From: Rhodoblastus sp. 17X3
GTDB lineage: Bacteria; Pseudomonadota; Alphaproteobacteria; Rhizobiales; Beijerinckiaceae
Direction: 5' to 3'
Length of the DNA: 64,000 nucleotides
Assembly: GCF_030056575.1 (NCBI RefSeq)
Contig: NZ_JASHHX010000003.1
Coordinates: 124,001-188,000, forward strand
In this document: positions 1 through 64,000 of the stretch, in pieces
Numbering within the stretch: the first letter of the stretch is position 1
Layout: the number at the start of each line of letters is the position of its first letter
Translations under genes and position numbers: made by a program
Notes under the pieces: generated by a model
Told to the model about the DNA's origin: nothing
What the model saw: the letters and a program-made list of their open reading frames with translations, nothing else
The model's database searches: none

Positions 1-1
1 T

Positions 2-3000
2 CCGGTCGTCTATGGCAAGCTGCTGCAGGACGCGTCGGTCTCGGCCAATACTTACGGGACCGTCATCCCGGTGAGTTTTGGCGCGCGCCGGATCGTGGGC
101 GCGGTCATCTGGGCCAAGCCGCTGATTCAATCGACGACGTCGGTTTTCACCGACGCCAAGGGCGAATGGGACACGATCGTCACCATCAACCCCGATGGTC
201 CGAGCGGGGTCGCCGGAAAATTCTACAATGGCGATTCGGTGTCGCAGATCATCTACCGGACCTACGCCACTTTCGCCGTGGCCTTCGGCCGCCCCGGGGC
301 CAGCGCGGCGCAGACCGCCTATCGGACGAAAATTCTCGTCGGCGGCGTCAGCCCGGACGATCCCTTCGCGTCGCCGTCCGGCTCGGCGACCAGCACGACG
401 ACCATTCTCAGCAGCACGGGATCGGTCCCGTCGCAATATATCTCGAAACTTTGGGCCGATGGCACGCTGATCTACGATATCGAGATCGGCTGGCTGGCCG
501 GGAGCGGGAGCTTCAGGCTTTACGACGGGTCGGAAGATCAATTGCCGGATCCGGTGATGCAGGCGGACAAGGGCATTTATTGCCCGGCCTATCGCGGTCT
601 GATCTATTGCGTCATCGAAGCTTTGCAGGTCGATGTCTACGGCCAGAAAGTGCCGACGATCACCGCCGAGATCCTGGAAGGAAGGTCTGGCGAGGTCGGG
701 ACGTTAAAACAATTCTCCGGCGTCGGCGATCTCGAAAACACCTATGGCCTTTACGGCCTTCAGATCGACTGGTCGTCGAGGACGCTTTACACGACGCTTT
801 CGAGCACTGGCTCAGGAGGGACTGCGCCGAAATATCTGACGGCGTGGTCGCTTGACGCCAAGTCGATCATTTCACGCAACCTCTGCGTCAATGGCGGTTA
901 TCAGAGTTTCGACATTTGCTCGGCGTTCAATGGCTTCGTGCTGACGACCAGCTTTTACGCCAGCGGCCTCGGCTACCAGGCGGAATTGACCGTCAGGGAC
1001 AGCGTCGGGACCGTTCTGGACGCCAGGCAATATCCGCAATTGAACAACAATGTGAACGGCGACGGATTGATGTGCGCGTCGCACCACATCGCTTATGATA
1101 CGGCGGGAAATCAAACCATTTATGTCTGGTCGCTGTTCAGCCCGGTGATCGTCGCCGGCATTTTCGATCCGGTCGCCAAAGCGCTTTCATCGTCTCCGGC
1201 GATCGTGATCAGTTCGTTGCCCGAATGGCCGACGAACGGCTGGCAAGGCGCAGGTGTCGCCAATTACGGCGGCCCGAAAGTGGTTCGCGGGGCGTCCTAC
1301 CGCGGCGGCTGCGATATTTTCATCGCCAATTATTGCGACGATGGCGCAATTCGCGTCTGGCGCGTCACGTTCTTGCCAAATGGCGTTGGGTGTCAGGTCA
1401 ACATAATCTATCTGCGCGCGACCTCTGACGCGCCAGTGTCGATGATGTATGACGGCGCGCGCAACGAGATCATGCTGATCTACGGCACGAGCGGCAGCCA
1501 GCATTACGCCGACAAGATCAACGCCGTCTCCGGATCGATCAGATGGAGCGCTGCGCTTCCGTCGAGTTTTACTGATTTCTCCAGCCCGTGCGGGATGATC
1601 GCAAATTCGCCGTTCGGCAATGGCTTATATGACAATTTGCGGTGCGATTATTATGCCGCGCAAGCATCGTCAAGTCACAACATCCTGACGATTGGCAATC
1701 AGTCCGGAGAAATGCGTGTTATCCAGAATACAAGCGGCACTTATTGGGACTGGGCGTTCATCGATGCCGACAATACCCTCTATAGCGATTATGGAGGGGA
1801 CGCCGCCAGGGGCTATCTGCAAGGCCCGGTTTATCTTCCCTTCGCCGGCGCGGCGTCGGGCTCGAGCGGAATAGCGCTTCAGGAGATCATCAAGGACGCC
1901 TCGATGATCTGTGGCTACAGCCCGACAGACATTGTGTGCGAAAACATCGACGATACGGTCGTCGGCGCGATCCTGTATGACGCGTCGGATTTTCGCTCTT
2001 TCCTGTCGAGCGTCAGCGCCGGGACCGGCTTCGACATCGTCCAGACGCCGACCAATCTCGTCTGCAAGCGCGTCGTCACCGGGCCGTCGCTGGTCATAAA
2101 CGCCACCATCGCCAATGGCGACATCATCGACCAGCAGGCCAATGTGGCCGGTGGCGCGGGCTCGCTTGGCATCGTCCAGAACAATCGGTCGGTCACGTCC
2201 ACGGCCTTTGCCGGCGTCACCCTGAGCCGCGCCTCGCAGCTCGAAGTGCCTTATGCGTTCCAGATCAACTATATCGACGCCCAGCGCGACTACCAGTATT
2301 CGACCCAATCGGCGAAGCGTCCGGCCTTTCCGATCCGCTCGACGGAATCGGTCGGGATTTCCTCGGTGCAGCTGCCGCTGATCCTGTCGGGATCGCAGGC
2401 CGCGGGCTACGCCGCGAAGGCGCTTTATCGGGCATGGTCGCAATCGGTTTCGCAGAGCCTTGTTCTCACGCGCAAATGGCTGGTGCTCGATCCCAATGAC
2501 GTCGTCGACCTCGCCTTCATCGATTTCGATTTCAAGGGCAAGGTGACGTCGACCACCATTGGCGCCGACTTATCAATAGCGGTTACGCTCGCCAATCTCT
2601 GGACCGATGAAGGCCTGACAATCCCGGTCGACACCCCGTCCTTGCCGCCGCCATTCATCTCGACGATCGATTACACCGCGCGGGCGATCGTGATCGACTG
2701 CCCGCTGCTGTTCGTCGGCGACGATCTGGCGCAAGCCGCATTACGCACCTATTTCGTGCTGTGGCCGACGCGGCCGGTTTATTCATGGCCTGGCGGTTCG
2801 CTTTATTATTCGACCGACAACGTGACTTTCACATTGGCCAATGGCGCCAGCCTCAAGCCGACGATCGGCGCGTGCCTCTCGGCGTTGCCGGACGCCGATC
2901 CTTATCGCTTCGACGCGACAAGCGTTCTGAATGTCTCCTTCATCTGCGGCGATCCGACCGCGCTGTCGAATATCACGCGGCAGGCGGCGTTCTCCGGCGG

Positions 3001-3676
3001 CAATCTGGCGGCGATCGGAGCGCCAGGCCGATGGGAGATCATTTCCTTCACCACGATCGCGCAAAACAGCGATGGCTCCTTCGCGATCACCGGGCTGGTG
3101 CGCGGGCTGAAAGGTTCCGAGCCGATGACCGGGACGCACGCGGTCGGCGATGATTTCGTCCTGCTTAACGGCGCCGGTCTGCTGGCGGCGTCGATCCCGT
3201 TGGCGGCATATAATCACACGATCTATCTCAAGGCGCTCGGCGCCGGACAAACGCTCTCCGATGTGACGGCGGTCTCGACTTACACTGAATATGGCCGCGC
3301 TGAGCAACCGCTGGCGCCGGCCCATCTGACGGCCGCGGTTTCCGGCTCCGATATTCACCTCGGATGGAACCGCCGTGATCGCCTTGATCTCGGTATCGTC
3401 GCGGGCACGGGAACCGTGCCGCTTTCCGAGGCGGCTGAGAAATATGACGTCGAAATTTTGAATGCGGCGGGAATGTCGGTGCTTCGCACCATCACCGATT
3501 GGACGCCTTCGCCGACGCCGTCGCAAAGCGCCGTGTCCTACACCTACACGAACGCCAATATCGTTGCGGATTTCGGATCGATGCTGACGGCGGGGTCTCA
3601 ACTGTCGTTCAACGTCTACCAGAAGTCGGCGATCGTCGGACGCGGGTTCAAGGCGACGGCGACCATCACCCTCTGA
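2..3676 (+). CDS. phage tail tip / host-specificity protein, 5' end outside window
   Basis: The reading frame is open from base 2, so the true start lies left of the window; the GTG at 71 is internal. The visible part is about 1,225 residues. It begins with a PVVYG...IPVSFGARRI stretch typical of the phage and gene-transfer-agent tail protein that forms the tail tip and contacts the host. Later parts carry the family's RKWLVLDPNDVVDL segment (about 2475-2520) and a VRGLKGSEPM...HAVGDDFVLL segment (about 3100-3170), with a fibronectin-like end. It heads a same-strand series of tail-appendage genes. The family assignment is by recognition of these segments; the exact Pfam family was not tested. 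Confidence 0.7.
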   Translation, partial: PVVYGKLLQDASVSANTYGTVIPVSFGARRIVGAVIWAKPLIQSTTSVFTDAKGEWDTIVTINPDGPSGVAGKFYNGDSVSQIIYRTYATFAVAFGRPGASAAQTAYRTKILVGGVSPDDPFASPSGSATSTTTILSSTGSVPSQYISKLWADGTLIYDIEIGWLAGSGSFRLYDGSEDQLPDPVMQADKGIYCPAYRGLIYCVIEALQVDVYGQKVPTITAEILEGRSGEVGTLKQFSGVGDLENTYGLYGLQIDWSSRTLYTTLSSTGSGGTAPKYLTAWSLDAKSIISRNLCVNGGYQSFDICSAFNGFVLTTSFYASGLGYQAELTVRDSVGTVLDARQYPQLNNNVNGDGLMCASHHIAYDTAGNQTIYVWSLFSPVIVAGIFDPVAKALSSSPAIVISSLPEWPTNGWQGAGVANYGGPKVVRGASYRGGCDIFIANYCDDGAIRVWRVTFLPNGVGCQVNIIYLRATSDAPVSMMYDGARNEIMLIYGTSGSQHYADKINAVSGSIRWSAALPSSFTDFSSPCGMIANSPFGNGLYDNLRCDYYAAQASSSHNILTIGNQSGEMRVIQNTSGTYWDWAFIDADNTLYSDYGGDAARGYLQGPVYLPFAGAASGSSGIALQEIIKDASMICGYSPTDIVCENIDDTVVGAILYDASDFRSFLSSVSAGTGFDIVQTPTNLVCKRVVTGPSLVINATIANGDIIDQQANVAGGAGSLGIVQNNRSVTSTAFAGVTLSRASQLEVPYAFQINYIDAQRDYQYSTQSAKRPAFPIRSTESVGISSVQLPLILSGSQAAGYAAKALYRAWSQSVSQSLVLTRKWLVLDPNDVVDLAFIDFDFKGKVTSTTIGADLSIAVTLANLWTDEGLTIPVDTPSLPPPFISTIDYTARAIVIDCPLLFVGDDLAQAALRTYFVLWPTRPVYSWPGGSLYYSTDNVTFTLANGASLKPTIGACLSALPDADPYRFDATSVLNVSFICGDPTALSNITRQAAFSGGNLAAIGAPGRWEIISFTTIAQNSDGSFAITGLVRGLKGSEPMTGTHAVGDDFVLLNGAGLLAASIPLAAYNHTIYLKALGAGQTLSDVTAVSTYTEYGRAEQPLAPAHLTAAVSGSDIHLGWNRRDRLDLGIVAGTGTVPLSEAAEKYDVEILNAAGMSVLRTITDWTPSPTPSQSAVSYTYTNANIVADFGSMLTAGSQLSFNVYQKSAIVGRGFKATATITL

Positions 3677-3683
3677 GGCCGAC

Positions 3684-4052
3684 ATGTCGAATAATATCGG
3701 AATCACGCCGGTCGTCTCGTCGATGACCGACAAGGAAGGCGCGATCAACAGCGCGCTTGGCCAATATGACGCGGCGATCAGCGAACTCGCCAGCGTCGAT
3801 GTTTCTGCCGGCAATGTGACCTTGACGGCGGCGCAATGGACCGGCGCGCAGGTCGTCTCCGTCACCGGAGCGACGACAGCCGGGCGCACCGTGACGGGCG
3901 TGGCGTCCAAGCGCCTGATCGCGGTGCAGTCGGCTGCCGCCAACACGCAATCGTTCAGCTTCAAGATCGGGACCGCCTCGTTCACGATCGCCGCCGGAAC
4001 GATCAAGCTGTTCTACGCGGACGGCACGGCCAATGGGCTCTACGCGTTCTGA
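3684..4052 (+). CDS. small phage structural protein (122 aa)
   Basis: It starts 7 bases after the tail-tip gene and is co-directional, so it is very likely in the same late operon. The protein is rich in Thr, Ala, Ser and Val, has no Cys and no membrane segment, and looks like an all-beta virion component (for example the alternating VTLTAAQWTGAQVVSVTGA segment). I do not recognise a named family. A tail fibre or decoration protein is the likeliest role, inferred from position and composition only. Confidence 0.55.
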   Translation: MSNNIGITPVVSSMTDKEGAINSALGQYDAAISELASVDVSAGNVTLTAAQWTGAQVVSVTGATTAGRTVTGVASKRLIAVQSAAANTQSFSFKIGTASFTIAAGTIKLFYADGTANGLYAF

Positions 4053-4131
4053 CCCCCTCTGATCGGCAGCCGCAAGCCGCGCCATTTTTCCTCGCATCGC
4101 AAAATTCCACGCCCTTCAGGGAGCCGTCTCT

Positions 4132-5010
4132 ATGACTGGAAAATCCGACTACACCGCCAAAAACGATCTGAACTATCTCGCGGGAGCGGGCGCGCCTCCC
4201 GACCTGACTGGCGGCACTTATCTCGCGCTGTTCACCGCCGTCGGGACCGACGCCAACACCGGCTTTACCGAAGTCTCCGGCGGCGCCTACGCCCGCGCCC
4301 AGATCTCCGGCCAGGCCACCACCAATGGCGCCACCGCCGCCGGCAACGCCACGCTGCATTTCGCCTCGACGCCGGCGTGGATCGTGGCGGGCATGACGAT
4401 CTATGACAAGACCGCCTCGTCGGTGATCCCGGCCGGGACGACGGTGCTTTCGGTGACTGGCACGACGGTCGTCATGTCGGCCAACGCCACCGGCGCCGGC
4501 GTCGGCGGAACCGACGTCATCCTGTTTTCGGCTTATTCGACCGCAACCGGCTCCGCGCCGTCGCAGATCGCGTCGGGTTCGGCCATCTCCTTCCCGCAAT
4601 CGACCGCGTCCTGGGGCACTGTCATCGCCTGGGGCGTCTATGATGCAGCGACTTCCGGAAACCTGCTCTATTGGGATTATCTCGGCAATTATTCGTGGCT
4701 GCCGGCCGAAATCTCCTCCGCCTCGCCCGGCGTCATCACCGCCAAGGCGCATGGCTATGCGGCGGCCGACAGCGTGATGTTCTCGACAGAATATGGCGGC
4801 ACGGCGCCGTCGTTCTCGCAATCGAATCTCACCGGCATTCTCGCCGTGGTTTCGCCGGCGACCGACACCTTCACCGTCACCAACGCCAGCACGGCGGTCA
4901 ATACCTCTTCGACCGGCTCCGGCATGGTGCGCAAGCTGATCCAGCAGCCGATCCCGATCAATACGGTCTACACCTTCGCGTCGGGCAATTTGATCATGAC
5001 CGCGGCGTGA
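4132..5010 (+). CDS. phage tail-appendage protein (292 aa)
   Basis: The N-terminal part has a YLALFTAVGT...GGAYARA pattern seen in phage structural proteins, followed by Thr/Ser/Ala-rich beta-type sequence with repeated TVLSVTGTTVVMSA-like strands and a VITAKAHGYAAADSVMF segment. There are no catalytic motifs and no signal peptide. It lies in the tail module between other virion-like genes with no internal promoter evident. Function as a tail fibre or baseplate-associated protein is inferred from context. Confidence 0.55.
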   Translation: MTGKSDYTAKNDLNYLAGAGAPPDLTGGTYLALFTAVGTDANTGFTEVSGGAYARAQISGQATTNGATAAGNATLHFASTPAWIVAGMTIYDKTASSVIPAGTTVLSVTGTTVVMSANATGAGVGGTDVILFSAYSTATGSAPSQIASGSAISFPQSTASWGTVIAWGVYDAATSGNLLYWDYLGNYSWLPAEISSASPGVITAKAHGYAAADSVMFSTEYGGTAPSFSQSNLTGILAVVSPATDTFTVTNASTAVNTSSTGSGMVRKLIQQPIPINTVYTFASGNLIMTAA

Positions 5011-5050
5011 CGATCGCAGTTTGACCAGAATTCCATAAGGATCGTTTCCC

Positions 5051-5482
5051 ATGGCCATCTATTCGCTTGCCAATCGCACCACCGTCACTACGACCGGCGC
5101 CGCCAATCTCGAAATCATCGCGGCGTCCGGCGTTGGGTTCCGCCTGCTCGAGGTCGGCATCACGATCAATGCGGCCACCGCTTCGGCCTTCGGCCTCGGC
5201 GTTCCCGCCGCCAAGGGCATTACGCCGACCTCGCCCGTGACGGTGCTGGCGGAAGACCAGAACAACACCACGGCGGGCAACACCCAGACCGCGCTGGCAT
5301 GGGGAACCGCTCCCACGGTTCCGGCTGCTTTCTTCCGCCGCGTGAGCCTCCCGGCGACCATTGGCGCAGGCATCATCTGGACTTTTCCGCGTGGCATCAT
5401 GGTTCCGAAAAATACGTCTCTGGTATTGTGGAACCTGTCCGCAGTGGCGGCGGCTGACGTGTGGGTAGTTTTGGACGAATGA
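5051..5482 (+). CDS. tail module protein, tandem paralogue 1 (143 aa)
   Basis: This protein and the next one downstream share a common plan: a central AAFFRR motif, a following Phe-Pro-x-Gly-Ile segment (FPRGIMVPKNTSLVLW here, FPEGIKIAKNSALSLW in the neighbour) and similar length. They look like products of a tandem duplication. Composition suggests an all-beta virion protein. No enzyme motif is visible and no named family is recognised; a role as a tail or capsid decoration subunit is inferred from the neighbourhood. Confidence 0.6.
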   Translation: MAIYSLANRTTVTTTGAANLEIIAASGVGFRLLEVGITINAATASAFGLGVPAAKGITPTSPVTVLAEDQNNTTAGNTQTALAWGTAPTVPAAFFRRVSLPATIGAGIIWTFPRGIMVPKNTSLVLWNLSAVAAADVWVVLDE

Positions 5483-5505
5483 TTTAGCGCAGGAGGGGCG
5501 TCTCC

Positions 5506-5961
5506 ATGCCTAAATACCATACGACCTTCAAACCGGCATCCGTCCAATATAATTCCGTTCCCTTGTTCGACATCAGGACAAGCGCGACCGATTACGCCAT
5601 CCTTAAAATGCTTGAACTTGAGATCGATGCTGCTAGCGGCACCGCGGCCATCTCTTTCGGCCTGGCTACGCCCTCCGCTCTTGGAGCGGCGTTGCCCAGC
5701 GGAATTCCTATGATCGGAGAAGACGCCGCAACGGCGCCAAACATCTCGATCGCCACGAATTGGTCAGTCGTCCCGACAATGCCGGCTGCCTTTTTCAGAC
5801 GGTTCACGATCGGAAGCAACCTCGAAAACGCAAGCGCCAGACTGTTGTTTCCAGAAGGCATCAAGATCGCGAAAAATTCAGCTTTGAGTCTATGGGTGAT
5901 AGCCGGCGGCGTCACAACGGCGCCTCAGCAATTCACGGTATCGATGGAGATCGATGGATGA
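5506..5961 (+). CDS. tail module protein, tandem paralogue 2 (151 aa)
   Basis: It is paralogous to the 143-residue protein immediately upstream, with the same AAFFRR and FPxGIxxxKNxxLxLW landmarks in the same order. A GGAGGGG run just upstream of the ATG is a good ribosome binding site. Its stop overlaps the next start in an ATGA junction, suggesting translational coupling. It is a probable beta-rich virion component of unknown exact role. Confidence 0.6.
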   Translation: MPKYHTTFKPASVQYNSVPLFDIRTSATDYAILKMLELEIDAASGTAAISFGLATPSALGAALPSGIPMIGEDAATAPNISIATNWSVVPTMPAAFFRRFTIGSNLENASARLLFPEGIKIAKNSALSLWVIAGGVTTAPQQFTVSMEIDG

Positions 5962-6467
5962 GCGCGATTTTGTTTCCTCCCTCGCTCTTTTCACGATGTC
6001 CTGTTCTTGGCTCTCCAGGCTATGGCGGCAATGATGATTCACTGCAGCCGAATGACTATCGCGTTTCGCCGCCAGGATATTCGTCGCCAGTCTCCGCAAA
6101 TTTGCGGTTTAGCGACGTGCTTTGGCCGCGCGCGTCGTTTACCGGAGGGATCGACGCCAATTCCCCTTGCCCTTACGTCATCGAGGGAATGCACCAGGTT
6201 TGGGAGTGGAACTTTCCCGCAACCGGCGGCCATGTGGAAAAGAAGGTCATCGGTCAGACGCTCGATTCATCCGGCGCTCCATTGGCCGGCGCAACGGTGC
6301 AATTGTTCAACACGGCGACGGGGCTTCTGGTCGATACGCAGGTGTCGGACGCGGGCGGCAATTACCAGCTTTCCGACCCGAACGGCGTCGCGTGCTTCGT
6401 CGTGGCTTACGAACCGGGCAGCCCTGACGTAGCCGGCACGACTGTTAACACGCTGACCGGCGTCTGA
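5958..6467 (+). CDS. phage protein with carboxypeptidase-regulatory-like beta-sandwich (169 aa)
   Basis: The ATG at 5958 overlaps the upstream stop, so I prefer it to earlier in-frame starts. The C-terminal half (from about residue 95) reads VIGQTLDSSGAPLAGATVQL...GGNYQL, the hallmark of a carboxypeptidase-regulatory-like or transthyretin-like beta-sandwich often found in surface and tail proteins. The N-terminal half is Pro/Ser-rich and unassigned. A receptor-contacting tail appendage is plausible; this is inference from domain type and position. Confidence 0.6.
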   Translation: MSAILFPPSLFSRCPVLGSPGYGGNDDSLQPNDYRVSPPGYSSPVSANLRFSDVLWPRASFTGGIDANSPCPYVIEGMHQVWEWNFPATGGHVEKKVIGQTLDSSGAPLAGATVQLFNTATGLLVDTQVSDAGGNYQLSDPNGVACFVVAYEPGSPDVAGTTVNTLTGV

Positions 6468-6470
6468 TCC

Positions 6471-7364
6471 GTGGTTAACGTCTATCTCCGCACGGGTGAG
6501 GCGACCGCAACCAATATTCGGTTGCGCGACCCGACGGCCGGCGTTGCGACCATCATCGGCGCGGCGAAAACCGCCGTTGTCTCTTCAGCCAGGACAATCG
6601 GCTTTGGAACCGTGTTCGGCGGCGCGACGACTGAATCCCTTTCGAAGGGCCAGGCATCCCCGCTTGCCGCGATCTCTGGCGCGGCGTCCGCGCGGGCGGC
6701 AACTCTGGCGCGGCTGACGGGCGTCCTGCAAACCTTCGCTAGCGGGCGGGCCAAAGCAAGCGCCTTGGCGTCCGCCGCCGCGCGCGCCGCTATCGCCGCC
6801 TCGGCGCTTGGTTCGAGCCGCGCGGCCGCGCGGCTGGCCGGAACGGCTTTCGTCTCGGCAGGGGCAAAGACCGCCGCATTCTCGCGAACGTCCGCCTCCG
6901 GGCTGCTCGCGATCACCGGTTCTGCGCTCGGCAAGACAGCGGCGCAAGGGCGCGCGATTGGAAACGGCTTCGCCAGCCTGGCCGGCGCGGCCCGCGGCGC
7001 AGTCAGAACCATGGCGTGGTCGTCCGGCGTCGTTCTGATCAACCTTTCGGCGCGAGCCGAGGCGAAATCGGCCGCGAGGGCGTCTGGAAGCCTCGCGACT
7101 TTTGGCGCGGCGCTCGGTTCGGCCGTCGCGCAGGGGCTCTCGTCTGGCGTCGCAGGCATCGGCGCGGCGGCGCGGGCCTTTAGCGCATCGGCGGGCGCCG
7201 CGTCTGCATCCCTCGTCAACAAGACCGTGCTCCGCGTCGCTGTCCTGCGCGGCGTCATCGAACGGTCGAAGACCGCCACGGGCGTCATAATGCGGTCGAA
7301 CGCCATCGAGGGCGTGATCGACCGGATAAAAGTGATGACTGGCGTCCTGCCACCGAAGGAATAG
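6471..7364 (+). CDS. Ala-rich low-complexity phage protein (297 aa)
   Basis: The start is a GTG 3 bases after the upstream stop. The first 50 residues look like ordinary beta-sandwich sequence (VNVYLRTGEATATNIRLRD). About 200 residues of Ala/Ser/Gly/Arg-rich low-complexity sequence with loose SAAARA and GSAxA repeats follow, then a short repeated tail of Ile-Glu-Arg-like and Val-Met-Thr-Gly-Val motifs. Such sequence suggests a long fibrous appendage or a length-variable structural protein. The opposite strand also stays open over almost the same span, a side effect of composition. No family is recognised. Confidence 0.5.
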   Translation: MVNVYLRTGEATATNIRLRDPTAGVATIIGAAKTAVVSSARTIGFGTVFGGATTESLSKGQASPLAAISGAASARAATLARLTGVLQTFASGRAKASALASAAARAAIAASALGSSRAAARLAGTAFVSAGAKTAAFSRTSASGLLAITGSALGKTAAQGRAIGNGFASLAGAARGAVRTMAWSSGVVLINLSARAEAKSAARASGSLATFGAALGSAVAQGLSSGVAGIGAAARAFSASAGAASASLVNKTVLRVAVLRGVIERSKTATGVIMRSNAIEGVIDRIKVMTGVLPPKE

Positions 7365-7370
7365 CGGCTC

Positions 7371-7754
7371 ATGAACAAGAATCAGAACGAAGAAGTTCCG
7401 GCCGGCGACGCGATCATTATCTCGACTTCAATTGAGGTCGCGGATGGATCGACCTTCGATCCGACCGGCGCGACGGGGATCTATCGCGTCGCCAAGACCC
7501 AATATTCCACCGGCGCCGACATCCTGTTGACCAAGTCAACCGGCGACAGCTCGGCGACTTGGCGGCAGGATTCCTCGACCGGCCAATGGTTTGTCGACGC
7601 GCCGCTCACGGGGACAGAAACGCGCGCGCAGCAGCCGTCCGGCACGGCGCTCTCTGTCAGCTATTACCACGAGACCGTGATCATCGAAGCCGGCGCGAAG
7701 CCCGCGCACGCCATGACCGGAACGCTCAAGATACTCGCCACGCCGGCCCCCTAA
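7371..7754 (+). CDS. phage protein of unknown function (127 aa)
   Basis: Closely spaced after the Ala-rich gene and co-directional. The sequence is acidic and beta-rich (DAIIISTSIEVADGSTFDPTGATGIYRV), with a middle segment resembling the fold of small tail-associated proteins and a C-terminal MTGTLKILATPAP end. There is no signal peptide, Cys or catalytic motif. It closes the run of appendage genes before the lysis block. Confidence 0.5.
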   Translation: MNKNQNEEVPAGDAIIISTSIEVADGSTFDPTGATGIYRVAKTQYSTGADILLTKSTGDSSATWRQDSSTGQWFVDAPLTGTETRAQQPSGTALSVSYYHETVIIEAGAKPAHAMTGTLKILATPAP

Positions 7755-7794
7755 GCCGGCCGCCTCCTCTCCTAAAATATTCAGGAAGACTTCC

Positions 7795-8052
7795 ATGCGC
7801 GTCTTGCTCGCCGCATTGCTCCTTTGCGCGTCGCCAGTCTGGGCCTCGCCCTGCGATCACAATTGCAAAATCCGCATCACCGCCTGCCACACGGACGAAC
7901 CGTCGCGCTGTCTCAGCGAGGACCGGCTGCCGGCGCAGACCGGCCTCTGCGCCATGATGCTGATGGGCGTCGTGACCGAATGGGCGACGAAACATCCGGA
8001 CCTGACCTTCAAGGTCGCGGAATGCGTCACGCCTGACGACGCCAAAGTCTGA
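7795..8052 (+). CDS. small secreted Cys-containing protein (85 aa)
   Basis: A clear signal peptide opens the protein (MRVLLAALLLCASPVWAS, cleavage expected after the Ala-Ser). The mature part of about 65 residues holds six Cys (the first pair as CDHNC), which could form disulfides in the periplasm. It precedes the lysis genes. I recognise no family; a periplasmic accessory of lysis or superinfection control is a guess from position. Confidence 0.5.
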   Translation: MRVLLAALLLCASPVWASPCDHNCKIRITACHTDEPSRCLSEDRLPAQTGLCAMMLMGVVTEWATKHPDLTFKVAECVTPDDAKV

Positions 8053-8056
8053 GCCC

Positions 8057-8140
8057 ATGCATATCACGCCCGAACAAGGCCTCGCCGCCTTTGCCTGTCT
8101 CGCCGCCGCCTGCACCATCTGGGCGATCTTCGCGCCATGA
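8057..8140 (+). CDS. 27-aa single-membrane-segment peptide
   Basis: A short frame begins with ATG 4 bases after the upstream stop and overlaps the next start (ATGA at 8137). The peptide MHITPEQGLAAFACLAAACT (first 20 residues) continues into WAIFAP and is one hydrophobic helix. The overlap with both neighbours and the membrane character support a real small lysis-region gene, but the length is close to chance. Confidence 0.35.
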   Translation: MHITPEQGLAAFACLAAACTIWAIFAP

Positions 8141-8361
8141 TCGGCAAAGCCGCCCTGGTCGCCGTCAAGGGCCTCGGCATCTTCCTGATCGCCCTGACCT
8201 GCGGCGCCGGGATCATCTTCACGGTCCTGATGCTCGCGCTTGAGGCCCTCGGCGGCCTCGCGCTGGAGTTCGTGCGCTCGTCCTTCGCCCGTTCAGGCGG
8301 CCTGCTCGCGGCGCTCTTTGGCGGCGCGCTCTGGATCCTCCTCTCCGCCATCCGAAACTGA
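8137..8361 (+). CDS. small membrane protein of lysis block (74 aa)
   Basis: Two hydrophobic segments (about residues 4-38 and 48-70) flank a short charged stretch, RSSFARS. Size, topology and placement just before the endolysin gene suggest a holin or holin partner. Start ATG overlaps the upstream stop. No specific holin family was identified. Confidence 0.5.
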   Translation: MIGKAALVAVKGLGIFLIALTCGAGIIFTVLMLALEALGGLALEFVRSSFARSGGLLAALFGGALWILLSAIRN

Positions 8362-8373
8362 AAAGGGGCGCCC

Positions 8374-8625
8374 ATGCTCGCGCTGACGAAACTTCTGGCT
8401 GCGGCCAACGCCCGCATGATCGACGACTGGCGCAGCGCGTTCAAACGACTGTGGTCGATCCGCGTCGCCTTGTTCTGGGGCACCGTGTCCGGCCTCTATG
8501 CCGCATGGCCTTCGTTTCAGGATGTCATCCCGGCGCCGGTCTTCGCCGCCGTTTCCGCGATCATGTCGGCGGCGATTGTCGGCGCGCGGCTGACCAAGCA
8601 GCCGGGGGCCGACGCCAATGGCTGA
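8374..8625 (+). CDS. holin-like membrane protein (83 aa)
   Basis: Residues 28-48 (ALFWGTVSGLYAAWPSF) and 52-72 are hydrophobic, with an amphipathic charged N-terminus and a short hydrophilic C-terminus. This layout and the 8-base overlap with the lysozyme start are typical of a phage holin that lets the endolysin or its activation signal reach the cell wall. A role as holin is inferred from context and topology. Confidence 0.6.
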   Translation: MLALTKLLAAANARMIDDWRSAFKRLWSIRVALFWGTVSGLYAAWPSFQDVIPAPVFAAVSAIMSAAIVGARLTKQPGADANG

Positions 8626-9100
8626 CGCGCCGAAGAAACGCAACCGCCTGCACAAGAGCGGCGTCGCGGCGGCGCTGGCCGTCTCGGTCGTCGGCGGGTT
8701 CGAGGGGCTGCGACAGAGTGCCTATCCAGATCCGGCGACGCGGGGCGCGCCTTGGACCGATTGCTATGGGCACACGGGGCCGGATGTAAAACCCGGCGTT
8801 CGTGAAAGCGTGGCGCAATGCAAAGCGATCTTACTGGCCGATCTCGACAAGGAAGCTGACGGCATCGAACGCTGTATCCATGTCACGCTGACAGATGGGC
8901 AATATGTCGCTGTCCTGAGCCTCGCGCACAACATCGGCGTCGGCGGCGTCTGCCGTTCGTCCGTCGTCGCCAGGCTTAACGCGGGCGACATCCGCGGCGG
9001 CTGCGACGCGCTGCTGCATTTCAACCGGGCTGCTGGCTTCGTCATGCCGGGCCTCACACGCCGGCGCGAAAAAGAACGCGCGCTCTGCCTCCAGGATTAA
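8618..9100 (+). CDS. phage lysozyme / endolysin (GH24)
   Basis: The protein of 160 residues hydrolyses the peptidoglycan glycan backbone at lysis. The GH24 catalytic signature is visible near residues 29-48: the Glu of GFEGLRQSAYPDP, then the Asp and Thr of PWTDCYGHT. Later landmarks include QYVAVLSLAHNIG and the C-terminal GLTRRREKE typical of this family. Residues 13-27 are hydrophobic, so the enzyme may be exported as a signal-arrest-release endolysin. It is flanked by holin-like and spanin-like genes. Confidence 0.85.
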   Translation: MADAPKKRNRLHKSGVAAALAVSVVGGFEGLRQSAYPDPATRGAPWTDCYGHTGPDVKPGVRESVAQCKAILLADLDKEADGIERCIHVTLTDGQYVAVLSLAHNIGVGGVCRSSVVARLNAGDIRGGCDALLHFNRAAGFVMPGLTRRREKERALCLQD

Positions 9101-9103
9101 GCC

Positions 9104-9562
9104 ATGCTCTCTCTTTTCGACGTGATCGGCCATGCGGGCACGATTGTTTCACTCCTGGCCATGGCGACGGCTGTGGCGGCTTTGGTCTATGTGCCTTCCC
9201 CGCTTAAGCATTACGCGGTTGCGGCCTGCCTCTGCGCCGCGCTCGCCAGCCAGATCTATGCCGAGGGCTATCATAACGCTGACGCTGGATGGCAGGCAAA
9301 ATACGATCGGCAGATCGCCGCGATCAACGACGAAAACGAAAAAGCCGTAATCGCCGCCGAGCAGAAGGCGCGGGCCGAAGCCGCCGCCAACGCCGCCAAT
9401 CTGAAAGCCCAACTTGACGATCTCGCCCGGCAGAAGGCGGCGAGCGACGCCGATCTCGCCGCCGCGCAAGCCCTGATCGACGCCGCGCCGCCGGACGCCA
9501 AGCCGGACGGCCCGGACGCCCCGGCGCATTCCGTCATTCTCGACGCCATCCGGGGGAAATAA
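9104..9562 (+). CDS. Rz-like inner-membrane spanin (152 aa)
   Basis: Two hydrophobic stretches near the N-terminus (about residues 8-55) are followed by a long Ala/Glu/Lys-rich heptad region (IAAINDENEKAVIAAEQKAR onward) that should form a periplasmic coiled coil. This is the layout of the inner-membrane subunit of a two-component spanin, which fuses inner and outer membranes in the last step of lysis. The stop overlaps the next start, the small lipoprotein expected of the outer partner. Confidence 0.65.
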   Translation: MLSLFDVIGHAGTIVSLLAMATAVAALVYVPSPLKHYAVAACLCAALASQIYAEGYHNADAGWQAKYDRQIAAINDENEKAVIAAEQKARAEAAANAANLKAQLDDLARQKAASDADLAAAQALIDAAPPDAKPDGPDAPAHSVILDAIRGK

Positions 9563-9834
9563 TGCGCGCTTTTCTCCTTCTCGTCGCGCTGGCCCTGACC
9601 GGCTGCGCCAGCTCGCCCGCGGTTCTCACCGCCCCGCCGCAAGTCTCCCGGCCCATGTTGCGCGATACAATCCCGCAAAGCCTGCGGACCTGCCTGCCTG
9701 AACCGGACGGGGCCAAGGTCGCGACCAATCGCCAGGTGGCGACTTACGTCCTCGACCTCAAGCGTGCGGGCCGCGACTGCCGCCAGAAACTTCGATCGAT
9801 CGGTGCGCTGATCGAAGGGGAAGGCGGCAAGTGA
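9562..9834 (+). CDS. Rz1-like outer-membrane spanin lipoprotein (90 aa)
   Basis: The N-terminus is a lipoprotein signal peptide ending in the lipobox LTGC (Cys14), followed by a Pro-rich short chain. That matches an outer-membrane o-spanin. The one-base overlap with the coiled-coil membrane protein upstream supports the pair. It is a little longer than classical Rz1. Confidence 0.65.
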   Translation: MRAFLLLVALALTGCASSPAVLTAPPQVSRPMLRDTIPQSLRTCLPEPDGAKVATNRQVATYVLDLKRAGRDCRQKLRSIGALIEGEGGK

Positions 9835-10061
9835 GCGCGCGCTTTCACACGCTCTCGGCGGTGCTGCAGCGGGTCGGCCTGCTGAGCGCAGTTTCCGCGC
9901 GCGAGGCGGCGCAGTTGCACGAGGCGATCGATCAGATCCTGATCGCGCGCGGCGATGTGCTGGATATTCCACGCGCGATCATCCCGCAGGGGGAGGCGCC
10001 CCGGCCGGTTATTCTGGACCGGAGCGATGGGCCGAAGATCGAGGAATGGCCGAACGAATAA
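9831..10061 (+). CDS. small phage protein (76 aa)
   Basis: Starts at a GTG that overlaps the lipoprotein stop. The predicted protein is mostly helical and hydrophilic (LSAVSAREAAQLHEAIDQIL), with no membrane segment. It ends just before a strong terminator hairpin. No family is recognised. Confidence 0.45.
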   Translation: MSARFHTLSAVLQRVGLLSAVSAREAAQLHEAIDQILIARGDVLDIPRAIIPQGEAPRPVILDRSDGPKIEEWPNE

Positions 10062-10069
10062 GACTGACG

Positions 10070-10094
10070 CCGGGGCCAATGCGCCCCGGTTTTT
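10070..10094 (+). terminator. rho-independent terminator after lysis block
   Basis: Arms CCGGGGC and GCCCCGG flank a 6-base loop and are followed by a run of five T. It lies 9 bases after the stop of the preceding gene and separates the lysis block from the next set. Confidence 0.85.
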
Positions 10095-10135
10095 CTGCAA
10101 GAGCGGGCGGCTGTCCCGCCGGAAGGAATGGAATC

Positions 10136-10486
10136 ATGGCGGCGGATGGCGGCTGGACGATAGCGGACCTGAGTTCCATCGGCGGATGGGGGACATTCCT
10201 GATTACGGTCGGAGGGCTATTCCACTTGCATGGGCGCCAGACGCGGAGCGCGGAAGAAAACGCGGAAAAAGCGAAAGAGGCCAAGGCCGATGCGAAAGCC
10301 GTCGCGGACGACCTCGCCGCCTACAAGGTCACGGCGGTCGAGAAATTCGTGCCGCGCGAGCATCTCGACCAGATGGAAAACCGCATCCTGAAACGGATGG
10401 ACGCGCAGGACGAACGGTCCGACGCTTCATTGCGAGGGATCGCCGAGCGCCTTGATCGCATCATCGAAGGGCGGGCAAAGTCATGA
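10136..10486 (+). CDS. small membrane-anchored coiled-coil phage protein (116 aa)
   Basis: The ATG at 10136, preceded by GGAAGGAATGG, is chosen over upstream ones because these read through the terminator. Residues 17-32 are a hydrophobic segment (GTFLITVGGLFHL). The rest is a Lys/Glu/Ala-rich coiled coil (ENAEKAKEAKADAKAVADDL). The stop overlaps the next start. Phage proteins of this shape are common, but no function can be assigned. Confidence 0.55.
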   Translation: MAADGGWTIADLSSIGGWGTFLITVGGLFHLHGRQTRSAEENAEKAKEAKADAKAVADDLAAYKVTAVEKFVPREHLDQMENRILKRMDAQDERSDASLRGIAERLDRIIEGRAKS

Positions 10487-11823
10487 AACTCCCGAAAAAA
10501 GAAGCCCGCCGCCGCGTCGCCGCGGTCAACGCCGCCTTGCGCGCCGGCGCGCCGCCGCCCGGCGTCAGCCTCGGCAGCCGAAAGCCCGGCGCCTTTCGCG
10601 TCGCGGCGGAAAAACTCGGCGTCGACCCGCAAAGCCTGCGCGATTCCATCGCAACCGCCGATCGGCTTTATGACCTGAAGCCGGACTGGTCGCTCTACAA
10701 GTCGCCGCCGCCGCCGCCACAGAAACCGGCGCCCGCGCCCGAGAAGCCGTCCGAAGCGCCGGTCGAGCCCTTGACGCTGCGCCGCATCGCCGACCAGCTC
10801 ACGCGCGAAAAGAATCTGCGCGCCTCAGCCGAGCGCGCCGCGGTTTCCGGGGCAGCCCTGCGCGAGGGCGTGTTCAAGCTGGCGGCGATGCCGCCGACGC
10901 CTCTCGCCTGGGCGCCCGACAAATCGCCGGAGGGCAAGCACCGCGAGGCCATCGTGTTGCCGATCTCCGACGTCCATATGGGCGAGGTGATCGACCTCGA
11001 CCAGATGGGCGGCCGCAATAGTTACAATCGAAGCATCGCCGCGCGACGGCTCGAGCGGCTGTTCCAGTCCGCCGTCAAGCTCGGGACGACGCACTGGGAG
11101 GGCCCGGCGCCGGCGGTGATCTATGTCGTGCTGCTCGGCGATCTGATCACCGGCGAGATCCACGACGAGCTGGCGAAAACCAATGATCTGCTCTCGATTC
11201 CCGCGGTGCGGGAATTGTCCGGCCTGCTCATTTCCGGGCTCGACCTGCTGCTCAAGAGCTTTTCCTGCGAAATCCGCGTCGTCGCGCTGCCGGGCAATCA
11301 TGGCCGCACGACCCGGAAGCCGGAGGCCAAGGGCCACGCGATCAATTCCTATGACACGCTCGTCGCCTGGCAAATCGAGTCCTGGTATCGCGCCAAGGGC
11401 GAAAAGCGCCTGTCCTTCTCCGCGCCGCTCTCCGGCGACGCCCTGATCTCGATCTGCGGCTGGAATGTGCTGTTCACCCACGGCAACAATATCGGCTCGC
11501 GCGGCGGCATGGGCATGGTCGGCCCGGCCGCGACCATCTCGCGCGGCATGCAGCGGGTGATTCAGGATTACGCCGCGATCGGGACCGTGATCGACTATGT
11601 CGTCACCGGCCATTTCCACACGCCGATCGAGCTGGAATATGGCTTCTGCAACGGTTCCGTGCCGGGTCCGTCGGAATATTCGATGCAGGGCCGCATGCGG
11701 TCTCATCCCGCCTCGCAATGGTTCCTGACCTTCCATCCGGTGCGCGGCGTGGCGCGGCGCTGGAAGATCTACCTCGGGCGACCCGAGGAAGGCTCGATCT
11801 ATCAGGGCAGGGCGCAGGCATGA
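10483..11823 (+). CDS. phage calcineurin-like metallophosphoesterase (446 aa)
   Basis: The C-terminal two thirds carry the full metallophosphoesterase motif set: ISDVHMGE (about residue 164), LLGDLI (about 214), LPGNHGR (about 268), a THG near 331 and TGHFHTP near 375, which together coordinate a two-metal centre. The N-terminal 65 residues resemble a small helical DNA-reading domain (AAEKLGVDPQSLRDSI), followed by a Pro-rich linker. Likely a phage nuclease or phosphatase acting on nucleic acid; the substrate cannot be told from sequence. Overlaps both neighbours by 4 bases. Confidence 0.75.
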   Translation: MKLPKKEARRRVAAVNAALRAGAPPPGVSLGSRKPGAFRVAAEKLGVDPQSLRDSIATADRLYDLKPDWSLYKSPPPPPQKPAPAPEKPSEAPVEPLTLRRIADQLTREKNLRASAERAAVSGAALREGVFKLAAMPPTPLAWAPDKSPEGKHREAIVLPISDVHMGEVIDLDQMGGRNSYNRSIAARRLERLFQSAVKLGTTHWEGPAPAVIYVVLLGDLITGEIHDELAKTNDLLSIPAVRELSGLLISGLDLLLKSFSCEIRVVALPGNHGRTTRKPEAKGHAINSYDTLVAWQIESWYRAKGEKRLSFSAPLSGDALISICGWNVLFTHGNNIGSRGGMGMVGPAATISRGMQRVIQDYAAIGTVIDYVVTGHFHTPIELEYGFCNGSVPGPSEYSMQGRMRSHPASQWFLTFHPVRGVARRWKIYLGRPEEGSIYQGRAQA

Positions 11824-12047
11824 TCGATCATGAAAATCTGGTCCGCGCCGCCGCGGCCGAGGACGCCGCCCGCGTGCTGGACCGGGCCGCGCGCGACATC
11901 CTGAGGGTCGCGGGTCGGCTCGACGATATCTCGGCCAATACGATCGAACGCGTCGCGGCGCAGCTGCGCACGATCGCGAAGCTGAAGCGCCCGAAGGGCC
12001 GGCCAGCGCCCGTCGCCGCCCCGCAAGATGTCGCGGGGTCCTTGTGA
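11820..12047 (+). CDS. small helical phage protein (75 aa)
   Basis: The ATG overlaps the phosphoesterase stop (ATGA). The product is Ala/Arg-rich and predicted helical (AARVLDRAARDILRVAGRLDD), with a basic C-terminus KLKRPKGRPAP. No family is recognised; coupling to the upstream gene suggests a partner or accessory. Confidence 0.45.
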   Translation: MIDHENLVRAAAAEDAARVLDRAARDILRVAGRLDDISANTIERVAAQLRTIAKLKRPKGRPAPVAAPQDVAGSL

Positions 12048-12048
12048 T

Positions 12049-12645
12049 ATGGGCGGCGATACTTTCGACTTTGACGCCATGCTAGCGGACGCGCGGAAGA
12101 TGCGGCCGCGGCTGATCGGCTTTTGCGGGCCGGCCGGCGCGGGCAAGACCTTCGCTGCCAATCATCTCGCATCCCATTATGGCTATTCGCGCGTGCGGTT
12201 CGCCGGCCCGCTCAAGGCGATGCTACGGGCGCTCGGTTTGACCGAGGCTGAGGTCGACGGTGAGCTGAAGGAGCAGGCCTGCGCCTTGCTCGGAGGCCGC
12301 ACGCCGCGCCACGCCATGCAGGCTTTGGGCACCGAGTGGGGACGCCAGCTGATCAGTTCGGAACTGTGGATCAACGCCTGGGCCCACGCATCGGCGCATT
12401 ACCTGCTTCAAGGGCTGCCGGTGGTGGTGGACGACGTCCGCTTCGCCAATGAGGCCGCCGCGATCTGGAGGCGCAAGGGCGTCCTGATCCGCATCGATCG
12501 CGCCGCCGCGCCGGCCTCGGCCGCTTGCGCGGCGCACGCCAGCGAGAACCAGGCGCTGCATTATGACGCGCGAATCGTGAACAGCGGCGATCCAGACGAA
12601 TTCAGGGCGGCGCTGGATGGGCTGGTGCGACGGGATGTAGTATGA
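12049..12645 (+). CDS. phage deoxynucleoside monophosphate kinase
   Basis: The protein of 198 residues (ATG 12049; an ATG at 12028 would add 7 residues) has a P-loop GPAGAGKT at about residues 23-30. Downstream elements such as LLGGRTPRHAMQALGTEWGR and VVVDDVRFANEAAAI are characteristic of phage dNMP kinases related to T4 gp1. These phosphorylate dNMPs to build the dNTP pool, including modified bases in some phages. It is the last forward gene of the phage block. Confidence 0.75.
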   Translation: MGGDTFDFDAMLADARKMRPRLIGFCGPAGAGKTFAANHLASHYGYSRVRFAGPLKAMLRALGLTEAEVDGELKEQACALLGGRTPRHAMQALGTEWGRQLISSELWINAWAHASAHYLLQGLPVVVDDVRFANEAAAIWRRKGVLIRIDRAAAPASAACAAHASENQALHYDARIVNSGDPDEFRAALDGLVRRDVV

Positions 12646-12649
12646 CGGA

Positions 12650-12673
12650 GGGGCCGCCAAAGAGGCGACCCCA
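12650..12673 (+). terminator. hairpin after dNMP kinase
   Basis: Arms GGGGCCGCC and GGCGACCCC pair with one mismatch around a 5-base loop, 4 bases after the dNMP kinase stop. It sits between converging genes. The following AAATTTTG is a weak U-tract, so terminator function is likely but not certain. Confidence 0.6.
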
Positions 12674-12693
12674 AATTTTGTCGGCGCAAGCCG

Positions 12694-12951
12694 TCAAAGA
12701 GCGATGACGTCCTGAACTGGTGCAAACGGTGCGTCCTGGAACCTATTCCCGTGGACGACCTCGTTGACCCGACCGGGGTTGAGATTGAGCTTGGCAGCCG
12801 CCGTGTGCTGCGCCATTCCCATCTCAAGCACCATGGTCTTCACTTTTGACGCCAATTCGGCGGTCAATTTTGCCGAACAGTTAGGCGCGCGCCGGCGCCG
12901 CCGCAACGGGTTAATGTGCGTCAGCTCCATTTGATTCTTGCTGGCTGGCAT
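12694..12951 (-). CDS. small HTH-type phage regulator (85 aa)
   Basis: The central part, KVKTMVLEMGMAQHTAAAKL followed by NLNPGRVNEVVHGNRF, matches the short helix-turn-helix proteins common in alphaproteobacterial phages, in which a Gln-His pair starts the turn and GRVxEV forms the recognition helix. The N-terminus is strongly basic (PLRRRRRAP). It is transcribed against the late genes and probably regulates phage transcription. Confidence 0.6.
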   Translation of the reverse strand: MPASKNQMELTHINPLRRRRRAPNCSAKLTAELASKVKTMVLEMGMAQHTAAAKLNLNPGRVNEVVHGNRFQDAPFAPVQDVIAL

Positions 12952-13084
12952 GGATGATTTCCCTTCGAGAAATCAGGCGGTTCCGCTTGCCCTAAGACGC
13001 ACCACATGCCAATGTTCCGTTGTCTAGGCGGCATTGTTTGCGATGTTCTTCGAGCAATCGAGACAGCGTTTCAGTGACCACGAG

Positions 13085-13119
13085 AAGGGGTGTGCCATTT
13101 CATCTGGCCACCCTTTTTT
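13085..13119 (+). terminator. orphan rho-independent terminator
   Basis: An AAGGGGTGTGCC arm pairs imperfectly with GGCCACCCTT and is followed by six T. No forward-strand gene ends just upstream, so it may close a small RNA or a decayed gene. Confidence 0.55.
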
Positions 13120-13170
13120 CGTGCATCGATCACGGGGATGTGCATCGACGAATGCAGGGGACGCGATTCG

Positions 13171-13188
13171 TTGATCTAAGTCGATCAA
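13171..13188. promoter_or_regulatory. inverted repeat TTGATC-N6-GATCAA
   Basis: Perfect 6-base arms TTGATC and GATCAA are separated by 6 bases. The arms resemble Fnr/FixK half sites, but the spacing is 2 bases longer than a classical FNR box when counted between TTGAT and ATCAA arms (8 instead of 4). It lies about 220 bases upstream of the reverse-strand HTH gene. Confidence 0.4.
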
Positions 13189-13286
13189 TTTTTAGATAAG
13201 TCACGGTTTTACAACTATTTTGGGGATAACGTGTACAACGCCATTACCCCCTTGCGCCGGCAGAAATCATTCATTCGAATCGTCAA

Positions 13287-13496
13287 TTAGCCATTGTGTG
13301 AAGGTTGTGGAAAAGTCAGCGCGCGTGCGATCCTCTGGGCTATTTCCATCGCCTCGGCTTTCATAGGCAGCGTCCTGATCCGCGATCCGTCGCGTCGATC
13401 GTCATAATATACATAGGCCAGCCGCATGCCGCCGGGGTCCTCGATGACGAAGGCCTCGGCGACCTGGCGGATGCGAAGGGGCTGTTCATATGGCAT
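13287..13496 (-). CDS. small conserved-type hypothetical protein (69 aa)
   Basis: The sequence EAFVIEDPGGMRLAYVYYDD followed by RRDGSRIRTLPMKAEAMEIAQRIARAL looks like a genuine compact alpha/beta protein of a type often seen in Hyphomicrobiales, with codon use like its neighbours. No function is known to me. It stands alone between the phage block and the recombinase stub. Confidence 0.55.
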   Translation of the reverse strand: MPYEQPLRIRQVAEAFVIEDPGGMRLAYVYYDDRRDGSRIRTLPMKAEAMEIAQRIARALTFPQPSHNG

Positions 13497-13829
13497 GTCG
13501 TCAAAGATAGCCGGAAAGGTGGGTCAGCGCCCGGCCTAAGCCATTGATAAATTACGTCAACTGACTTGTGACCCACTTCGCTATAACTATTTGATTTATT
13601 TAAAATATGGTGGCGCTACCTCTCCCACCATTTTTCTTCAACACACTGATTTAAAAACACTTTCAGCAACAGTCGGGCCAGGCTGTCGCACAACGGTGTC
13701 GCACGCTGTGGCCGCTGAATCGGCCATAAGTGATTGTAACCGTGGCGGAAACAGCCGCGCCGACTGTGACACAAGCCTGTCGCATATCGTGGAAAACATC
13801 GCGCAACCCGACTACGGCTCCGGGCAACG
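13497..13829. other. gene-free stretch before recombinase stub
   Basis: The stretch is locally AT-rich near 13575-13650 and contains only the hairpin at 13607-13636. No coding frame with plausible protein sequence was found on either strand. Confidence 0.4.
13607..13636 (+). terminator. terminator-like hairpin
   Basis: Arms ATGGTGG and CCACCAT flank an 11-base loop and run into TTTTTC, with an A-rich lead-in. The CCCACCA-TTTT end also resembles an integration core derived from a tRNA or tmRNA 3' end, so an attachment-site role is an alternative. Confidence 0.5.
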
Positions 13830-14012
13830 GTGTGGCAATTTCGAATGAGGGCGCCACGCGAATTTGTTGGCGCGGTCGGACGGGAATTCGTGAGCCGATC
13901 TCTTCGAACGTCTGATTATCGTGAAGCCATCCGGAAGGCTCGGATCGTTGCGTTCGAGGTCGAGCAAATGTTTCGGGCCAAGGACCATATGGCCGCCTTG
14001 CCTCAAATTTAG
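13830..14012 (+). pseudogene. N-terminal stub of a phage tyrosine recombinase
   Basis: The frame reads FRMRAPREFVGAVGREFVSR and then SLRTSDYREAIRKARI, the N-terminal DUF6538-type segment of alphaproteobacterial phage integrases (typically YxFRxRVPxDL...RSLxTxDxxxAxxRA). Only about 60 residues remain; the core-binding and catalytic domains are missing. The frame lacks a clear start (GTG 13830 is the earliest plausible). This is the broken integrase of the neighbouring prophage or of another lost element. Confidence 0.65.
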
Positions 14013-14064
14013 GGAAGAAGGCGTCTATGAATCGGGGGGCTATTCACTCGGCATGCCGTTGAGC

Positions 14065-14200
14065 CGCGGCCGGTTCGAACGCGTGTGGGAGGTTGATGGG
14101 GCGCCGCGCGATCTGGTCGCCGACATCGTAGACGCCGACGGGTTGTAAATAAGAGGCGGGGACCGGCGATCGCCCCGGCGGTCGCGGTCGTCATGGCGCA
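14065..14200 (-). pseudogene. decayed ubiX (flavin prenyltransferase) 3' fragment
   Basis: This block aligns by eye over about 130 bases with the 3' part of the intact ubiX at 32765-32915, both on the reverse strand. The shared segment GGCGCGCCGCGCGATCTGGT differs by only one base in the copy, and the flanks stay about 75-80% alike. Frameshifts destroy the reading frame. It abuts the recombinase stub, so it probably marks an old junction. Confidence 0.65.
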
Positions 14201-14250
14201 CATTGAACAGAAAGCGAGGATCATGTCGCGCCGCTTTCGATTCAACTCGG

Positions 14251-14676
14251 CTATGCCGCGGGTGCGACGCCAAAATCACCTGGCCGGAGCATGACGTCGG
14301 CGAGTGTGTAGCGATCGAGCGTCGCCGAAAATGCGTCGAGCGCCTCGTGGATAACGCCCTTGAGACAACAGCGGCGAGTAATGACGCAGTGATCGCTGGA
14401 CGAAAGACATTCGACGAGAGCGAAGTCCGGCTCGGTCGTGCGGACGACGTCGCCGAGGCGGATCTTCTCCGGAAGTTTTCCCAGGATCAATCCGCCCGAT
14501 CTTCCGCGAATGGCTTTTAGATAGCCTGACCGGGTCAATACGGTCGCAATCTTCATGAGATGATTCCGCGAAATATCGAATACCTCGGCGACCTCTTCGA
14601 TGGTGACCTGTCGGTTCTGGGCGGCGGCAAACATCAATAGTCGCAAGGCGTAATCGGAAAAATTCGTAAGCCTCAT
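14251..14676 (-). CDS. nsrR: NsrR, nitric-oxide-sensing Rrf2-family repressor
   Basis: The ATG at 14676 gives 141 residues beginning MRLTNFSDYALRLLMF, the standard NsrR start; an upstream ATG would add 15 unlike residues. The winged HTH covers residues 1-60. Cys90, Cys97 and Cys103 (C-x6-C-x5-C) are in the exact spacing used to bind the Fe-S cluster that NO destroys, which releases DNA. An NsrR-like palindrome sits 60-82 bases upstream, suggesting autoregulation. Adjacent fdxA and hemN have similar sites. Confidence 0.88.
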   Translation of the reverse strand: MRLTNFSDYALRLLMFAAAQNRQVTIEEVAEVFDISRNHLMKIATVLTRSGYLKAIRGRSGGLILGKLPEKIRLGDVVRTTEPDFALVECLSSSDHCVITRRCCLKGVIHEALDAFSATLDRYTLADVMLRPGDFGVAPAA

Positions 14677-14735
14677 TCCTGCCCTCCCGCAGTCATGGCC
14701 CGCAAGCCCGGGCGGCGGCAATCATTTTCCTGCAA

Positions 14736-14758
14736 AACATATATTGGATTTGCATCTT
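14736..14758. promoter_or_regulatory. NsrR-like operator upstream of nsrR
   Basis: On the reverse strand the site reads AAGATGCAAAT, two bases, then ATATATGTTTT. The left half matches the AAGATGCA half of the known NsrR consensus, and the right half is degenerate. It lies in the nsrR promoter region. Confidence 0.5.
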
Positions 14759-14910
14759 ATTCAATTTTTGAGCGCTTCGGCTCCGCCTGAAATGAAGGGC
14801 GGCGGAGCTATCGACCTGTAACGAAATAACATTGGGGCCCAGTATGGGAAAAAGTTCGCTTCCGGCGGCCAAAGCGCAGGATTCCACCGACCGGCGGCCT
14901 GCTTTCCGCG

Positions 14911-15249
14911 TCAGTCCGCACCTGGCTTTTCGCTGAAATATTGCGCGAATTTATTCAGAATTCCGTTCCAACCGTCAGCGTCGGCGGGTGGTTCGCCCTT
15001 GGCCAGGACATTTGGCCATTGTTCGGAAAATTTCCGATTCAGGTCGAGCCAGCCACCTTCCGCCATGGGGTCGGTATCCGGAAAGATCGCTTCAGCCGGA
15101 CATTCAGGAACGCAGACGCCGCAGTCGATACATTCATCCGGATGAATCACGAGCATGTTTTCGCCCACGTAGAAGCAGTCGACGGGGCACACCTCGACGC
15201 AGTCCATATATTTGCACTTGATGCAATTATCGGTCACGACATGGGTCAT
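14911..15249 (-). CDS. fdxA: 7Fe ferredoxin FdxA
   Basis: A 112-residue low-potential electron carrier with a [3Fe-4S] and a [4Fe-4S] cluster. Residues 9-24 hold [17 protein letters not shown] and residues 40-50 hold [11 protein letters not shown], the FdxA pattern. The C-terminal 50 residues ([11 protein letters not shown]) are the conserved FdxA extension. Divergent from hemN; two NsrR-like sites lie between them. It may supply electrons to radical enzymes such as HemN under low oxygen, which is inference. Confidence 0.93.
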
Positions 15250-15307
15250 TTCGGATCCTTCGCAGCGCCGTCGGCGGTCTCTTCGGCTGCCTCGCAGACG
15301 GGTTATC

Positions 15308-15330
15308 AGGCATTATAAATGCATGTTAAA
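15308..15330. promoter_or_regulatory. NsrR-like site 1 between fdxA and hemN
   Basis: The core GCATTATAAATGC is palindromic, and the reverse strand reads AACATGCATTTATAATGCC, close to the NsrR consensus (AAGATGCATTT-N-AAATGCATCTT). It could control fdxA, hemN or both. Confidence 0.45.
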
Positions 15331-15345
15331 TCCATCTCTGCAAAA

Positions 15346-15368
15346 AGCAATATTTTAAATGCTTGTTT
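15346..15368. promoter_or_regulatory. NsrR-like site 2 between fdxA and hemN
   Basis: The sequence contains AGCAATATTTTAAATGCTTG, whose right half AAATGCTTGTT is near the NsrR consensus and whose outer ends AAGCA and TGCTT pair as an inverted repeat. It is the second such site in 60 bases. Confidence 0.45.
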
Positions 15369-15489
15369 GATTGACGCGTCGCAAAGATGGACGAGGGCGC
15401 TGGATCTAGTGTGCGCTCGGCTATTGGCGAACCTGCGCGCTCTCGACGATCCAGAGTGACCGGCCTCGCAAATGCGGGAGGGATTAGAT

Positions 15490-16842
15490 TTGAAAACGGG
15501 ATTGAGCGAGCATTACCGCGAGGAACGGCTGCCGCGCTACACAAGCTATCCCACCGCGCCAAACTTCACTGGCGCTGTCACCACCGCGCTCCACGGCGAC
15601 TGGCTTTCGTCGATCGAAAAAACCGCGACGGCTTCACTGTACCTGCATGTTCCATTCTGCCGATCCATGTGTTGGTATTGCGGTTGTCACACGACGATTG
15701 CCCAGCGTGACGCTCCCATCGCTGATTACCTGGCCGTGCTGCGCCGGGAAATAGAGTTGGTTACGACGAGAATTTCGCCCAGGCTTGATGTGCGGCACGT
15801 GCATTTCGGCGGAGGAACGCCGACCATCATGGCCCCCGAGGAATTCAGCGGCCTTATCGACCTGCTGCGCGAAAAGTTCCTCGTCGATGCGAGCGCCGAA
15901 ATCGCTGTCGAAATTGATCCCAGAAGGTTGACCAGCGCCATGACCGCCGCGCTGGGTAGAGCCGGCGTCAATCGCGCGAGTCTTGGCGTCCAAAGCTTCG
16001 ACCCGATTGTGCAGAAAGCGATCAACCGTCTTCAGAGCATAGAGCAGACGGCAATGGCGACGGCTGGCCTGCGCGCCGCCGGCGTGGGGGGCGTCAATTT
16101 CGATCTGATCTACGGGCTTCCCCACCAAACAATCCGATCTTGCGTCGAAACCGTCGCAAGATGTGTGGACCTGCGGCCAGATCGATTTGCGGTATTCGGT
16201 TACGCCCACGTCCCGACTTTCAAGAAACATCAGCGAAAGATCGACGAGGCGGCCCTTCCCGACACCGCTGAGCGGCTCGAACAGGCCGAGGCGATCGCGC
16301 AAGCGCTGGTCGCCGCCGGATATGAGCGAATTGGCCTAGATCATTTCGCTTTGCCGGGCGACAGCCTGGCGCGAGCGCAATCCGCCGGGCTCCTCCATCG
16401 AAACTTTCAAGGCTACACCACCGATCCGGCGGATGTTCTGATCGGTTTCGGCGCGTCGGCCATCAGCCGCTTCCCGCAAGGCTATGTGCAAAATGAAATT
16501 GTCCTGGGACGTCATGCTGAGCGCGTGCTCGGCGGAGAACTCCCGGGGGCGAAGGGATACCAGCTGACGGCGGACGATCGGTTGCGCGCAGATCTGATCG
16601 AGCGACTGATGTGTGATTTCGAGGTCGACCTTGCGCGAGTTGGCGCTCTTCATCAGAGGAGTCCCGAGCCGATCAAGAAATCCGCGCCGCGGCTTCAGGC
16701 GCTGGTCGCCGACGGCATCGTTCACATCGACGGCGATTTGGTTCGGATCGCGGAGAATTCACGTTTTCTTGTTCGGACGGTCGCGTCGGCTTTCGATGCT
16801 TATCTAAGCGCAAATGCGCGAACCGGCAGCCAGGCGGTTTGA
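15490..16842 (+). CDS. hemN: oxygen-independent coproporphyrinogen III oxidase HemN
   Basis: A radical SAM enzyme that decarboxylates coproporphyrinogen III to protoporphyrinogen IX without oxygen. The cluster motif CRSMCWYCGC (C-x3-C-x2-C-x-C) is near residues 55-64, preceded by SLYLHVPF, with HFGGGTPT further on. The N-terminus EHYREERLPRYTSYPTAP is diagnostic of HemN rather than HemW. I choose the TTG at 15490 because GGGAGGG sits 9 bases upstream and homologues start there; an ATG at 15472 is possible. It supplies heme for denitrification enzymes. Confidence 0.93.
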   Translation: MKTGLSEHYREERLPRYTSYPTAPNFTGAVTTALHGDWLSSIEKTATASLYLHVPFCRSMCWYCGCHTTIAQRDAPIADYLAVLRREIELVTTRISPRLDVRHVHFGGGTPTIMAPEEFSGLIDLLREKFLVDASAEIAVEIDPRRLTSAMTAALGRAGVNRASLGVQSFDPIVQKAINRLQSIEQTAMATAGLRAAGVGGVNFDLIYGLPHQTIRSCVETVARCVDLRPDRFAVFGYAHVPTFKKHQRKIDEAALPDTAERLEQAEAIAQALVAAGYERIGLDHFALPGDSLARAQSAGLLHRNFQGYTTDPADVLIGFGASAISRFPQGYVQNEIVLGRHAERVLGGELPGAKGYQLTADDRLRADLIERLMCDFEVDLARVGALHQRSPEPIKKSAPRLQALVADGIVHIDGDLVRIAENSRFLVRTVASAFDAYLSANARTGSQAV

Positions 16843-16909
16843 ATTGTGAGCGCGCCAATGGCCGATAGGCGGCTCCATTTCGAGGCCGCAGCGACAAGGA
16901 GTGTCGAAA

Positions 16910-17260
16910 ATGCCAGAATCCCTTTACCCGCCGATATCGCGAGAGCTCTCCCATAAGCGGCGGGCTCTCGCCCCCGACACCGAGAAGGCCTTTCAGGCCT
17001 TTAGCCGGCAGGTCTTCGCTGATGGCGCGCTTCCGGCAAAGCTCAAGCAGTTGATCGCGGTCGCGGTGGCGCACGTCACGCAATGCCCCTATTGCATCAA
17101 AGGGCATACCAAAGCGGCGCTCCGCCATGGGGCGACTCAGCAGGAACTCATGGAGGCCATCTGGGTTGCGGCGGAAATGCGGGCGGGGGGCGCCTATGCG
17201 CATTCCGCCATCTCGTTGAGCGCCATGGATGAAGTAGAAAGTTCAGGCGCCAGCATATGA
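16910..17260 (+). CDS. AhpD-like carboxymuconolactone decarboxylase family protein
   Basis: A 116-residue helical protein with the AhpD/CMD redox motif CPYCIKGH (about residues 64-71), in which the CxxC pair and nearby His serve thiol-based peroxide or radical detoxification. AAGGAG lies 8 bases before the ATG at 16910. It follows hemN on the same strand after 67 bases and may belong to a nitrosative stress set. The substrate is unknown. Confidence 0.75.
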   Translation: MPESLYPPISRELSHKRRALAPDTEKAFQAFSRQVFADGALPAKLKQLIAVAVAHVTQCPYCIKGHTKAALRHGATQQELMEAIWVAAEMRAGGAYAHSAISLSAMDEVESSGASI

Positions 17261-17305
17261 CCGGACGCCGGCGCGCCCGTGCCGGAGGCTCGCGGGGAGG
17301 GGGTT

Positions 17306-17671
17306 GTGTCGCGTCTGGATATCCGCCTGAAGCGCGCCTACGTGACGCCGTCCCGCGACGACGGCGTCCGTGTTCTTGTGGACCGCCTCTGGCCACGTGG
17401 CGTGCTCAAATCGGACGTCGCCATCGATCTTTGGCTCAAAGAGCTGGCGCCGAGCACGAAGCTTCGTCAATGGTTCGGTCACGATCCCGGCCGTTGGGAC
17501 GAGTTCCGGCGTCGATATCAGTCTGAACTCGCAGGCAAAACGGCGCTACTGGACGAACTTCGGGCCATTGCGCGTCGGGGCAGTTTGACTCTGGTCTTTG
17601 CCGCCCGCGACGAATGTCATAACCAGGCCGTCGTCCTTCGCGACGTTCTCACCAACGGATTCAAGGCGTGA
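17306..17671 (+). CDS. DUF488 family protein
   Basis: The sequence has the DUF488 landmarks VLVDRLWPRGVLK (about residue 24), LWLKELAPS, LRQWFGHDPGRWDEFRRRY and the C-terminal DECHNQAVVLRDVL. Function is unproven; some members resemble uncharacterised DNA- or heavy-metal-associated proteins. The GTG at 17306 is preferred, while a GTG at 17279 would add 9 residues. Ends before a small hairpin at 17724-17751. Confidence 0.75.
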   Translation: MSRLDIRLKRAYVTPSRDDGVRVLVDRLWPRGVLKSDVAIDLWLKELAPSTKLRQWFGHDPGRWDEFRRRYQSELAGKTALLDELRAIARRGSLTLVFAARDECHNQAVVLRDVLTNGFKA

Positions 17672-17768
17672 GCGGCATGCACGCAGACAGACAACCGGAA
17701 TGAACCCTTAGAATTTACGCTTGGCGCAAAACGATCCCCCGTTTTGTGCGCGCGGCCGCGCCTCATTC

Positions 17769-18262
17769 TCACGCGCCCGGATCGTCGACAAGAGGGTTGA
17801 ACCTGGCGAGCCGTTCCAAAGCGTCGGGTTCGCGGATTTCAATTTCGACGCCAATGCTCACGACATTATATTTCGCCTTACGGCCCGGCCCCATATAGGC
17901 CGCAAGGACATTCTTCTCATACGGCTTGGTGAACCATGGCCTTTCGGATCAAGATGGCCGGAATCGTCAAGATTTTGGCTGGTTCGAGAATGCGCGCCGA
18001 TTTGAGATAAATGTGCTTGAGTACGACGCTCGCGACGATGAACGTGTTTGGCGGCCTTACAATTTCAAGTGTCGTCTCTCGTTCAGCATGGGTCGCGAAG
18101 ATCTTGACCGATCCGTTCGTCACGACATGGAGGAAATCCCGCGGCCTCCTTCCCCGGCCAGTTCAAGATGGGCCGGAAATTTTTGCAGGAACGCGGCGCC
18201 GAGCAAAAGCTCCACGGCTTGCGGGCGCCAGCCAAGAAAAACTTGTGGTTTTCGAGCTCCCT
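17769..18262 (-). pseudogene. decayed Crp/Fnr-family (NnrR/Dnr-like) regulator
   Basis: Three pieces in different frames form one gene. About 18180-18262 gives LLLGAAFLQKFPAHLEL; 17917-18120 gives NGSVKIFATHAERETTLEIV and YLKSARILEPAKILTIPAILIRKAM; 17769-17925 gives YEKNVLAAYMGPG and EPDALERLARFNPLVDDPGA. These are the cyclic-nucleotide-binding fold and C-terminal tail of a Crp/Fnr regulator of the NO/low-oxygen type. Frameshifts separate the pieces, and most of the recognition helix is deleted (NVLAAYMGPGRKAKYNVV). It lies 72 bases from a perfect FNR box. Confidence 0.75.
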
Positions 18263-18602
18263 CCTTTCTTCTTGCCGCATCGTTCGACTCGTTTCCTCGG
18301 CTCGAATTCGGAAAATCGTCCTGCAATTTTCGATTGATCTTTATCAAGTCAGATTGCGTCGATTGCCTTTCGCTGTATCGCATAGATCAACTCCATTTCC
18401 ACAGAAATCAACCGTCGGATTATTTGTTTGTTCCAGCGCAAAAAACACGAGAATTTCGCTGCGTCCGCCCCCGCGGCGCGCTTGCCATAGCGTCTAAAAC
18501 GGAGCGAAATCACGGTCGGTCGCGCGACAGCCGTCGCGGCTGCGCTCTTTTGCCGAGGGCCGATTGAAGCGACGATTTGGCCGCTATAACAACAGGGAAG
18601 CC
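18263..18602. other. region upstream of cytochrome c gene
   Basis: No credible gene is present in this stretch. It is comparatively AT-rich around 18300-18430 and contains the FNR box at 18334-18347, so it is best read as the control region of the cytochrome c gene plus the decayed start of the Crp/Fnr pseudogene. Confidence 0.5.
18334..18347. promoter_or_regulatory. perfect FNR/FixK box
   Basis: TTGAT-CTTT-ATCAA is an exact match to the FNR consensus TTGAT-N4-ATCAA. It lies 256 bases upstream of the cytochrome c start, so either the transcript has a long leader or an unseen start exists. Low-oxygen activation of the cytochrome is the likely output. Confidence 0.75.
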
Positions 18603-18980
18603 ATGGAAATGAAGCTCGTCATCGCCGCCGCCGTCACCTTCGCTAGTCTCGGCCTCGCCACTGCCGCGCGGGCAGCCGGCGATGCTGACGCGGGAAAAAA
18701 AGTGTTCAGCAAATGTGCAGTGTGCCACACGGCGGTCGCAGGCAAAAACGGGCTGGGTCCGTCGTTGTTCGGCGTCGTCGGCCGTCCTTCGGCGACAGTC
18801 GCCGGGTACAATTATTCCGATGCGATGAAGGCCGCCAACAAGACCTGGGACGAGGCGACGCTGACCGCATATCTGACCGATCCCAAAGCGGCGATCCCTG
18901 GCAACAAGATGGCGTTCGCCGGTCTTCCCAATCCGGACGATCGCGCGAATGTAATCGCTTATCTCGCGACTCTTAAATAA
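18603..18980 (+). CDS. periplasmic class I cytochrome c (c2/c550 type)
   Basis: The 125-residue precursor starts with a signal peptide (MEMKLVIAAAVTFASLGLAT, then AARA before the cleavage point). The heme-binding motif is CAVCH (about residues 38-42), and the axial Met is in GNKMAF near residue 102. The fold ends with VIAYLATLK as in cytochromes c2. It would shuttle electrons from the bc1 complex to periplasmic reductases such as NosZ. Immediately upstream of nosR, and closed by its own terminator. Confidence 0.88.
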   Translation: MEMKLVIAAAVTFASLGLATAARAAGDADAGKKVFSKCAVCHTAVAGKNGLGPSLFGVVGRPSATVAGYNYSDAMKAANKTWDEATLTAYLTDPKAAIPGNKMAFAGLPNPDDRANVIAYLATLK

Positions 18981-18990
18981 CCCGCGAAAC

Positions 18991-19026
18991 CGGTCGCGTG
19001 CGCTCGACGCGCGCGACCGTCATTTC
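18991..19026 (+). terminator. terminator after cytochrome c gene
   Basis: Arms CGGTCGCG and CGCGACCG flank a 13-base GC-rich loop, followed by TCATTTCATT. It separates the cytochrome gene from nosR. Confidence 0.65.
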
Positions 19027-19114
19027 ATTCGGGGACTGTCACGCGAGTTCACGCGCGCATCCTGTGCGCGAGGGGTGTCTTCGCGCGTGTGGCATCGATT
19101 AGGCGGAATGGACC

Positions 19115-21337
19115 GTGCTGACAATCGCAAGGCTCTTCGGAGCAGTTCTGGGCGTGCTGTCGTGGCTGGCGGCGGCGGGTCCATGTTTCGCTCTCGACAG
19201 TCAACTTCAACAGTTTATCGGTCAGGTTTCCGCGGGCGAACTCGTACCGGGCGCGGATCGTTATGGACCAGTTCAGGGTAGCCCGCCGACCGCGAAAATC
19301 TTCGCGGGCGACAAGCTGCTCGGCTACGCTTTCGTCAATGCGGATTGGGTCAACTCGACCGGCTATTCTGGCCAGCCGATCCAAATCCTCCAAGGCTTGT
19401 CGACGGATGGAAAGATTTCCGGCGCGCGGCTGATGGCGCATCACGAGCCGATCGTGCTGATTGGCATTCCTCTGGAGCGTATCGAAACCTTCATTCGCGG
19501 TTACGTCGGTCGGGACGTGCTGGCCATCAGCTCTTCGGCGCCGTCGGATCGCCCGGCCGTGGATATTGTCAGCGGCGCGACAGTGACCGTCGCTGTGATC
19601 GCTGAAAGCATGGTGCGGGCGGCAATCAAGGTAGCGAATGCGGAAGGCATGGGCGGCCCGGTTGGAGCCGTTGCAGCGGTTCGCGAACTGGATCCGTCAC
19701 ATGCGGCTCCCGCCGACTGGAATGCGCTCGTGAGCGAGGGCGCGGTGCGCAGGTTGAGCCTGTCCGTGGGAGATGTCACGGAAGCATTCCGACGCATCGG
19801 CAACGAAAATGGCGTCGAACACCCCGAGGACGCCGATCCGGCGACGTCCTTCATTGATCTGTATGTCGCACCCGTTTCCATTCCCGCGATCGGAAAGAGC
19901 CTGCTCGGCGCGGACGGCTTTGCGTCATTGCAAAAGACGCTCGCGCCGGGCCAGCAGGCGATCCTGGTCGCGTCGAACGGCGCCTATTCCTTCAAGGGCT
20001 CCGGCTATGTGCGCGGCGGTATATTCGATCGTTTCGAGGTTTTGCAGGGCGACAGCAGCATCCGCTTCCGGGATCGCGACCACACGCGGATCGGCGATGT
20101 TCATGCCGTCGGCGCCCCCAATTTCCGCGATGTCGATCTTTTCCGCGTGCCGCCGGGAACGACGCTCGACCCCGCGCAGCCATGGCGGCTCCAATTGCTG
20201 GCGCAGCGCGCCTATGGGTCCCGGGACAAGGCGTTCCTGACTTTCGATGTGAATTATCAGCTGCCGGAAGCTTATCTCAAGCCCGTGCCTCCCCCTCCGG
20301 CCGCCGCCGCGGCCAACCCGCCGGCGCCATCCGCAGCGACAGGCGCGCAATCATCCGAACCGCCGATGTGGCACGCCATGTGGAGAGCCAAGACCGGCCA
20401 GATCAGCGTGCTGGTCGGGGCGCTCGTCTTGCTCACGCTGATCTTTTTCTTCCAGGATTGGCTCGTGCGGCGCCCGGTGTTCTATGACCGCCTTCGCCTG
20501 GGCTTTCTGGTGTTCACTTTGGTCTGGATCGGATGGATTGCGCAGGCGCAACTGTCCATCGTCAACGTCCTTGCCTTTCTGAGCGCACTGCGGACCGATT
20601 TTCGCTGGGACTATTTCTTGATGGCCCCGTTGATCTTCATCTTGTGGTTCGCGGCTGCCGCCTCACTGCTGTTCTGGAACCGTGGCGCTTATTGTGGCTG
20701 GCTATGCCCGTTCGGCGCCTTGCAGGAACTGACCAATCGAATTGCGCGCCGGCTGAACATTCCGCAGCTGAAAATTTCCTTTGGAGTCCACCAAAGGCTC
20801 ACGGCCCTCAAATACATCATCTTCCTGGTGCTGTTCGGCATTTCGCTGAGCGATCTCGGGCTTGCCGAACGCATGTCGGAAGTTGAGCCTTTCAAGACCG
20901 CGATCATCCTGAAGTTCGCCCGCCAATGGCCGTTTGTGCTCTACGCGGGAGCAATGGTCGCATCGAGCCTTTTCGTCGAGCGCGCCTTCTGCCGATACGT
21001 CTGCCCAATGGGCGCGGCGCTCGCCATTCCGGCGCGTCTGCGCCTGTTCGACTGGCTCCGCCGCTATCGGGAATGCGGCAACCCCTGCCAAAGATGCGGC
21101 AACGAATGTCCCGTCCAGGCGATCCATCCGGAAGGGCACATCAATCCCAACGAATGCATCCAATGCCTGCATTGCCAGATGCTTTATCACCACGACCAGA
21201 AATGCCCGGTGATGATCCAGCGTCGTCTCAAGCGCGAAAGGCATTCGGCCTCATCAGGCGCGGGCGTTCCGCATGCTTCTCTTCCACCAAAACCGAAAGT
21301 CTCGGCGCAAGGCGCCGACCAGAGGGCGCCGTCGTGA
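19115..21337 (+). CDS. nosR: NosR, membrane flavo-iron-sulfur protein for N2O reduction
   Basis: A 740-residue polytopic protein that passes electrons from the quinol pool to NosZ and is needed for nos expression. A signal peptide (residues 1-26) leads to a periplasmic FMN-binding domain with the flavinylation motif SGAT near residue 152. Several membrane helices carry the polyferredoxin-like CGWLCPFG (about 526) and CRYVCPMG (about 625). Two cytoplasmic [4Fe-4S] sites lie at CGNPCQRCGNECP (about 653) and CIQCLHC...CP (681-698). The start is a GTG. First gene of the nos operon. Confidence 0.95.
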   Translation: MLTIARLFGAVLGVLSWLAAAGPCFALDSQLQQFIGQVSAGELVPGADRYGPVQGSPPTAKIFAGDKLLGYAFVNADWVNSTGYSGQPIQILQGLSTDGKISGARLMAHHEPIVLIGIPLERIETFIRGYVGRDVLAISSSAPSDRPAVDIVSGATVTVAVIAESMVRAAIKVANAEGMGGPVGAVAAVRELDPSHAAPADWNALVSEGAVRRLSLSVGDVTEAFRRIGNENGVEHPEDADPATSFIDLYVAPVSIPAIGKSLLGADGFASLQKTLAPGQQAILVASNGAYSFKGSGYVRGGIFDRFEVLQGDSSIRFRDRDHTRIGDVHAVGAPNFRDVDLFRVPPGTTLDPAQPWRLQLLAQRAYGSRDKAFLTFDVNYQLPEAYLKPVPPPPAAAAANPPAPSAATGAQSSEPPMWHAMWRAKTGQISVLVGALVLLTLIFFFQDWLVRRPVFYDRLRLGFLVFTLVWIGWIAQAQLSIVNVLAFLSALRTDFRWDYFLMAPLIFILWFAAAASLLFWNRGAYCGWLCPFGALQELTNRIARRLNIPQLKISFGVHQRLTALKYIIFLVLFGISLSDLGLAERMSEVEPFKTAIILKFARQWPFVLYAGAMVASSLFVERAFCRYVCPMGAALAIPARLRLFDWLRRYRECGNPCQRCGNECPVQAIHPEGHINPNECIQCLHCQMLYHHDQKCPVMIQRRLKRERHSASSGAGVPHASLPPKPKVSAQGADQRAPS

Positions 21338-21406
21338 GCGACACGGCAGTCGCCGCGACGCTTTTTCAATTTGGTTCTCGCAGAACCGATACCCAGGGAG
21401 GAAATC

Positions 21407-23335
21407 ATGACCGAACAGCATAACGATCCGAAGGACGAGGCGCCCAAGACGAGCGTCAGCCGTCGCGGCCTGCTGGGAGGAACGGCAGTGGCCGGCGCCG
21501 CCGCATTGTCGGGAGGCGGCGCTTATCTGAACTTCGTGCAGGAGGCGCGAGCGGCCAAAGGCGAGTCACAGAGCGCCGAGGTCAAGCCTGGCGATCTCGA
21601 CGAATATTACGGCTTCGGCAGTTCGGGGCAGACCGGCGAAGTGCGTGTCTTCGGCATGCCGTCGATGCGCGAACTGGTGCGCATCCCCGTCTTCAATCGC
21701 GACAGCGCGACGGGGTGGGGCATCACCAATGAAAGCCGGAAGATCCTGACGGAAGGGCTGACGCCGGCCACCAAGAAGTTCCTGGAGACGCGAGAAGGCG
21801 TCTACCATAATGGCGACCTGCACCACCCGCACGTCTCCTTTACTGACGGAACCTACGACGGGCGCTATTTGTTCGTGAACGACAAGGCGAATTGTCAGGT
21901 GGCGCGCATCAGGTTGGATATTTTCAAGACCGACAAGATCATTGAAGTTCCCAACGCTTCCGATATCCACGGCTTGCGTCCGCAGAAATATCCTCGCACG
22001 GGCTATGTCTTCGCCAATAGCGAACACATCATCCCAATTCCCAACGATGGCGCCATCCTCGACGATCCGAAGAACTACTGGTCGGTGTTTACGGCAATCG
22101 ATGGCGACAAGATGGAAATCGCCTGGCAGGTGCTGGTCGATGGCAATCTCGACAATACCGACTGCGACTATCAGGGGAAGTATGCGTTCTCAAGTTGCTA
22201 CAATCCGACCAAGGGCACGACCCTGGAGGAGATGACCAACCATGAGCAAGCCTGGGCCGTCGTTTTCAACATCAAGCGCATCGAACAGGCGATCAAGGAC
22301 GGCGATTTCAAGACCACCAATGGCGTCAAGATCGTCGACGGACGGCATGGCTCGAAATATACCCGCTACATTCCGATCCCCAATTCGCCGCATGGCGTCA
22401 ATACGGCGCCTGACGGCATCCATGTGGTCATCAACGGCAAGCTTTCGCCGACCGTCAGCGTGATCGACGTGCGCAAGCTCGATGATCTGTTCGATGGCAA
22501 GATCAAGGAGCGCGATGTCATTGTCGCTGAGCCGGAACTGGGCCTTGGGCCGTTGCACACCGCTTTCGACGGCAACGGCAACGCCTATACGACGCTGTTC
22601 ATCGACAGTCAGATGGTGAAATGGAACATCGACAAGGCGAAAAAGGCTTTTGCGGGCCAGAAGGTCGATCCAATCGTCCAGAAAATGGACGTGCATTATC
22701 AGCCGGGCCATAATCACACCTCGATGGGCGAGACGAAGGAAGCCGATGGCAAATGGCTTCTGTCGCTGAATAAATTCTCGAAGGACCGGTTCCTGAACGT
22801 CGGCCCCCTGAAGCCGAACAATGACCAGCTCATCGACATTTCCGGCGATGAAATGAAGATCGTTCATGATGGGCCAGCCTTCGCGGAGCCGCACGACCTT
22901 TGCATCGTCCATCGTTCGAAAATCAATCCGATCTCCATCTACAAGCGTGACGATCCGATGTTCGCGGACGCGCGCAAATGGGCCGAAAAGGACGGCGTCA
23001 AGCTCGAAGAGGCGGCGAACGTCATTCGTGACGGCAACAAGGTTCGCGTCTACATGCACTCCAATGCGCCGAAATACAGTCTCGACAAATTCGACGTGAA
23101 CGAGGGCGACGAGGTCACGGTCTTCCTGACCAATATGGACGACATCGAAAATCTGACGCATGGCTTCACCATCGTGCGCTACGGGATCGCGATGGAGGTC
23201 AGCCCGCAAATGACGGCCTCGGTGACGTTCAAAGCGGACCGTCCCGGCGTGCATTGGTGGTATTGTCAGTGGTTCTGCCATGCTCTGCATATGGAAATGT
23301 CCGGGCGAATGCTGGTTCATCCGAAGCAGGGCTGA
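21407..23335 (+). CDS. nosZ: NosZ nitrous oxide reductase (clade I, Tat-exported)
   Basis: The 642-residue copper enzyme reduces N2O to N2 in the periplasm. A Tat signal [20 protein letters not shown] begins near residue 18, the mark of clade I NosZ. The beta-propeller domain contains the His clusters of the CuZ site (for example [20 protein letters not shown]). The C-terminal cupredoxin ends with the CuA ligands [12 protein letters not shown] near residues 620-631. The ATG follows GGGAGGAAATC. Full length with all key ligands present. Confidence 0.97.
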
Positions 23336-23337
23336 TT

Positions 23338-24609
23338 ATGCTCCGCCCGCGCATTCCCGCTTTTGCGGCGCTCGTCGTCGCAGCCGCTTTGGCGGCGGCG
23401 GATGCGCGGGCGGCCGTCATTCCTGTGGCCCAGGGAGAGAGCGTTGCAGAGGCGCTCTCCCGCGCTGCGCCCGGTGACACGCTTCATCTGGCGAAGGGCC
23501 TCTTCAAGGGAGGCCTTGTCATCGACCGGCCTGGCGTGACGATCGAGGGCGAGCCCGGCGCAATTCTCGACGGCGCCCAGGTCGGAAACGTCGTCACCAT
23601 CAATGCGCCGGATACGATCCTTCGCGGCCTGACCATTCAACGCTCCGGCCAGACGCTGATCGACAAGAACTCCGGCGTCTTTGTCGACCGCACGGGCGAC
23701 CGTGCGCATATCGAGGGCAATCGGTTTTCCGATAATCTGATCGCGATCTATCTCGACGGGCCGCATGACGCGATGGTCAGGCGCAACGAGATTGCCGGCT
23801 TGCGACAGTTGCGGAGGACCGAACGCGGCCCAGCCATTTCCTTATGGAACACGCCGGGCTCGGCGATCATCGACAATGACATCCGCTCCGGCCGCGACGG
23901 CGTTTTTTCGGTGTCCAGCAGTCACAATATCGTGCGCGGCAACACGTTTCACGATCTCCGTTTCGCCGTGCACTTCATGTACACCAACGACAGCGAAGTC
24001 GTCGGCAACTTCTCCGCCGGCAACGAAGTCGGCTATGTCCTGATGTTTTCGGATCGCCTGGAAGTTCGTGAAAACGTCTCTGATCGGGACCGCGATCACG
24101 GCCTGCTTTTCAACTACGCCAACTTGTCGGGCGTTGAGGACAATGTCGCGCGCGGAAGCGACAAATGCGTCTTTATCTACAATGCGAACAAGAATCGTTT
24201 CACCGGCAACTGGTTCGAGGGATGCAACATCGGCATCCACTTCACCGCAGGCTCTGAACGCAATGAAATTAGCGGAAACGCTTTCGTCAACAATCGCACC
24301 CAGGTAATGTATGTCGGCACGCGGCTGCTCGATTGGTCGGTGCGCGGGCGCGGCAATTATTACAGCGACAATCCGGCCTTCGACCTGAATGGCGACGGAA
24401 TCGCCGATACAGCCTACCGACCGAACAACCTTATGGACCAGGTGATCTGGCGCGCGCCCGCCGCCAAGCTTTTGCTGAACAGCCCGGCCGTCCAGATCGT
24501 GCGTTGGGCGCAGGCGCGGTTTCCGGCGATCCACCCTGGCGGCGTGATCGATTCTGCGCCGTTGATGACGCCGGTTCAGCCATCGTCCCTGGAACGGCTG
24601 ACGCCATGA
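23338..24609 (+). CDS. nosD: NosD periplasmic copper-site maturation protein
   Basis: The 423-residue precursor has a signal peptide (residues 1-25) and a right-handed beta-helix made of NosD/CASH repeats, visible as recurrent NxIxGN-type turns (NRFSDNLIAIYLDGP, NTFHDLRFAVHF, NYSDN). NosD works with the NosFY ABC transporter to build the CuZ cluster of NosZ. It starts 2 bases after the nosZ stop and overlaps nosF. Confidence 0.93.
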   Translation: MLRPRIPAFAALVVAAALAAADARAAVIPVAQGESVAEALSRAAPGDTLHLAKGLFKGGLVIDRPGVTIEGEPGAILDGAQVGNVVTINAPDTILRGLTIQRSGQTLIDKNSGVFVDRTGDRAHIEGNRFSDNLIAIYLDGPHDAMVRRNEIAGLRQLRRTERGPAISLWNTPGSAIIDNDIRSGRDGVFSVSSSHNIVRGNTFHDLRFAVHFMYTNDSEVVGNFSAGNEVGYVLMFSDRLEVRENVSDRDRDHGLLFNYANLSGVEDNVARGSDKCVFIYNANKNRFTGNWFEGCNIGIHFTAGSERNEISGNAFVNNRTQVMYVGTRLLDWSVRGRGNYYSDNPAFDLNGDGIADTAYRPNNLMDQVIWRAPAAKLLLNSPAVQIVRWAQARFPAIHPGGVIDSAPLMTPVQPSSLERLTP

Positions 24610-25508
24610 AACATGAATTCGTGAACCGGGACACGGTGGTTCTGCGGGCGGTCAGCAGGACTTATGGGCGGCAACTCGCCGTCGACGCCGTGGATTTGAA
24701 CCTGCGGGCCGGGGAATGCATCGGGCTTGTCGGCCATAATGGCGCGGGCAAAAGCACGATGATCAAGATGATGCTCGGACTCATCCGCCCGACGCGCGGC
24801 AGCGTTCAGGTTTTTGGAGAAGATCCGTCCGCCGGGGCGGCCGCGAAGGCCCGGCGCGAGCTGGGCTATTTACCGGAAAACGTCGCGTTGCATCCGTCGC
24901 TGACGGGCGCCGAAACCTTGGCCTTCTATGCGCGCCTGAAAGGCCAGCCGGCCGCCGGAAACGAGGCGTTGCTGGAACGGGTCGGCATTGCGGCGGCGGC
25001 GGATCGGCGCGTCGGAACCTATTCGAAGGGAATGCGGCAACGTCTCGGACTGGCTCAGGCTCTGCTCGGAAATCCGCGCGCCTTGTTGCTTGACGAACCG
25101 ACGACTGGCCTCGATCCCGCGCTGCGGCAAAGTTTCTACGAGATCATCGGCGAGCTCCGCCGGGATGGCGCGACGATTCTTTTGTCGTCGCATGCCCTCG
25201 CGGAACTGGAGGGGCAGGTCGATCGCGTCGTGGTGATGAATCGAGGACGGAAGGTCGCCGACGGCGGCATCCCCGAGCTGCGCAGCCTCGCCGCAATCCC
25301 ACCGCGAATTCGATTTCGTGCGGATGGCGTCGAGATCGATAAATTTGCTGGTTGGACGACGATGCTCGACGGACGGTTGGAGCGGGCCTGCGCCGAGGAC
25401 GAAGTCGCCGCCATTTTGCGCGAGCTTCCCAAATCCGCGCGCCAGATCGAGATTCTGCGCCCGACGCTCGATGAACTCTATGCGCAATTCCAGAAGGGGG
25501 CGGAGTGA
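24606..25508 (+). CDS. nosF: NosF ABC transporter ATPase
   Basis: A 300-residue ATPase with Walker A GHNGAGKST (about residues 42-50), signature YSKGMRQRLGLAQ (about 139) and Walker B LLLDEPTTGLDP (about 160). It energises NosY and hands sulfur or copper equivalents to NosD for CuZ assembly. The start overlaps nosD by 4 bases and the stop overlaps nosY by 4. Confidence 0.95.
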   Translation: MKHEFVNRDTVVLRAVSRTYGRQLAVDAVDLNLRAGECIGLVGHNGAGKSTMIKMMLGLIRPTRGSVQVFGEDPSAGAAAKARRELGYLPENVALHPSLTGAETLAFYARLKGQPAAGNEALLERVGIAAAADRRVGTYSKGMRQRLGLAQALLGNPRALLLDEPTTGLDPALRQSFYEIIGELRRDGATILLSSHALAELEGQVDRVVVMNRGRKVADGGIPELRSLAAIPPRIRFRADGVEIDKFAGWTTMLDGRLERACAEDEVAAILRELPKSARQIEILRPTLDELYAQFQKGAE

Positions 25509-26332
25509 GGCAGGTTTTCATCATCATGGGCAAGGAATGGCGCGACGGGATGCGAAACCGTTGGGTGCTGGCGACAACGGCTTTGCTCGCGGCGCTGGCG
25601 CTTACCTTGGCGTTCCTGGGTTCGGCTCCCACTGGCGCGGTCAAGACCGGCGCCCTCGCCGTGACGATCGTCAGCCTGTCGAGCCTGACGATTTTCCTGA
25701 TCCCCTTGATCGCCTTGCTGCTTTCTTATGACGCCATTGTCGGCGAGATCGATCGCGGCACAATGGCCTTGCTGCTCTCCTATCCGGTTGCGCGCTGGCA
25801 GGTGGTGTTCGGCAAATTCTTCGGACATCTCGCAATTTTGGGTTTCGCGACCGTAATCGGCTATGGCTTTGCCGGGTTGGCCCTGCAATTGGCAGGAAGC
25901 GACAATTCCGGCGCCTGGTCGGCCTTCATGTTCATGATCGGGACCTCTGCTCTGCTCGGCGGCGTGTTCGTCGCCATCGGCTATTTCATCAGCACCCTGG
26001 TCCGTGATCGCGGGACGGCCGGCGGCATCGCCATCGGCGTCTGGCTGTTCTTTGTGCTGCTCTACGATATGGCGTTGTTGGGCGGACTTGTCGTCGATCA
26101 GGGCCGCAATGTGACGCCCCAAATGTTGAACGTTTTGCTGCTTCTCAACCCGGCCGATGTTTATCGGCTGCTCAATCTGACGACGAGCAATGATGTAAGC
26201 GGCTTTGCGGGCGTCGCTGGCCTTGGCGCCGGCGCCGGCCTCGGCTCGTGGACGCTTATGGGAGCCCTTGCGGCATGGATGGTCGCGCCGCTGGTCGCAT
26301 CCGTCGCCTTGTTCGCACGGAGACAGGTATGA
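25505..26332 (+). CDS. nosY: NosY ABC transporter permease
   Basis: A 275-residue ABC-2 type permease with six predicted membrane segments (for example WVLATTALLAALALTLAFLG and LTIFLIPLIALLLSYDAI). It begins with GTG overlapping nosF. DRGTMALLLSYPVARWQVV is a hallmark of NosY. It forms the membrane part of the NosFY complex. Confidence 0.95.
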   Translation: MRQVFIIMGKEWRDGMRNRWVLATTALLAALALTLAFLGSAPTGAVKTGALAVTIVSLSSLTIFLIPLIALLLSYDAIVGEIDRGTMALLLSYPVARWQVVFGKFFGHLAILGFATVIGYGFAGLALQLAGSDNSGAWSAFMFMIGTSALLGGVFVAIGYFISTLVRDRGTAGGIAIGVWLFFVLLYDMALLGGLVVDQGRNVTPQMLNVLLLLNPADVYRLLNLTTSNDVSGFAGVAGLGAGAGLGSWTLMGALAAWMVAPLVASVALFARRQV

Positions 26333-26844
26333 AACGCCGCACGCTCTTGCTCGCGTTGCTGGCTGCGCCGTTGCTTGCTTCCTGCAAGCAGAATCGGGAC
26401 GCGGCCAACGCGCCGCCGCCTCGTGAAATCTCCGACGCGTCGGTCGCGCAGTTCTGCGGCATGTCGTTAAGCGAACACGCCGGGCCCAAAGCCCAGATTT
26501 TCATTCGGGGTCTGGCGGCCCCCTATTGGTTCGCCACAGTTCGCGACGCGTTTGCGTTTGTCATGCTGCCGGAGATGCCGAAGGCGATCGAAGCGGTCTA
26601 TGTCAACGACATGGCGCGGGCAAAAAGCTGGGAGCAGCCGGAACCCGGAATGTGGGTCGAGGCGAGGATGGCCTTTTTCGTGATCGGCAGCCGCCGCCGC
26701 AGCGGGATGAACACCGACGAGGCTATTCCATTCGGGAGCGCGGACGCCGCGCGCAAATTCGTCGAGGCGGAGGGGGGCAGGATCGTCGGGTTCGACGATA
26801 TGCCGCGGGATTACATTCTGGCTTCAAACTCGGGAGAACAATGA
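26329..26844 (+). CDS. nosL: NosL copper-chaperone lipoprotein
   Basis: The 171-residue precursor carries a lipoprotein signal ending in LLASC (Cys19). The mature part contains CGMSLSEHAGPKAQIF, whose Cys-Gly-Met binds Cu(I), and WFATVRDAFAFV, both typical of NosL. It delivers copper for NosZ maturation at the outer or inner membrane. Overlaps both neighbours. Confidence 0.93.
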   Translation: MKRRTLLLALLAAPLLASCKQNRDAANAPPPREISDASVAQFCGMSLSEHAGPKAQIFIRGLAAPYWFATVRDAFAFVMLPEMPKAIEAVYVNDMARAKSWEQPEPGMWVEARMAFFVIGSRRRSGMNTDEAIPFGSADAARKFVEAEGGRIVGFDDMPRDYILASNSGEQ

Positions 26845-27842
26845 TGCAAGCCACGCGCAGGCGCTTCATCGCCATCACGGCCGCTGCTGGCGGACTGCCT
26901 CTCCTTCCATTCGCGGCCGCCGGCGCCGCGCCCGCGACAAACTCTCTCCTCCGCGTCTGGTCGGGCGCGGCGCTGGGCGCCGACGCCACCATGCAGATTC
27001 ACCATCCCGACCCGGCGATCGCCGACCGGCTGATCGCGGCGAGCCTGGCGGAAGTCGAGCGGCTGGAGCAGGTGATGAGCCTCTATCGTCCGGACAGCGC
27101 GTTGTCGCGTCTCAATCGCGACGGATTCGTTGATAATCCGCCGTTCGATCTGGTCAGGGTTCTTTCCGAAAGCCGTCGCTATGGCGAATTGACGACCGGC
27201 GCCTTTGACGTGACGGTGCAGCCTCTCTGGGATCTCTACACGGCGCATTTTTCGCGGCCTGGGGCCTCGCCGGGAGGTCCTTCCGCCGAGGCGATCGCCG
27301 CCGCTGTTGCGCGCATCGGACAGGACGCGCTGGTGGTGGACGCCGAAAGCGTCCGTCTGACGCGGCCGGCGATGAGCGTCACCCTGAACGGCATCGGCGA
27401 GGGCTATGTCACCGACCGCGTCGTGGACCTGCTGCGCGCGGGCGGCGTCGAGCACGCGATGGTCAATATGGGCGAAATCTATGCGCTGGGGACTCATCCG
27501 AGGGGGGAGCCCTGGTCCGTCGGACTCGAGGACCCTCGCGCCCCCGAGCATATGGACCAGCGAATTCCGCTCGCCGATCGCGCGGTGGCGACGTCGGGCG
27601 GCTACGGCACAATGTTCGATCCGGCCGGACGATTCAATCATCTGTTCGAGCCGCGAACCGGCCGCACCAGCTGGCGCTGGCTATCGGTTTCGGTCGAGGC
27701 CGCGACGACGACCGAGGCGGACGCGCTTTCGACCGCCTTCGCCCTGATGCCGGAAGAGGCGACGGCGCCCATTGTTCGCAAACTCGGACTGGTCGCTCAT
27801 TTTGTCCGCCCCGATGGCTCTCGCTTCGTGCAGAGAGCGTAA
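26841..27842 (+). CDS. nosX: NosX / ApbE-type FMN transferase
   Basis: A 333-residue Tat-exported protein (signal RRRFIAITAAAGG) of the ApbE family, which links FMN to a Thr of NosR. Landmarks are LNGIGEGYVTDRVVDLLR (NGI/KGYxxD motif), NMGEIYALGTHPRG (Asn-x-Gly-Glu), ATSGGYG, and FNHLFEPRTGR. The ATG overlaps the nosL stop. It completes the nosRZDFYLX set. Confidence 0.93.
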   Translation: MMQATRRRFIAITAAAGGLPLLPFAAAGAAPATNSLLRVWSGAALGADATMQIHHPDPAIADRLIAASLAEVERLEQVMSLYRPDSALSRLNRDGFVDNPPFDLVRVLSESRRYGELTTGAFDVTVQPLWDLYTAHFSRPGASPGGPSAEAIAAAVARIGQDALVVDAESVRLTRPAMSVTLNGIGEGYVTDRVVDLLRAGGVEHAMVNMGEIYALGTHPRGEPWSVGLEDPRAPEHMDQRIPLADRAVATSGGYGTMFDPAGRFNHLFEPRTGRTSWRWLSVSVEAATTTEADALSTAFALMPEEATAPIVRKLGLVAHFVRPDGSRFVQRA

Positions 27843-27898
27843 ACGCACAGTCGCGATAACGGGCTGGCCCAGCTGCGTAAATTTCGGAAGGACAAACA

Positions 27899-28777
27899 AT
27901 GGGCGACACGGGGCAAATCAACGTGCGAGTGCGCTCAACCGATGATCTCCTTGCCGTGGCGGAGGCATTGGAACTCGAGGCCGCAGCCCGTTATCGCAGT
28001 TTGTCGGCGCGGATGGCGCGGCAAGGCGATATGGAAATGACCGCCCTGTTCGACACTCTTGCCGGAATGGAGGATCGGCATGCGAGCCAGATCGGCGATC
28101 GCAGTTTGGAGCTTCTCGGCCACCGGCCGGATATCGCACAGGTAAAATGGGAGACGCCGCCCGGTTATGATGAGGACGAAGCGCGCGGCGCCGAATTGGG
28201 AGCTTACGAAGCGCTGGCCTTCGCGGTCCGCAACGAGGAGCGCGCCTTCGCCTTTTACAGCTATCTGTCGGCCGAAGCGGAAAGCGACGAAATCCGCGGC
28301 ATGGCGGAAAATTTCGCGCGTGACGAACTGCAGCACGCGGCGTTGCTTCGTCAACATCGCCGCCGCGCCTTTCATGCGAAACGGCCTGCGACCTTCGAAA
28401 TTCCCACCAATGTCGATGAGCTGAGAGCGCTCGCGCGACGCTGGGATGCGGAAGCGGCGGTCGCGCATGCGGGGCTGGCCGACGCTCTTCGCACCAATGG
28501 CGAGGAGGAGGACGCCGCCACTTTTCAGCGACTGGCGGAAGACGAGTTGCGCTGCGCGGCAGGCGTCCATGCTGACCTGGCGTCGGTCCTTCGAAGCGCC
28601 GCCGACGGATTGCGAATCCTTGAAGAATGTTTTGATCGCTATGCGTCGATCGCCGAGCGATCGGATGATGAAGCGCTGGTCGCGGAAGCGCAAAATCTCG
28701 CGAGCACAGTCATCGCGCGTCTCGCGATAGCTGGCGGCGCGCGGAGCAATAGTCTGCTGGTCGCGGGCGGCAAGTGA
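27899..28777 (+). CDS. ferritin-like / rubrerythrin-type di-iron protein
   Basis: The 292-residue protein has a duplicated ferritin-like helical plan. Metal-ligand patterns are visible: Glu in ALELEAAARYR (about residue 23), EDRH (about 60-63), EERAFAFY (about 114) and DELQHAALL (about 141-149), which fit a di-iron site. The C-terminal third repeats a shorter helical bundle (AEDELRCAAGVH). No rubredoxin Cys motif is present. Located 56 bases after nosX; protection against peroxide or nitrosative stress is a reasonable inference. Confidence 0.7.
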   Translation: MGDTGQINVRVRSTDDLLAVAEALELEAAARYRSLSARMARQGDMEMTALFDTLAGMEDRHASQIGDRSLELLGHRPDIAQVKWETPPGYDEDEARGAELGAYEALAFAVRNEERAFAFYSYLSAEAESDEIRGMAENFARDELQHAALLRQHRRRAFHAKRPATFEIPTNVDELRALARRWDAEAAVAHAGLADALRTNGEEEDAATFQRLAEDELRCAAGVHADLASVLRSAADGLRILEECFDRYASIAERSDDEALVAEAQNLASTVIARLAIAGGARSNSLLVAGGK

Positions 28778-28823
28778 CGAATCTGTGAGAGCGCGCTTGC
28801 ATCTCCCTCTATCCCCGCTCAGG

Positions 28824-29075
28824 TCACGGCCGGGGTGATGTCCTTAGCCGCCTCCTGAGCGGGCGGACAGGACTTCAGCAGTTCGAGCGCCTTTAACTGA
28901 AAGGCGCTACGGGCGGCGTCCCACTGTCCCGCATGCGGCGCGACCCAGATGAACTGACGCACGAGCGCCGCCCTTTCCTGCGCTCTGATTTGTGTTGCTT
29001 CGACTCGCGCCGCAAGTTCGTCGTGGTCGCTGGCCCGTAGAAAATCTCCGTTGCGCCTGATGCATATTCCAAGGC
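28824..29075 (-). pseudogene. remnant coding stretch, unrecognised family
   Basis: The reverse strand is open for about 80 codons, with natural-looking protein sequence (DELAARVEATQIRAQERAAL, then VRQFIWVAPHAGQWDAARSA, then FQLKALELLKSCPPAQ) and a TGA end. No start codon fits: an in-frame stop lies just upstream. It is probably the 3' part of a decayed gene. Family not recognised. Confidence 0.35.
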
Positions 29076-29079
29076 ATGG

Positions 29080-29178
29080 CTAAGGCAAGATAACGAGCGT
29101 CACGAATCCAACTCCGCCGATCCAGTGGACAATGGCGAGAACGTGGAGGGCGCGCGCCAGGATGAGATCGTCAATCAA
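29080..29178 (-). pseudogene. N-terminal fragment of a heme/copper-type membrane protein
   Basis: A 32-codon frame from TTG 29178 reads DDLILARALHVLAIVHWIGG followed by VGFVTLVILP and then a stop. LARALHVLAxVHWIGGVxFVT is the opening of a common small polytopic membrane protein family. The remaining helices are missing, so the gene is truncated, and the adjoining fragment at 28824-29075 may or may not be part of it. Confidence 0.45.
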
Positions 29179-29407
29179 GATGGCTTACTGGCAGTTTGCA
29201 TGGCGTTCCGCGCCGCTGGCGGCTTGAGTCGAAGATCAAAGATACTTTGATTCTTGGCGACTGCGAGGCGCTTGAAGTCTGTTGCGAACCGAGCGTGTCC
29301 GGGGCGCGGGTTCTGAACCGGTGTTACGACTCGTCGTCGGCCTCCAGCAAAGTCGCGGCTGGGCCGGCGTCACGGTTTGCGATCGGCGAGCCCTGTCCAG
29401 ACGCCTC

Positions 29408-29662
29408 TCAGGTTTCGGGATGGTCCAGGCGATCGGCGGACAGCGCGAAGGCAAGAAGCATCCCCCCGAGCATAAGGGCGGTGCGGGCGCTGATTTCGTC
29501 CATGCACAGTCCCAAAAGGACGCTGACGGATATGACAAGCACGCCCGCCCAGCGACGGCGTGACCATTTCTGCTGCATCGCTTGTACGTTCGTGGGGTGG
29601 GACGGCAGTCGCGTGCTTGAATCCGGCATCGCTTGCGCGCGGCCTTCGTCATGGATGGTCAT
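29408..29662 (-). CDS. small two-helix membrane protein (84 aa)
   Basis: The C-terminal half holds two hydrophobic helices (WAGVLVISVSVLLGLCM and ARTALMLGGMLLAFALSA) joined by DEIS; the first 30 residues are polar. Sequence and codon use look genuine. It lies between the decayed region and the ccoG promoter. Function unknown. Confidence 0.45.
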   Translation of the reverse strand: MTIHDEGRAQAMPDSSTRLPSHPTNVQAMQQKWSRRRWAGVLVISVSVLLGLCMDEISARTALMLGGMLLAFALSADRLDHPET

Positions 29663-29894
29663 GGCTTTGTTCCTCTTCGAACGTTGCGTCGAATGATTGA
29701 GGGATATTTTGCGACGTAGCAGCGCTGCGCAACCGAATAATTTCGGAGGAATGGCGCAAAAAAATTGTTGTCAAAGTTTCCGTCGGAATTTGTCGTCTGG
29801 AGAAAAAAGTCAATAAAAAGAAAATGGCAATGCGGCGCTGCCTCGCGCGTGACCCCCGGCATCGGCGAAATGTGATTAATTGACTGCAATTTCG

Positions 29895-29910
29895 GTTGCG
29901 TTTGCGCAAC
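29895..29910. promoter_or_regulatory. NnrR/Fnr-type palindrome upstream of ccoG
   Basis: Perfect arms GTTGCG and CGCAAC are separated by TTTG, giving TTGCG-N4-CGCAA, the geometry of Crp/Fnr-family sites and close to the NnrR form. Its centre is about 74 bases before the ATG at 29977, a workable position for activation. Confidence 0.6.
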
Positions 29911-29976
29911 AAGGTCATGTCGAACAACGGCTATCGATCGACGGTCAATCCTCTCAATCCCGGATGGCGCGCTCGA

Positions 29977-31404
29977 ATGGTCGCTCTCGATATTAGCCAT
30001 GCTTCTCGCATCCGTCTGAAAACCGGAGCGCTCGGCCAGAAACGGGTCGTGCCGCAATCCGTTTCGGGAAGAATACGGCGCATCAAATGGGCGATGCTCT
30101 GCCTGTGTCTGAGCGTCTACTACCTCACGCCGTTTTTGCGCTGGAATCGCGGCCCGGGCGAACCGACGCAGGCGGTATTGCTCGATTTCGAGCACGGTCG
30201 CCTTTACGCGTTCTTCGTCGAAATCTGGCCTCAGGAGCTCTACTATCTCACCGGATTGCTGGTGTTGGCGGCGACCCTTCTCGTCCTGATGAACGCAGTC
30301 GCCGGACGAATCTGGTGTGGCTTCTTGTGCCCCCAGACGATCTGGACCGATCTTTTCCTTCTGGTCGAGCGAAAAATCGAAGGTGACCGTCGCGAACGGC
30401 TTCTGAAGCAAAAGGCTTCGATCACGCTGCGGCGCGTGGCGGAAATCACGGCCAAACATCTGGCATGGATTTCGATATCCGTCGCCACTGGCGGCGCGCT
30501 CGTTTTCTACTTCGTCGATGCGCCGATGCTCGTCCATCAAATCGCGCATGGGGAGGCGTCGCTTCTGGTCTGGTCGTGGATTTTGATTTTCGCGGGGACA
30601 ACCTATTGCCTGGCAGGTTTTGCACGTGAACAGGTCTGCGTATTCATGTGTCCATGGCCGCGCCTGCAAGGCGCGATTTGGGACCCGGAAGCTCTGAGCG
30701 TGAATTACCGGGATTATCGTGGCGAAAAGCGCATGTCCGCGAAAAAGGCGGCCGATTTACGGGCGCGAGGCGAACAGGTTGGCGATTGCGTGGATTGCGG
30801 CCAATGCGCCGCCGTCTGTCCCATCGGGATCGACATCAGGCAAGGCCCCAATATCGCTTGCATCAATTGCGGTCTGTGCGTGGACGCCTGCGATGGCGTC
30901 ATGAAGAAGCTCAATCGACCGCGCGGACTGATCGATTACGAAGCCTGGACCAACATCGAACGTGGGCGCAGCAACGAACCCCGTTTGAGCCGGCTGGTTA
31001 GACCGAAAACGCTTGCGTTGGCCGCGACCTGCATCGTTCTCACGAGCGTCATGGGATATGCGTTCGCCACGCGATCGACGGGCGCGCTCTTTGTCGAGCA
31101 TGATCGCAATCCGCGTTTTGTCATGCTTGCGGAGGGCGATATTCGCAATTCGTTCGACGTCAAGATCGTGAACCACAGCGGAAGGTTGCACGCCTATTCT
31201 CTCGCCGTCGAGGGAATCGATGACGGCAAGTTCGAAATCGTCGGGGGGCGCGCGAACGAGAAAATTGACATCCCTGCCGGTGAGTCCCGAATTCTGCGGG
31301 CCACAGTGACGAGTACGCGATCGAACGATGCTCGCCTGCGCTTCGTGGCGCGCGATGAAAGCGGGCGCTCCTATGTGGTCTTGGAGAATTTTGTCGTCAG
31401 GTGA
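29977..31404 (+). CDS. ccoG: CcoG / FixG-type membrane ferredoxin
   Basis: A 475-residue protein (ATG 29977) with the family's SGRIRRIKWAM start, helices at about residues 40-60 and 80-100, CGFLCPQTIWTDLF (about 112), CVFMCPWPRLQ, and the [4Fe-4S] pair CVDCGQCAAVCPIGIDIRQGP and CINCGLCVDAC. The Ig-like periplasmic tail ends the protein. CcoG reduces copper for cbb3 oxidase assembly; here, beside nos, it may also serve copper supply for NosZ (inference). ATGs further upstream are in frame, but the palindrome at 29895 would then overlap the coding start. Confidence 0.88.
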   Translation: MVALDISHASRIRLKTGALGQKRVVPQSVSGRIRRIKWAMLCLCLSVYYLTPFLRWNRGPGEPTQAVLLDFEHGRLYAFFVEIWPQELYYLTGLLVLAATLLVLMNAVAGRIWCGFLCPQTIWTDLFLLVERKIEGDRRERLLKQKASITLRRVAEITAKHLAWISISVATGGALVFYFVDAPMLVHQIAHGEASLLVWSWILIFAGTTYCLAGFAREQVCVFMCPWPRLQGAIWDPEALSVNYRDYRGEKRMSAKKAADLRARGEQVGDCVDCGQCAAVCPIGIDIRQGPNIACINCGLCVDACDGVMKKLNRPRGLIDYEAWTNIERGRSNEPRLSRLVRPKTLALAATCIVLTSVMGYAFATRSTGALFVEHDRNPRFVMLAEGDIRNSFDVKIVNHSGRLHAYSLAVEGIDDGKFEIVGGRANEKIDIPAGESRILRATVTSTRSNDARLRFVARDESGRSYVVLENFVVR

Positions 31405-31448
31405 GTCAACCACCGCGCCAGAATTTGGGGAACAGAAAGCTCAAGGCG

Positions 31449-32291
31449 ATGGATGTCAATCTCGCTCGAACATTCCTCGCCGTTGTATCGACGGGGAGCT
31501 TCGTCGCTGCGGCAGACAAGCTGTTCGTTACCCAGACGGCGGTTGGCGCCCGCATCAAAGCCCTCGAGGACCAACTCGGGCGCCCGTTGTTCGTCCGCAA
31601 CAAGAGCGGAGCGCGGCTCACGGTCGCGGGCGAACGTTTTCTCCGACACGCGACGAATTTGGTGCAGACCTGGGAAACGGCGCGTCAGCAGATAAAGCTG
31701 CCGTCAGGCCGTGCAGAAGGCGTCAGCGTTGGGGCAGAGCTCAGTCTATGGGAGCCTGCCATGACGAATTGGCTCGTCTGGATGCATCATCAGCGCCCGG
31801 ATGTCGCCGTTCGCGTTGAAGTCGATTCTGCCCTGCGGCTGCTCGACGCAATCCGGGACGGATCGCTCGATATTGCGGTCTTGCACAATCCGCCACAACA
31901 GCAGGATCTTGTCGTCGAACTACTCTGCGAAGAGAAGCTGGTTCTCGTCACGACGGCAGAAGACGGAAAGCTCAACCCCGACGATTATTTTCTCGTTGAT
32001 TGGGGGCCAGCCTTCATGGTGAATGTTCGCGCAGCGGCGGGAACCCCCGCGAACGCGCCGCTCTCGGTCAATTTCGGGCCGCTCGCGCGCTCGTACATGA
32101 TGGCGGTCGGGGGAGCCGGCTATTTCCGGCTCGGAAGCGTCCAGGCGCATCTGGCCGAGGGGCGGTTGCGCCGCGTGGCGGACGCGCCTGAATTCTCGCA
32201 TTCGGTTTATGTCGTCTATGCGGCGCGCCGTGATCGTGAATTGCTTGATGCGATTAGAGCGTCCTTGCGGGATTGCTTCAGGAGCAAGTGA
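31449..32291 (+). CDS. LysR-family transcriptional regulator
   Basis: Starts MDVNLARTFLAVVSTGSFVA, the standard LysR winged HTH (residues 1-60), with AADKLFVTQTAVGARIKALE forming the recognition region. The 220-residue effector domain shows SLDIAVLHNPP and LVLVTT motifs. Upstream in-frame start 31401 would overlap ccoG; ATG 31449 fits the family. The inducer and targets are unknown. Confidence 0.85.
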   Translation: MDVNLARTFLAVVSTGSFVAAADKLFVTQTAVGARIKALEDQLGRPLFVRNKSGARLTVAGERFLRHATNLVQTWETARQQIKLPSGRAEGVSVGAELSLWEPAMTNWLVWMHHQRPDVAVRVEVDSALRLLDAIRDGSLDIAVLHNPPQQQDLVVELLCEEKLVLVTTAEDGKLNPDDYFLVDWGPAFMVNVRAAAGTPANAPLSVNFGPLARSYMMAVGGAGYFRLGSVQAHLAEGRLRRVADAPEFSHSVYVVYAARRDRELLDAIRASLRDCFRSK

Positions 32292-32363
32292 TCGTCGTCC
32301 ACGAAATGTCATGCTCGCCAATGCCGCTAACCGTCGGCGCTCTGCAAGAAGTTGCAGCGAAGA

Positions 32364-32666
32364 TCAAGGCTTGATCTGGCCAAGCCTGTCGAGCGCGTCG
32401 TCAAGCGCGGCTCCCGTGAAGTGAAATGACAGCAGGACGGTTTCGCCGTTCTTTTCGATGACATCCGCATCCAGGAAAGCCAAAAGGCATGTCGGGTTCT
32501 CGGTCGCGTCTCCGAATCTCAAACGATCGCCCGATTCGATCAGGTCCGCGGGATGAAGCCGCGCGCGCCAAGAGTCTTCTCTTTCCTTCCTGACCAGAAC
32601 GGCTTCGACCCTGATCGAGAGGTCATTTCGGATTCGAACGCCGATGAGGCGATGACCGGGCGTCAT
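32364..32666 (-). CDS. standalone QueA-barrel-like protein (100 aa)
   Basis: The ATG overlaps the ubiX stop (ATGA), so the gene is translationally coupled as third in the ubiD-ubiX operon. The sequence IRVEAVLVRKEREDSWRARL and later GDRLRFGDA...LDADVIEKNGETVLLSFHFTG resembles the beta-barrel segment of tRNA ribosyltransferase-isomerase QueA (VEVLLLRP...W...RPxxxLxxGDRLxFG...AEVL), but the SAM and tRNA parts are absent. It is not a queuosine enzyme on its own; a small accessory to UbiD/UbiX is possible. Confidence 0.55.
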   Translation of the reverse strand: MTPGHRLIGVRIRNDLSIRVEAVLVRKEREDSWRARLHPADLIESGDRLRFGDATENPTCLLAFLDADVIEKNGETVLLSFHFTGAALDDALDRLGQIKP

Positions 32667-33307
32667 TGGCCGCGCTCCATGCGAATGATCTGCTCGGTCG
32701 TGGATGCCAAGGCCTCGATAACGTCGTCGGCTTCGGATCGTTCCAGACCGCCATGCCATTGCGCCGCAACCGGTTCGAACACCTGCAGCAGGTCGATGGC
32801 GCGCCGCGCGATCTGGTCGACGATATCGTCGATGCTGGCGGGTTTCAGATAAAAGGCCGGAACCGGCGGCATGACGATCGCGCCCGCTTCGGTCGCCGCC
32901 GTCATGGCGCGCAAATGGCCAAGGTGGAGCGGCGTTTCGCGCGCCACCAGCACAAGCTTGCGTCGTTCCTTCAGATGAACGTCCGCCGCCCGCACCAGCA
33001 GGTTATCGGCGAGGCAATGCGCGATCGCCGCCAGCGTTCGCATCGAACAGGGCGCGACGATCATCCCGCGCGTCGGGAACGAGCCGGAGGCAACGCTTGC
33101 GCCAATGTCGTCGACGCCGTGCCAGTGGCGTGCACGGGCGCGCAATCGGGACAGGGCTCCCGGGCCGACTTCCTCCGCCAGCGTGCGCTTCGCCGCGCGC
33201 GAAACGACCAGATGGGTTTCGGCGCCTAGATCGTCGAGAATTTCGACGATCCGCAATCCGATTGCCGCGCCGGAGGCGCCGCTTATCCCGACCACGACAT
33301 GAGTCAT
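32663..33307 (-). CDS. ubiX: UbiX flavin prenyltransferase
   Basis: The 214-residue enzyme joins a dimethylallyl group to FMN to make the cofactor of UbiD. The N-terminus MTHVVVGISGASGAAIGLRI holds the FMN-binding GASGA loop, and later VVSRAAKRTL, RGMIVAPCSMRTLAAIAHCLA, and RETPLHLGHLRAMTAATEAGA are UbiX signatures. It overlaps ubiD by 4 bases. Confidence 0.93.
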   Translation of the reverse strand: MTHVVVGISGASGAAIGLRIVEILDDLGAETHLVVSRAAKRTLAEEVGPGALSRLRARARHWHGVDDIGASVASGSFPTRGMIVAPCSMRTLAAIAHCLADNLLVRAADVHLKERRKLVLVARETPLHLGHLRAMTAATEAGAIVMPPVPAFYLKPASIDDIVDQIARRAIDLLQVFEPVAAQWHGGLERSEADDVIEALASTTEQIIRMERGQ

Positions 33308-34827
33308 CGTGGGTCTCCGGGCGCAAAACTGCCGGCGATGCGTGGCCATATCGCGTCGATCCGCTGCCGGACGGCTTCAGACATTTTCAGCGTTTGTCCC
33401 CATTCCCGGTGCGTTTCGCCGCCAATCTTGTTGGTCGCGTCGATGCCGAGCTTTCCGCCCAGGCCGGATTCGGGCGAGGCGAAATCGAGATAGTCGATGG
33501 GTGTGCCCGCAAGAACGGTCAGATCGCGCGAGGGATCCATCCGCGTCGCCATCGCCCACGCAACGTCCTGCCATTTGCGAACATCGATATCCTCGTCGAC
33601 CACGATGATCGTCTTGGTGTAGTTGAATTGCGGCAGCATGCCCCATAGCCCCATCATCACGCGCCGGGCCTGCCCCGGGTAGGATTTGCGGATCGAAACG
33701 ATCGCCATGCGATAGGAGCACGCTTCCGGCGGCAGCCAGACATCGACGATTTCCGGCATCTGCCGACGCATGGTTGGCAACGCCAGATCGTTGAGGACGG
33801 CGCCGATAATCGAAGGTTCGTCCGGCGGCCGCCCGGTAAAGGTCGTCAGATAGACGGGATCGCGCCGCATGGTGATGGCGGTGATCCGCATGACCGGAAA
33901 CGACTCCACGCTGTTGTAATAGCCGGTATGGTCGCCATAGGGGCCTTCCGGCGCGGTTTCGGTCGCGGACACGTAGCCTTCCAGGATGATTTCCGCGTCG
34001 GCCGGGACCAGCATGGGGATGGTCAGGGCGGGCGAGACGCGCGGACGCTCGCCACGAAGCACGCCGGAGAAACGCAATTCCGAGATGGTTTCGGGTAGCG
34101 GCAGGACCGCCGAAAGGATCGTCGCCGGATCCGCGCCGATCGCCACAGCGACAGGCATGTCGTCGCCGCGTCGCCGCCAGGCGCGATGGTGCGCCGCGCC
34201 ACCCCGATGCGCCAGCCAGCGCAGGATCGCCCGATCCCTTCCCAGGGCCTGCATTCGATAGACGCCGATATTCATGCGCGCCGTTTCGTCGGCATGGCTG
34301 TCCGGCGGTCGCGTGATGACAAGGGGCCACGTGATCAGCGGCGCCGGCTCGCCCGGCCAGCAGGTCTGGATCGGCAGTCTGCCGAGATCGACATCGTCGC
34401 CACGCCAGCTTTCCGCTTGGCAATCCGGCCGCGCGACATTTTGCGAGCGCGTGCTCAGCGCCGCGCGCAGCATCGGCCAGCGGTTCATCGCGTCTCGAAA
34501 GCCGTCGACCGGCGCAGGCTCGCGAAGTGCGGCCAGCATCTCGCCGAGTTCGGCGATGCGCGAAAGGCGAACGCCAAAGCCCGCGGCGACACGTTCCGGC
34601 GTTCCGAAAAGGTTGGCGAGCGCCGGCATCCCACCGGCGCCGCGCTCCGAAACCGGGTTGTCGAACCAGAGCGCCGGGCCGCCCGCCACGAGGACGCGGC
34701 GGTGAACCTCGGTCATTTCGTGGACCAGGCCGATCGGCTCACCGATGTGCGTCAAGAGTTTCCGCTGTTCGAGGAAGCTGGCAAAGGCGCGTAAATCGCG
34801 AAACGTGGGCAAATCTCGAAAGCTCAT
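33304..34827 (-). CDS. ubiD: UbiD-family prenylated-FMN decarboxylase
   Basis: A 507-residue member of the UbiD family, which decarboxylates 4-hydroxy-3-polyprenylbenzoate in ubiquinone synthesis. Landmarks: NIGVYRMQ, GPYGDHTGYYN (E-x-PYGDHTG), MRITAITMRRDPVY, and IIVVDEDIDVRKWQDVAWAMATRMDP. Divergent from ubiT across a 22-base palindrome. Given the neighbours UbiX and UbiTUV, an anaerobic ubiquinone role is most likely; other aromatic acids as substrate cannot be excluded. Confidence 0.88.
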   Translation of the reverse strand: MSFRDLPTFRDLRAFASFLEQRKLLTHIGEPIGLVHEMTEVHRRVLVAGGPALWFDNPVSERGAGGMPALANLFGTPERVAAGFGVRLSRIAELGEMLAALREPAPVDGFRDAMNRWPMLRAALSTRSQNVARPDCQAESWRGDDVDLGRLPIQTCWPGEPAPLITWPLVITRPPDSHADETARMNIGVYRMQALGRDRAILRWLAHRGGAAHHRAWRRRGDDMPVAVAIGADPATILSAVLPLPETISELRFSGVLRGERPRVSPALTIPMLVPADAEIILEGYVSATETAPEGPYGDHTGYYNSVESFPVMRITAITMRRDPVYLTTFTGRPPDEPSIIGAVLNDLALPTMRRQMPEIVDVWLPPEACSYRMAIVSIRKSYPGQARRVMMGLWGMLPQFNYTKTIIVVDEDIDVRKWQDVAWAMATRMDPSRDLTVLAGTPIDYLDFASPESGLGGKLGIDATNKIGGETHREWGQTLKMSEAVRQRIDAIWPRIAGSFAPGDPR

Positions 34828-34856
34828 GGCGTCTCGTGCCCCGAAACACGCCCTCG

Positions 34857-34878
34857 CGCCTTAACCATTGTTAAGGCG
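34857..34878. promoter_or_regulatory. 22-base palindrome between ubiD and ubiT
   Basis: Perfect 9-base arms CGCCTTAAC and GTTAAGGCG surround CATT. The inner TTAAC-N4-GTTAA has the arm length and spacing of a Crp/Fnr-family site. It is placed 30 bases upstream of each divergent start, so a single regulator could control both operons. Confidence 0.6.
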
Positions 34879-34907
34879 TGTGAAAAAGACATCTGGTTTA
34901 TGGGGTC

Positions 34908-35465
34908 ATGTCGAATGAACGAACGATTCCACATTTCCCGCGCGTGGGGGCGTTGGTGCTGCGCTTTGCGCCGCTGGCGCCGCTGTCTCTGGCCGGCGCG
35001 AGTCTGGCCGCGAGCCTCGGGCGGCGGCATCCTCGGCTGTTTTCGCGTCTCGGCGAACAGGCGGGGAAAAAATTCCTGATCGATCCGATTGATCTGCCAT
35101 TCGTCTTTCTGCTCGCGCCTCGAACCGGCTCGCCTGGCCTGCGGGCCCTCCGCCGGGGCGAGGCTGGCGTCTGGGACGCGCGCATCGCCGGCCCGCTTGC
35201 CGCCATGCTCGGAATGGTGCACGGCGTTTTCGACGGCGACGCGCTCTTCTTCTCGCGCGATCTGATCATCGAGGGCGACACCGGGGCCGTGCTCGCCCTG
35301 CGGAACGCCATCGACAACGAAGAGATCGATCTGACGCGCGAGGCGGTGGCCATGCTGGGGCCGCTGGAGTCCATGGCCGCGAATCCTGTGCGTCAACTGG
35401 CCGCGCTTGTCGGCCGGTGGAGCGGCGTCGCCGTGACCCGCATCGAGCGCGAGTGGCCGGAATGA
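34908..35465 (+). CDS. ubiT: UbiT, SCP2-domain ubiquinone synthesis factor
   Basis: The 185-residue protein contains an SCP2 lipid-binding domain (FVFLLAPRTGSPGLRALRRG, GMVHGVFDGDALFFSRDLIIEGDTGAVLALRNA). UbiT binds isoprenoid lipids and is required for oxygen-independent ubiquinone synthesis together with UbiU and UbiV. The stop overlaps the ubiU start. Confidence 0.88.
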   Translation: MSNERTIPHFPRVGALVLRFAPLAPLSLAGASLAASLGRRHPRLFSRLGEQAGKKFLIDPIDLPFVFLLAPRTGSPGLRALRRGEAGVWDARIAGPLAAMLGMVHGVFDGDALFFSRDLIIEGDTGAVLALRNAIDNEEIDLTREAVAMLGPLESMAANPVRQLAALVGRWSGVAVTRIEREWPE

Positions 35466-36457
35466 GCGCTGGCCGGACACTCGAACTCATTTGCCCGGCC
35501 GGGACGCCGGCCGCCTTTCGCGCGGCAATCGACGCGGGCGCCCATGCGGTCTATTGCGGTTTCGACGATGAAACCAATGCGCGCAACTTTCCCGGCCTGA
35601 ATTTTTCGCGCGATGAAATGGCCGAGGCAATCAAATACGCTGGCCGTCATGGCGCGAAAACCCTGATCGCCATCAACACGTTTCCGCGCGCCGGAGCTTC
35701 AAGGCTCTGGAGTTCCGCTGTCGACGACGCCATGCGCCTGGGCGCTGACGCCGTCATCCTCGCCGATCTCGGGCTGCTCGATTATGCGTCGCGACGCCAT
35801 CCGGCGCTGCGGCTGCATCTTTCCGTCCAGGCGGCGGCGGCCAACGCCGACGCGATCGCCTTTTACGCGCGTTCGTTCGGCGTCAAGCGCGTCGTGCTGC
35901 CTCGCGTGCTGACGGTGCAGGAAATCGCAGCGATCAATCGCGATATCGAGATCGAGACCGAGGTCTTCATTTTCGGCGGCCTGTGCGTGATGGCCGAGGG
36001 GCGATGCTCCCTGTCGTCCTACGCCACCGGAAAATCTCCCAACATGAACGGCGCCTGTTCGCCGGCCAGCCATGTCGTCTATCGCGAGGAAGGCGGCGAA
36101 CTGGTGTCGCGTCTCGGCGGTTTCGCCATTCATCGTGTCGCGGCGGGGCAGGCGGCGCCCTATCCGACGCTTTGCAAGGGATGCTTTCAAGCTGGCGATT
36201 ATCGCGGCCATGTCTTCGAGGATCCAGCGAGTCTCGATGCAGCCTCCCTGATTCCGGCGCTTGCCAAGGCCGGCGTCACGGCGTTGAAAATCGAAGGGCG
36301 GCAAAGAAGCCGGGCCTATACCGAGGCGGTTGTGCGCAGTTTTCGTCGGGCGCTCGACGCCCATGCCGAGGGAAGGCCGATCCCCGCCAGCGAACTGCGT
36401 GACCTGACCGAGGGACAGCAAACCACCTCGGGCGCCTATCGCAAGACCTGGCGCTAA
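35462..36457 (+). CDS. ubiU: UbiU, U32-family Fe-S subunit of anaerobic hydroxylase
   Basis: 331 residues from ATG 35462. The U32 pattern LELICPAGTPAAFRAAIDAGAHAVYCGF opens the protein. The four cluster Cys are visible in CVMAEGRCSLSS, ...NGACSP and CKGCFQ, which bind [4Fe-4S] in UbiU. With UbiV it hydroxylates the ubiquinone ring using prephenate instead of oxygen. ATGA overlap with ubiT. Confidence 0.92.
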   Translation: MSAGRTLELICPAGTPAAFRAAIDAGAHAVYCGFDDETNARNFPGLNFSRDEMAEAIKYAGRHGAKTLIAINTFPRAGASRLWSSAVDDAMRLGADAVILADLGLLDYASRRHPALRLHLSVQAAAANADAIAFYARSFGVKRVVLPRVLTVQEIAAINRDIEIETEVFIFGGLCVMAEGRCSLSSYATGKSPNMNGACSPASHVVYREEGGELVSRLGGFAIHRVAAGQAAPYPTLCKGCFQAGDYRGHVFEDPASLDAASLIPALAKAGVTALKIEGRQRSRAYTEAVVRSFRRALDAHAEGRPIPASELRDLTEGQQTTSGAYRKTWR

Positions 36458-36483
36458 GGTCCTCTGGATAAGGAGCCCGACAT

Positions 36484-37401
36484 TTGGAGCAGAAAAAATT
36501 CACGCTGACCGTCGGCCCGCTGCAATTCAACTGGCCTGCGGACGCTTTCTCCGATTTCTATGCGCGTGTCGCGGACGAGGCGCCGGTAGATCGGGTTGTC
36601 ATCGGTGAGAGCGTATGCTCGAAGCGGGCGCCCTTTTACGCCAACCGCATTCCGGACGCTATCGAACGACTGCAGCGTGGCGGCAAGAGCGTGGTGTTGT
36701 CTTCACTCATCCTGGTGACGCTGGAGCGGGAACGGCGCGCGGCGCGGGACTTGTTCGCTCAGGCAGAGCATGAGGTCGAAATCGACGATCTCACCCTGAT
36801 GAATTACGTCAAGCCGGAAACGGTCTTTTCGATCGGGCCGATGGTCAATGTCTATAACGAGGCCACGCTGGCGTTCCTGGCGGGAAAAGGCGCGCGTCGC
36901 TTTTGCCTGCCGCCGGAGTTGCCGTTCGCATCGGTCGAAGTTCTGGCCGCAGCGGCGGCCAAATGCGGCGCCGCGTCGGAACTTTGGGCCTATGGCCGAA
37001 TTCCGCTCGCCATATCCGGACGATGCTATCATGCGCGGGCGCATGGGCTGACCAAGGATTCCTGCCAGTTTGTCTGCGCGCGCGACGCCGATGGGCTGAC
37101 GACGCGCACGCTCGACGGCGTCGATTTTCTGGCGATCAACGGCGTCCAGACCCTGTCGCACAAATATTGCAACCTGATCGGCGATCTCGACCGGCTTGCC
37201 AAAGCCGGCGTGACCGGTTTGCGTCTTTCTCCCCACAGCGGCGATTTCACTGGGGTGTGCCGCGCGTTCGCCGATGCGGCGTCGGGGGCCGTCTCGCCTC
37301 GGGAGGGGCTCTTACGGGTGCGGCGGGCGGCGCCGGAAGCGGCGTTTTCCGATGGCTTCCTGTTCGGCGACTTTGGCGCAGCGCCGCTTGCTGGCGCCTG
37401 A
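36484..37401 (+). CDS. ubiV: UbiV, U32-family Fe-S partner of UbiU
   Basis: 305 residues starting at a TTG preceded by AAGGAG. It has FTLTVGPLQFNWP, GESVCSKRAPFY (first cluster Cys), CYHARAHGLTKDSCQFVC and SHKYCNL, which supply the UbiV cluster ligands. It forms the UbiUV complex. The 3' end overlaps the end of the opposing nnrS frame by 155 bases. Confidence 0.92.
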   Translation: MEQKKFTLTVGPLQFNWPADAFSDFYARVADEAPVDRVVIGESVCSKRAPFYANRIPDAIERLQRGGKSVVLSSLILVTLERERRAARDLFAQAEHEVEIDDLTLMNYVKPETVFSIGPMVNVYNEATLAFLAGKGARRFCLPPELPFASVEVLAAAAAKCGAASELWAYGRIPLAISGRCYHARAHGLTKDSCQFVCARDADGLTTRTLDGVDFLAINGVQTLSHKYCNLIGDLDRLAKAGVTGLRLSPHSGDFTGVCRAFADAASGAVSPREGLLRVRRAAPEAAFSDGFLFGDFGAAPLAGA

Positions 37402-38545
37402 ATAATCCGCGCAGCAAGGGGGCGCGGAAATCGAAAAGGAACGTTGCGAAAGCTGCCGACCAGGCGCAGGCGGCCGCAGTCAACCAATAGCCTCGTGCGG
37501 GAACGAACGTCGCGATGGTTCGGCACAGGACCGCGACGAGCCAGAACAGCGCCGTGGCGTTGCCGGCGCGCGAGGCGACGAAAGCAAGGCCGTTACGTCG
37601 CCGGATCATGCTCGACATGATCGCCAGCGTCATGCCGCCGAAAGCTCCGGCCATCCAAAGATGCAGTCCGGCGCTTTCCGGAATCGCCTCCGGGGCCAGC
37701 GCGTGGCCGCCGAGCAGGGCGAAGCCGGCGGGCAGCGAGGCGTAGGCGCCATACAGGGCGCGCAGCGGCGCCGACGACGCGGTTCGTCGTCCAAGCCAAA
37801 CGGCCATGCGCCAGACCTGCGCCGCGGCGGCGCACACGAACGCGAAAGCGGCGGCTCGGCCGCTCATTTGTCCCAGCCAGCAGATCAGCGCCAATCCCGC
37901 TGACAGCGCCGTGAAAAACTCGACGGCCTCGTCGCGGACCGGGGACGGCGCTTCGCCGCACAGAGCGTCGAAACGGGATGTCAGTTCAGGCAGGACACGG
38001 CCGCCTATGAGCATGACCAGGCCGATCAGGGCTGCGACAGCCAGTCGCAGCGCCGCGTCCTGCGCGGCGCTGTCGGTGGAGGTTGCAAATCCCATCCCCG
38101 CTGCTGCGTAGAGCGCCAGCAAAACGACGGTCTTGACGTTGCGCGCGTCTCTCGCGGCGGCGACCTGAAAGCCGGCGGCAACCGCAAGGACGACGCAGGG
38201 CAGGGCGGCGAGGAAGGCGAAGGGATGCGGCGCAAGAGGCGCGAAACGCGCGACCAGCCACGTCGCCAGAACACAGCCGGGCGCCCAGGCGGGGGCGGCT
38301 TTTCGGGTCCATCGGGGCAAGGCGGTCAGGAAAAAACCGGCGAGAGCGGCGCCGAGGTATCCCAACAGCATTTCGCGCGCATGCCAGACTGCAAGATCGT
38401 CCGGCAACGGCCACGACGCTCCTCCTGGCTGGAGCGCCAGCAGCCAGGCGCCAGCTCCGATCATGGCGTCGATCGCCGCGAATGAGAAAAAGGGAGCGAA
38501 GGGCTGCGCCGGGACCTGCTCTGGCGGAGCGCCTGGATGTTTCAT
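37247..38545 (-). CDS. nnrS: NnrS, heme- and copper-containing NO-stress membrane protein
   Basis: A 432-residue polytopic protein with 10-12 helices. PFAPFFSFAAIDAMIGAGAWLL, HAREMLLGYLGAALAGFFLTALPRWT and HLWMAGAFGGMTLAIMSSMIRR are NnrS signatures; conserved His residues bind heme. NnrS reduces nitrosative stress in denitrifiers. The last 45 residues are Arg/Pro-rich and unlike the family, and they overlap ubiV antisense, so the original stop may have been lost. Confidence 0.88.
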   Translation of the reverse strand: MKHPGAPPEQVPAQPFAPFFSFAAIDAMIGAGAWLLALQPGGASWPLPDDLAVWHAREMLLGYLGAALAGFFLTALPRWTRKAAPAWAPGCVLATWLVARFAPLAPHPFAFLAALPCVVLAVAAGFQVAAARDARNVKTVVLLALYAAAGMGFATSTDSAAQDAALRLAVAALIGLVMLIGGRVLPELTSRFDALCGEAPSPVRDEAVEFFTALSAGLALICWLGQMSGRAAAFAFVCAAAAQVWRMAVWLGRRTASSAPLRALYGAYASLPAGFALLGGHALAPEAIPESAGLHLWMAGAFGGMTLAIMSSMIRRRNGLAFVASRAGNATALFWLVAVLCRTIATFVPARGYWLTAAACAWSAAFATFLFDFRAPLLRGLFRRQQAALRQSRRTGSHRKTPLPAPPAAPVRAPPEARRPPTPHRRTRGTPQ

Positions 38546-38717
38546 TCTGAAGCCACATTTGGAAGGCCGATGACGCGTCCCGGTCTATGCCACGAGCGGC
38601 GCTCGGGCAGCGCTGTTTTCCGGGGATGCTTGCGACAGCGCAAATTGCCGCACGAATTTCCGGCGCGGCGCGCGGCTGCGTCCTTGACGCGCGTTTGGTG
38701 GCGTTCGCACATGGTCT

Positions 38718-38822
38718 GATGGCCAAGGAGAGCTTCGACAAGAAGCTGAGAGGCCGATGGCGCTCGTGCGGCTCGGCGATCCTTAGAACCTGATCCAGTT
38801 CATGCTGGCGGAGGGATGGCGC
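38718..38822 (+). promoter_or_regulatory. TPP riboswitch (THI element)
   Basis: The conserved CTGAGA (38746-38751) and the downstream CCTGATCCAGTTCATGCTGG with GCGGAGGGA (38789-38815) are the two halves of the thiamin pyrophosphate aptamer. It ends about 85 bases before the thiO start. The 5' edge is approximate. Confidence 0.88.
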
Positions 38823-38903
38823 TTGCGGCGGCAGAGAGTTGCGCGCCATTCACGAGCCTTCTCGCGTTACGCAACTGGCCACATCAGCCGGAGGGGCGCT
38901 CGA

Positions 38904-39950
38904 ATGGAAATCAGAATCATCGGAGCCGGCGTCGCCGGACTGACAGCCGCCTATGAATTTGCGCGACGCGGCGCGGAGGTTGAAATCATCGAGCGCGAAG
39001 AGGCGCCGGGACGCGGCTGCTCCTGGTATGCGGGCGGGATGGTCGCGCCATGGTGCGAGATGGAATCGACCGAGCCTCTGGTCGCGCGGCTGGGCATGGA
39101 GGCGCTGGCATACTGGACGCAAACCGTTCCCGTCGCCCAGACGCGCGGCAGCCTCGTCGTCGCGACCGCACGTGACCGCGCCGACCTCATCCAGTTTGCC
39201 CGGCGCACGGAGGATTTCGAGGAGATCGGCGCCAATCGCATCGCCGAATTGGAGCCTGATCTTGCCGGACGCTTTGCGCGCGCACTGTATTTTCCGCGCG
39301 AGGCTCATCTCGATCCGCGCATCGCGCTCGACGTTCTGGCCCGGCGGCTGGTCGGCATGGCGAATGTGCGCCTTCGGCTGGGGGTGGATGCGGCCGACGC
39401 CGAAGGCCAGCCCGACTGGACCATCGACTGCCGCGGCTTTGCCGCGCGCGAGAACCTGTCGGGGCTGCGCGGCGTGAAGGGGGAAATGTTCGTTCTCGAT
39501 GCGCAGGACCTGTCGTTCTCGCGTCCGATCCGGTTGCTGCATCCGCGCCATCAGGTCTATGTCGTGCCGCGCGACGAGAAGCGGTACATGATCGGCGCCA
39601 CCCAGATCGAAAACGAGGAACGCGCCCGCGTCACCGCCCGTTCGATCGTGGAGCTGGCCAATGCCGCCTACGCCATCCATCCCGCTTTCGCAGAGGCTGA
39701 GGTCGTCGAGATCGGATCGGATTTGCGTCCCGCCTTCGACGACAACCTGCCGCGGATCATGGTGCGTGAACGCACGATCTTCATCAACGGCCTGTTCCGT
39801 CATGGTTTCCTGCTTGCGCCTTCGCTGGCGCGCCGGACCGCGGATTTCGTGTTCAAGGGCGTCATGTCGCCGGACGTCATGCGCCGGGTGGGGCCGGGAA
39901 TGCGCTCGGACTCCTCCTCATTCGCCATTGGCGGCGACGCGGGGACTTGA
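38904..39950 (+). CDS. thiO: ThiO glycine oxidase / FAD-dependent oxidoreductase
   Basis: 348 residues from ATG 38904, after GGAGGGGCG. An FAD-binding Rossmann motif IIGAGVAGLTAAYEFARRGA opens the protein, followed by GCSWYAGGMVAPW, which is typical of ThiO, and a C-terminal GLFRHGFLLAPSLA. ThiO oxidises glycine to the imine used for the thiazole of thiamin. The TPP riboswitch directly upstream strongly supports this role. No thiS or thiG follows. Confidence 0.9.
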   Translation: MEIRIIGAGVAGLTAAYEFARRGAEVEIIEREEAPGRGCSWYAGGMVAPWCEMESTEPLVARLGMEALAYWTQTVPVAQTRGSLVVATARDRADLIQFARRTEDFEEIGANRIAELEPDLAGRFARALYFPREAHLDPRIALDVLARRLVGMANVRLRLGVDAADAEGQPDWTIDCRGFAARENLSGLRGVKGEMFVLDAQDLSFSRPIRLLHPRHQVYVVPRDEKRYMIGATQIENEERARVTARSIVELANAAYAIHPAFAEAEVVEIGSDLRPAFDDNLPRIMVRERTIFINGLFRHGFLLAPSLARRTADFVFKGVMSPDVMRRVGPGMRSDSSSFAIGGDAGT

Positions 39951-39964
39951 TAGGAGAGCGCATC

Positions 39965-40128
39965 TTGCCGGTGCTCGTACGAAAAAAAATCGCGCGGGAG
40001 AATCGGGAACGCGGTGACAATCCGCGACGCGCCCAGCGCTGTAAGGGGGACTGACGGAGCACGAGCCACTGGCGTTGCCGGGAAGGCGTTTCGTCGGGGG
40101 GAGCCCAAGTCAGAAGACCGGCCGGCAA
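39965..40128 (+). promoter_or_regulatory. cobalamin riboswitch
   Basis: All main elements are visible: terminal stem TTGCCGG/CCGGCAA, GGGAACGCGGTGACAATCCG, CTGTAAGGGGGACTGACGG, GCCACTGG, GGGAAGGC, and AGCCCAAGTCAGAAGACCGG. It ends about 50 bases before bluB, so lack of B12 should raise bluB expression. Confidence 0.95.
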
Positions 40129-40178
40129 GCACCATTTCGTCGCGCATGGACAGCGGGACGAAAGCGCCATCAAGGGGA

Positions 40179-40931
40179 ATGACGATGGACGAGTCTGCTT
40201 TGCTTCCTGCTTTGCCACTGCCCGACGCCGAACGCGCCGGGCTCTATCGCGCGATCTTGACGCGCCGCGACACCAGAGGCGAATTCCTGCCCGATGCGGT
40301 TTCCGACGAAACGCTCAGCCGCGTCCTCGTCGCGGCGCATCATGCTCCGTCGGTCGGCTATATGCAGCCCTGGAGCTTTCTTGTCATACGCGACAGGGGC
40401 GTTCGACGCCGGGTTCACGACGCCTTTCTGAAAGCGCATGGCGAGGCGGCGCTGATGTTCCCCGAGGACAAGCGCGACGTCTACCGGTCGCTGAAGCTCG
40501 AGGGGATCATGGAGGCGCCAATCAATATTTGCGTGACCTGCGATCGCGACCGGGCGGGACCGGCGGTGATCGGGCGGACGCATATCCGCGCCATGGATCT
40601 CTTCAGTTCCGTCTGTGCGGTGCAGAATCTGTGGCTTGCCGCCCGCGCTGAAGGGCTCGGCGTCGGCTGGGTCAGCATCTTCGACAACGGAACGGTTCAG
40701 CGCATTCTCAACATTCCAAAGCGAGTTGTCCCGGTGGCCTATCTCTGCATCGGCAAGGTGAAAGGCTATCATCCGCGACCTGAACTGGAGACGGCGGGCT
40801 GGCGCTCGCGCCTTCCGCTGGAATCCCTCGTTCACTTCGAGCAATGGGGCGACCAGTCCGCCGAACCGGCGTTGCTGGACCGTCTGCGCGACAGCGCGCG
40901 CGCTGCGCGCGACGGGAGCATTTTCGGGTAG
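40179..40931 (+). CDS. bluB: BluB, 5,6-dimethylbenzimidazole synthase
   Basis: The 250-residue flavoenzyme breaks down FMNH2 with O2 to the lower ligand of vitamin B12. RAILTRRDTRGEFLPDAVSD, HHAPSVGYMQPWSF and LWLAARAEGLGVGWVSIFD are BluB signatures. The ATG 40179 follows CAAGGGGA; ATG 40185 is an alternative. It is controlled by the B12 riboswitch. Its reaction needs oxygen, so it would work in the aerobic phase. Confidence 0.93.
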   Translation: MTMDESALLPALPLPDAERAGLYRAILTRRDTRGEFLPDAVSDETLSRVLVAAHHAPSVGYMQPWSFLVIRDRGVRRRVHDAFLKAHGEAALMFPEDKRDVYRSLKLEGIMEAPINICVTCDRDRAGPAVIGRTHIRAMDLFSSVCAVQNLWLAARAEGLGVGWVSIFDNGTVQRILNIPKRVVPVAYLCIGKVKGYHPRPELETAGWRSRLPLESLVHFEQWGDQSAEPALLDRLRDSARAARDGSIFG

Positions 40932-41023
40932 CGAGCCGCTTCGCAAGGCTGCCGCCAATTCTGAAGGCTCGATCGAACGCCAAGTGCCGGCCGGCGCGGG
41001 TTCCGCGCTGGTTCAAGCCGCCA

Positions 41024-41713
41024 TCAGATTGGATCAGGCTTCGGTGATCGTTCGCAAAACGATGCAAGGTGCGCGACGTCCTTGACGCGAATCGTGTCGC
41101 GGTAGACGGTCACGCCGACTTCGCTCAATTTCGACAAGGCGCGCGAAAAGCTTTCCGGTTTCATGCCCAGGCGATTGGCGATCAAGGCCTTTTCATAGGG
41201 AAGCGCGATAACCGCAGCACCGCTCGCCGTCGTGATCTGATCGAGAAAAAATTCAGCGATGCGCTGCGGCGCAGACTGCGTCTTCAGTTGCTCGATTTGC
41301 AAGACCAGTTTCTTGAGGTGCTGTGAGGCGGCGGCGAGCATGTCAAAGGCAAGCTGCGGTTGCGCGATGATCTCGCGACGAAGGGCGCTTCCATCGATCC
41401 TGGCGACCCGCGCGGGCGAGACCGCCTCGGCGGAGGCCGGATAGCGGCCGCCGAGGAACATCGCTGCTTCCGCAAAGGACTCACCCGCCGCGAAAATCGT
41501 GACCACGACCTGATCGCCGTTTTCGCGCTCGCGATAGAGTTTGACCCAGCCCTCGATCACCACGAAAAAGGATTCCGCCGGATCGCCCTGCTGAAAAATC
41601 GACTCTCCACGGGCATAGCGCCGGGCCGGGCGGCTTTGCACAATCGAGCGCATGAGGTCGGCGCCCATGGCGCGAAGCAGGGGCGATCGCGACAGGATTG
41701 CGTTGTCATCCAT
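41024..41713 (-). CDS. Crp/Fnr-family regulator (NnrR/Dnr-like)
   Basis: 229 residues from ATG 41713; upstream in-frame residues would cross the palindrome. The N-terminal cNMP-like sensor (RYARGESIFQQGDPAESFFVV onwards) and the C-terminal HTH (LIANRLGMKPESFSRALSKL) are clear. It lacks the four Cys of oxygen-sensing Fnr, so it belongs to the heme or NO-responding branches. A likely controller of the neighbouring nos, ccoG and ubi operons; this is inference. Confidence 0.85.
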   Translation of the reverse strand: MDDNAILSRSPLLRAMGADLMRSIVQSRPARRYARGESIFQQGDPAESFFVVIEGWVKLYRERENGDQVVVTIFAAGESFAEAAMFLGGRYPASAEAVSPARVARIDGSALRREIIAQPQLAFDMLAAASQHLKKLVLQIEQLKTQSAPQRIAEFFLDQITTASGAAVIALPYEKALIANRLGMKPESFSRALSKLSEVGVTVYRDTIRVKDVAHLASFCERSPKPDPI

Positions 41714-41750
41714 CGCGCAGGCGCCGGCTTTGTCATCGGCGGGCGTCAAT

Positions 41751-41767
41751 TTGGAACCTTGTTCCAA
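41751..41767. promoter_or_regulatory. palindrome upstream of Crp/Fnr gene
   Basis: TTGGAAC-CTT-GTTCCAA is a perfect 7-3-7 inverted repeat located 38-54 bases before the start of the Crp/Fnr gene. It could be its autoregulatory site. Confidence 0.55.
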
Positions 41768-41936
41768 TTCGCGGTCTCCCCATCGAACGGGCGGTTCCGT
41801 TGCATGCCGCGCTGTCCCGCGACGCACGCGTTTCGCGGCGGTCTGACATCCGCCGGCGGCAGGCGGTCAACATGAGGCAGGGCGCGATTGTCCTCTTTGC
41901 GCCGCCGCAAACGCTGGCGCAAATCGTCAGAACGGC

Positions 41937-42179
41937 TCAGCCGCCGCAGGCGCCACAACATGTTCCTGCCTCGGCGCTGGCGGCGCGCCGCGCCTGAACG
42001 GGCGGGCAGGCAACGTCGCCATAGGAGCAGAAGATGCAATCACGCCCCGGCTTTGGCCGAAGAACGATCCCGCATCCTTTGCACTCATAGGACGTTTGGC
42101 ATGCGTCCACTGGCATCATTTCCGTCGCGCGATGGCCGCAGGACGGGCAGGTGATCGTCGAGAGAGTGCTTGTCGTCAT
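41937..42179 (-). CDS. small CxxC zinc-ribbon protein (possible own start)
   Basis: An in-frame ATG at 42179 begins an 80-residue unit with ITCPSCGHRATEMMPVDACQ, YECKGCG and RDCIFCSYGDVACPPVQ, the layout of a widespread small uncharacterised protein with GDCCVFCSYGxxxCPP. In most genomes it is a separate gene. Here it is in frame with the flavoprotein, so either read-through fusion or internal initiation is possible. Confidence 0.6.
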   Translation of the reverse strand: MTTSTLSTITCPSCGHRATEMMPVDACQTSYECKGCGIVLRPKPGRDCIFCSYGDVACPPVQARRAASAEAGTCCGACGG

Positions 42180-43070
42180 GGCGGGTCGTGATCCGACTTC
42201 CTGGAAGGCCGCCGATTCCAAAACTCCGTCAAGAACGGAGGAGGGGTCGGAGCCGGTCCTGGGTGCGAAGGGCGACAAGGCGTCGCCGTCCTCCGGCTTT
42301 CCTCGAGGGACGCGCTTTGCTCGTATCCGCCTGTCGTCAAACATGCGACCGTTTCCACTTACGGAGCGCAGTTTGCCGTCCACGAAGGCCTTGTGCGCCT
42401 GAACCAGAGCGGCGCCCGCGTCGATCCGTTCCCTCGCCTGTCTCGCAGTCCTGACGCCACCGACCGAGATCAGCGTCATCGTCCCGACATGGCGTTTGAT
42501 CGCAGCGATCCGCGGCGCAGATTCGCAGACAAGGACGAGGCCGTCCAGAGTCTGGCGCCGCGCCTCAAGGATCGCCTTTGGCAACGGATCGCCGGGCGAG
42601 CCGCCGTCCACCTTGATCAGGAGCGGCGCGCGTCGTCCGGTCTCGGAGGCGCAAAGGTCGCGCACGTCTCGCAGTCTGCAAATCAAGGCATCCACGCCAT
42701 CGCTATTCCCGTCGCGACCATGGCGGGGCGAGGTCAGATTGGCGCAGAGGTAATCGGAGCTGCCATAAACCTGTCGCAGCGCGGCGCTGTAGTCAGTGAT
42801 GACGGCTTCGTCCATTCCCGGCCGCAAACTGCCGAAATTCACTCCAATGCGCAGGCCTTGCGGCCGCAATCCAATCGTCAGCGTCTCGCCGATCGCTATG
42901 GTTCCGAGTTCGATATGGCCAAATCCGGCGAGATCGAGCGCGGCGAGTTTTTCGCCGTTGCGATCGACGCCTGCGGCCACGCCCAGCGGACTGGAAAACA
43001 ACAGGCCCATGGCCGATATGGGGACGTCCCGGGACCGTGTTTGCGCCATCACCTCTAGCCCTTGCGACAC
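41937..43070 (-). CDS. dihydroorotate-dehydrogenase-like flavoprotein reading into zinc-ribbon domain
   Basis: Residues 17-235 have a PyrD-like TIM-barrel: LGVAAGVDRNGEKLAAL, FGHIELGTI, NFGSL, LIKVDG and the FMN-phosphate loop SVGGVRTARQARERIDAGAA. The substrate segment normally NxSSPNT reads NLTSPRHG, and the usual NTT/NTS site is CES, so orotate use is doubtful. No stop separates this from a C-terminal cysteine-rich domain (see 41937-42179). It overlaps the SerC-like gene and lies in the pqqA-D-E operon. Confidence 0.6.
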   Translation of the reverse strand: MSQGLEVMAQTRSRDVPISAMGLLFSSPLGVAAGVDRNGEKLAALDLAGFGHIELGTIAIGETLTIGLRPQGLRIGVNFGSLRPGMDEAVITDYSAALRQVYGSSDYLCANLTSPRHGRDGNSDGVDALICRLRDVRDLCASETGRRAPLLIKVDGGSPGDPLPKAILEARRQTLDGLVLVCESAPRIAAIKRHVGTMTLISVGGVRTARQARERIDAGAALVQAHKAFVDGKLRSVSGNGRMFDDRRIRAKRVPRGKPEDGDALSPFAPRTGSDPSSVLDGVLESAAFQEVGSRPAMTTSTLSTITCPSCGHRATEMMPVDACQTSYECKGCGIVLRPKPGRDCIFCSYGDVACPPVQARRAASAEAGTCCGACGG

Positions 43071-44125
43071 CTGAAATCGTCCATGAACTCCGCCAGCGCC
43101 TGGGCCGCTTTCTGCGGCGCGGAATTGTACAGCGAAGCGCGAAATCCCCCGACAGTCGGATGCCCGCGCAGATTCAGAAGGCCATTGGCCTCGGCCTCGG
43201 CCGCAAACGTCGCGTCCAGGCTGGGCTCCGCCAGATGAAAGCGGACGCTGACGCGCGAACGATCTGGCGCGGACGCTGGACAGGAATAGAAACTGTCCTG
43301 ATCGATGATGGAATAGAGCGAGGCGGATCTTTGGGCGGCCCGCGCCTCAGCCGCCGGGAGCCCCCCGGCGCCGATCAGCCAACGCATCATCTTGCCGGCG
43401 ACGGCGACGGCAAAGGTCGGCGGCGTGTTGACCCTGCTGCGCGCCGCCGCCTGGAGCGCATAATCGAATGGCCCGGGAACAGCTTGGCGTCTGCTTCGGA
43501 GCATTTTTCCGTGAACCACGACAATGGTCAGTCCCGCAATTCCCAGGTTTTTTTGCGCGCTTGCGTAGATCAATCCGAACGGGCCCAGCGGGATCGGCCG
43601 AGTGAGAAAGTCGGAGGTCATGTCGGCGACCAGCGGAATCCTGCCGAGGTCCGGGAATGTCTCGAACTGCAATCCTTCGACCGTTTCGTTGGACGTGACG
43701 TGGCAATAGATGGCGCTGGGAGAAAGCCGCCAGTTCTGCGGATGCGGGAGCGATCGTCCGTCGCCCGTCGCGGCGACATGGATTGCGCCCCAGGGGGAGG
43801 CTGCGTCCCGGGCGCGACGCGACCATAATCCGGTTTCGACGTAATCGGCGCAGTCGCCGTCGCGAAGCAGATTCAGCGGCGCCAGCGAAAATTGTGCGGT
43901 GGCGCCGCCTTGCAGGAAAAGAACATGATGCTCGGCGCTCAGGCCGAGCAATTCGCGAAGGTCCTGTTCCGCCCCGGCTCGAATCGCCTCGAAATCATGA
44001 TCGGAAAAAGGCAGTTCGAGCAGCGAAAGACCGCTGCCGCGCCATTGACGGATTTCCTGCTCCAGTTCCTCACGAACGTCAGGCGGGAGAGAGGCCTGAG
44101 CCGAGGCGAAACTGAAGGAGGTCAT
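43055..44125 (-). CDS. SerC-like class V aminotransferase, altered substrate site
   Basis: A 356-residue PLP enzyme related to phosphoserine aminotransferase. VLFLQGGATAQFSLAPLNLL, the PLP-lysine motif ASAQKNLGIAGLTIVVV and GHPTVGGFRASLYNSAP are SerC hallmarks. The His-Arg pair that binds the phosphate (usual EVSHRSKEF) is replaced by LPFSDHDF, so phosphoserine is an unlikely substrate. It lies in the pqqA-D-E operon, 24 bases from the upstream gene. Confidence 0.75.
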   Translation of the reverse strand: MTSFSFASAQASLPPDVREELEQEIRQWRGSGLSLLELPFSDHDFEAIRAGAEQDLRELLGLSAEHHVLFLQGGATAQFSLAPLNLLRDGDCADYVETGLWSRRARDAASPWGAIHVAATGDGRSLPHPQNWRLSPSAIYCHVTSNETVEGLQFETFPDLGRIPLVADMTSDFLTRPIPLGPFGLIYASAQKNLGIAGLTIVVVHGKMLRSRRQAVPGPFDYALQAAARSRVNTPPTFAVAVAGKMMRWLIGAGGLPAAEARAAQRSASLYSIIDQDSFYSCPASAPDRSRVSVRFHLAEPSLDATFAAEAEANGLLNLRGHPTVGGFRASLYNSAPQKAAQALAEFMDDFRCRKG

Positions 44126-44149
44126 CGCCACACCCTTTCGCACGCGCCC

Positions 44150-44662
44150 TCATGCCCCATGCGCGGCTGTCACCATGAAAAACAGCGTCGCCAGAGACAG
44201 AAAGCTGTTCGTTCGCGACGAGAGAAAGGTGACACGCGTGCAGCGAAGCCGTTCTTCGACTGTCGCTTCGATGTAGCCCAACACCTTCTTCTGGTGCGGC
44301 CACAGGATCAGCCACAAGTTCAGGACCATGATCGTGCCGCACCACACGCCTATACCAATCCACAGCGACGCGCCCGAGAGCATATAGGCATCGACGATCT
44401 CGCCGCGATTCCACAACATGAGCAGGCCGGTCGCCCAGACCAGGAGCGATGCATGGCGGAACACGCCGTGTTCGCGTTTCGACGCGGCAAGGAAGACCTC
44501 GCGCGCGGCGTCGGGCGGATCTTGCGGCAGGATGCGCCGGTAGACCGGATGGTTCACGACATTGGCCCAGTTATGCCCGACCCAGACGAGAACTCCGGCT
44601 ATATGCAGCCATCGCGCCGCCATATCGACGATCGCCAATTGCATTTGCTTCTCACGATTCAA
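44150..44662 (-). CDS. PuuD-like four-helix membrane protein (170 aa)
   Basis: The sequence has four hydrophobic segments, with WLHIAGVLVWVGHNWANVV, HASLLVWATGLLML and CGTIMVLNLWLILWPHQKKV resembling the membrane domain of PuuD urate oxidases and their short relatives. His residues in helices 1 and 2 could bind heme. It begins 15 bases after pqqE. No soluble cytochrome domain is attached. Confidence 0.6.
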   Translation of the reverse strand: MNREKQMQLAIVDMAARWLHIAGVLVWVGHNWANVVNHPVYRRILPQDPPDAAREVFLAASKREHGVFRHASLLVWATGLLMLWNRGEIVDAYMLSGASLWIGIGVWCGTIMVLNLWLILWPHQKKVLGYIEATVEERLRCTRVTFLSSRTNSFLSLATLFFMVTAAHGA

Positions 44663-44677
44663 TTTTGCGAAGTGTCA

Positions 44678-45829
44678 TCACTCGACATCGGCGTGAGACT
44701 GCCGCTTGCGAATGTCGCGCATGATCAGACGGTTGGAGCCGTCCGGCTTTTCGTGTTTTGCACAACCCACCAGCTTGTCGATAATGCTGCGATTGGGCGA
44801 TTTCGCGCAGACCGGATCCGTGTTCGCTGCGTCTCCCGTCAGCAGGAACGCCTGGCAACGACAGCCGCCAAAGTCCCTTTCCTTCTCCGGGCAACTGCGG
44901 CACGGATCCTTCATCCAGGAATCGCCGCGAAACGTCTGGAACGCCGGGGATTCCCGCCAGATCCACGCCAGATCGCGTTCGCGCACGTTTGGAAAATCGA
45001 TGGTCTCGATCAAGCGGGCTTCCTGGCATGGCAGCGCCGTTCCATCCGGGGCGATTGTCAGGTGAATGGCGCCCCATCCGTTCATGCAGGCTTTGGGGCG
45101 ATCGTCGTAATAATCGGGGACGACGAAATAGATCGTCAGCTTCTTGCCGAGACGTTGCCGCGCCTCCTGAACCAGCCGCTCCGACCGTTCGATCTGCTCT
45201 CGCGTGGGCAGCAGCTCAGCACGGTTCAACAGCGCCCAATTGTAATATTGAAGATTGGCGAACTCGACATATTCGACGCCGAGATCCTCGGCGAGTTCGA
45301 TGAATTCCTTCGTTCGTTCGATGTTGTAGCGGCTGATCGGAATGTTCAGCACCATCGGCAGGCCTTCCGCCTTGATGGCGTGCGCAATGGCGATCTTGTG
45401 GTCGAAGACGTCGAGACCGACCAGCGCCTCGTTGAGTTGCCGGTCGGGCGCCTGCAAGCTCAGCTGGACCTGCTTGAGACCGGCGGCCTTGAGGGCGCGC
45501 AGGCGATCGACCGTCAGCCCCACGCCGGAGGTGATCAAATTGGTGTAGTAGCCGAGCCGATCGGCTTCCTCGACCAGTTCCTCGAGATCGCGCCGCAGCA
45601 TCGGTTCGCCGCCGGTGAAGCCGAGTTGCAGGGCGCCGAGCTTGCGGCCGTCTCGCAACACGGTTTTCCATTCCTCGGTGGAGAGCTCGTTGCGATAGCG
45701 CTCGAACTCCACCGGATTGCTGCACCAGGGACATTTGAGCGGGCATTTGTAAGTCAGTTCGACGACAAGCCACAAAGGCATGCCCAAACCATCAAGACTT
45801 AATCCTGATCCATCCTTTGGCACGCGCAT
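44678..45829 (-). CDS. pqqE: PqqE radical SAM/SPASM peptide cyclase
   Basis: PqqE forms the Glu-Tyr carbon-carbon bond in PqqA. The SAM-cluster motif CPLKCPWC is at residues 29-36 from ATG 45829 (start uncertain; ATG 45781 is also possible). GFTGGEPMLRRDLEEL, TNLITSGVGLT, VPDYYDDRPKACMNGWG, PCRSCPEKERDFGGCRCQ and LTGDAANTDPVC match PqqE throughout, including the SPASM-cluster Cys. Located directly after pqqD. Confidence 0.93.
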   Translation of the reverse strand: MRVPKDGSGLSLDGLGMPLWLVVELTYKCPLKCPWCSNPVEFERYRNELSTEEWKTVLRDGRKLGALQLGFTGGEPMLRRDLEELVEEADRLGYYTNLITSGVGLTVDRLRALKAAGLKQVQLSLQAPDRQLNEALVGLDVFDHKIAIAHAIKAEGLPMVLNIPISRYNIERTKEFIELAEDLGVEYVEFANLQYYNWALLNRAELLPTREQIERSERLVQEARQRLGKKLTIYFVVPDYYDDRPKACMNGWGAIHLTIAPDGTALPCQEARLIETIDFPNVRERDLAWIWRESPAFQTFRGDSWMKDPCRSCPEKERDFGGCRCQAFLLTGDAANTDPVCAKSPNRSIIDKLVGCAKHEKPDGSNRLIMRDIRKRQSHADVE

Positions 45830-46079
45830 CCTCCAGAAATGCAAGAATTTTCGGCATGAGATCAGCACGGCCGTAACGCGCCTCGATCACGCCCGCCGCT
45901 GCGGCGATCGACGTCGATCCCATGACGCATTCGATGATGGCGGCGGCCGTTTCGTTGAGTTTTACGATCCCTTCCGGATAGAGCAGGACATGCGCCTGCT
46001 GCGGCTCCTCCCAACGGAAATGATGCGTGGGATTGAGTTCGACCACGTCTTCCAGACGCAAAGGCTTTTCGATGTCCAT
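45792..46079 (-). CDS. pqqD: PqqD peptide chaperone (RRE protein)
   Basis: The 95-residue protein (ATG 46079 after GAGGAG) has the PqqD winged-helix pattern: ELNPTHHFRWEEPQQAHVLL, PEGIVKLNETAAAIIECV and RADLMPKILAFLEDARAKGW. It binds PqqA and presents it to PqqE. It lies 51 bases from pqqA and overlaps the preferred pqqE start. Confidence 0.93.
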   Translation of the reverse strand: MDIEKPLRLEDVVELNPTHHFRWEEPQQAHVLLYPEGIVKLNETAAAIIECVMGSTSIAAAAGVIEARYGRADLMPKILAFLEDARAKGWIRIKS

Positions 46080-46130
46080 CGGCTCCTCGTTGGGCGGGAA
46101 GGAGAGACCTTGCAGCCTCTCCAACTTTGG

Positions 46131-46205
46131 TCAGCGCACGAAGACGTAGGCGGTCACTTCAAAGCCGAGACGGACGTCGCAATAGGCGGGTTCGATCCAA
46201 TTCAT
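46131..46205 (-). CDS. pqqA: PqqA precursor peptide (24 aa)
   Basis: A 24-codon frame begins MNWIEPAYCDVRLGFEVTAY and ends VFVR. It carries the PqqA motif Glu16-x3-Tyr20, the residues joined by PqqE to make the PQQ skeleton, in the context GFEVTAY (usual GFEVTMY). Position just upstream of pqqD and pqqE confirms the call. A Cys at position 9 is unusual. Too short for normal gene finding. Confidence 0.9.
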   Translation of the reverse strand: MNWIEPAYCDVRLGFEVTAYVFVR

Positions 46206-46773
46206 CGCATTTTCCCCGATAGTTGTTGTTGACAGCGGCAAGTTTGGCTCGCCGTTTCAAACATAGGAGCCTTGCGGGGAATGCATCTTGACTTTTGTTA
46301 AACACGTCATGCCGGCCAAAGAGCAGCAAAATGCGGTAAAGGGCATTAGAGGCGCGGAAAGCCGCGTATTTGCGGCAGTTATTGCTTTGCGAAGAATATG
46401 AAGACGAAAAGAAAATGACGAATTTCTTACAATGAAGCGACAACCAGTTGCGGGATCGCAGCGATTTGCGAGCGGAGTCTCCTGATGATGAGATGCCGGT
46501 CCGCCAATAGGCCCAATTCTTTTCCTGCGTTCAGTCTCAATGACCGCGTTCCGAACTCATCTTCGGAAGACGCGATATGGATCAAAATGACTTTGCGCGG
46601 CCGCAGTGTATCTCGCAATGCAGCATAGGTTGCCCGGGCGCCACGTTTGATCGTCGCCGAGGTTCGAATACCGCGCACGCCGGTGGGCGTTTTCCGCAAG
46701 ACGCGCGATCGTGTCCCAAATGGTGGTGTAGCTGACGGTGGCGCCGTCGTTTTCCTGGCTGAGCCGGGATGGG
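46206..46773. other. pqqA promoter side and unrecognised sequence
   Basis: The first 150 bases should hold the pqqA promoter, but no clear -35/-10 pair is seen. From 46427 to 46699 the reverse strand is open for 90 codons; the sequence (TYAALRDTLRPRKVILIHIA) is not recognised, and another frame of the same strand (YTTIWDTIARLAENAHRRAR) looks just as protein-like. It is probably decayed mobile-element DNA. Confidence 0.35.
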
Positions 46774-46875
46774 TCAGGCGGCCGGGACGGGCAGGCTGAC
46801 GAGTGGATCGTCGCTTAAGGGCTCCATTGCCTCAAGCGTCATGTAGCGAGCGCGCTGCACAGCCCATTCATCGTT
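46774..46875 (-). mobile_element. IS256-family transposase C-terminal remnant
   Basis: About 34 codons read [20 protein letters not shown] and then [14 protein letters not shown] with a stop, matching the extreme C-terminus of IS256-family transposases. Everything upstream is gone; the reading frame runs into the antisense of a luciferase-like fragment, so this is an insertion scar. Confidence 0.7.
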
Positions 46876-47076
46876 TTGCTCGATTATGCCTCGGCGGCGG
46901 AACGGGAGCAGGCGGCCAATATGCTGTCCTGTTCTTTTGTCGGGTCGCCCACAACCGTCGAAGCGAAGTTGAGGGACTTTGTCGATCGGACAGAGGTCGA
47001 CGAACTCATCATCGCTTCGGCTGTCTTCGATCATCAAACGCGGTTGCTTTCATACGGTCTGTTGGCCGACCTCGCC
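46876..47076 (+). pseudogene. C-terminal fragment of luciferase-like flavin monooxygenase
   Basis: The frame reads [20 protein letters not shown] and then [33 protein letters not shown], the C-terminal end of bacterial-luciferase-like monooxygenases (VGSPxTVxxxL...DELxxxxxxxDHxxRLxSYxLLA). The 5' part was removed at the IS256 junction, and no start or catalytic part remains. Confidence 0.7.
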
Positions 47077-47269
47077 GCGAGGATGAGCGATGCTCTGGAC
47101 GCCAAACGCTCCCATAAGTGGCTCCGATCCTGCGCGATGAGTTCAAGCGTGAGAGGCGGCTCAATAGTGGACAGTGGCTCGCGAGTCGCCCGGATGGGTG
47201 TGTTCATAAATATTTATCGTTTTGTATTAAGGTGCGATAACCGTATCTGTTATGATATAACCATATTTA
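47077..47269. other. AT-rich intergenic stretch before RiPP-like cluster
   Basis: Base composition changes sharply at about 47195 from GC-rich to strongly AT-rich (for example GTTATGATATAACC). No gene is seen. The stretch precedes the promoter candidate of the peptide cluster. Confidence 0.4.
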
Positions 47270-47300
47270 TTGACAGAAACGGGAATTAATGAAATATAAA
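47270..47300 (+). promoter_or_regulatory. sigma-70-like promoter of peptide cluster
   Basis: A perfect -35 TTGACA (47270-47275) is followed after 19 bases by TATAAA (47295-47300) in AT-rich DNA. The spacing is 2 bases over optimum. Transcription would begin near 47307, upstream of both small peptide frames. Confidence 0.5.
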
Positions 47301-47394
47301 TATCGTCATTTCAGCTTATATCCAGAGAATTTAGAATTATTAAACAATAGGTCGAAGCGCCTATTGAGTGGATATCTGTCTGATGATGGGAGCG

Positions 47395-47538
47395 ATGCCA
47401 AAAAATATCGTATTCCCGATGAATGAGGCGGAGCAGATTGCCCCTTTCATAAATCCAAGCAAGGCATATGCGACGCCATCCGTGAAGTTGGTCGGACACA
47501 CCATTTCTAGGAGGAGGAACCCATGCCAGCCAATTTGA
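47395..47538 (+). CDS. candidate 47-aa peptide with RRE-type leader motif
   Basis: ATG 47395 follows GGGAGC. The peptide MPKNIVFPMNEAEQIAPFIN leads into SKAYATPSVKLVGHTIS and a short basic end. YATPSVKLVG fits the Y-x2-P-x-L-x3-G leader pattern bound by RRE domains in lasso-peptide and related systems, with Val for Leu. It overlaps the next gene's ribosome site and start. It could be an extra precursor, a leader, or chance. Confidence 0.4.
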   Translation: MPKNIVFPMNEAEQIAPFINPSKAYATPSVKLVGHTISRRRNPCQPI

Positions 47539-47768
47539 AAGACAGTGTAGCTGCGCTCATTGCGCAGCATGGCGTGAGCGCGGTGAACTCTGCGGTCACT
47601 TCGGCCGCAGCGGCGGCTACGGCTCCGGGCCAGCAGGCCGCGGGCGCCTATATTACCTCCATTATCACCGGCGATCAGGCGTTCGACGAGGCCACTTTGC
47701 ATCGCGTCTCCACCGTCCTCGCAAGCGGCGCCCAAGCGGCTATCCAAGCCAAGACTGGCGGCGGTTGA
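47523..47768 (+). CDS. candidate RiPP precursor (81 aa)
   Basis: A strong ribosome site (AGGAGGAGG) precedes ATG 47523. The product is small, without Cys, Ala-rich in the middle (SAVTSAAAAATAPGQQAAGA), and ends IQAKTGGG. It lies immediately before two radical SAM genes on the same strand, the usual place of a precursor. It matches no precursor family I know. Alternatively it is an accessory helical protein and the true precursor is the overlapping 47-residue frame. Confidence 0.55.
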   Translation: MPANLKDSVAALIAQHGVSAVNSAVTSAAAAATAPGQQAAGAYITSIITGDQAFDEATLHRVSTVLASGAQAAIQAKTGGG

Positions 47769-47787
47769 TAGAGTTCTTGATCAAAAA

Positions 47788-47813
47788 GGCGGGGGCGACT
47801 TGTCATCCCCGCC
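47788..47813. terminator. hairpin between peptide gene and radical SAM genes
   Basis: Arms GGCGGGG and CCCCGCC pair around a 12-base loop. On the forward strand no T-run follows, so it would act as attenuator or mRNA-stabilising end. In the reverse direction it runs into TTTTT and would be a full terminator. Confidence 0.55.
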
Positions 47814-47948
47814 GTTCCGAAGCGCTCCGGATGACGCTGTATCCCGCCGGGCGCGAGTGAAAGAGGGCGCCGATACGCTCAACGTCGGCGCATCGAGAGT
47901 CGAACGGCATTCATCCCCGACGCGTCGCGCGGAATACGGAGGACGCCA

Positions 47949-49088
47949 ATGAACGACATCGAACCGTCACCACGCCATGCACGATCTTTTCTCGACGCGC
48001 AAAGGGTGGCGTCGAAACGACTCGGCTTTAGCGTCACGCGCGCCTGCCCATTGAGATGCCAGCACTGCAGCGTGAACGCAGCGCCGGAGTTCGCTAAAAC
48101 AACCTTCACCACAGCATTTGCGCACCATGTCGCCGAGCAGATGCCGGACCTCGCGAAAATCGGCGTGCGATTCATTGATTTCACCGGCGGAGAGCCTGTT
48201 CTCGCGCATTCCTTCGTGAGGATCGTCAGCGAAGCGGCTGTCAATGCCGGAATGACTTGCGGCCTTGTAACGGCCGCGCATTGGGCAGGCGACACGGCGA
48301 AAGCGCACGCCTTGATCGACAAATTTCCCAATATCGAAAATTGGGACATCTCCGCCGACATTTACCACCTTCCCTTTGTGCCCGCCGAAAATGTCAGGAC
48401 AGCTTTTCTTGCGCTTGAGAGCCGGGGCCGCTCCGCGCGCATTCGCGTCGCCCATCACGACGAGATGTCGTTTGAGGAAGCGACGCTGATCGACTTCGTG
48501 CACCGCTTCGCGGGACGCAGGATCGGTTTTCAGCCAATCGGGCCCGTTGGGCGCGGCAAGGCTCTGGTCGTTTCGCCGCAGGTCGATGAGAGCGAGCGTG
48601 ACCGCACGGCCTGCGCTTCGACAGGATTGCTGATTCAGAATAACGGCGCGGGTGCGCCATGCTGTGCGCCGCTGAGCCATGAATCGATCAGGTCGCCGAT
48701 GTTTGTCGGCAATGCTTTCACGGAAAGCCTGAGCGACATGGTGTCGCGTTGGCGCGTACACCCCCTGATCCAGACCATTCGGCTCTGGGGGTTTGCGCCC
48801 CTGGAGGCCTGGCTGAACGAATGGGGTGAGCGATCGGAGCGCTTCTGGCGCCGTCAGACATGCGACGAATGCGTCGCCATGCTGACCGATCCTGTCCTGG
48901 TCGATCGCTTGAACAGGCGAGCAAACCGGCTCGACCATCGCATCCTCCTGGCCATCGCGCTTCAGCGAGATTTTCGTGAGCCGTGGCTCGAAGACCAGAT
49001 CAAAGACGAGGCGCAGCGGCGTGTCGAAGGGGACGATCGGATATGGGCCGAGGATGACGCTCCGTTGGAGGCGTTCGGCCTTGTTTAG
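47949..49088 (+). CDS. radical SAM enzyme with SPASM-like C-terminus
   Basis: The 379-residue protein has the SAM-cluster motif CPLRCQHC at residues 33-40, followed by RFIDFTGGEPVLAHSF. Extra Cys occur in ACASTG, PCCAPLS and the C-terminal CDECVAML, consistent with auxiliary clusters in a SPASM-like region. Peptide-modifying enzymes of RiPP pathways have this plan. GGAGG is 8 bases before the ATG. The next gene begins 46 bases later. Confidence 0.75.
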   Translation: MNDIEPSPRHARSFLDAQRVASKRLGFSVTRACPLRCQHCSVNAAPEFAKTTFTTAFAHHVAEQMPDLAKIGVRFIDFTGGEPVLAHSFVRIVSEAAVNAGMTCGLVTAAHWAGDTAKAHALIDKFPNIENWDISADIYHLPFVPAENVRTAFLALESRGRSARIRVAHHDEMSFEEATLIDFVHRFAGRRIGFQPIGPVGRGKALVVSPQVDESERDRTACASTGLLIQNNGAGAPCCAPLSHESIRSPMFVGNAFTESLSDMVSRWRVHPLIQTIRLWGFAPLEAWLNEWGERSERFWRRQTCDECVAMLTDPVLVDRLNRRANRLDHRILLAIALQRDFREPWLEDQIKDEAQRRVEGDDRIWAEDDAPLEAFGLV

Positions 49089-49134
49089 TCCGGCGCAAGA
49101 CCTTGGCGATGAGGCGCCATGTGGCGCTGGTTCG

Positions 49135-51021
49135 ATGCGAACCGTTCTCGTGTCGATGCCCTGGGCGTCGATCCGGATACCAAATCTCGGTCTTTCGACC
49201 TTGTCGAGCCAGGTGTCGAAGGCCGGGTTTCCTTGCGAAGTGATCTATCCCTGCATGGATCTGGCCACATCGATCGGCGTTGAGGCCTACGAGCAGCTGA
49301 GCGACGCTCCCGGTCTTTTCGCAGCGTGCGAGCATGTTTTCGCCCGGCAGATTTTTACGGCCGATGAGCTGGCGTCCGACGAGTTCTTGAAATTCTACAC
49401 GACCTCGACCGGCGAGAACCCGTTCAAACAGATCCTCGCGACTCACGTCGCTCCGTTCGTCGAGCGCACGGTGAACGCAATTCTCGAACGACGTCCGCGC
49501 ATTGTCGGTTTCGGCTGCACGTTCAACCAGACCATGGCGTCGCTTTTTGTCGCCAGGCAGCTCAAGGCGCGGGATCCACAGCTCACGATCCTGTTCGGCG
49601 GCGGCAGCGTCCATGGACCCATGGGGGCGGCGCTCGCAGAAGCGTTTCGCGCCTATGTCGACCATGTATTCCTTGGAGAAGCCGACACGACCTTGATCGA
49701 CCTGATCGTCGCGCTACGCGATCACGAAGATCCCAAGAATGTGCGCGGCATAACGGTCGGGGGGGAATCGACGTCAAATCCGCCAATGACGCTGGATATC
49801 GAAGCGCTGGCCATTCCGAATTACGATGACTATTTCCGCCAGCTGAACGCGTTTGGGCTCGAGCCTGGGATCGTCAAGGCGATCCCATTCGAGTCATCGC
49901 GCGGATGCTGGTGGGGCGAGAAGCACCACTGCACGTTCTGTGGTCTGAACAACGAAGGGATCGGCTACCGACGCAAATCCGAGGATCGAATAGTGGCGGA
50001 AATCGAATGTCTCGCCAGGCGTTACCGCACGACCGAATTGATGGCGGCCGACAACATCCTGCCGCACGCGTCATGGAACGGATTATGCGACAAACTCATC
50101 GAGAAGACCCTCGACCTGAGCCTCTTCTATGAAATCAAATCCAACCTCTCCCGGGACCAGGCCGAACGGCTGGCGGCGGCAGGGATTCGCTGGGTTCAGC
50201 CGGGAATTGAGAGCTTCTCAACGCCCATCCTCAGGCTGATGCGGAAAGGCGTCTCCAGCCTTCAAAACGTGATGTGCCTTCGTCTGTGCCAGGAATTTGG
50301 CATCCGGGCGTCCTATAACCTGCTTGTTGGATTTCCCGGCGAAACCATGGCGGATTATGACCGCATCGGCGCGCTTATTCGACGAATCTTTCATTTGCCG
50401 CGGCCGTCTGGTCTCGCCGCTCTTGCGCAAGTTCACCGATTCTCGCCTTTTCATGACGACCCTGAAGGCGTTGGCGTCGGCGAGTTCCAACCGGCATGGA
50501 GCTATCGTCATCTGATCCCGCCAGCAGTCCTCTCGCCCGACCGATACGCCTATTTCTTCGATCGCCCGTCCGCGGTCCAAGCCTTCGCGGATCACCTCGA
50601 TCTAATCAACGAGGCGGTCCGTGACTGGCTTGCGTCCGATCGCCGAGTCAGCGCCCGCTTGGGTCCCGGCTTTCTCGAAATCCGAGATTCCCAATTCGGA
50701 GTCTCGACGCTCACCCCGTTAGAAAGCGCGATCATGGTGCTTTGCGATAGACCGCAGCAGGTTTCGACGCTCGTCCATCTCGTCGGGCGAGACCGTCGCT
50801 ATCGCCCGGTCGACGCCGAGGCGTGTCTGGAGCGGCTCATTTTGCGTGACTGGTTGGTCGAAGACGACGGCCAAGTGCTCAACACCGTGCCGTTCGAGCG
50901 CCCCCATCCACAGGCCGACCTCGAAGCTTGGGGCGATCGTTGGCTTGGCCCTGTGTTCGCGGAAACGATCAAGCGGAAACGCGCGATCAAAAATAAGCTC
51001 GTCCCCGCGAGGGCCGGCTGA
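49135..51021 (+). CDS. RiPP-maturation-type radical SAM protein with RRE-like end
   Basis: 628 residues from ATG 49135; an upstream in-frame start would overlap the previous gene by 113 bases. The N-terminal 220 residues form a B12-binding-like Rossmann domain (VGFGCTFNQTM, FGGGSVHGPMG). The radical SAM motif CWWGEKHHCTFC (Cys258, Cys266, Cys269) inside ESSRGCWWG...CTFCGLN is that of RiPP maturation radical SAM protein 1 (TIGR03975). The last 90 residues (LTPLESAIMVLCDRPQQVST, RLILRDWLVEDDGQVLNTVPF) look like a PqqD-type winged helix that could bind a leader. Confidence 0.8.
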   Translation: MRTVLVSMPWASIRIPNLGLSTLSSQVSKAGFPCEVIYPCMDLATSIGVEAYEQLSDAPGLFAACEHVFARQIFTADELASDEFLKFYTTSTGENPFKQILATHVAPFVERTVNAILERRPRIVGFGCTFNQTMASLFVARQLKARDPQLTILFGGGSVHGPMGAALAEAFRAYVDHVFLGEADTTLIDLIVALRDHEDPKNVRGITVGGESTSNPPMTLDIEALAIPNYDDYFRQLNAFGLEPGIVKAIPFESSRGCWWGEKHHCTFCGLNNEGIGYRRKSEDRIVAEIECLARRYRTTELMAADNILPHASWNGLCDKLIEKTLDLSLFYEIKSNLSRDQAERLAAAGIRWVQPGIESFSTPILRLMRKGVSSLQNVMCLRLCQEFGIRASYNLLVGFPGETMADYDRIGALIRRIFHLPRPSGLAALAQVHRFSPFHDDPEGVGVGEFQPAWSYRHLIPPAVLSPDRYAYFFDRPSAVQAFADHLDLINEAVRDWLASDRRVSARLGPGFLEIRDSQFGVSTLTPLESAIMVLCDRPQQVSTLVHLVGRDRRYRPVDAEACLERLILRDWLVEDDGQVLNTVPFERPHPQADLEAWGDRWLGPVFAETIKRKRAIKNKLVPARAG

Positions 51022-51043
51022 AGGATATTGAGCGGCTGCCGGT

Positions 51044-51625
51044 TTCGTGGACACCCGGTTAAGCTAATCCCACCTTCCGCTCGAACTCAACCGGGCTGAG
51101 ATAGCCGATGGTCGAGTGACGACGAACCGTGTTTTAGAAGCGCTCGATATAATCGAACACATCGGCCCTGGCTTCGTCGCGGGGCCGGTAGACTTTTTTG
51201 CCGATGCGCTCGGTTTTCACGGACGAGAAGAACGACTCCATCGCCGCATTGTCCCAGACGTTCCCCTACCGGCTCATCGAACGGGTGACGCCATTGTCGG
51301 TCATGAGGCGCTGGAACTGATCGCTCGTGTATTGGCTGCCCTGATCGGAATGATGCAGCAAGGCGTCAGGTTTTCCGCGCCGCCAGATCGCCATGACCAG
51401 CGCATCGGCGACCATTTGGGCGGTCATTTCCGCCTTCATCGAGCAGCCAACGGCACGCTGCGAGAACAGCTCGATCACGGCAGAGACATACAACCAGCCC
51501 TCGGCCGTCCAGATGTAGGTGAAGTCGGCGATCCAATTCGCTTCACGGCCCTTCGGGTCTGGTTCGGCCGTTCGGCGACAAACTGGCGATCCAGAACGTT
51601 CGGCGCCACAGCATTCCCGGCGGTC
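51044..51625 (-). mobile_element. IS3-family transposase (orfB) remnant
   Basis: The reverse strand encodes NWIADFTYIWTAEGWLYVSA, LLHHSDQGSQYTSDQFQRLM, GNVWDNAAMESFFSSVKTER and RRHSTIGYLSPVEFERKVGL, the DDE core and end of an IS3-family transposase. Two point mutations create stops (Lys to TAG after MSR, and Tyr to TAA in ERFYNTV), and a frame change precedes NWIADF (the part before it, APNVLDRQFVAERPNQ, is in another frame). The 5' half is missing. Confidence 0.85.
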
Positions 51626-51772
51626 GCGCCGGAGGCGCTCCGGACGTCTATCCGTTCGGATTGTGAGCCGGACGGGGATCACCCTGCATTCCGCGCGAGA
51701 GCGGCTTTCGATGGCGAAGGAACGAAAAGCGCCTTCGCAGCTTGATGCTATGGTTTCTCGAAGGAGAGCGAA

Positions 51773-52222
51773 ATGAGCAAGCTCGCAATAGCGCATGACG
51801 CTTTCGTTTTCGTCGGCGATGGCCGCAAGGCTCTGTTTCTTCGCAATGACGGCGATGAGAAATTCGTCAATCTGGTGACCGAGCGCGTCTTCAGGGACGA
51901 GAACCCTGCGACGCATGAGCAAGGGAGCGACCGTCCTGGCCGGGCCTTCAGGGGCGTCGGTTCGAGCAGCCGCAGCGCCATGGAGACGACGGATTGGCAT
52001 GAGCTCGAGGAGCGCCATTTCGTGCAGATTGTGTCGGCCGCGCTGGAAGAGCTGGTGCGAAAGCGTGACATGCGGGAGTTGGTCATTGTCGCGCCGCCGC
52101 GCGCGCTGGCCAGTTTGCGGGACGCGCTTCATGCGGATGTGAAGGCGCGGATCGTCGCTGAAATCGACAAGGACTTCACCAAACATCCTGTTTGGGAAAT
52201 CGAGAAACATATCATTGGGTGA
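51773..52222 (+). CDS. host attachment family protein (PF10116-type)
   Basis: The 149-residue protein contains AHDAFVFVGDGRKALFLRND, HELEERHFVQIVSAALEELV and ELVIVAPPRALASLRDAL, all typical of the family first described as required for attachment to host cells. GGAGAG precedes the ATG. The family is widespread in Hyphomicrobiales, also in non-symbionts, and its real role is unclear. No partner gene is obvious nearby. Confidence 0.8.
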   Translation: MSKLAIAHDAFVFVGDGRKALFLRNDGDEKFVNLVTERVFRDENPATHEQGSDRPGRAFRGVGSSSRSAMETTDWHELEERHFVQIVSAALEELVRKRDMRELVIVAPPRALASLRDALHADVKARIVAEIDKDFTKHPVWEIEKHIIG

Positions 52223-52368
52223 AAGTCGTGTGTCTGCGCGATTTTTATGGAAATATTTCGGCCCGCCCGTCGCCGGCCTGATCCTGATCATGGACGACCT
52301 CGGGGGAATGTATTGAATGGTTGATCGCACGGACCAACAGGGGCCATGCCGAAGGACCGCGCGCCAGG

Positions 52369-52908
52369 ATGGCTGCGATGACGAAACTCGACAGGCTTCG
52401 CGTCGATATTCTCAGCGACGGAATGCTCGATCTCGACGACGACGCGCTCAGGCGGCTCGACCTGGTCGTGGCCGCCATCCACTCGGAATTCGGATTGCCG
52501 CGCGAAAAGCAGACCAAACGCATCTTGCGCGCGCTGGACAGCAAATACGTCAGCATTCTCGCCCGTCCCACGGGGCGATTGCTGCTCGAGCGCGACGCCT
52601 TCGACATCGGCCTCGGTCGCGTTTTTCGCGCGGCGCGAGCGCGCGGATGCTTTCTGGAGATCAACGCGCAGCCCGATCGCCGTGATCTTTCCGACGTGTG
52701 TTGCCGAATGGCCCGGGAAGAAGGCGCCAAGCTGAGCCTTGGCTCTGACGCACACCGGATCGGGGATTTCGCCACTCTGGCGTTTGGAACCGATCAGGCG
52801 CGGCGCGGCTGGCTTGAGGCGGACGATAACATCAATACGCGGCTGATCCCCGGATCGAAGGCGCTGCTTGCCGCCGGGCGCCAGACAAGGAATGGAGGCG
52901 TGACATGA
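52369..52908 (+). pseudogene. truncated PolX: C-terminal half of PHP domain only
   Basis: The 179 codons correspond to the end of family-X DNA polymerases: LRVDILSDGMLDLDDDALRR, LDLVVAAIHSEFGLPREKQT, ILARPTGRLLLERDAFDIGL, FLEINAQPDRRDLSD, LGSDAHRIGDFATLAFG. The polymerase and HhH parts (about 350 residues) and the first PHP metal ligands are missing. The frame is intact and overlaps the next start, so it may still be translated from ATG 52369, but catalysis is unlikely. Confidence 0.65.
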
Positions 52909-54440
52909 CAACGCTGGCTTTCGCCGATCCGCCGCTGAGGCGGCTGTTCACGCGCCTCGACTTCGCCCCTCGGCCGAGCCAGGAAAAATTGCTCGGCCTC
53001 TTCGAGCGATGGGAGGCCCTACGGGATGGCCGGGTTGCGCCGACAATGCCGCTGGAAGAGGGAGCGGTCCCGCCGGACGCCTTCATGCTTGTTCGGATCG
53101 ACCTTGAACATGACTTTATTTTGCAGCGTCCCTGCTCCTGCCTCAATGCGCTTCTGGGAACAGGAAAAGCCGGGGACAGATTGAGCCTTGCGCCGAGACA
53201 ACGGCAGGCGGCGCGGCTGCGTCGGCTGTTCGACACGGTCATCCAGACGGGAGAGCCGGTTCTGGCGGAGTTTTCCATCGAGGGCCATGACGAGCCCGCT
53301 TCGGTGGTTGATTTGCTGGCGACGCCTCTGGCTGACGAACAAGGCCGGATCGTCGGCGTTCTCGGCGGTTATGCAATGCGCCCGGAGCTGGGCGGAGAGG
53401 CGCGGCGCCCGAGCCATAGGGCGGCGCAAAGCGGTCCCGTGATTTTTGCGCTGTCCAATTCTCGCGCGCTGGCTGAGTCCGTTGCAGCGCAGCTCGAATG
53501 CGCCGTCGCGGCGCATGAAGAGCGAAAATTCGAGGACGGGGAATGCAAGATCAGGCCGCTGGTCGGCGTTCGCGGACGAGAAGTCTATGTGTTTGCCGAC
53601 CTGGCCGCTTCCGCGGGCGAGAGCGTCAACGACAAGCTTTGCAAATTGCTGTTCTTCGTCGGGGCGTTGAAGCAATCGGCGGCGCAGCGGGTCACGGTCG
53701 TGGCGCCTTACCTTTGCTATGCGCGCAAGGAGCGCCAGACCAAGCCGCGCGATCCGGTCGTGACGCGCTATCTCGCCCAGATGTTCGAGGCGGTCGGCGT
53801 CGATTGCGTCATCACCATGACGGCGCATGATCTGGCGGCGTTCCAGAACGCATTCCGTTGCGGCGCCGAACATCTGGACGCCAACGCCCTGTTCGCTCAT
53901 GCGTTGGCGGAGCGTCTGTCGGGGCGGGAGGTCGCGGTCGTTTCGCCCGATCCGGGCGGCGAGAAACGCGCGGAGCTGTTCCGGGAAATGCTCGAACGCA
54001 TTCTCAACAGGCCGGTCACGAAGGGACTTGTCGACAAGAAACGCAGCATGGGCAAGGTTACGGGCGACTTGTTCGCCGGGGATGTCGCCGGACGCGTCGC
54101 AATCATTTTCGACGACATGATTGTCGGCGGCGGAACGATGACGCGGGCGGCGCAGGCCTGCCGGCAGGCCGGCGCACGCGAGGTCCTCGCAGTTGCGACG
54201 CATGGGCTGTTTACCGGGGGGGCGGAAAATTTGTTCGGTGATCCCTCGATCGATGAAATCTGGATCACCGACAGCGTCATGCCTGGGGCTGCGTTAGAAG
54301 CCCGTGTGCGGAGCGGCCGGATGAAAGTCGCGCCTCTCGGCAAGCTGCTCGCCGGCGTCATTCGCGCCTGCCATTCCGGCGGCTCGATCAATGAACTGCT
54401 CGAACATGAACTGAGCCCGATGGCGGGGATCAGCGGCTGA
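52905..54440 (+). CDS. PAS-type domain fused to PRPP synthetase
   Basis: 511 residues. Residues 45-165 are PAS_5-like (FMLVRIDLEHDFILQRPCSC, VVDLLATPLADEQGRIVGVLGG). From about 178 on it is a ribose-phosphate diphosphokinase: ERKFEDGECKIRP, VVAPYLCYARKERQTKPRDP, VTRYLAQMFEAVG, VVSPDPGGEKRA, and the PRPP loop IIFDDMIVGGGTM. The enzyme makes PRPP, the co-substrate of the next gene's product. The sensor domain suggests control by a small ligand or redox state. Confidence 0.85.
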   Translation: MTTLAFADPPLRRLFTRLDFAPRPSQEKLLGLFERWEALRDGRVAPTMPLEEGAVPPDAFMLVRIDLEHDFILQRPCSCLNALLGTGKAGDRLSLAPRQRQAARLRRLFDTVIQTGEPVLAEFSIEGHDEPASVVDLLATPLADEQGRIVGVLGGYAMRPELGGEARRPSHRAAQSGPVIFALSNSRALAESVAAQLECAVAAHEERKFEDGECKIRPLVGVRGREVYVFADLAASAGESVNDKLCKLLFFVGALKQSAAQRVTVVAPYLCYARKERQTKPRDPVVTRYLAQMFEAVGVDCVITMTAHDLAAFQNAFRCGAEHLDANALFAHALAERLSGREVAVVSPDPGGEKRAELFREMLERILNRPVTKGLVDKKRSMGKVTGDLFAGDVAGRVAIIFDDMIVGGGTMTRAAQACRQAGAREVLAVATHGLFTGGAENLFGDPSIDEIWITDSVMPGAALEARVRSGRMKVAPLGKLLAGVIRACHSGGSINELLEHELSPMAGISG

Positions 54441-54452
54441 AGGCAGGAGCCA

Positions 54453-55826
54453 ATGGATTTTGACGGATCGGAAGCCGCAACGGCGGGCAGCGGCCTCTTC
54501 GCGGATCTTTATGAACTGACGATGCTGCGCGCCTTTGGGGAGTGCGGCATGACGGAAGAGGCCGTGTTCAGCCTCTTCGTCCGAAACATGCCCGCGGACC
54601 GCAACCTGTTGATCGCCTGCGGGTTGGATGACGTCCTTGCCGAGATCGAGCGCTTCCGTTTTTCGCGCGGAGACATCGACTATCTTCGCTCTCTGGGGAT
54701 GTTTTCGCGAGAGTTCCTCGACGGGATGCGGGAATTCCGGTTTCGCGGAGACGTTTACGCCATGGCGGAGGGGACGCCCTTCTTCCCGGACGAGCCAATA
54801 CTGGAGGTGGCGGCGCCGATCGGGCAGGGCCAGATTCTTGAGACGCTCATCCTAAACCAGATCGGCCTGCAAAGCATTTTAGCGTCGAAAGCCCACCGCG
54901 TCGTGGCAGCGGCGTCCGGCCGGCAGGTGATGGATTTCGGCGCGAGGCGGGCGCAGGGCTTCGACGCCGCGCTCAAGGGGGCGCGCGCCTTCGCGATCGC
55001 AGGCGTCGGCGGAACGTCTCTGCTCGCGGCTGGCGAGCGGTATGGAATTCCCGTCACTGGAACAATGGCGCATAGTTTCGTGGAGGCCTTCGCCAGCGAG
55101 GCTGAAGCCCTTGCCGCCATGATGCGGATTTACCCGCGCACGGTCCTGCTCGTCGACACATATGACAGTTTGCAGGGCGTGCGGAACGTCGTCGCTTTGG
55201 CCAAAAGCCTTGGCTCGGACTGCCGGTTGACCGGCGTTCGTCTGGATTCCGGGGATCTCGATGCGCTCTCGCGCGGCGCGCGATCCATATTGGATGATGC
55301 AGGCCTTGGACGCCTGAAGATCATCGCCAGCGGCGGGCTGACCGAATTCCGCATCGACGCTTTGGTCAGAGCCGGCGCGCCAATCGATATTTTTGGGGTC
55401 GGAACCGACATGAGCGTGTCGGGCGACGCGCCCAGTCTCGATATCGTTTACAAACTGACCGAATATGCGGGCGCAGGCAGAATGAAGCTCTCAAGCCTGA
55501 AAAGCACCATGCCCGGCCGCAAGCAGGTTTTCCGTCAGGAAGTGGACGGAGTCGCCGTTCGAGACGTGCTTGCGAGCGCCGACGAGTCCTGCGCCGGGAC
55601 GCCTCTTTTGCAGCCGGTGATGCGCCGGGGAGCGCGCCTGAGCCCGCCGGCGGCGAGTCTGTCTGCGGTTCGAGACCAGGCCATGCGGCTGATCGGCAAG
55701 ATGCCGCCTGAATTTCGCGCATTTGCCGCTGCGGGCCGAGCCTATCCCGTCGTCGTGTCGGATCGGCTTCGGGAAAAGACGCAGGCGCTGCGCGACAGTC
55801 TCCTTTCAGGCAAGGCGGCCTCTTAG
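54453..55826 (+). CDS. pncB: nicotinate phosphoribosyltransferase
   Basis: A 457-residue NAD-salvage enzyme that makes nicotinate mononucleotide from nicotinate and PRPP. FADLYELTMLRAFGECGMTE, VFSLFVRNMP, MDFGARRAQGFDAALKGARA, GTMAHSFVEAF, LVDTYDSLQGVRN, VRLDSGDLDAL and IDIFGVGTDMSVS are family signatures. It starts 12 bases after the PRPP synthetase gene. Confidence 0.93.
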   Translation: MDFDGSEAATAGSGLFADLYELTMLRAFGECGMTEEAVFSLFVRNMPADRNLLIACGLDDVLAEIERFRFSRGDIDYLRSLGMFSREFLDGMREFRFRGDVYAMAEGTPFFPDEPILEVAAPIGQGQILETLILNQIGLQSILASKAHRVVAAASGRQVMDFGARRAQGFDAALKGARAFAIAGVGGTSLLAAGERYGIPVTGTMAHSFVEAFASEAEALAAMMRIYPRTVLLVDTYDSLQGVRNVVALAKSLGSDCRLTGVRLDSGDLDALSRGARSILDDAGLGRLKIIASGGLTEFRIDALVRAGAPIDIFGVGTDMSVSGDAPSLDIVYKLTEYAGAGRMKLSSLKSTMPGRKQVFRQEVDGVAVRDVLASADESCAGTPLLQPVMRRGARLSPPAASLSAVRDQAMRLIGKMPPEFRAFAAAGRAYPVVVSDRLREKTQALRDSLLSGKAAS

Positions 55827-55828
55827 CC

Positions 55829-56917
55829 TTATCCGAGACGGTCGAGCGCCTGTTCCGCCAAAGCGAGATAGCGTTTCGCCAGCGGCTCCCATTTTTCCGG
55901 TTGGCGTGGAGACGGGTCAAGCAAATGCGCGAGAGTGAGCCGCGCGCGCAGCATCGCCCGGCGTGCGAAGTGCAGATGAAACAAACTGGCGGGCGCTTCG
56001 TCGCCAAGTTCGGACGAAATGGAGTCCCACAGGGCCCGTCCGAGCCATGGCGCGCCGAGCAATTCGCACTCCATGCCGAGGAAGGCGAGTTCGTCGGCGG
56101 GGTCGACCAGGCGCAACCGCGCATCGAACTCCAGGCAATCGAAAATGACGATGCGCGCCGTGAGGCATATATGTTCCGGCCGCAGGTCGCCGTGGCCGTC
56201 AACAAGACACTGGCCGGCCGCGCGACCCTCCAGCAACGGCCGATATAGACGCAAGGCGGCGTCCAGGCGGTCGAGAACGAGGGGCAGCCGCCCATGGTCT
56301 ACCGCGAAGGAGCGGCGTGTCAGGATCTCGCGATTGACGTCCTGTTCAGCCAGAAGCCTTGCGAAATAATCGGGCGGCGAGACATCCGGGCGGTCCGCCC
56401 GCTGGTAGAATTCGGCAAGAAACCTGGCGAGACGATTGACGTTCTCTGGCTTCAAGGCGCCGGTCGCGAGCAATTGGTCGAGCATGAGCCCGTTCGGCAG
56501 GCGCTGCATGACGACGACCCATTCGACCGCCGGGCCGACGCCGTCGAGCGAAAGCGCGCCGGTCGGCGTGAGCGTCAACGGCGCAATGCGTAGATAAGTT
56601 TCCGGCGCGAGGCGCCGATTGAGCCTGACCTCAGTCTCGCAATTCGCCTTTCTGGCTTCGAGGGTTGAATAGTCGGCAAAGGGCAGGCGGACGGGCTTTT
56701 TGATCTTGTAGGCGCGGTCGCCGGCGAGAAAGATCATGGACATATGGGTCTCGACGCGTTCGACCGAGACGGCGGCGTCGCCATAGGCGGACGGACTCGA
56801 CAGAAACCGCACCTTGTCCGCGAAGGCGACGCTCGCGCCGCTGGCAGGCGGCAAGCCTGCGAGGCCGTTTGAAGACGATGGCGCCAAACCTGAAATCCCT
56901 CTGCGATGAGGATTCAT
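55829..56917 (-). CDS. aminoglycoside-phosphotransferase-fold kinase
   Basis: 362 residues from ATG 56917. VETHMSMIFLAGDRAYKIKK, ANCETEVRLNRRLAPETYL and the catalytic loop VDGHGDLRPEHICL with IFDCLEFDARLRLVDPADEL are those of the uncharacterised APH-like kinases often fused to a P-loop kinase; here the P-loop part is missing. Convergent with pncB with a 2-base gap. Substrate unknown. Confidence 0.78.
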   Translation of the reverse strand: MNPHRRGISGLAPSSSNGLAGLPPASGASVAFADKVRFLSSPSAYGDAAVSVERVETHMSMIFLAGDRAYKIKKPVRLPFADYSTLEARKANCETEVRLNRRLAPETYLRIAPLTLTPTGALSLDGVGPAVEWVVVMQRLPNGLMLDQLLATGALKPENVNRLARFLAEFYQRADRPDVSPPDYFARLLAEQDVNREILTRRSFAVDHGRLPLVLDRLDAALRLYRPLLEGRAAGQCLVDGHGDLRPEHICLTARIVIFDCLEFDARLRLVDPADELAFLGMECELLGAPWLGRALWDSISSELGDEAPASLFHLHFARRAMLRARLTLAHLLDPSPRQPEKWEPLAKRYLALAEQALDRLG

Positions 56918-56992
56918 TCTCAACCGCGAGCGCCATGGCGGCAAGGGAGCTCAATTGCGCATGCGCCAGATCAACGCCGGAAATTGGTTTTC

Positions 56993-57253
56993 ATGCGAGA
57001 GTTCAATTTGGAGGCGCAGATGTCCGTCATCGGGCGAGCGGAACTGACGCGTATTTTGGGCGACATTGACGATGTCAAGGTCGTAGAGATACTTGCCCTC
57101 AACCCAAGTTTGGACGATCTCGAAGAGGCTGCGGCCTGGCTGATCGGGAACAGGGACGTTCTTGCGAGGGACGGACGCGCGCTGACGAGCGCGGCCAGCG
57201 CCATCGTCGAACTTCTCGCCACAGACGAGGAAGAGCCTCCGCCGATGGATTAG
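56993..57253 (+). CDS. small helical hypothetical protein (86 aa)
   Basis: The product is acidic and mostly helical (ELTRILGDIDDVKVVEILAL, NPSLDDLEEAAAWLIGNRDV), ending DEEEPPPMD. ATG 56993 or 57020 may be the start. Codon use matches neighbours. Members of this type occur in stress islands of related bacteria as far as I recall; no function is known. Confidence 0.55.
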   Translation: MREFNLEAQMSVIGRAELTRILGDIDDVKVVEILALNPSLDDLEEAAAWLIGNRDVLARDGRALTSAASAIVELLATDEEEPPPMD

Positions 57254-57270
57254 CGCCAGCGCCTGTCAGT

Positions 57271-57309
57271 CCCGCGATCCTTGCCCGCGATCCTTGCCCG
57301 CGATCCTTG
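57271..57309. repeat. three tandem 13-base repeats
   Basis: The unit CCCGCGATCCTTG is repeated exactly three times without spacer in the short gap between the 86-residue gene and the YbhB-like gene. Confidence 0.95.
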
Positions 57310-57381
57310 AGGCTCGTTTCCTGAGCGCGCTAGCTGATGGCGACGGTGTTATGGTTTGTCGAGGCACGACGGAGGCGGCCC

Positions 57382-57840
57382 ATGCGGCTCAGTTCAAGCG
57401 CCTTTTCCGAAGGCGGCGTCATTCCCAGACGCTTCACATGCGACGGCGAAAACCTGTCGCCGCCGCTTTACTGGAGCGAAGCGCCGCCAGGAACAAGAAG
57501 CTTCGTCCTTCTCTGCGACGATCCCGACGCCCCGGCTGGCGTATGGCGCCACTGGGCGGTCTATGACATTCCCGCCGATAGAACCGATCTCGCGGAGGGC
57601 GCGGGACGACGCGGCGACGGAAAGGGGTTGCGCCAGGCCGTCAATGATTTCGGCGAGGCGGCCTATGGCGGGCCGTGCCCGCCGCACGGCCATGGGCGTC
57701 ACCATTATCGTTTCCGTCTGCTTGCGCTTTCGATCGATCGCCTTGTCGTCAGCGCGAGGGCGTCCTGTGTCGACGTCGAACGTCAGGCGCACAAGAATTT
57801 GATCGCTGAAGCCGTTCTGGTCGCCACCTATCAGCGTTGA
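57382..57840 (+). CDS. YbhB/YbcL family (PEBP-like) protein
   Basis: 152 residues from ATG 57382 after GGAGG. IPRRFTCDGENLSPPLYWSE, SFVLLCDDPDAPAG, WRHWAVYDIPAD, and GPCPPHGHGRHHYRFRLLAL are PEBP landmarks; this family binds small anionic ligands. No signal peptide is present, so it is cytoplasmic. Function in bacteria is unclear. Confidence 0.88.
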   Translation: MRLSSSAFSEGGVIPRRFTCDGENLSPPLYWSEAPPGTRSFVLLCDDPDAPAGVWRHWAVYDIPADRTDLAEGAGRRGDGKGLRQAVNDFGEAAYGGPCPPHGHGRHHYRFRLLALSIDRLVVSARASCVDVERQAHKNLIAEAVLVATYQR

Positions 57841-57908
57841 CCCTCGATGGCGTGAGACGCTTCGCGGACGCCAGGGCCGCCTCCCAATGGCGGGCAAAAG
57901 GATTTTTC

Positions 57909-58475
57909 ATGAACGCCAGCGACCATATTTCAAGTGGCGATGCGCTGCTCATCGTCGATGTGCAGAAGGACTTTTGCAGCGGCGGCGCGCTTCCCGTCGA
58001 AGGAAGCGAAACGATTTTTCCGCGCATCAACGCCTTGATCGAGGAGGCGGCCAGCGCCGGCGCCCCGATCTTCGCTTCGCGGGACTGGCATCCGCGAGAC
58101 CACCTGAGCTTTGCGGGGCAGGGCGGTCCGTGGCCCGCCCATTGCGTGCAGGGCCAGGCTGGCGCCGATTTTCATCCGGCTCTGCATCTGCCGCTGGGAG
58201 CCATCATCGTCAGCAAGGGGGACAGGTCCGATTCAGATCAATATTCAGCCTTTGACCGAACGGGGCTGGCCGACGAATTGCGAAGGCGCGGCATCCGCCG
58301 AGTTTGGCTTTGCGGTCTGGCTCTCGACGTTTGTGTGAGGGCGACGGCGCTTGAAAGCGTGGCGGCGGGGTTCTCCACGGTTCTGGTCACCGCTGCGACC
58401 AAGCCAGTAAACGCCGCGGGGGGAGCGGCGGCGCTGAACGAACTGACAGGGGCGGGCGTGCGCACGGCGCATTGA
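57909..58475 (+). CDS. pncA: nicotinamidase
   Basis: The 188-residue enzyme deamidates nicotinamide to nicotinate for the neighbouring pncB. Catalytic Asp is in LLIVDVQKDF (about residue 18), Lys in VSKGDRSDSDQYSAF (about 103) and Cys in LCGLALDVCVRATA (about 144). The metal site DWHPRDHLSF is intact. Separated from pncB by three genes, but part of the same salvage route. Confidence 0.92.
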   Translation: MNASDHISSGDALLIVDVQKDFCSGGALPVEGSETIFPRINALIEEAASAGAPIFASRDWHPRDHLSFAGQGGPWPAHCVQGQAGADFHPALHLPLGAIIVSKGDRSDSDQYSAFDRTGLADELRRRGIRRVWLCGLALDVCVRATALESVAAGFSTVLVTAATKPVNAAGGAAALNELTGAGVRTAH

Positions 58476-58513
58476 GCCATTGCCCCGCACGAAACCGAGC
58501 GCCTCAATCGCAG

Positions 58514-58527
58514 TTGCGACAGGTCAA
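58514..58527. promoter_or_regulatory. FixK/NnrR-like half-palindrome
   Basis: TTGCGACAGGTCAA has TTG-N8-CAA geometry, as in FixK and NnrR boxes, but the inner bases are only partly symmetric. It lies about 195 bases upstream of the HPF-like gene. Confidence 0.35.
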
Positions 58528-58721
58528 TGCGCTTTGCGGGACATCTCGTCATCATTTTGATTTCTGGCGGGGGCGACTGGAGGCGGGAAATGTTTCGCCC
58601 AGCTGGCAATGAGCCTCTTCGACCTCGGTGATCGCTCCAGGATCGGGAACATTCCCGCCCGCATCCGAGTCTTCTGTCCAAGACGATATCAAGACAATAT
58701 TCAGCGCGGAAGGGCAAGGCC

Positions 58722-59288
58722 ATGCAAACGCCAACGGAAATCGCCTTCCAACATTGCGAACCCTCGGAGGCTATTCGCGCTGAGATCGCAAAGCAGACGC
58801 AACGTCTGGAAAAATTCAGCTCCCGGATCACGAGTTGCCATGTCGCGGTGACCAAATCGTCGGTGGGACACAGGCACGGCGATCTTTTCCGGATTGACGT
58901 GCGCATCGCCATGCCGGGACACAACGATGTCATTGTCGATAGGTCGCATGGCGATGCGCCAGAACACGAACATGCGGCGGTTGCGATCAGAGACGCCTTC
59001 GATGCGGCGATCCGGCAGGTCGAAGACGTTGTCCGTGAATTACGCGACGAGGTGAAGCAGCATGCCGAGCCTGAACATGGCCGCGTGGCGCGCTTCCTGG
59101 CCGGCGAAGATTGCGGCTTTATTGAGACGCCAGATGGCCGCGAGATCTTCTTTCATCGCAACGCGGTGCTCGACGGAGACTTTGACCGCCTTACTGTCGG
59201 CTCGGATGTCCGGTTCGTCGAGGAGGCCGGCGAAAAGGGCGCACAGGCGAGCACGGTGCGCATGATCGGCAAGCATCACTTCGATTAG
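58722..59288 (+). CDS. HPF/RaiA ribosome-hibernation domain fused to cold-shock-like domain
   Basis: 188 residues. Residues 1-110 resemble S30AE (HPF/RaiA): IAFQHCEPSEAIRAEIAKQT, SCHVAVTKSS, RIDVRIAMPGHNDVIVDR, AVAIRDAFDAAIRQVEDVV. Residues 120-188 resemble a cold-shock domain: HGRVARFLAGEDCGFIETPD, REIFFHRNAVLDGDFDRLTV, GSDVRFV. It would bind the small ribosomal subunit during stasis and also RNA. Next to ftsH-like, hsp20 and lon genes. Confidence 0.82.
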   Translation: MQTPTEIAFQHCEPSEAIRAEIAKQTQRLEKFSSRITSCHVAVTKSSVGHRHGDLFRIDVRIAMPGHNDVIVDRSHGDAPEHEHAAVAIRDAFDAAIRQVEDVVRELRDEVKQHAEPEHGRVARFLAGEDCGFIETPDGREIFFHRNAVLDGDFDRLTVGSDVRFVEEAGEKGAQASTVRMIGKHHFD

Positions 59289-59380
59289 CGCCAAGAATGC
59301 GATGCGGAAGGCCCTTCTCCCGGGTGACGGGCTGTCGGGCCGCCGCGCCCGACGCTTGAATGGCAGGGCGCAGGGAGCCC

Positions 59381-61216
59381 ATGGACAACAAATGGCATTT
59401 CAACATCGGCTATTTGCTCTTCGCCTGGATCGTCCTGCTGTTGCTGCAGCAATGGTGGACCGCCGCGCAACAGGTTGAAATCGCGCCTTATAGCGAGTTC
59501 GTCGATCTGCTGCGGCAGGACAGGATCGAGAGCGTCGAGGTCGCCGACCGGTCGTTGACGGCGACCTTGAAGGAAGCTCGTCCCAATGGACGCAAGAGCC
59601 TTTTCGTCCTGCGGGTCGATCCAACCATGGCGCGGGACCTCGAGGCGGCCAAGGTCAAATTTTCTGGCGCGCCCGACACCAGTTGGCTCGCGACCTTGCT
59701 GTCATGGATCGTGCCCGTCGCGATTTTCTTTGCCTTCTGGAGTTTTCTCAGCCGCAGGATGGGCCAGGGATTTGGGGCCGCCATGTCCATCGGCCAGAGC
59801 AAGGCCAAGGTCTTTGTCGAAAAGGACATCAAGATCGGCTTCGCCGACGTGGCGGGCGTCGATGAAGCGAAAGACGAACTCAAGGAGATCGTCGCCTTCC
59901 TGAAAGACCCGGCGACCTATGGCCGCCTCGGCGCGCGAATTCCCAAAGGCATTCTGCTGGTCGGCCCGCCCGGAACCGGCAAGACGCTGCTCGCGCGGGC
60001 GGTGGCCGGGGAGGCCGGCGTGCCGTTCTTTTCGATCAATGGATCGGAATTTGTTGAAATGTTCGTCGGCGTCGGCGCGGCGCGGGTGCGCGACCTGTTC
60101 ATTCAGGCGCGCGCGAGCGCGCCCTGCATCATTTTCATCGACGAACTTGATGCGCTGGGGCGAGCGCGCGGCCTGACCCCCTTCGGCAATGACGAAAAGG
60201 AGCAGACGCTCAATCAGTTGTTGAGCGAACTGGACGGGTTCGATCCGAGCGTCGGCGTGGTGTTGCTGGCGGCGACCAATCGGCCGGAAGTGCTCGACCC
60301 GGCATTGCTGCGCGCCGGCCGTTTCGACAGGCAGATCGCGGTCGACCGGCCGGACCGGGGCGGTCGGGTTGAAATTCTCAACGTGCATCTCAAGAAGGTC
60401 AAGCTGGACGCGGATGTCGAGCCGGACCGGATCGCCGCATTGACCCCGGGATTCACCGGGGCGGACCTCGCCAATCTCGTCAACGAGGCCGCGACATTGG
60501 CGACACGGCGCGGCGCCAGAACGGTTTCGAGCGACGATTTCACCGCCGCGGTAGAGCGGGTCGTCGCAGGTCCGGAAAAGCGCAAGCGCCTGCTCAACCC
60601 GCAGGAACGCACGATTGTCGCCAATCACGAAATGGGCCACGCCATCGTCGCCATGGCGCTGCCCGGCACTGATGTGGTGAAGAAAATCTCGATCATTCCG
60701 AGAGGAATCGGCGTTCTCGGCTATACGATGCAGATGCCGGCCGACGATCGTTACCTGATGACCCGCTCCGAATTGATCGACCGGATGACGGTTCTGCTTG
60801 GGGGGAGGGCGGCGGAAGTGGCCGTCGTCCACCAGCCGACCACCGGCGCCGCGGACGATTTGCAACGGGCGACCGAAATCGCCCACGCCATGGTCTCCCG
60901 ATACGGCATGACGACGGAGGTCGGGCAGGCGTCATTTGCCGCCGAACGCCCGCGCTTTCTCGAACTGCCGGGGACGAGCGCCAATCCTGCGGCGATGAGC
61001 GAGGAAACCAGCGCGGCGATCGACAAGGCAGTGAGCGGCCTCATCGACAGCGCATTTTCGCGCGCCACGACGATCCTGACCTTGTGCGAGCCCGTGCATC
61101 GCGAGGCCGCGCAGCGGCTGCTCGAGAAGGAAACGCTCGCCGGAGACGAGTTGACGGCGATTGGCGAAGCGGTGCGCCAATGCGTCGAAGGCAACGCGAA
61201 TTTCTCGGCGCCCTGA
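59381..61216 (+). CDS. FtsH-type membrane AAA protease
   Basis: 611 residues from ATG 59381. Two membrane helices (about 9-25 and 106-124) flank a short periplasmic domain. The AAA module has Walker A GPPGTGKT, Walker [16 protein letters not shown], the pore [18 protein letters not shown] and the SRH arginines ([17 protein letters not shown]). The zinc protease site is HEMGH. It is smaller than and divergent from housekeeping FtsH, suggesting a stress-specific second copy. Confidence 0.9.
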
Positions 61217-61232
61217 CGCGCCGACCTTGGCG

Positions 61233-61793
61233 TCAGCCGACCCAGCGAATCTCCGGCGGCTTGCGCGGAATCGGCGCCGGCGCCGCTTTGGGATGGCCGA
61301 GGATGATCGGCGCCACCGGCGCCCATGGCTCCGGAAGGCCGAGCATTTCCTTGCCCTCGGGCGTGTTGAGGAAACCCTGGGCAAAGCCGATCCAGCATGA
61401 GCCGAGGCCGGCGGCGTAAGCGGCCAGCATGAGATTTTCGGCGGCCAGAGCGCAATCCTCGACGATCCATGGTCCCTGAGCGGCCGCTGAAATCAGGATG
61501 AGCGCGGGCGCATGGTAGAAGATCTGGAAATCGGGATTGTCCAGAAGCGCACGAAAATGGTCTTCGTGGGGGGCCTCGGACATTGTCGCAAGCAGATGAG
61601 CCTTTGCGCCTTGCGAGATACGGTTCAGCAAGCTTTGGTCGCGCACGACCGTAAATGTCCACGGCTGTTCGTTGACCGCGCTTGGCGCCTGCACAGCGGC
61701 GAGCAGCAAGGTGGAAATAAGCCCGGCGTCGAGCGGCTGATCTTTATATTCCCGGACCGAGCGGCGACCGAGGATGGCCTTGTCGAGATCCAT
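61233..61793 (-). CDS. nitroreductase-family flavoprotein
   Basis: 186 residues from ATG 61793. AILGRRSVREYKDQPLDAGL, AVQAPSAVNEQPWTFTVVRD, AAENLMLAAYAAGLGSCWIG and PVAPIILGHPKAAPAPIPR are typical FMN-binding elements of nitroreductases. It reduces nitro compounds or quinones with NAD(P)H; physiological substrate unknown. Opposed to the ftsH-like gene. Confidence 0.88.
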   Translation of the reverse strand: MDLDKAILGRRSVREYKDQPLDAGLISTLLLAAVQAPSAVNEQPWTFTVVRDQSLLNRISQGAKAHLLATMSEAPHEDHFRALLDNPDFQIFYHAPALILISAAAQGPWIVEDCALAAENLMLAAYAAGLGSCWIGFAQGFLNTPEGKEMLGLPEPWAPVAPIILGHPKAAPAPIPRKPPEIRWVG

Positions 61794-62115
61794 GGTGAAA
61801 TCCTCCCGATGCCGGGCCGGCTGTGCTTGTATCTCATAGGCCAATGACGGACGGCGAGAAATGATCGCCGTCAAACCTCGCGCCGACGCGAAGCCGGTGC
61901 GAACGCGGTCGGAGCGCGCAGCCTTCGATTGCGTCATATCAAGGCAAGAAAAGGCCATTCCGCGCCAGAATAATATCAGCAGGGCGAGGGGTTGAAACAT
62001 CGCGGTTTTCTCGACGTGATTGCGGCCTTACATTGAGCCGGCATTCGTTGACGCCGCCGTCCGATATGCTGCGGACAGGCGCGCGTTGGCGCCAGGACCC
62101 GAGGAGTTCGTCATC

Positions 62116-62520
62116 ATGGCTGCAGGCGATCCGACGAGTTGGATGTGGTCGGAGGCGATGGAAATGCTCGCCCGTGCGGAGCGTTTGCGCAGCCTCGCCT
62201 TTCCGCCCAGGCGCGCCCAGGGCCGAAACGTCTGGGAGCCTCCGGTCGATGTGCTGGAAACCGAGGAAGAGGTCCTGATCTTCATCGCCCTGCCTGGCGT
62301 TGGCGAAGAAAATGTCGAAGCCGCGATCGAGGACGGAGAATTGGTCATAGCAGGCCGTCGGGTCCTGCCGCCACAGTTGCGCACGGCTTTCATTCATCGC
62401 CTTGAACTCCCGCAAGGCTGTTTCGAGCGGCGGGTTCGCCTTCCGCCCGGCCGCTATGATGGGCTTGCCCGGGCGGTCAGCAATGGCTGCCTGCTGATCA
62501 GCCTTCGCAAGGCCATCTGA
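62116..62520 (+). CDS. Hsp20 / alpha-crystallin-type small heat shock protein
   Basis: 134 residues from ATG 62116. The alpha-crystallin domain spans about residues 36-130: PPVDVLETEEEVLIFIALPG, VGEENVEAAIEDGELVIAGR, and the ELPQGCFERRVRLPPGRYDG segment, with SNGCLLISLRK as the final strand. It holds unfolding proteins and sits 10 bases upstream of lon, an apparent operon. Confidence 0.85.
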   Translation: MAAGDPTSWMWSEAMEMLARAERLRSLAFPPRRAQGRNVWEPPVDVLETEEEVLIFIALPGVGEENVEAAIEDGELVIAGRRVLPPQLRTAFIHRLELPQGCFERRVRLPPGRYDGLARAVSNGCLLISLRKAI

Positions 62521-62530
62521 GGAGGCTCGC

Positions 62531-64000
62531 ATGGTTTCGCAATCTGAGATGGCTGTAGCCGAAGACACTGAAACCGGAACAGGGCCCGCGCGCGGCCCGG
62601 AACCCGTTCCGCCCGACGGCCTGATCATTCTGCCGGTGCGCGATACGGTGCTGATGCCTGGGACGGTGATGCCGATCGCCATCAGCCGCGAACGCTCGAT
62701 CGCGGCGGCGCAACGGGCCGTGCGTGAAGAACGCCAGATCGGGGTCTTGATGCAGCGCGACGCCGGAACGCTGGAGCCCTCCGCCGTCGATCTGCATCGC
62801 GCCGGCACGGTCGCCAATGTGCTGCGCTACATCAACGCGCCCGACGGAACGCACCATCTGGTCCTGCAGGGCGAACAAAGATTCCGCGTGACGGATTTCG
62901 TAAAGGAGCGGCCCATCTTTGTCGCGCGCATCCAGCGCATTGACGAGCCGGAGACCCGCACGCCCGATGTCGAGGCGCGCTTCCTCAATCTGAAGCGGCA
63001 TGCGCTGGAAGCCCTGCAATTGATGCCGCAGGCGCCGGGCGAGCTGATCGAGACGGTGCAGGCGATCGAGGCGCCGGGAATGCTCGCCGATGTCGTCGCC
63101 GCCTATATCGACATCGGCGCCAATGACAGGCAGGAATTGCTCGAAACCATCGATCTCGCCGCGCGCATCGACAAGGTGACGAAATTCCTGGCGGAACGGC
63201 TTGGCGTGTTGCGGCTGACCCATGAAATCGGCCAGCAGACCAAGGCCGCCTTCGATCAGCGCCAGCGCGAGGCGGTGCTGCGTGAACAGATGGCGACGAT
63301 CCAGCGTCAGCTTGGCGAAGAGGGCGGACGCGGCGAGGAAGTGCGCGAACTGGCCGAAAAAATTCCGCGCGCTGGCATGCCGGCGGATATCGAGGAGCAG
63401 GCGCGGCGCGAATTGCGCCGTTACGAGCGAATGCCCGAAGGCGCCGGCGAGGCGGGTCCGGCGCGGACCTATCTCGACTGGCTGATCGAACTTCCCTGGG
63501 CCTTGCCGGAGCCGAAGCCGATCGACATCGCCCTGGCGCGGAAAATTCTCGACGCCGACCATTTCGGGCTGGAAAAGATCAAGCAGCGGATCGTCGAATA
63601 TCTCGCCGTGCGCAAGCTCGCGCCGGGCGGCAAGGCGCCCATCCTCTGTTTCGCCGGGCCGCCCGGCGTCGGCAAGACGTCGCTCGGCCAGTCCATCGCC
63701 CGGGCGATGGGACGGGCCTTCGTCCGCGTCAGTCTCGGCGGCGTGCATGACGAGGCCGAAATTCGCGGCCATCGCCGCACCTATGTCGGCGCCCTGCCGG
63801 GGAATATCATCCAGTCGATCCGCAAGGCGGGAGCGCGCGATTGCGTGATGATGCTCGACGAGATCGACAAGATGGGGCAGGGCGCTCATGGCGATCCGGC
63901 GGCGGCCATGCTGGAGGTTCTCGATCCCGAGCAGAACGCCACGTTCCGCGACAATTATCTGGGCGTTCCGTTTGATCTGTCGCGCGTCGTCTTCATCGCC
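62531..64000 (+). CDS. lon: Lon protease, 3' end outside window
   Basis: The first 490 codons are present, from ATG 62531 after GGAGG. The N-terminal LAN domain starts LIILPVRDTVLMPGTVMPIA, the helical middle contains RQREAVLREQMATIQRQLGE and ARTYLDWLIELPW, and the AAA part has GPPGVGKTSLGQ, RRTYVGALPG and the Walker B VMMLDEIDKM. The Ser-Lys protease domain lies beyond the edge. It is somewhat divergent from housekeeping Lon and coupled to hsp20. Confidence 0.92.
   Translation, partial: MVSQSEMAVAEDTETGTGPARGPEPVPPDGLIILPVRDTVLMPGTVMPIAISRERSIAAAQRAVREERQIGVLMQRDAGTLEPSAVDLHRAGTVANVLRYINAPDGTHHLVLQGEQRFRVTDFVKERPIFVARIQRIDEPETRTPDVEARFLNLKRHALEALQLMPQAPGELIETVQAIEAPGMLADVVAAYIDIGANDRQELLETIDLAARIDKVTKFLAERLGVLRLTHEIGQQTKAAFDQRQREAVLREQMATIQRQLGEEGGRGEEVRELAEKIPRAGMPADIEEQARRELRRYERMPEGAGEAGPARTYLDWLIELPWALPEPKPIDIALARKILDADHFGLEKIKQRIVEYLAVRKLAPGGKAPILCFAGPPGVGKTSLGQSIARAMGRAFVRVSLGGVHDEAEIRGHRRTYVGALPGNIIQSIRKAGARDCVMMLDEIDKMGQGAHGDPAAAMLEVLDPEQNATFRDNYLGVPFDLSRVVFIA

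Follow-up and report, generated by a model that had tools for sequence, protein, structure and literature searches.

The window analysed here, a stretch of 64,000 nucleotides, carries on its minus strand at 41937-46205 a pqqA-pqqD-pqqE set, behind which lie three genes whose products resemble PuuD (a membrane protein), SerC (a PLP enzyme) and DHODH (a flavoprotein, here short) (Table 1). The host is a denitrifier related to the purple bacterium Rhodoblastus. The six products are called PqqA2, PqqD2, PqqE2, PuuD', SerC' and DHODH' below. A first-pass annotation had described a 24-residue PqqA with a Glu-x3-Tyr core, a PqqD and a PqqE with all its cluster cysteines, with PuuD-, SerC- and DHODH-like genes downstream, and searches against curated models bore out these assignments. 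The PqqA2 ORF contains Glu-Val-Thr-Ala-Tyr and scored 35.6 bits against Pfam PqqA (PF08042; cut-off 21.1), PqqD2 scored 71.2 bits against TIGR03859 (cut-off 46), and PqqE2, in which the radical SAM and SPASM cysteines are present, scored 513.8 bits against TIGR02109 (cut-off 381.35). The three downstream products matched PF06181 (in part), Aminotran_5/SerC and PF01180, respectively. In the E-x3-Y core of its PqqA, in its PqqD and in a PqqE with all cysteines, the operon resembles canonical pqqABCDE.

Table 1. Features of the operon and its surroundings. The likely starts of pqqD (46079), pqqE (45823), puuD' (44644) and serC' (44125) were inferred from relatives and lie inward of those of the longest ORFs.
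Feature	Position	Strand	Remarks
Anaerobic-respiration genes	15472..26844	+	hemN 15472, cytochrome c550 18564, nosR-like 19115, nosZ 21371; further ORFs up to 26844 judged nosD/F/Y/L-like by eye only, two of them scanned with no family match
Third palindrome	18334..18347	+	TTGATCTTTATCAA; before cytochrome c550 and nosR
ubiX(-), ubiD(-), ubiT(+), ubiU(+), ubiV(+)	32663..37401	both	O2-independent ubiquinone synthesis
Second palindrome	34861..34874	+	TTAACCATTGTTAA; between divergent ubiD and ubiT
Crp/Fnr-family regulator adjoining operon	41024..41827	-	nearest curated model FtrB, below cut-off
DHODH' fused to GDCCVxC-domain gene	41937..43070	-	PF01180; NF041374
SerC', class V PLP enzyme	43055..44125	-	Aminotran_5/SerC; longest ORF from 44143
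PuuD', four-helix membrane protein	44150..44644	-	partial PF06181; longest ORF from 44662
pqqE2, radical SAM/SPASM enzyme	44678..45823	-	TIGR02109; longest ORF from 45868
pqqD2, peptide chaperone	45792..46079	-	PF05402, TIGR03859 above cut-off; longest ORF from 46124
pqqA2, 24-aa precursor peptide	46131..46205	-	MNWIEPAYCDVRLGFEVTAYVFVR; E-V-T-A-Y core, ending -YVFVR
FNR/NnrR-type palindrome	46288..46301	-	TTAACAAAAGTCAA; 96 bases before pqqA2 start codon

Both pqqB and pqqC lie outside the operon, and the first-pass annotation had offered two explanations: the genes are elsewhere in the genome, or the crosslinked peptide is turned into a different redox cofactor. A genome-wide search supported the former. 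The genome's above-cut-off PqqB and PqqC are encoded on another contig (pqqB at C1:511688, pqqC at C1:502654) as part of a canonical pqqA-B-D-E...C set, so that their absence from the genome is rejected. A different cofactor is not the simplest reading. The canonical set, with its own pqqE and pqqA, adjoins a PQQ-dehydrogenase. PqqE2 is 43-46% identical to the canonical PqqE of the same genome, and the two fall into separate clades.

The gene order with serC-like and pyrD-like genes recurs in alpha-, beta- and gammaproteobacteria. At all 69 loci collected from these classes, two of them plasmid-borne, pqqD, pqqE, PuuD' and SerC' lie close together on one strand, the presence of PuuD' being by construction since 66 of the 69 were found through it. 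PqqA occurs near the operon in 67 loci and carries the motif R[LM]GFEVTAY in the same 67; it was not found in L055, where the contig ends, or in L079. The GFEVTAY tail was dropped as a new core, since canonical PqqA of the Pseudomonas type is built alike (GFEVTMYFANR). In a tree whose rows were labelled by a neighbouring PuuD', PqqE2 formed one clade (72/72 rows, including the very divergent second PqqE of L151), and of the 54 operon PqqE sequences, out of 69, that passed a length filter, 53 or all 54 have a cysteine at each of the ten cysteine columns. DHODH' was not found in eight of the 69 loci, one of which (L059) lies near a contig end, and therefore cannot be needed everywhere. Just 20 of the 69 loci encode an M48 protease on the same strand as the operon, too few for a universal operon protease, and TauD, considered as a standing gene after DHODH', was found there only in L051 (= L057) and L050 (= L058). 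In L071 and L110, pqqB and pqqC lie directly upstream of the operon in the same direction. One genome, G003, has a second operon copy, cut off by a contig edge at its beginning and damaged at the pqqD start; a pseudogene was rejected here, as the stops sit upstream of a later start. The first-pass annotation had set against its own reading the combination of a complete pqq set elsewhere and neighbours that are not conserved in related genomes: the set exists, but the neighbours are conserved across three classes.

SerC' is homologous over its whole length to SerC (308 bits to PDB 4xk1, which served with 3qbo as a SerC reference). The PLP lysine, kept in 62/62 SerC' sequences, is common to both, as are Asp174, Trp107, His328 and Arg335. 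At positions fixed by the PDB alignment, the phosphate-binding His, the Arg and the second Arg are each found in 0/62. The SHR of SerC has become PF[TSGNV], with an invariant Phe in place of the His, and GHR has become GH followed by P, A, S, G, V, K, C or T. We take the phosphate-site role of these residues from E. coli SerC, and judged by the alignment SerC' has lost this site. SerC' scored 382.6 bits against NF003764 (cut-off 253) and 346 bits against TIGR01364 (cut-off 443.6).

The last ORF, of 377 aa, comprises a DHODH-like part of about 235-240 aa and a GDCCVxC-domain part (NF041374 at residues 304-360). Because the DHODH' stop has been lost, the frame continues into the small GDCCVxC-domain gene (ORF residues 304-377); in the nearest relative the two genes are separate. 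DHODH' is like E. coli PyrD (1f76) in fold (E 6e-18, TM 0.79 over the query) and keeps the FMN-site motifs of class 2 PyrD (AAG, Lys, VGG..LVQ), but it is some 100 residues shorter and lacks the Asn-Thr pair, with residue roles presumed from E. coli PyrD. The catalytic Ser of DHODH is kept in 13 of 40 DHODH' sequences. No NCBIfam PyrD cut-off was reached (best 95.6 versus 457 bits; TIGR01036 92.2 versus 200). Both SerC' and DHODH' are distant from the housekeeping forms.

PuuD' (164 aa) matched PF06181 in part, with 39.4 bits over model positions 162-238, and its AlphaFold2 model (pLDDT 91.5) has four long helices. By its sequence PuuD' is related to the membrane domain of the cytochrome c urate oxidase PuuD, which has an eight-helix domain and a C-terminal cytochrome c, whereas PuuD' has four helices and no second domain. 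Five of its residues (H24, E58, H59, H117 and C135) are absent from broader-family paralogues (20 of 22 loci), the comparison being with these paralogues rather than with true PuuD sequences. Sharing of H14, W115, P116 and Q118 is partly by construction, since the paralogues were picked by a motif demanding LH and WP.Q. In a Foldseek search of the PDB the best E value was 0.33, against a threshold of 0.001; the fold thus gives no support for a haemoprotein, and no haem is claimed. PuuD itself, in the sections of PMC4562309 consulted, oxidises urate apparently without H2O2 and probably via cytochrome c; an O2-using superoxide route is also discussed there.

The surroundings of the operon are anaerobic in character. 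The nosRZ and hemN genes and ubiTUV/ubiDX all lie on one side of it, within 31 kb. Only three palindromes of a type that we take to be FNR, Anr or NnrR boxes occur in the 64 kb, before nos, ubi and pqqA2, where 0.23 are expected; at least three were seen in 1 of 100 shuffles. Homologues of the adjoining Crp/Fnr regulator are also found near the operon in L052, L059, L060, L061, L063 and L067. In a survey of 62 loci, pqqA2 was located in 57 (the motif and start rule missed L061, L068, L073, L076 and L079), and a palindrome lies within 300 bases of it in 24 of these 57, versus 38 of 840 other ORFs, drawn from the same related loci with operon genes included, and 0 of 17 canonical pqqA genes in the same loci. 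The palindrome was absent from every Stutzerimonas-titled locus of this survey. Of 71 loci, among which are two doublets (L146 = L081, L152 = L069), 14 have at least two of ubiU, ubiV and ubiT next to the operon. In the window's genus the presence of UbiU is no marker of the operon, with 5/5 carriers and 5/6 non-carriers having it. The island also encodes BluB and a ThiO-like oxidase, which presumably use O2, as their families do.

PqqB, PqqC and PqqE were counted for 49 of the 59 loci L056-L114, leaving out ten Pseudomonas/Stutzerimonas loci; L055 and L056 are the same genome. PqqC is present in 46 of the 49 carriers, and PqqE2 is kept beside another PqqE in 43. In two Sedimenticola genomes and in G164, counted for these three proteins only, PqqE2 is the sole PqqE and both PqqB and PqqC are present; since it is their single PqqE, the route to PQQ, if made, passes through PqqE2. 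PqqB and PqqC were both not found in five operon-bearing bins, G129, G133, G152, G348 (88% complete) and G404 (96% complete, 8% contamination), none a closed genome; the only apparent cases of a stand-alone route are thus bins whose completeness is uncertain. In G133 the operon shares a contig with a PQQ-dehydrogenase. PQQ-dehydrogenases were found in 14 of 15 carriers tested, and ones of known type lie inside the retrieved flanks of 11 loci. The named recurrent neighbour families include no new quinoprotein; several further recurrent families remain without a name.

A homologous cluster, Hden_0548-0553 or 'pqqAED-puuD-serC-pyrD', has been described in Hyphomicrobium denitrificans (Li, Schmitte, Torkel and Dahl 2025, PMC12423496), the only source among the literature examined whose consulted parts deal with this cluster; no chemistry or biochemistry of the operon's enzymes was found in the literature searched. 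In the parts of that paper considered here, regulator mutants show a joint drop of the cluster, the denitrification genes and ubiXDTUV, the PuuD- and PyrD-like enzymes are said to act on heterocycles resembling PQQ precursors, and final PQQ steps without O2 are put forward speculatively, on the strength of gene content and co-regulation. All six genes are found together in the window operon, which shares its location with denitrification genes and ubiXDTUV as the Hyphomicrobium cluster does; for co-regulation, the counterpart visible in the sequence is the one palindrome type preceding nos, ubi and pqqA2. The two systems are alike in genes, setting and proposed role.

Gene order and its conservation, the PqqE2 clade, the residues lost and gained, the palindromes, the island and the canonical set elsewhere can all be read from the DNA. 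Most likely, the second pqq set serves to make PQQ, or a close relative, without oxygen, and we consider it probable that the operon is an anaerobic (O2-independent) branch of PQQ biosynthesis. The palindromes, the island and the three single-PqqE genomes with PqqB and PqqC point to an ordinary crosslinked precursor and an oxygen-free PQQ route. The PqqB step of canonical synthesis needs O2. The PqqC step is likewise O2-dependent, according to the sections of PMC12423496 consulted.

For the anaerobic branch we infer the substrates, the order of reactions, the electron acceptor and PQQ itself as the product. Like canonical PqqE, PqqE2 with PqqD2 would install a Glu-Tyr crosslink in PqqA2, and proteolysis would fall to the M48 protease where the operon carries one and to other proteases elsewhere. 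As PqqB (hydroxylation) and PqqC (eight-electron oxidation) would be unable to act without O2, PuuD', SerC' and DHODH' may replace both. PuuD' would pass ring electrons to the respiratory chain while water adds, a net chemistry like that of PuuD on urate. DHODH' would convert NH-CH(COO-)-CH2 to NH-C(COO-)=CH, as DHODH does, a change required by both new PQQ rings. Once the Glu-Tyr unit is freed, SerC' may act on an amino-acid end of it, possibly activating the side chain through reversible transamination. PQQ keeps both nitrogens, so a transaminase is unexpected, which counts against an anaerobic PQQ branch. So do the loci lacking DHODH', the prevalence of PqqC among carriers, the Stutzerimonas-titled loci with no palindrome, the UbiU distribution in the window's genus, the presumed O2 users BluB and ThiO-like oxidase in the island, the DHODH' sequences without the catalytic Ser and the superoxide route discussed for PuuD.

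Alternatively, the operon might turn the Glu-Tyr unit into another redox cofactor in the absence of oxygen, SerC' removing one amine permanently and DHODH' and PuuD' oxidising the rest. Mycofactocin offers an analogy: a radical SAM enzyme crosslinks a short peptide, and a flavoenzyme oxidatively deaminates the freed crosslinked dipeptide; its precursor differs from PqqA2, and no mycofactocin gene was seen in the operon's surroundings. The universal PLP lysine and invariant Phe of SerC', the PqqE2 clade kept beside a second PqqE in most carriers, and the distance of SerC' and DHODH' from housekeeping forms all speak for such a cofactor, yet the genomes in which PqqE2 would have to serve PQQ, the known-type dehydrogenases in the flanks and the lack of a new quinoprotein among the named neighbours speak against it, and we regard it as unlikely. 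Rather doubtful too is a more specific version, a second peptide-derived quinone for anoxia, in which SerC' would transaminate the crosslink so that one PQQ ring nitrogen is replaced, PuuD' would hydroxylate with water, and H24, E58, H59, H117 and C135 of PuuD' would form a new membrane redox or metal centre; if so, carriers would use one cofactor in air and a related one with nitrate.

PuuD', SerC' and DHODH' might instead modify or recycle PQQ or intermediates such as AHQQ, with pqqADE supplied for dosage under anaerobic control. The prevalence of PqqC among carriers and the pqqB and pqqC directly upstream in L071 and L110 would suit this, but the operon is kept in the five bins without PqqB and PqqC, and PqqC, O2-dependent in the parts of PMC12423496 used here, sits poorly with palindromes of the FNR/NnrR type, making it quite improbable. 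A chance run, with a decaying extra pqqADE next to unrelated genes, could draw on the lost DHODH' stop and the damaged G003 copy, but is scarcely credible for genes together at all 69 loci in three classes, with one PqqE clade and a near-invariant PqqA2.

Beyond the cluster described in the consulted parts of PMC12423496, the present work adds a Rhodoblastus-like host, the 69 loci, the conservation of PqqA2, the SerC', PuuD' and DHODH' residues and the palindromes, as well as carriers without PqqB and PqqC, single-PqqE genomes, M48 protease variants and plasmid copies. PQQ-dehydrogenases operate anoxically in denitrifying methylotrophs and in phototrophs that use alcohols. A 2026 review (PMC12997753), in the excerpts considered, still limits the PQQ pathway to aerobic conditions or to PQQ that is supplied. 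If the anaerobic PQQ branch is real, the operon would stand to PQQ as UbiTUV does to ubiquinone and HemN to haem, an O2-free twin of a cofactor pathway in which three enzymes have been repurposed.

The window holds a pqq operon in which PqqD and PqqE are followed by a membrane protein resembling PuuD, a PLP enzyme resembling SerC and a short protein resembling DHODH (PuuD', SerC' and DHODH'; see table), and the genes and coordinates given for it in the first-pass annotation were correct. The final ORF comprises two genes in one frame: the stop of DHODH' has been lost, and translation reads on into a small GDCCVxC-domain gene. These two genes are apart in the nearest relative, and L047/L055 have them in different frames. 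The Rhodoblastus bin G003 has two operon copies (L047 and L048), one of which begins at the edge of a contig and has a damaged start of pqqD. Elsewhere, DHODH' is directly followed by a TauD-family dioxygenase gene in two genomes (L051, 12404-13495; L050, 12541-13632), and between PqqE and PuuD' are inserted a second, very divergent PqqE-like protein in L151 (9396-10490; branch 1.57) and a 440-aa ORF in L147 (8668-9990).

Features of the window
Feature	Position	Strand	Remarks
Operon PqqA, PqqD, PqqE, PuuD', SerC', DHODH', in order	46205 to 41937	minus	
GDCCVxC-domain gene	41937-42180		motif GRDCIFC here; in-frame fusion with DHODH'
ThiO-like amino-acid oxidase and BluB	38802-40931		inside anaerobic island
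Likely RiPP cluster	47523-51021		81-aa Ala-rich small ORF, radical SAM protein, RiPP radical SAM C-methyltransferase

The same genome (4.18 Mb, 99.86% complete) was searched for pqq genes and contains four PqqA and, over cut-off, two PqqE. The first alternative raised earlier, that pqqB and pqqC lie elsewhere in the genome, was borne out, as one of each was found over cut-off on contig C1. There pqqA, pqqB, pqqD and pqqE are grouped with a PQQ-dehydrogenase, and pqqC lies ~7 kb past pqqE. As this canonical set is present, the operon in the window is an additional set that looks incomplete, and its PqqE (PqqE2) is 43-46% identical to canonical PqqE of the same genome. Two further lone pqqA occur (L015, about 7100-7156; L016, about 7060-7116), one ~3.5 kb from a PQQ-dehydrogenase and the other with no pqq gene within the 15 kb fetched.

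Window-type PqqE (≥81% identity) was found in 5 of 120 relatives, own genome counted, all in the window's genus; 57 of the 120 had any PqqE match at E 1e-60. A scan with the PuuD' alignment, one genome per species, yielded 60 loci in Rhodoblastus, Hyphomicrobium, Sedimenticola, Azoarcus, Azohydromonas, Rhodocyclaceae, Stutzerimonas, Pseudomonas and further bins. Two more loci are plasmid-borne (Methylovirgula sp. HY1 and Acidibrevibacterium fodinaquatile), and among 385 Alphaproteobacteria surveyed there were seven carriers beyond the window, among them G442, which is the genome of locus L081 again. The gene grouping noticed by the first-pass annotation recurs elsewhere: pqqD, pqqE, PuuD' and SerC' are together in 69/69 distinct loci, with the operon-type PqqA (PqqA2) in 67, DHODH' in 61 and a same-strand M48 protease in 20. 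PqqA2 is nearly frozen, its final 17 residues occurring in 15 variants among 67 peptides, with FCDLRLGFEVTAYVYVR in 30 of them. In a quick tree, with the PqqE2 label set by a neighbouring PuuD', all 72 PqqE2 rows fell on one side of a branch (SH-aLRT 99) versus 44 canonical PqqE from alphaproteobacterial relatives, Pseudomonadaceae and two others. Alpha-, beta- and gammaproteobacteria are intermixed on the PqqE2 side, which, together with the plasmid copies, suggests that the operon spread by transfer.

The operon comes after a Crp/Fnr regulator in an anaerobic island encoding an NsrR-like regulator, HemN, a NosR-like protein (under its cut-off), NosZ (1117 bits; cut-off 625), UbiD, UbiU, UbiV, UbiT and UbiX. 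At least two of ubiU/V/T were present in the fetched stretch at 14 of 71 loci, twelve of them assigned to Alphaproteobacteria through their title or their kinship with the window and two (L062, L112) titled Proteobacteria only. UbiU was found in 29 of 120 relatives, comprising 5/5 carriers and 24/115 others (Fisher p = 6e-4); within the genus it was in 5/5 carriers and 5/6 non-carriers, and thus the UbiU test shows no link there. ThiO-like oxidase and BluB are presumably O2 users, judged by family function, and several Hyphomicrobium and related loci retain a ThiO-like gene next to the operon. In the likely RiPP cluster, the radical SAM protein is nearest YydG (under cut-off) and the C-methyltransferase matches TIGR03975 (530.8 vs 281.85 bits); a CbpA/CbpB modified-peptide pair also adjoins the Methylovirgula HY1 operon.

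The palindrome TT[GA]A[TC]N4[AG]T[CT]AA, which we take to be a box for FNR, Anr or NnrR, is found no more than 300 bases from pqqA2 in 24 of 57 loci (as the perfect TTGATN4ATCAA in 14), versus 38 of 840 ORFs (Fisher p = 2e-15) and 0 of 17 canonical pqqA (p = 7e-4) in the same loci, although both p values are too small since the loci are related. It is absent before the three other pqqA of the window's own genome. The box occupies -90 to -138 in Rhodoblastus, Hyphomicrobium, Methylovirgula, Acidibrevibacterium-like and one gammaproteobacterial locus; for Pseudomonas the range is -173 to -178. None of the Stutzerimonas-titled loci scanned before pqqA2 had it. The whole window contains three (0.23 expected; three reached in 1 of 100 shuffles), one in front of cytochrome c550/nosR, one between ubiD and ubiT and one ahead of pqqA2.

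SerC' (n = 62) invariably retains the PLP lysine, Asp174, Trp107, His328 and Arg335. Ser-His-Arg-Ser of SerC, identified by alignment to 4xk1 and 3qbo, is replaced by Pro-Phe-Thr/Ser in most (Phe 62/62, Arg 0/62), and the Arg of Gly-His-Arg is missing in all 62. With the lysine kept and both Arg lost, SerC' is an active-looking PLP enzyme predicted not to bind a phosphate. The DHODH' model (pLDDT 92.2) best matched E. coli PyrD (1f76; E 6e-18, TM 0.79). AAG, Lys and SVGG..LVQ are retained in nearly all of 40 sequences, all 40 are without the Asn of the Asn-Thr pair, and what we take to be the orotate-binding Lys and the catalytic Ser are, respectively, Arg in 34 and retained in only 13. The PuuD' model has four long helices (pLDDT 91.5) and no fold match in the PDB. 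H24, E58 and H59 (48/48) and H117 and C135 (47/48) form a candidate redox or metal site; at these positions, 20 members of a paralogue family carry, in order, Leu, Ala or Val, Leu, Asn or Met, and Ala or Ser. H14 is common to both, but the paralogues were selected by a motif including it. This different family (about 170-200 aa) was matched more weakly in 163 of the 385 Alphaproteobacteria; its loci (L123-L144), near secF in some inspected, are without the extra His/Glu/Cys.

Sedimenticola thiotaurini BK-3 (bin), S. hydrogenitrophicus (isolate) and G164 (bin) each have PqqE2 as their sole PqqE, alongside a single PqqB and a single PqqC, these counts covering PqqE, PqqB and PqqC; PqqE2 would therefore supply the ordinary crosslinked precursor if PQQ is made there. 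At L071 and L110, pqqB and pqqC are directly upstream of pqqA2. PQQ-dehydrogenases were present in 14 of 15 carriers examined. G133, a bin without PqqB and PqqC, has the operon and a PQQ-dehydrogenase on one contig; G404, G348, G129 and G152 likewise are without both, and a partial second PqqE in G152 is a sign of an incomplete bin. We favour PQQ, made by an oxygen-free route, as the probable product. Counted against PQQ are a transaminase without an evident place in its synthesis and the dispensability of DHODH'. That the operon makes another cofactor seems unlikely to us.

PQQ synthesis requires two hydroxylations of the ring and, in addition, two ring closures, after each of which a dehydrogenation next to a carboxylate takes place. 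On the PQQ reading, PuuD' could oxidize the ring twice, with water then adding, DHODH' could perform dihydroorotate-like dehydrogenations, and SerC' would act on the free amino-acid end. PuuD itself carries out a net oxidation of urate, apparently without H2O2 and probably via cytochrome c, though a superoxide route is considered in the same paper (PMC4562309).

A 2026 review still terms the PQQ pathway strictly O2-dependent (PMC12997753). Li et al. (2025) treat the same cluster in H. denitrificans and name others. They report that in SoxR and sHdrR mutants its transcripts drop together with those of the denitrification and ubiXDTUV genes, and remark that no PQQ is made anaerobically by K. pneumoniae and P. 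aeruginosa, which have canonical genes only (PMC12423496). As they speculate that the cluster encodes the final PQQ steps without O2, both the cluster and the idea of O2-free PQQ synthesis are already in print, the latter as speculation on function (PMC12423496).
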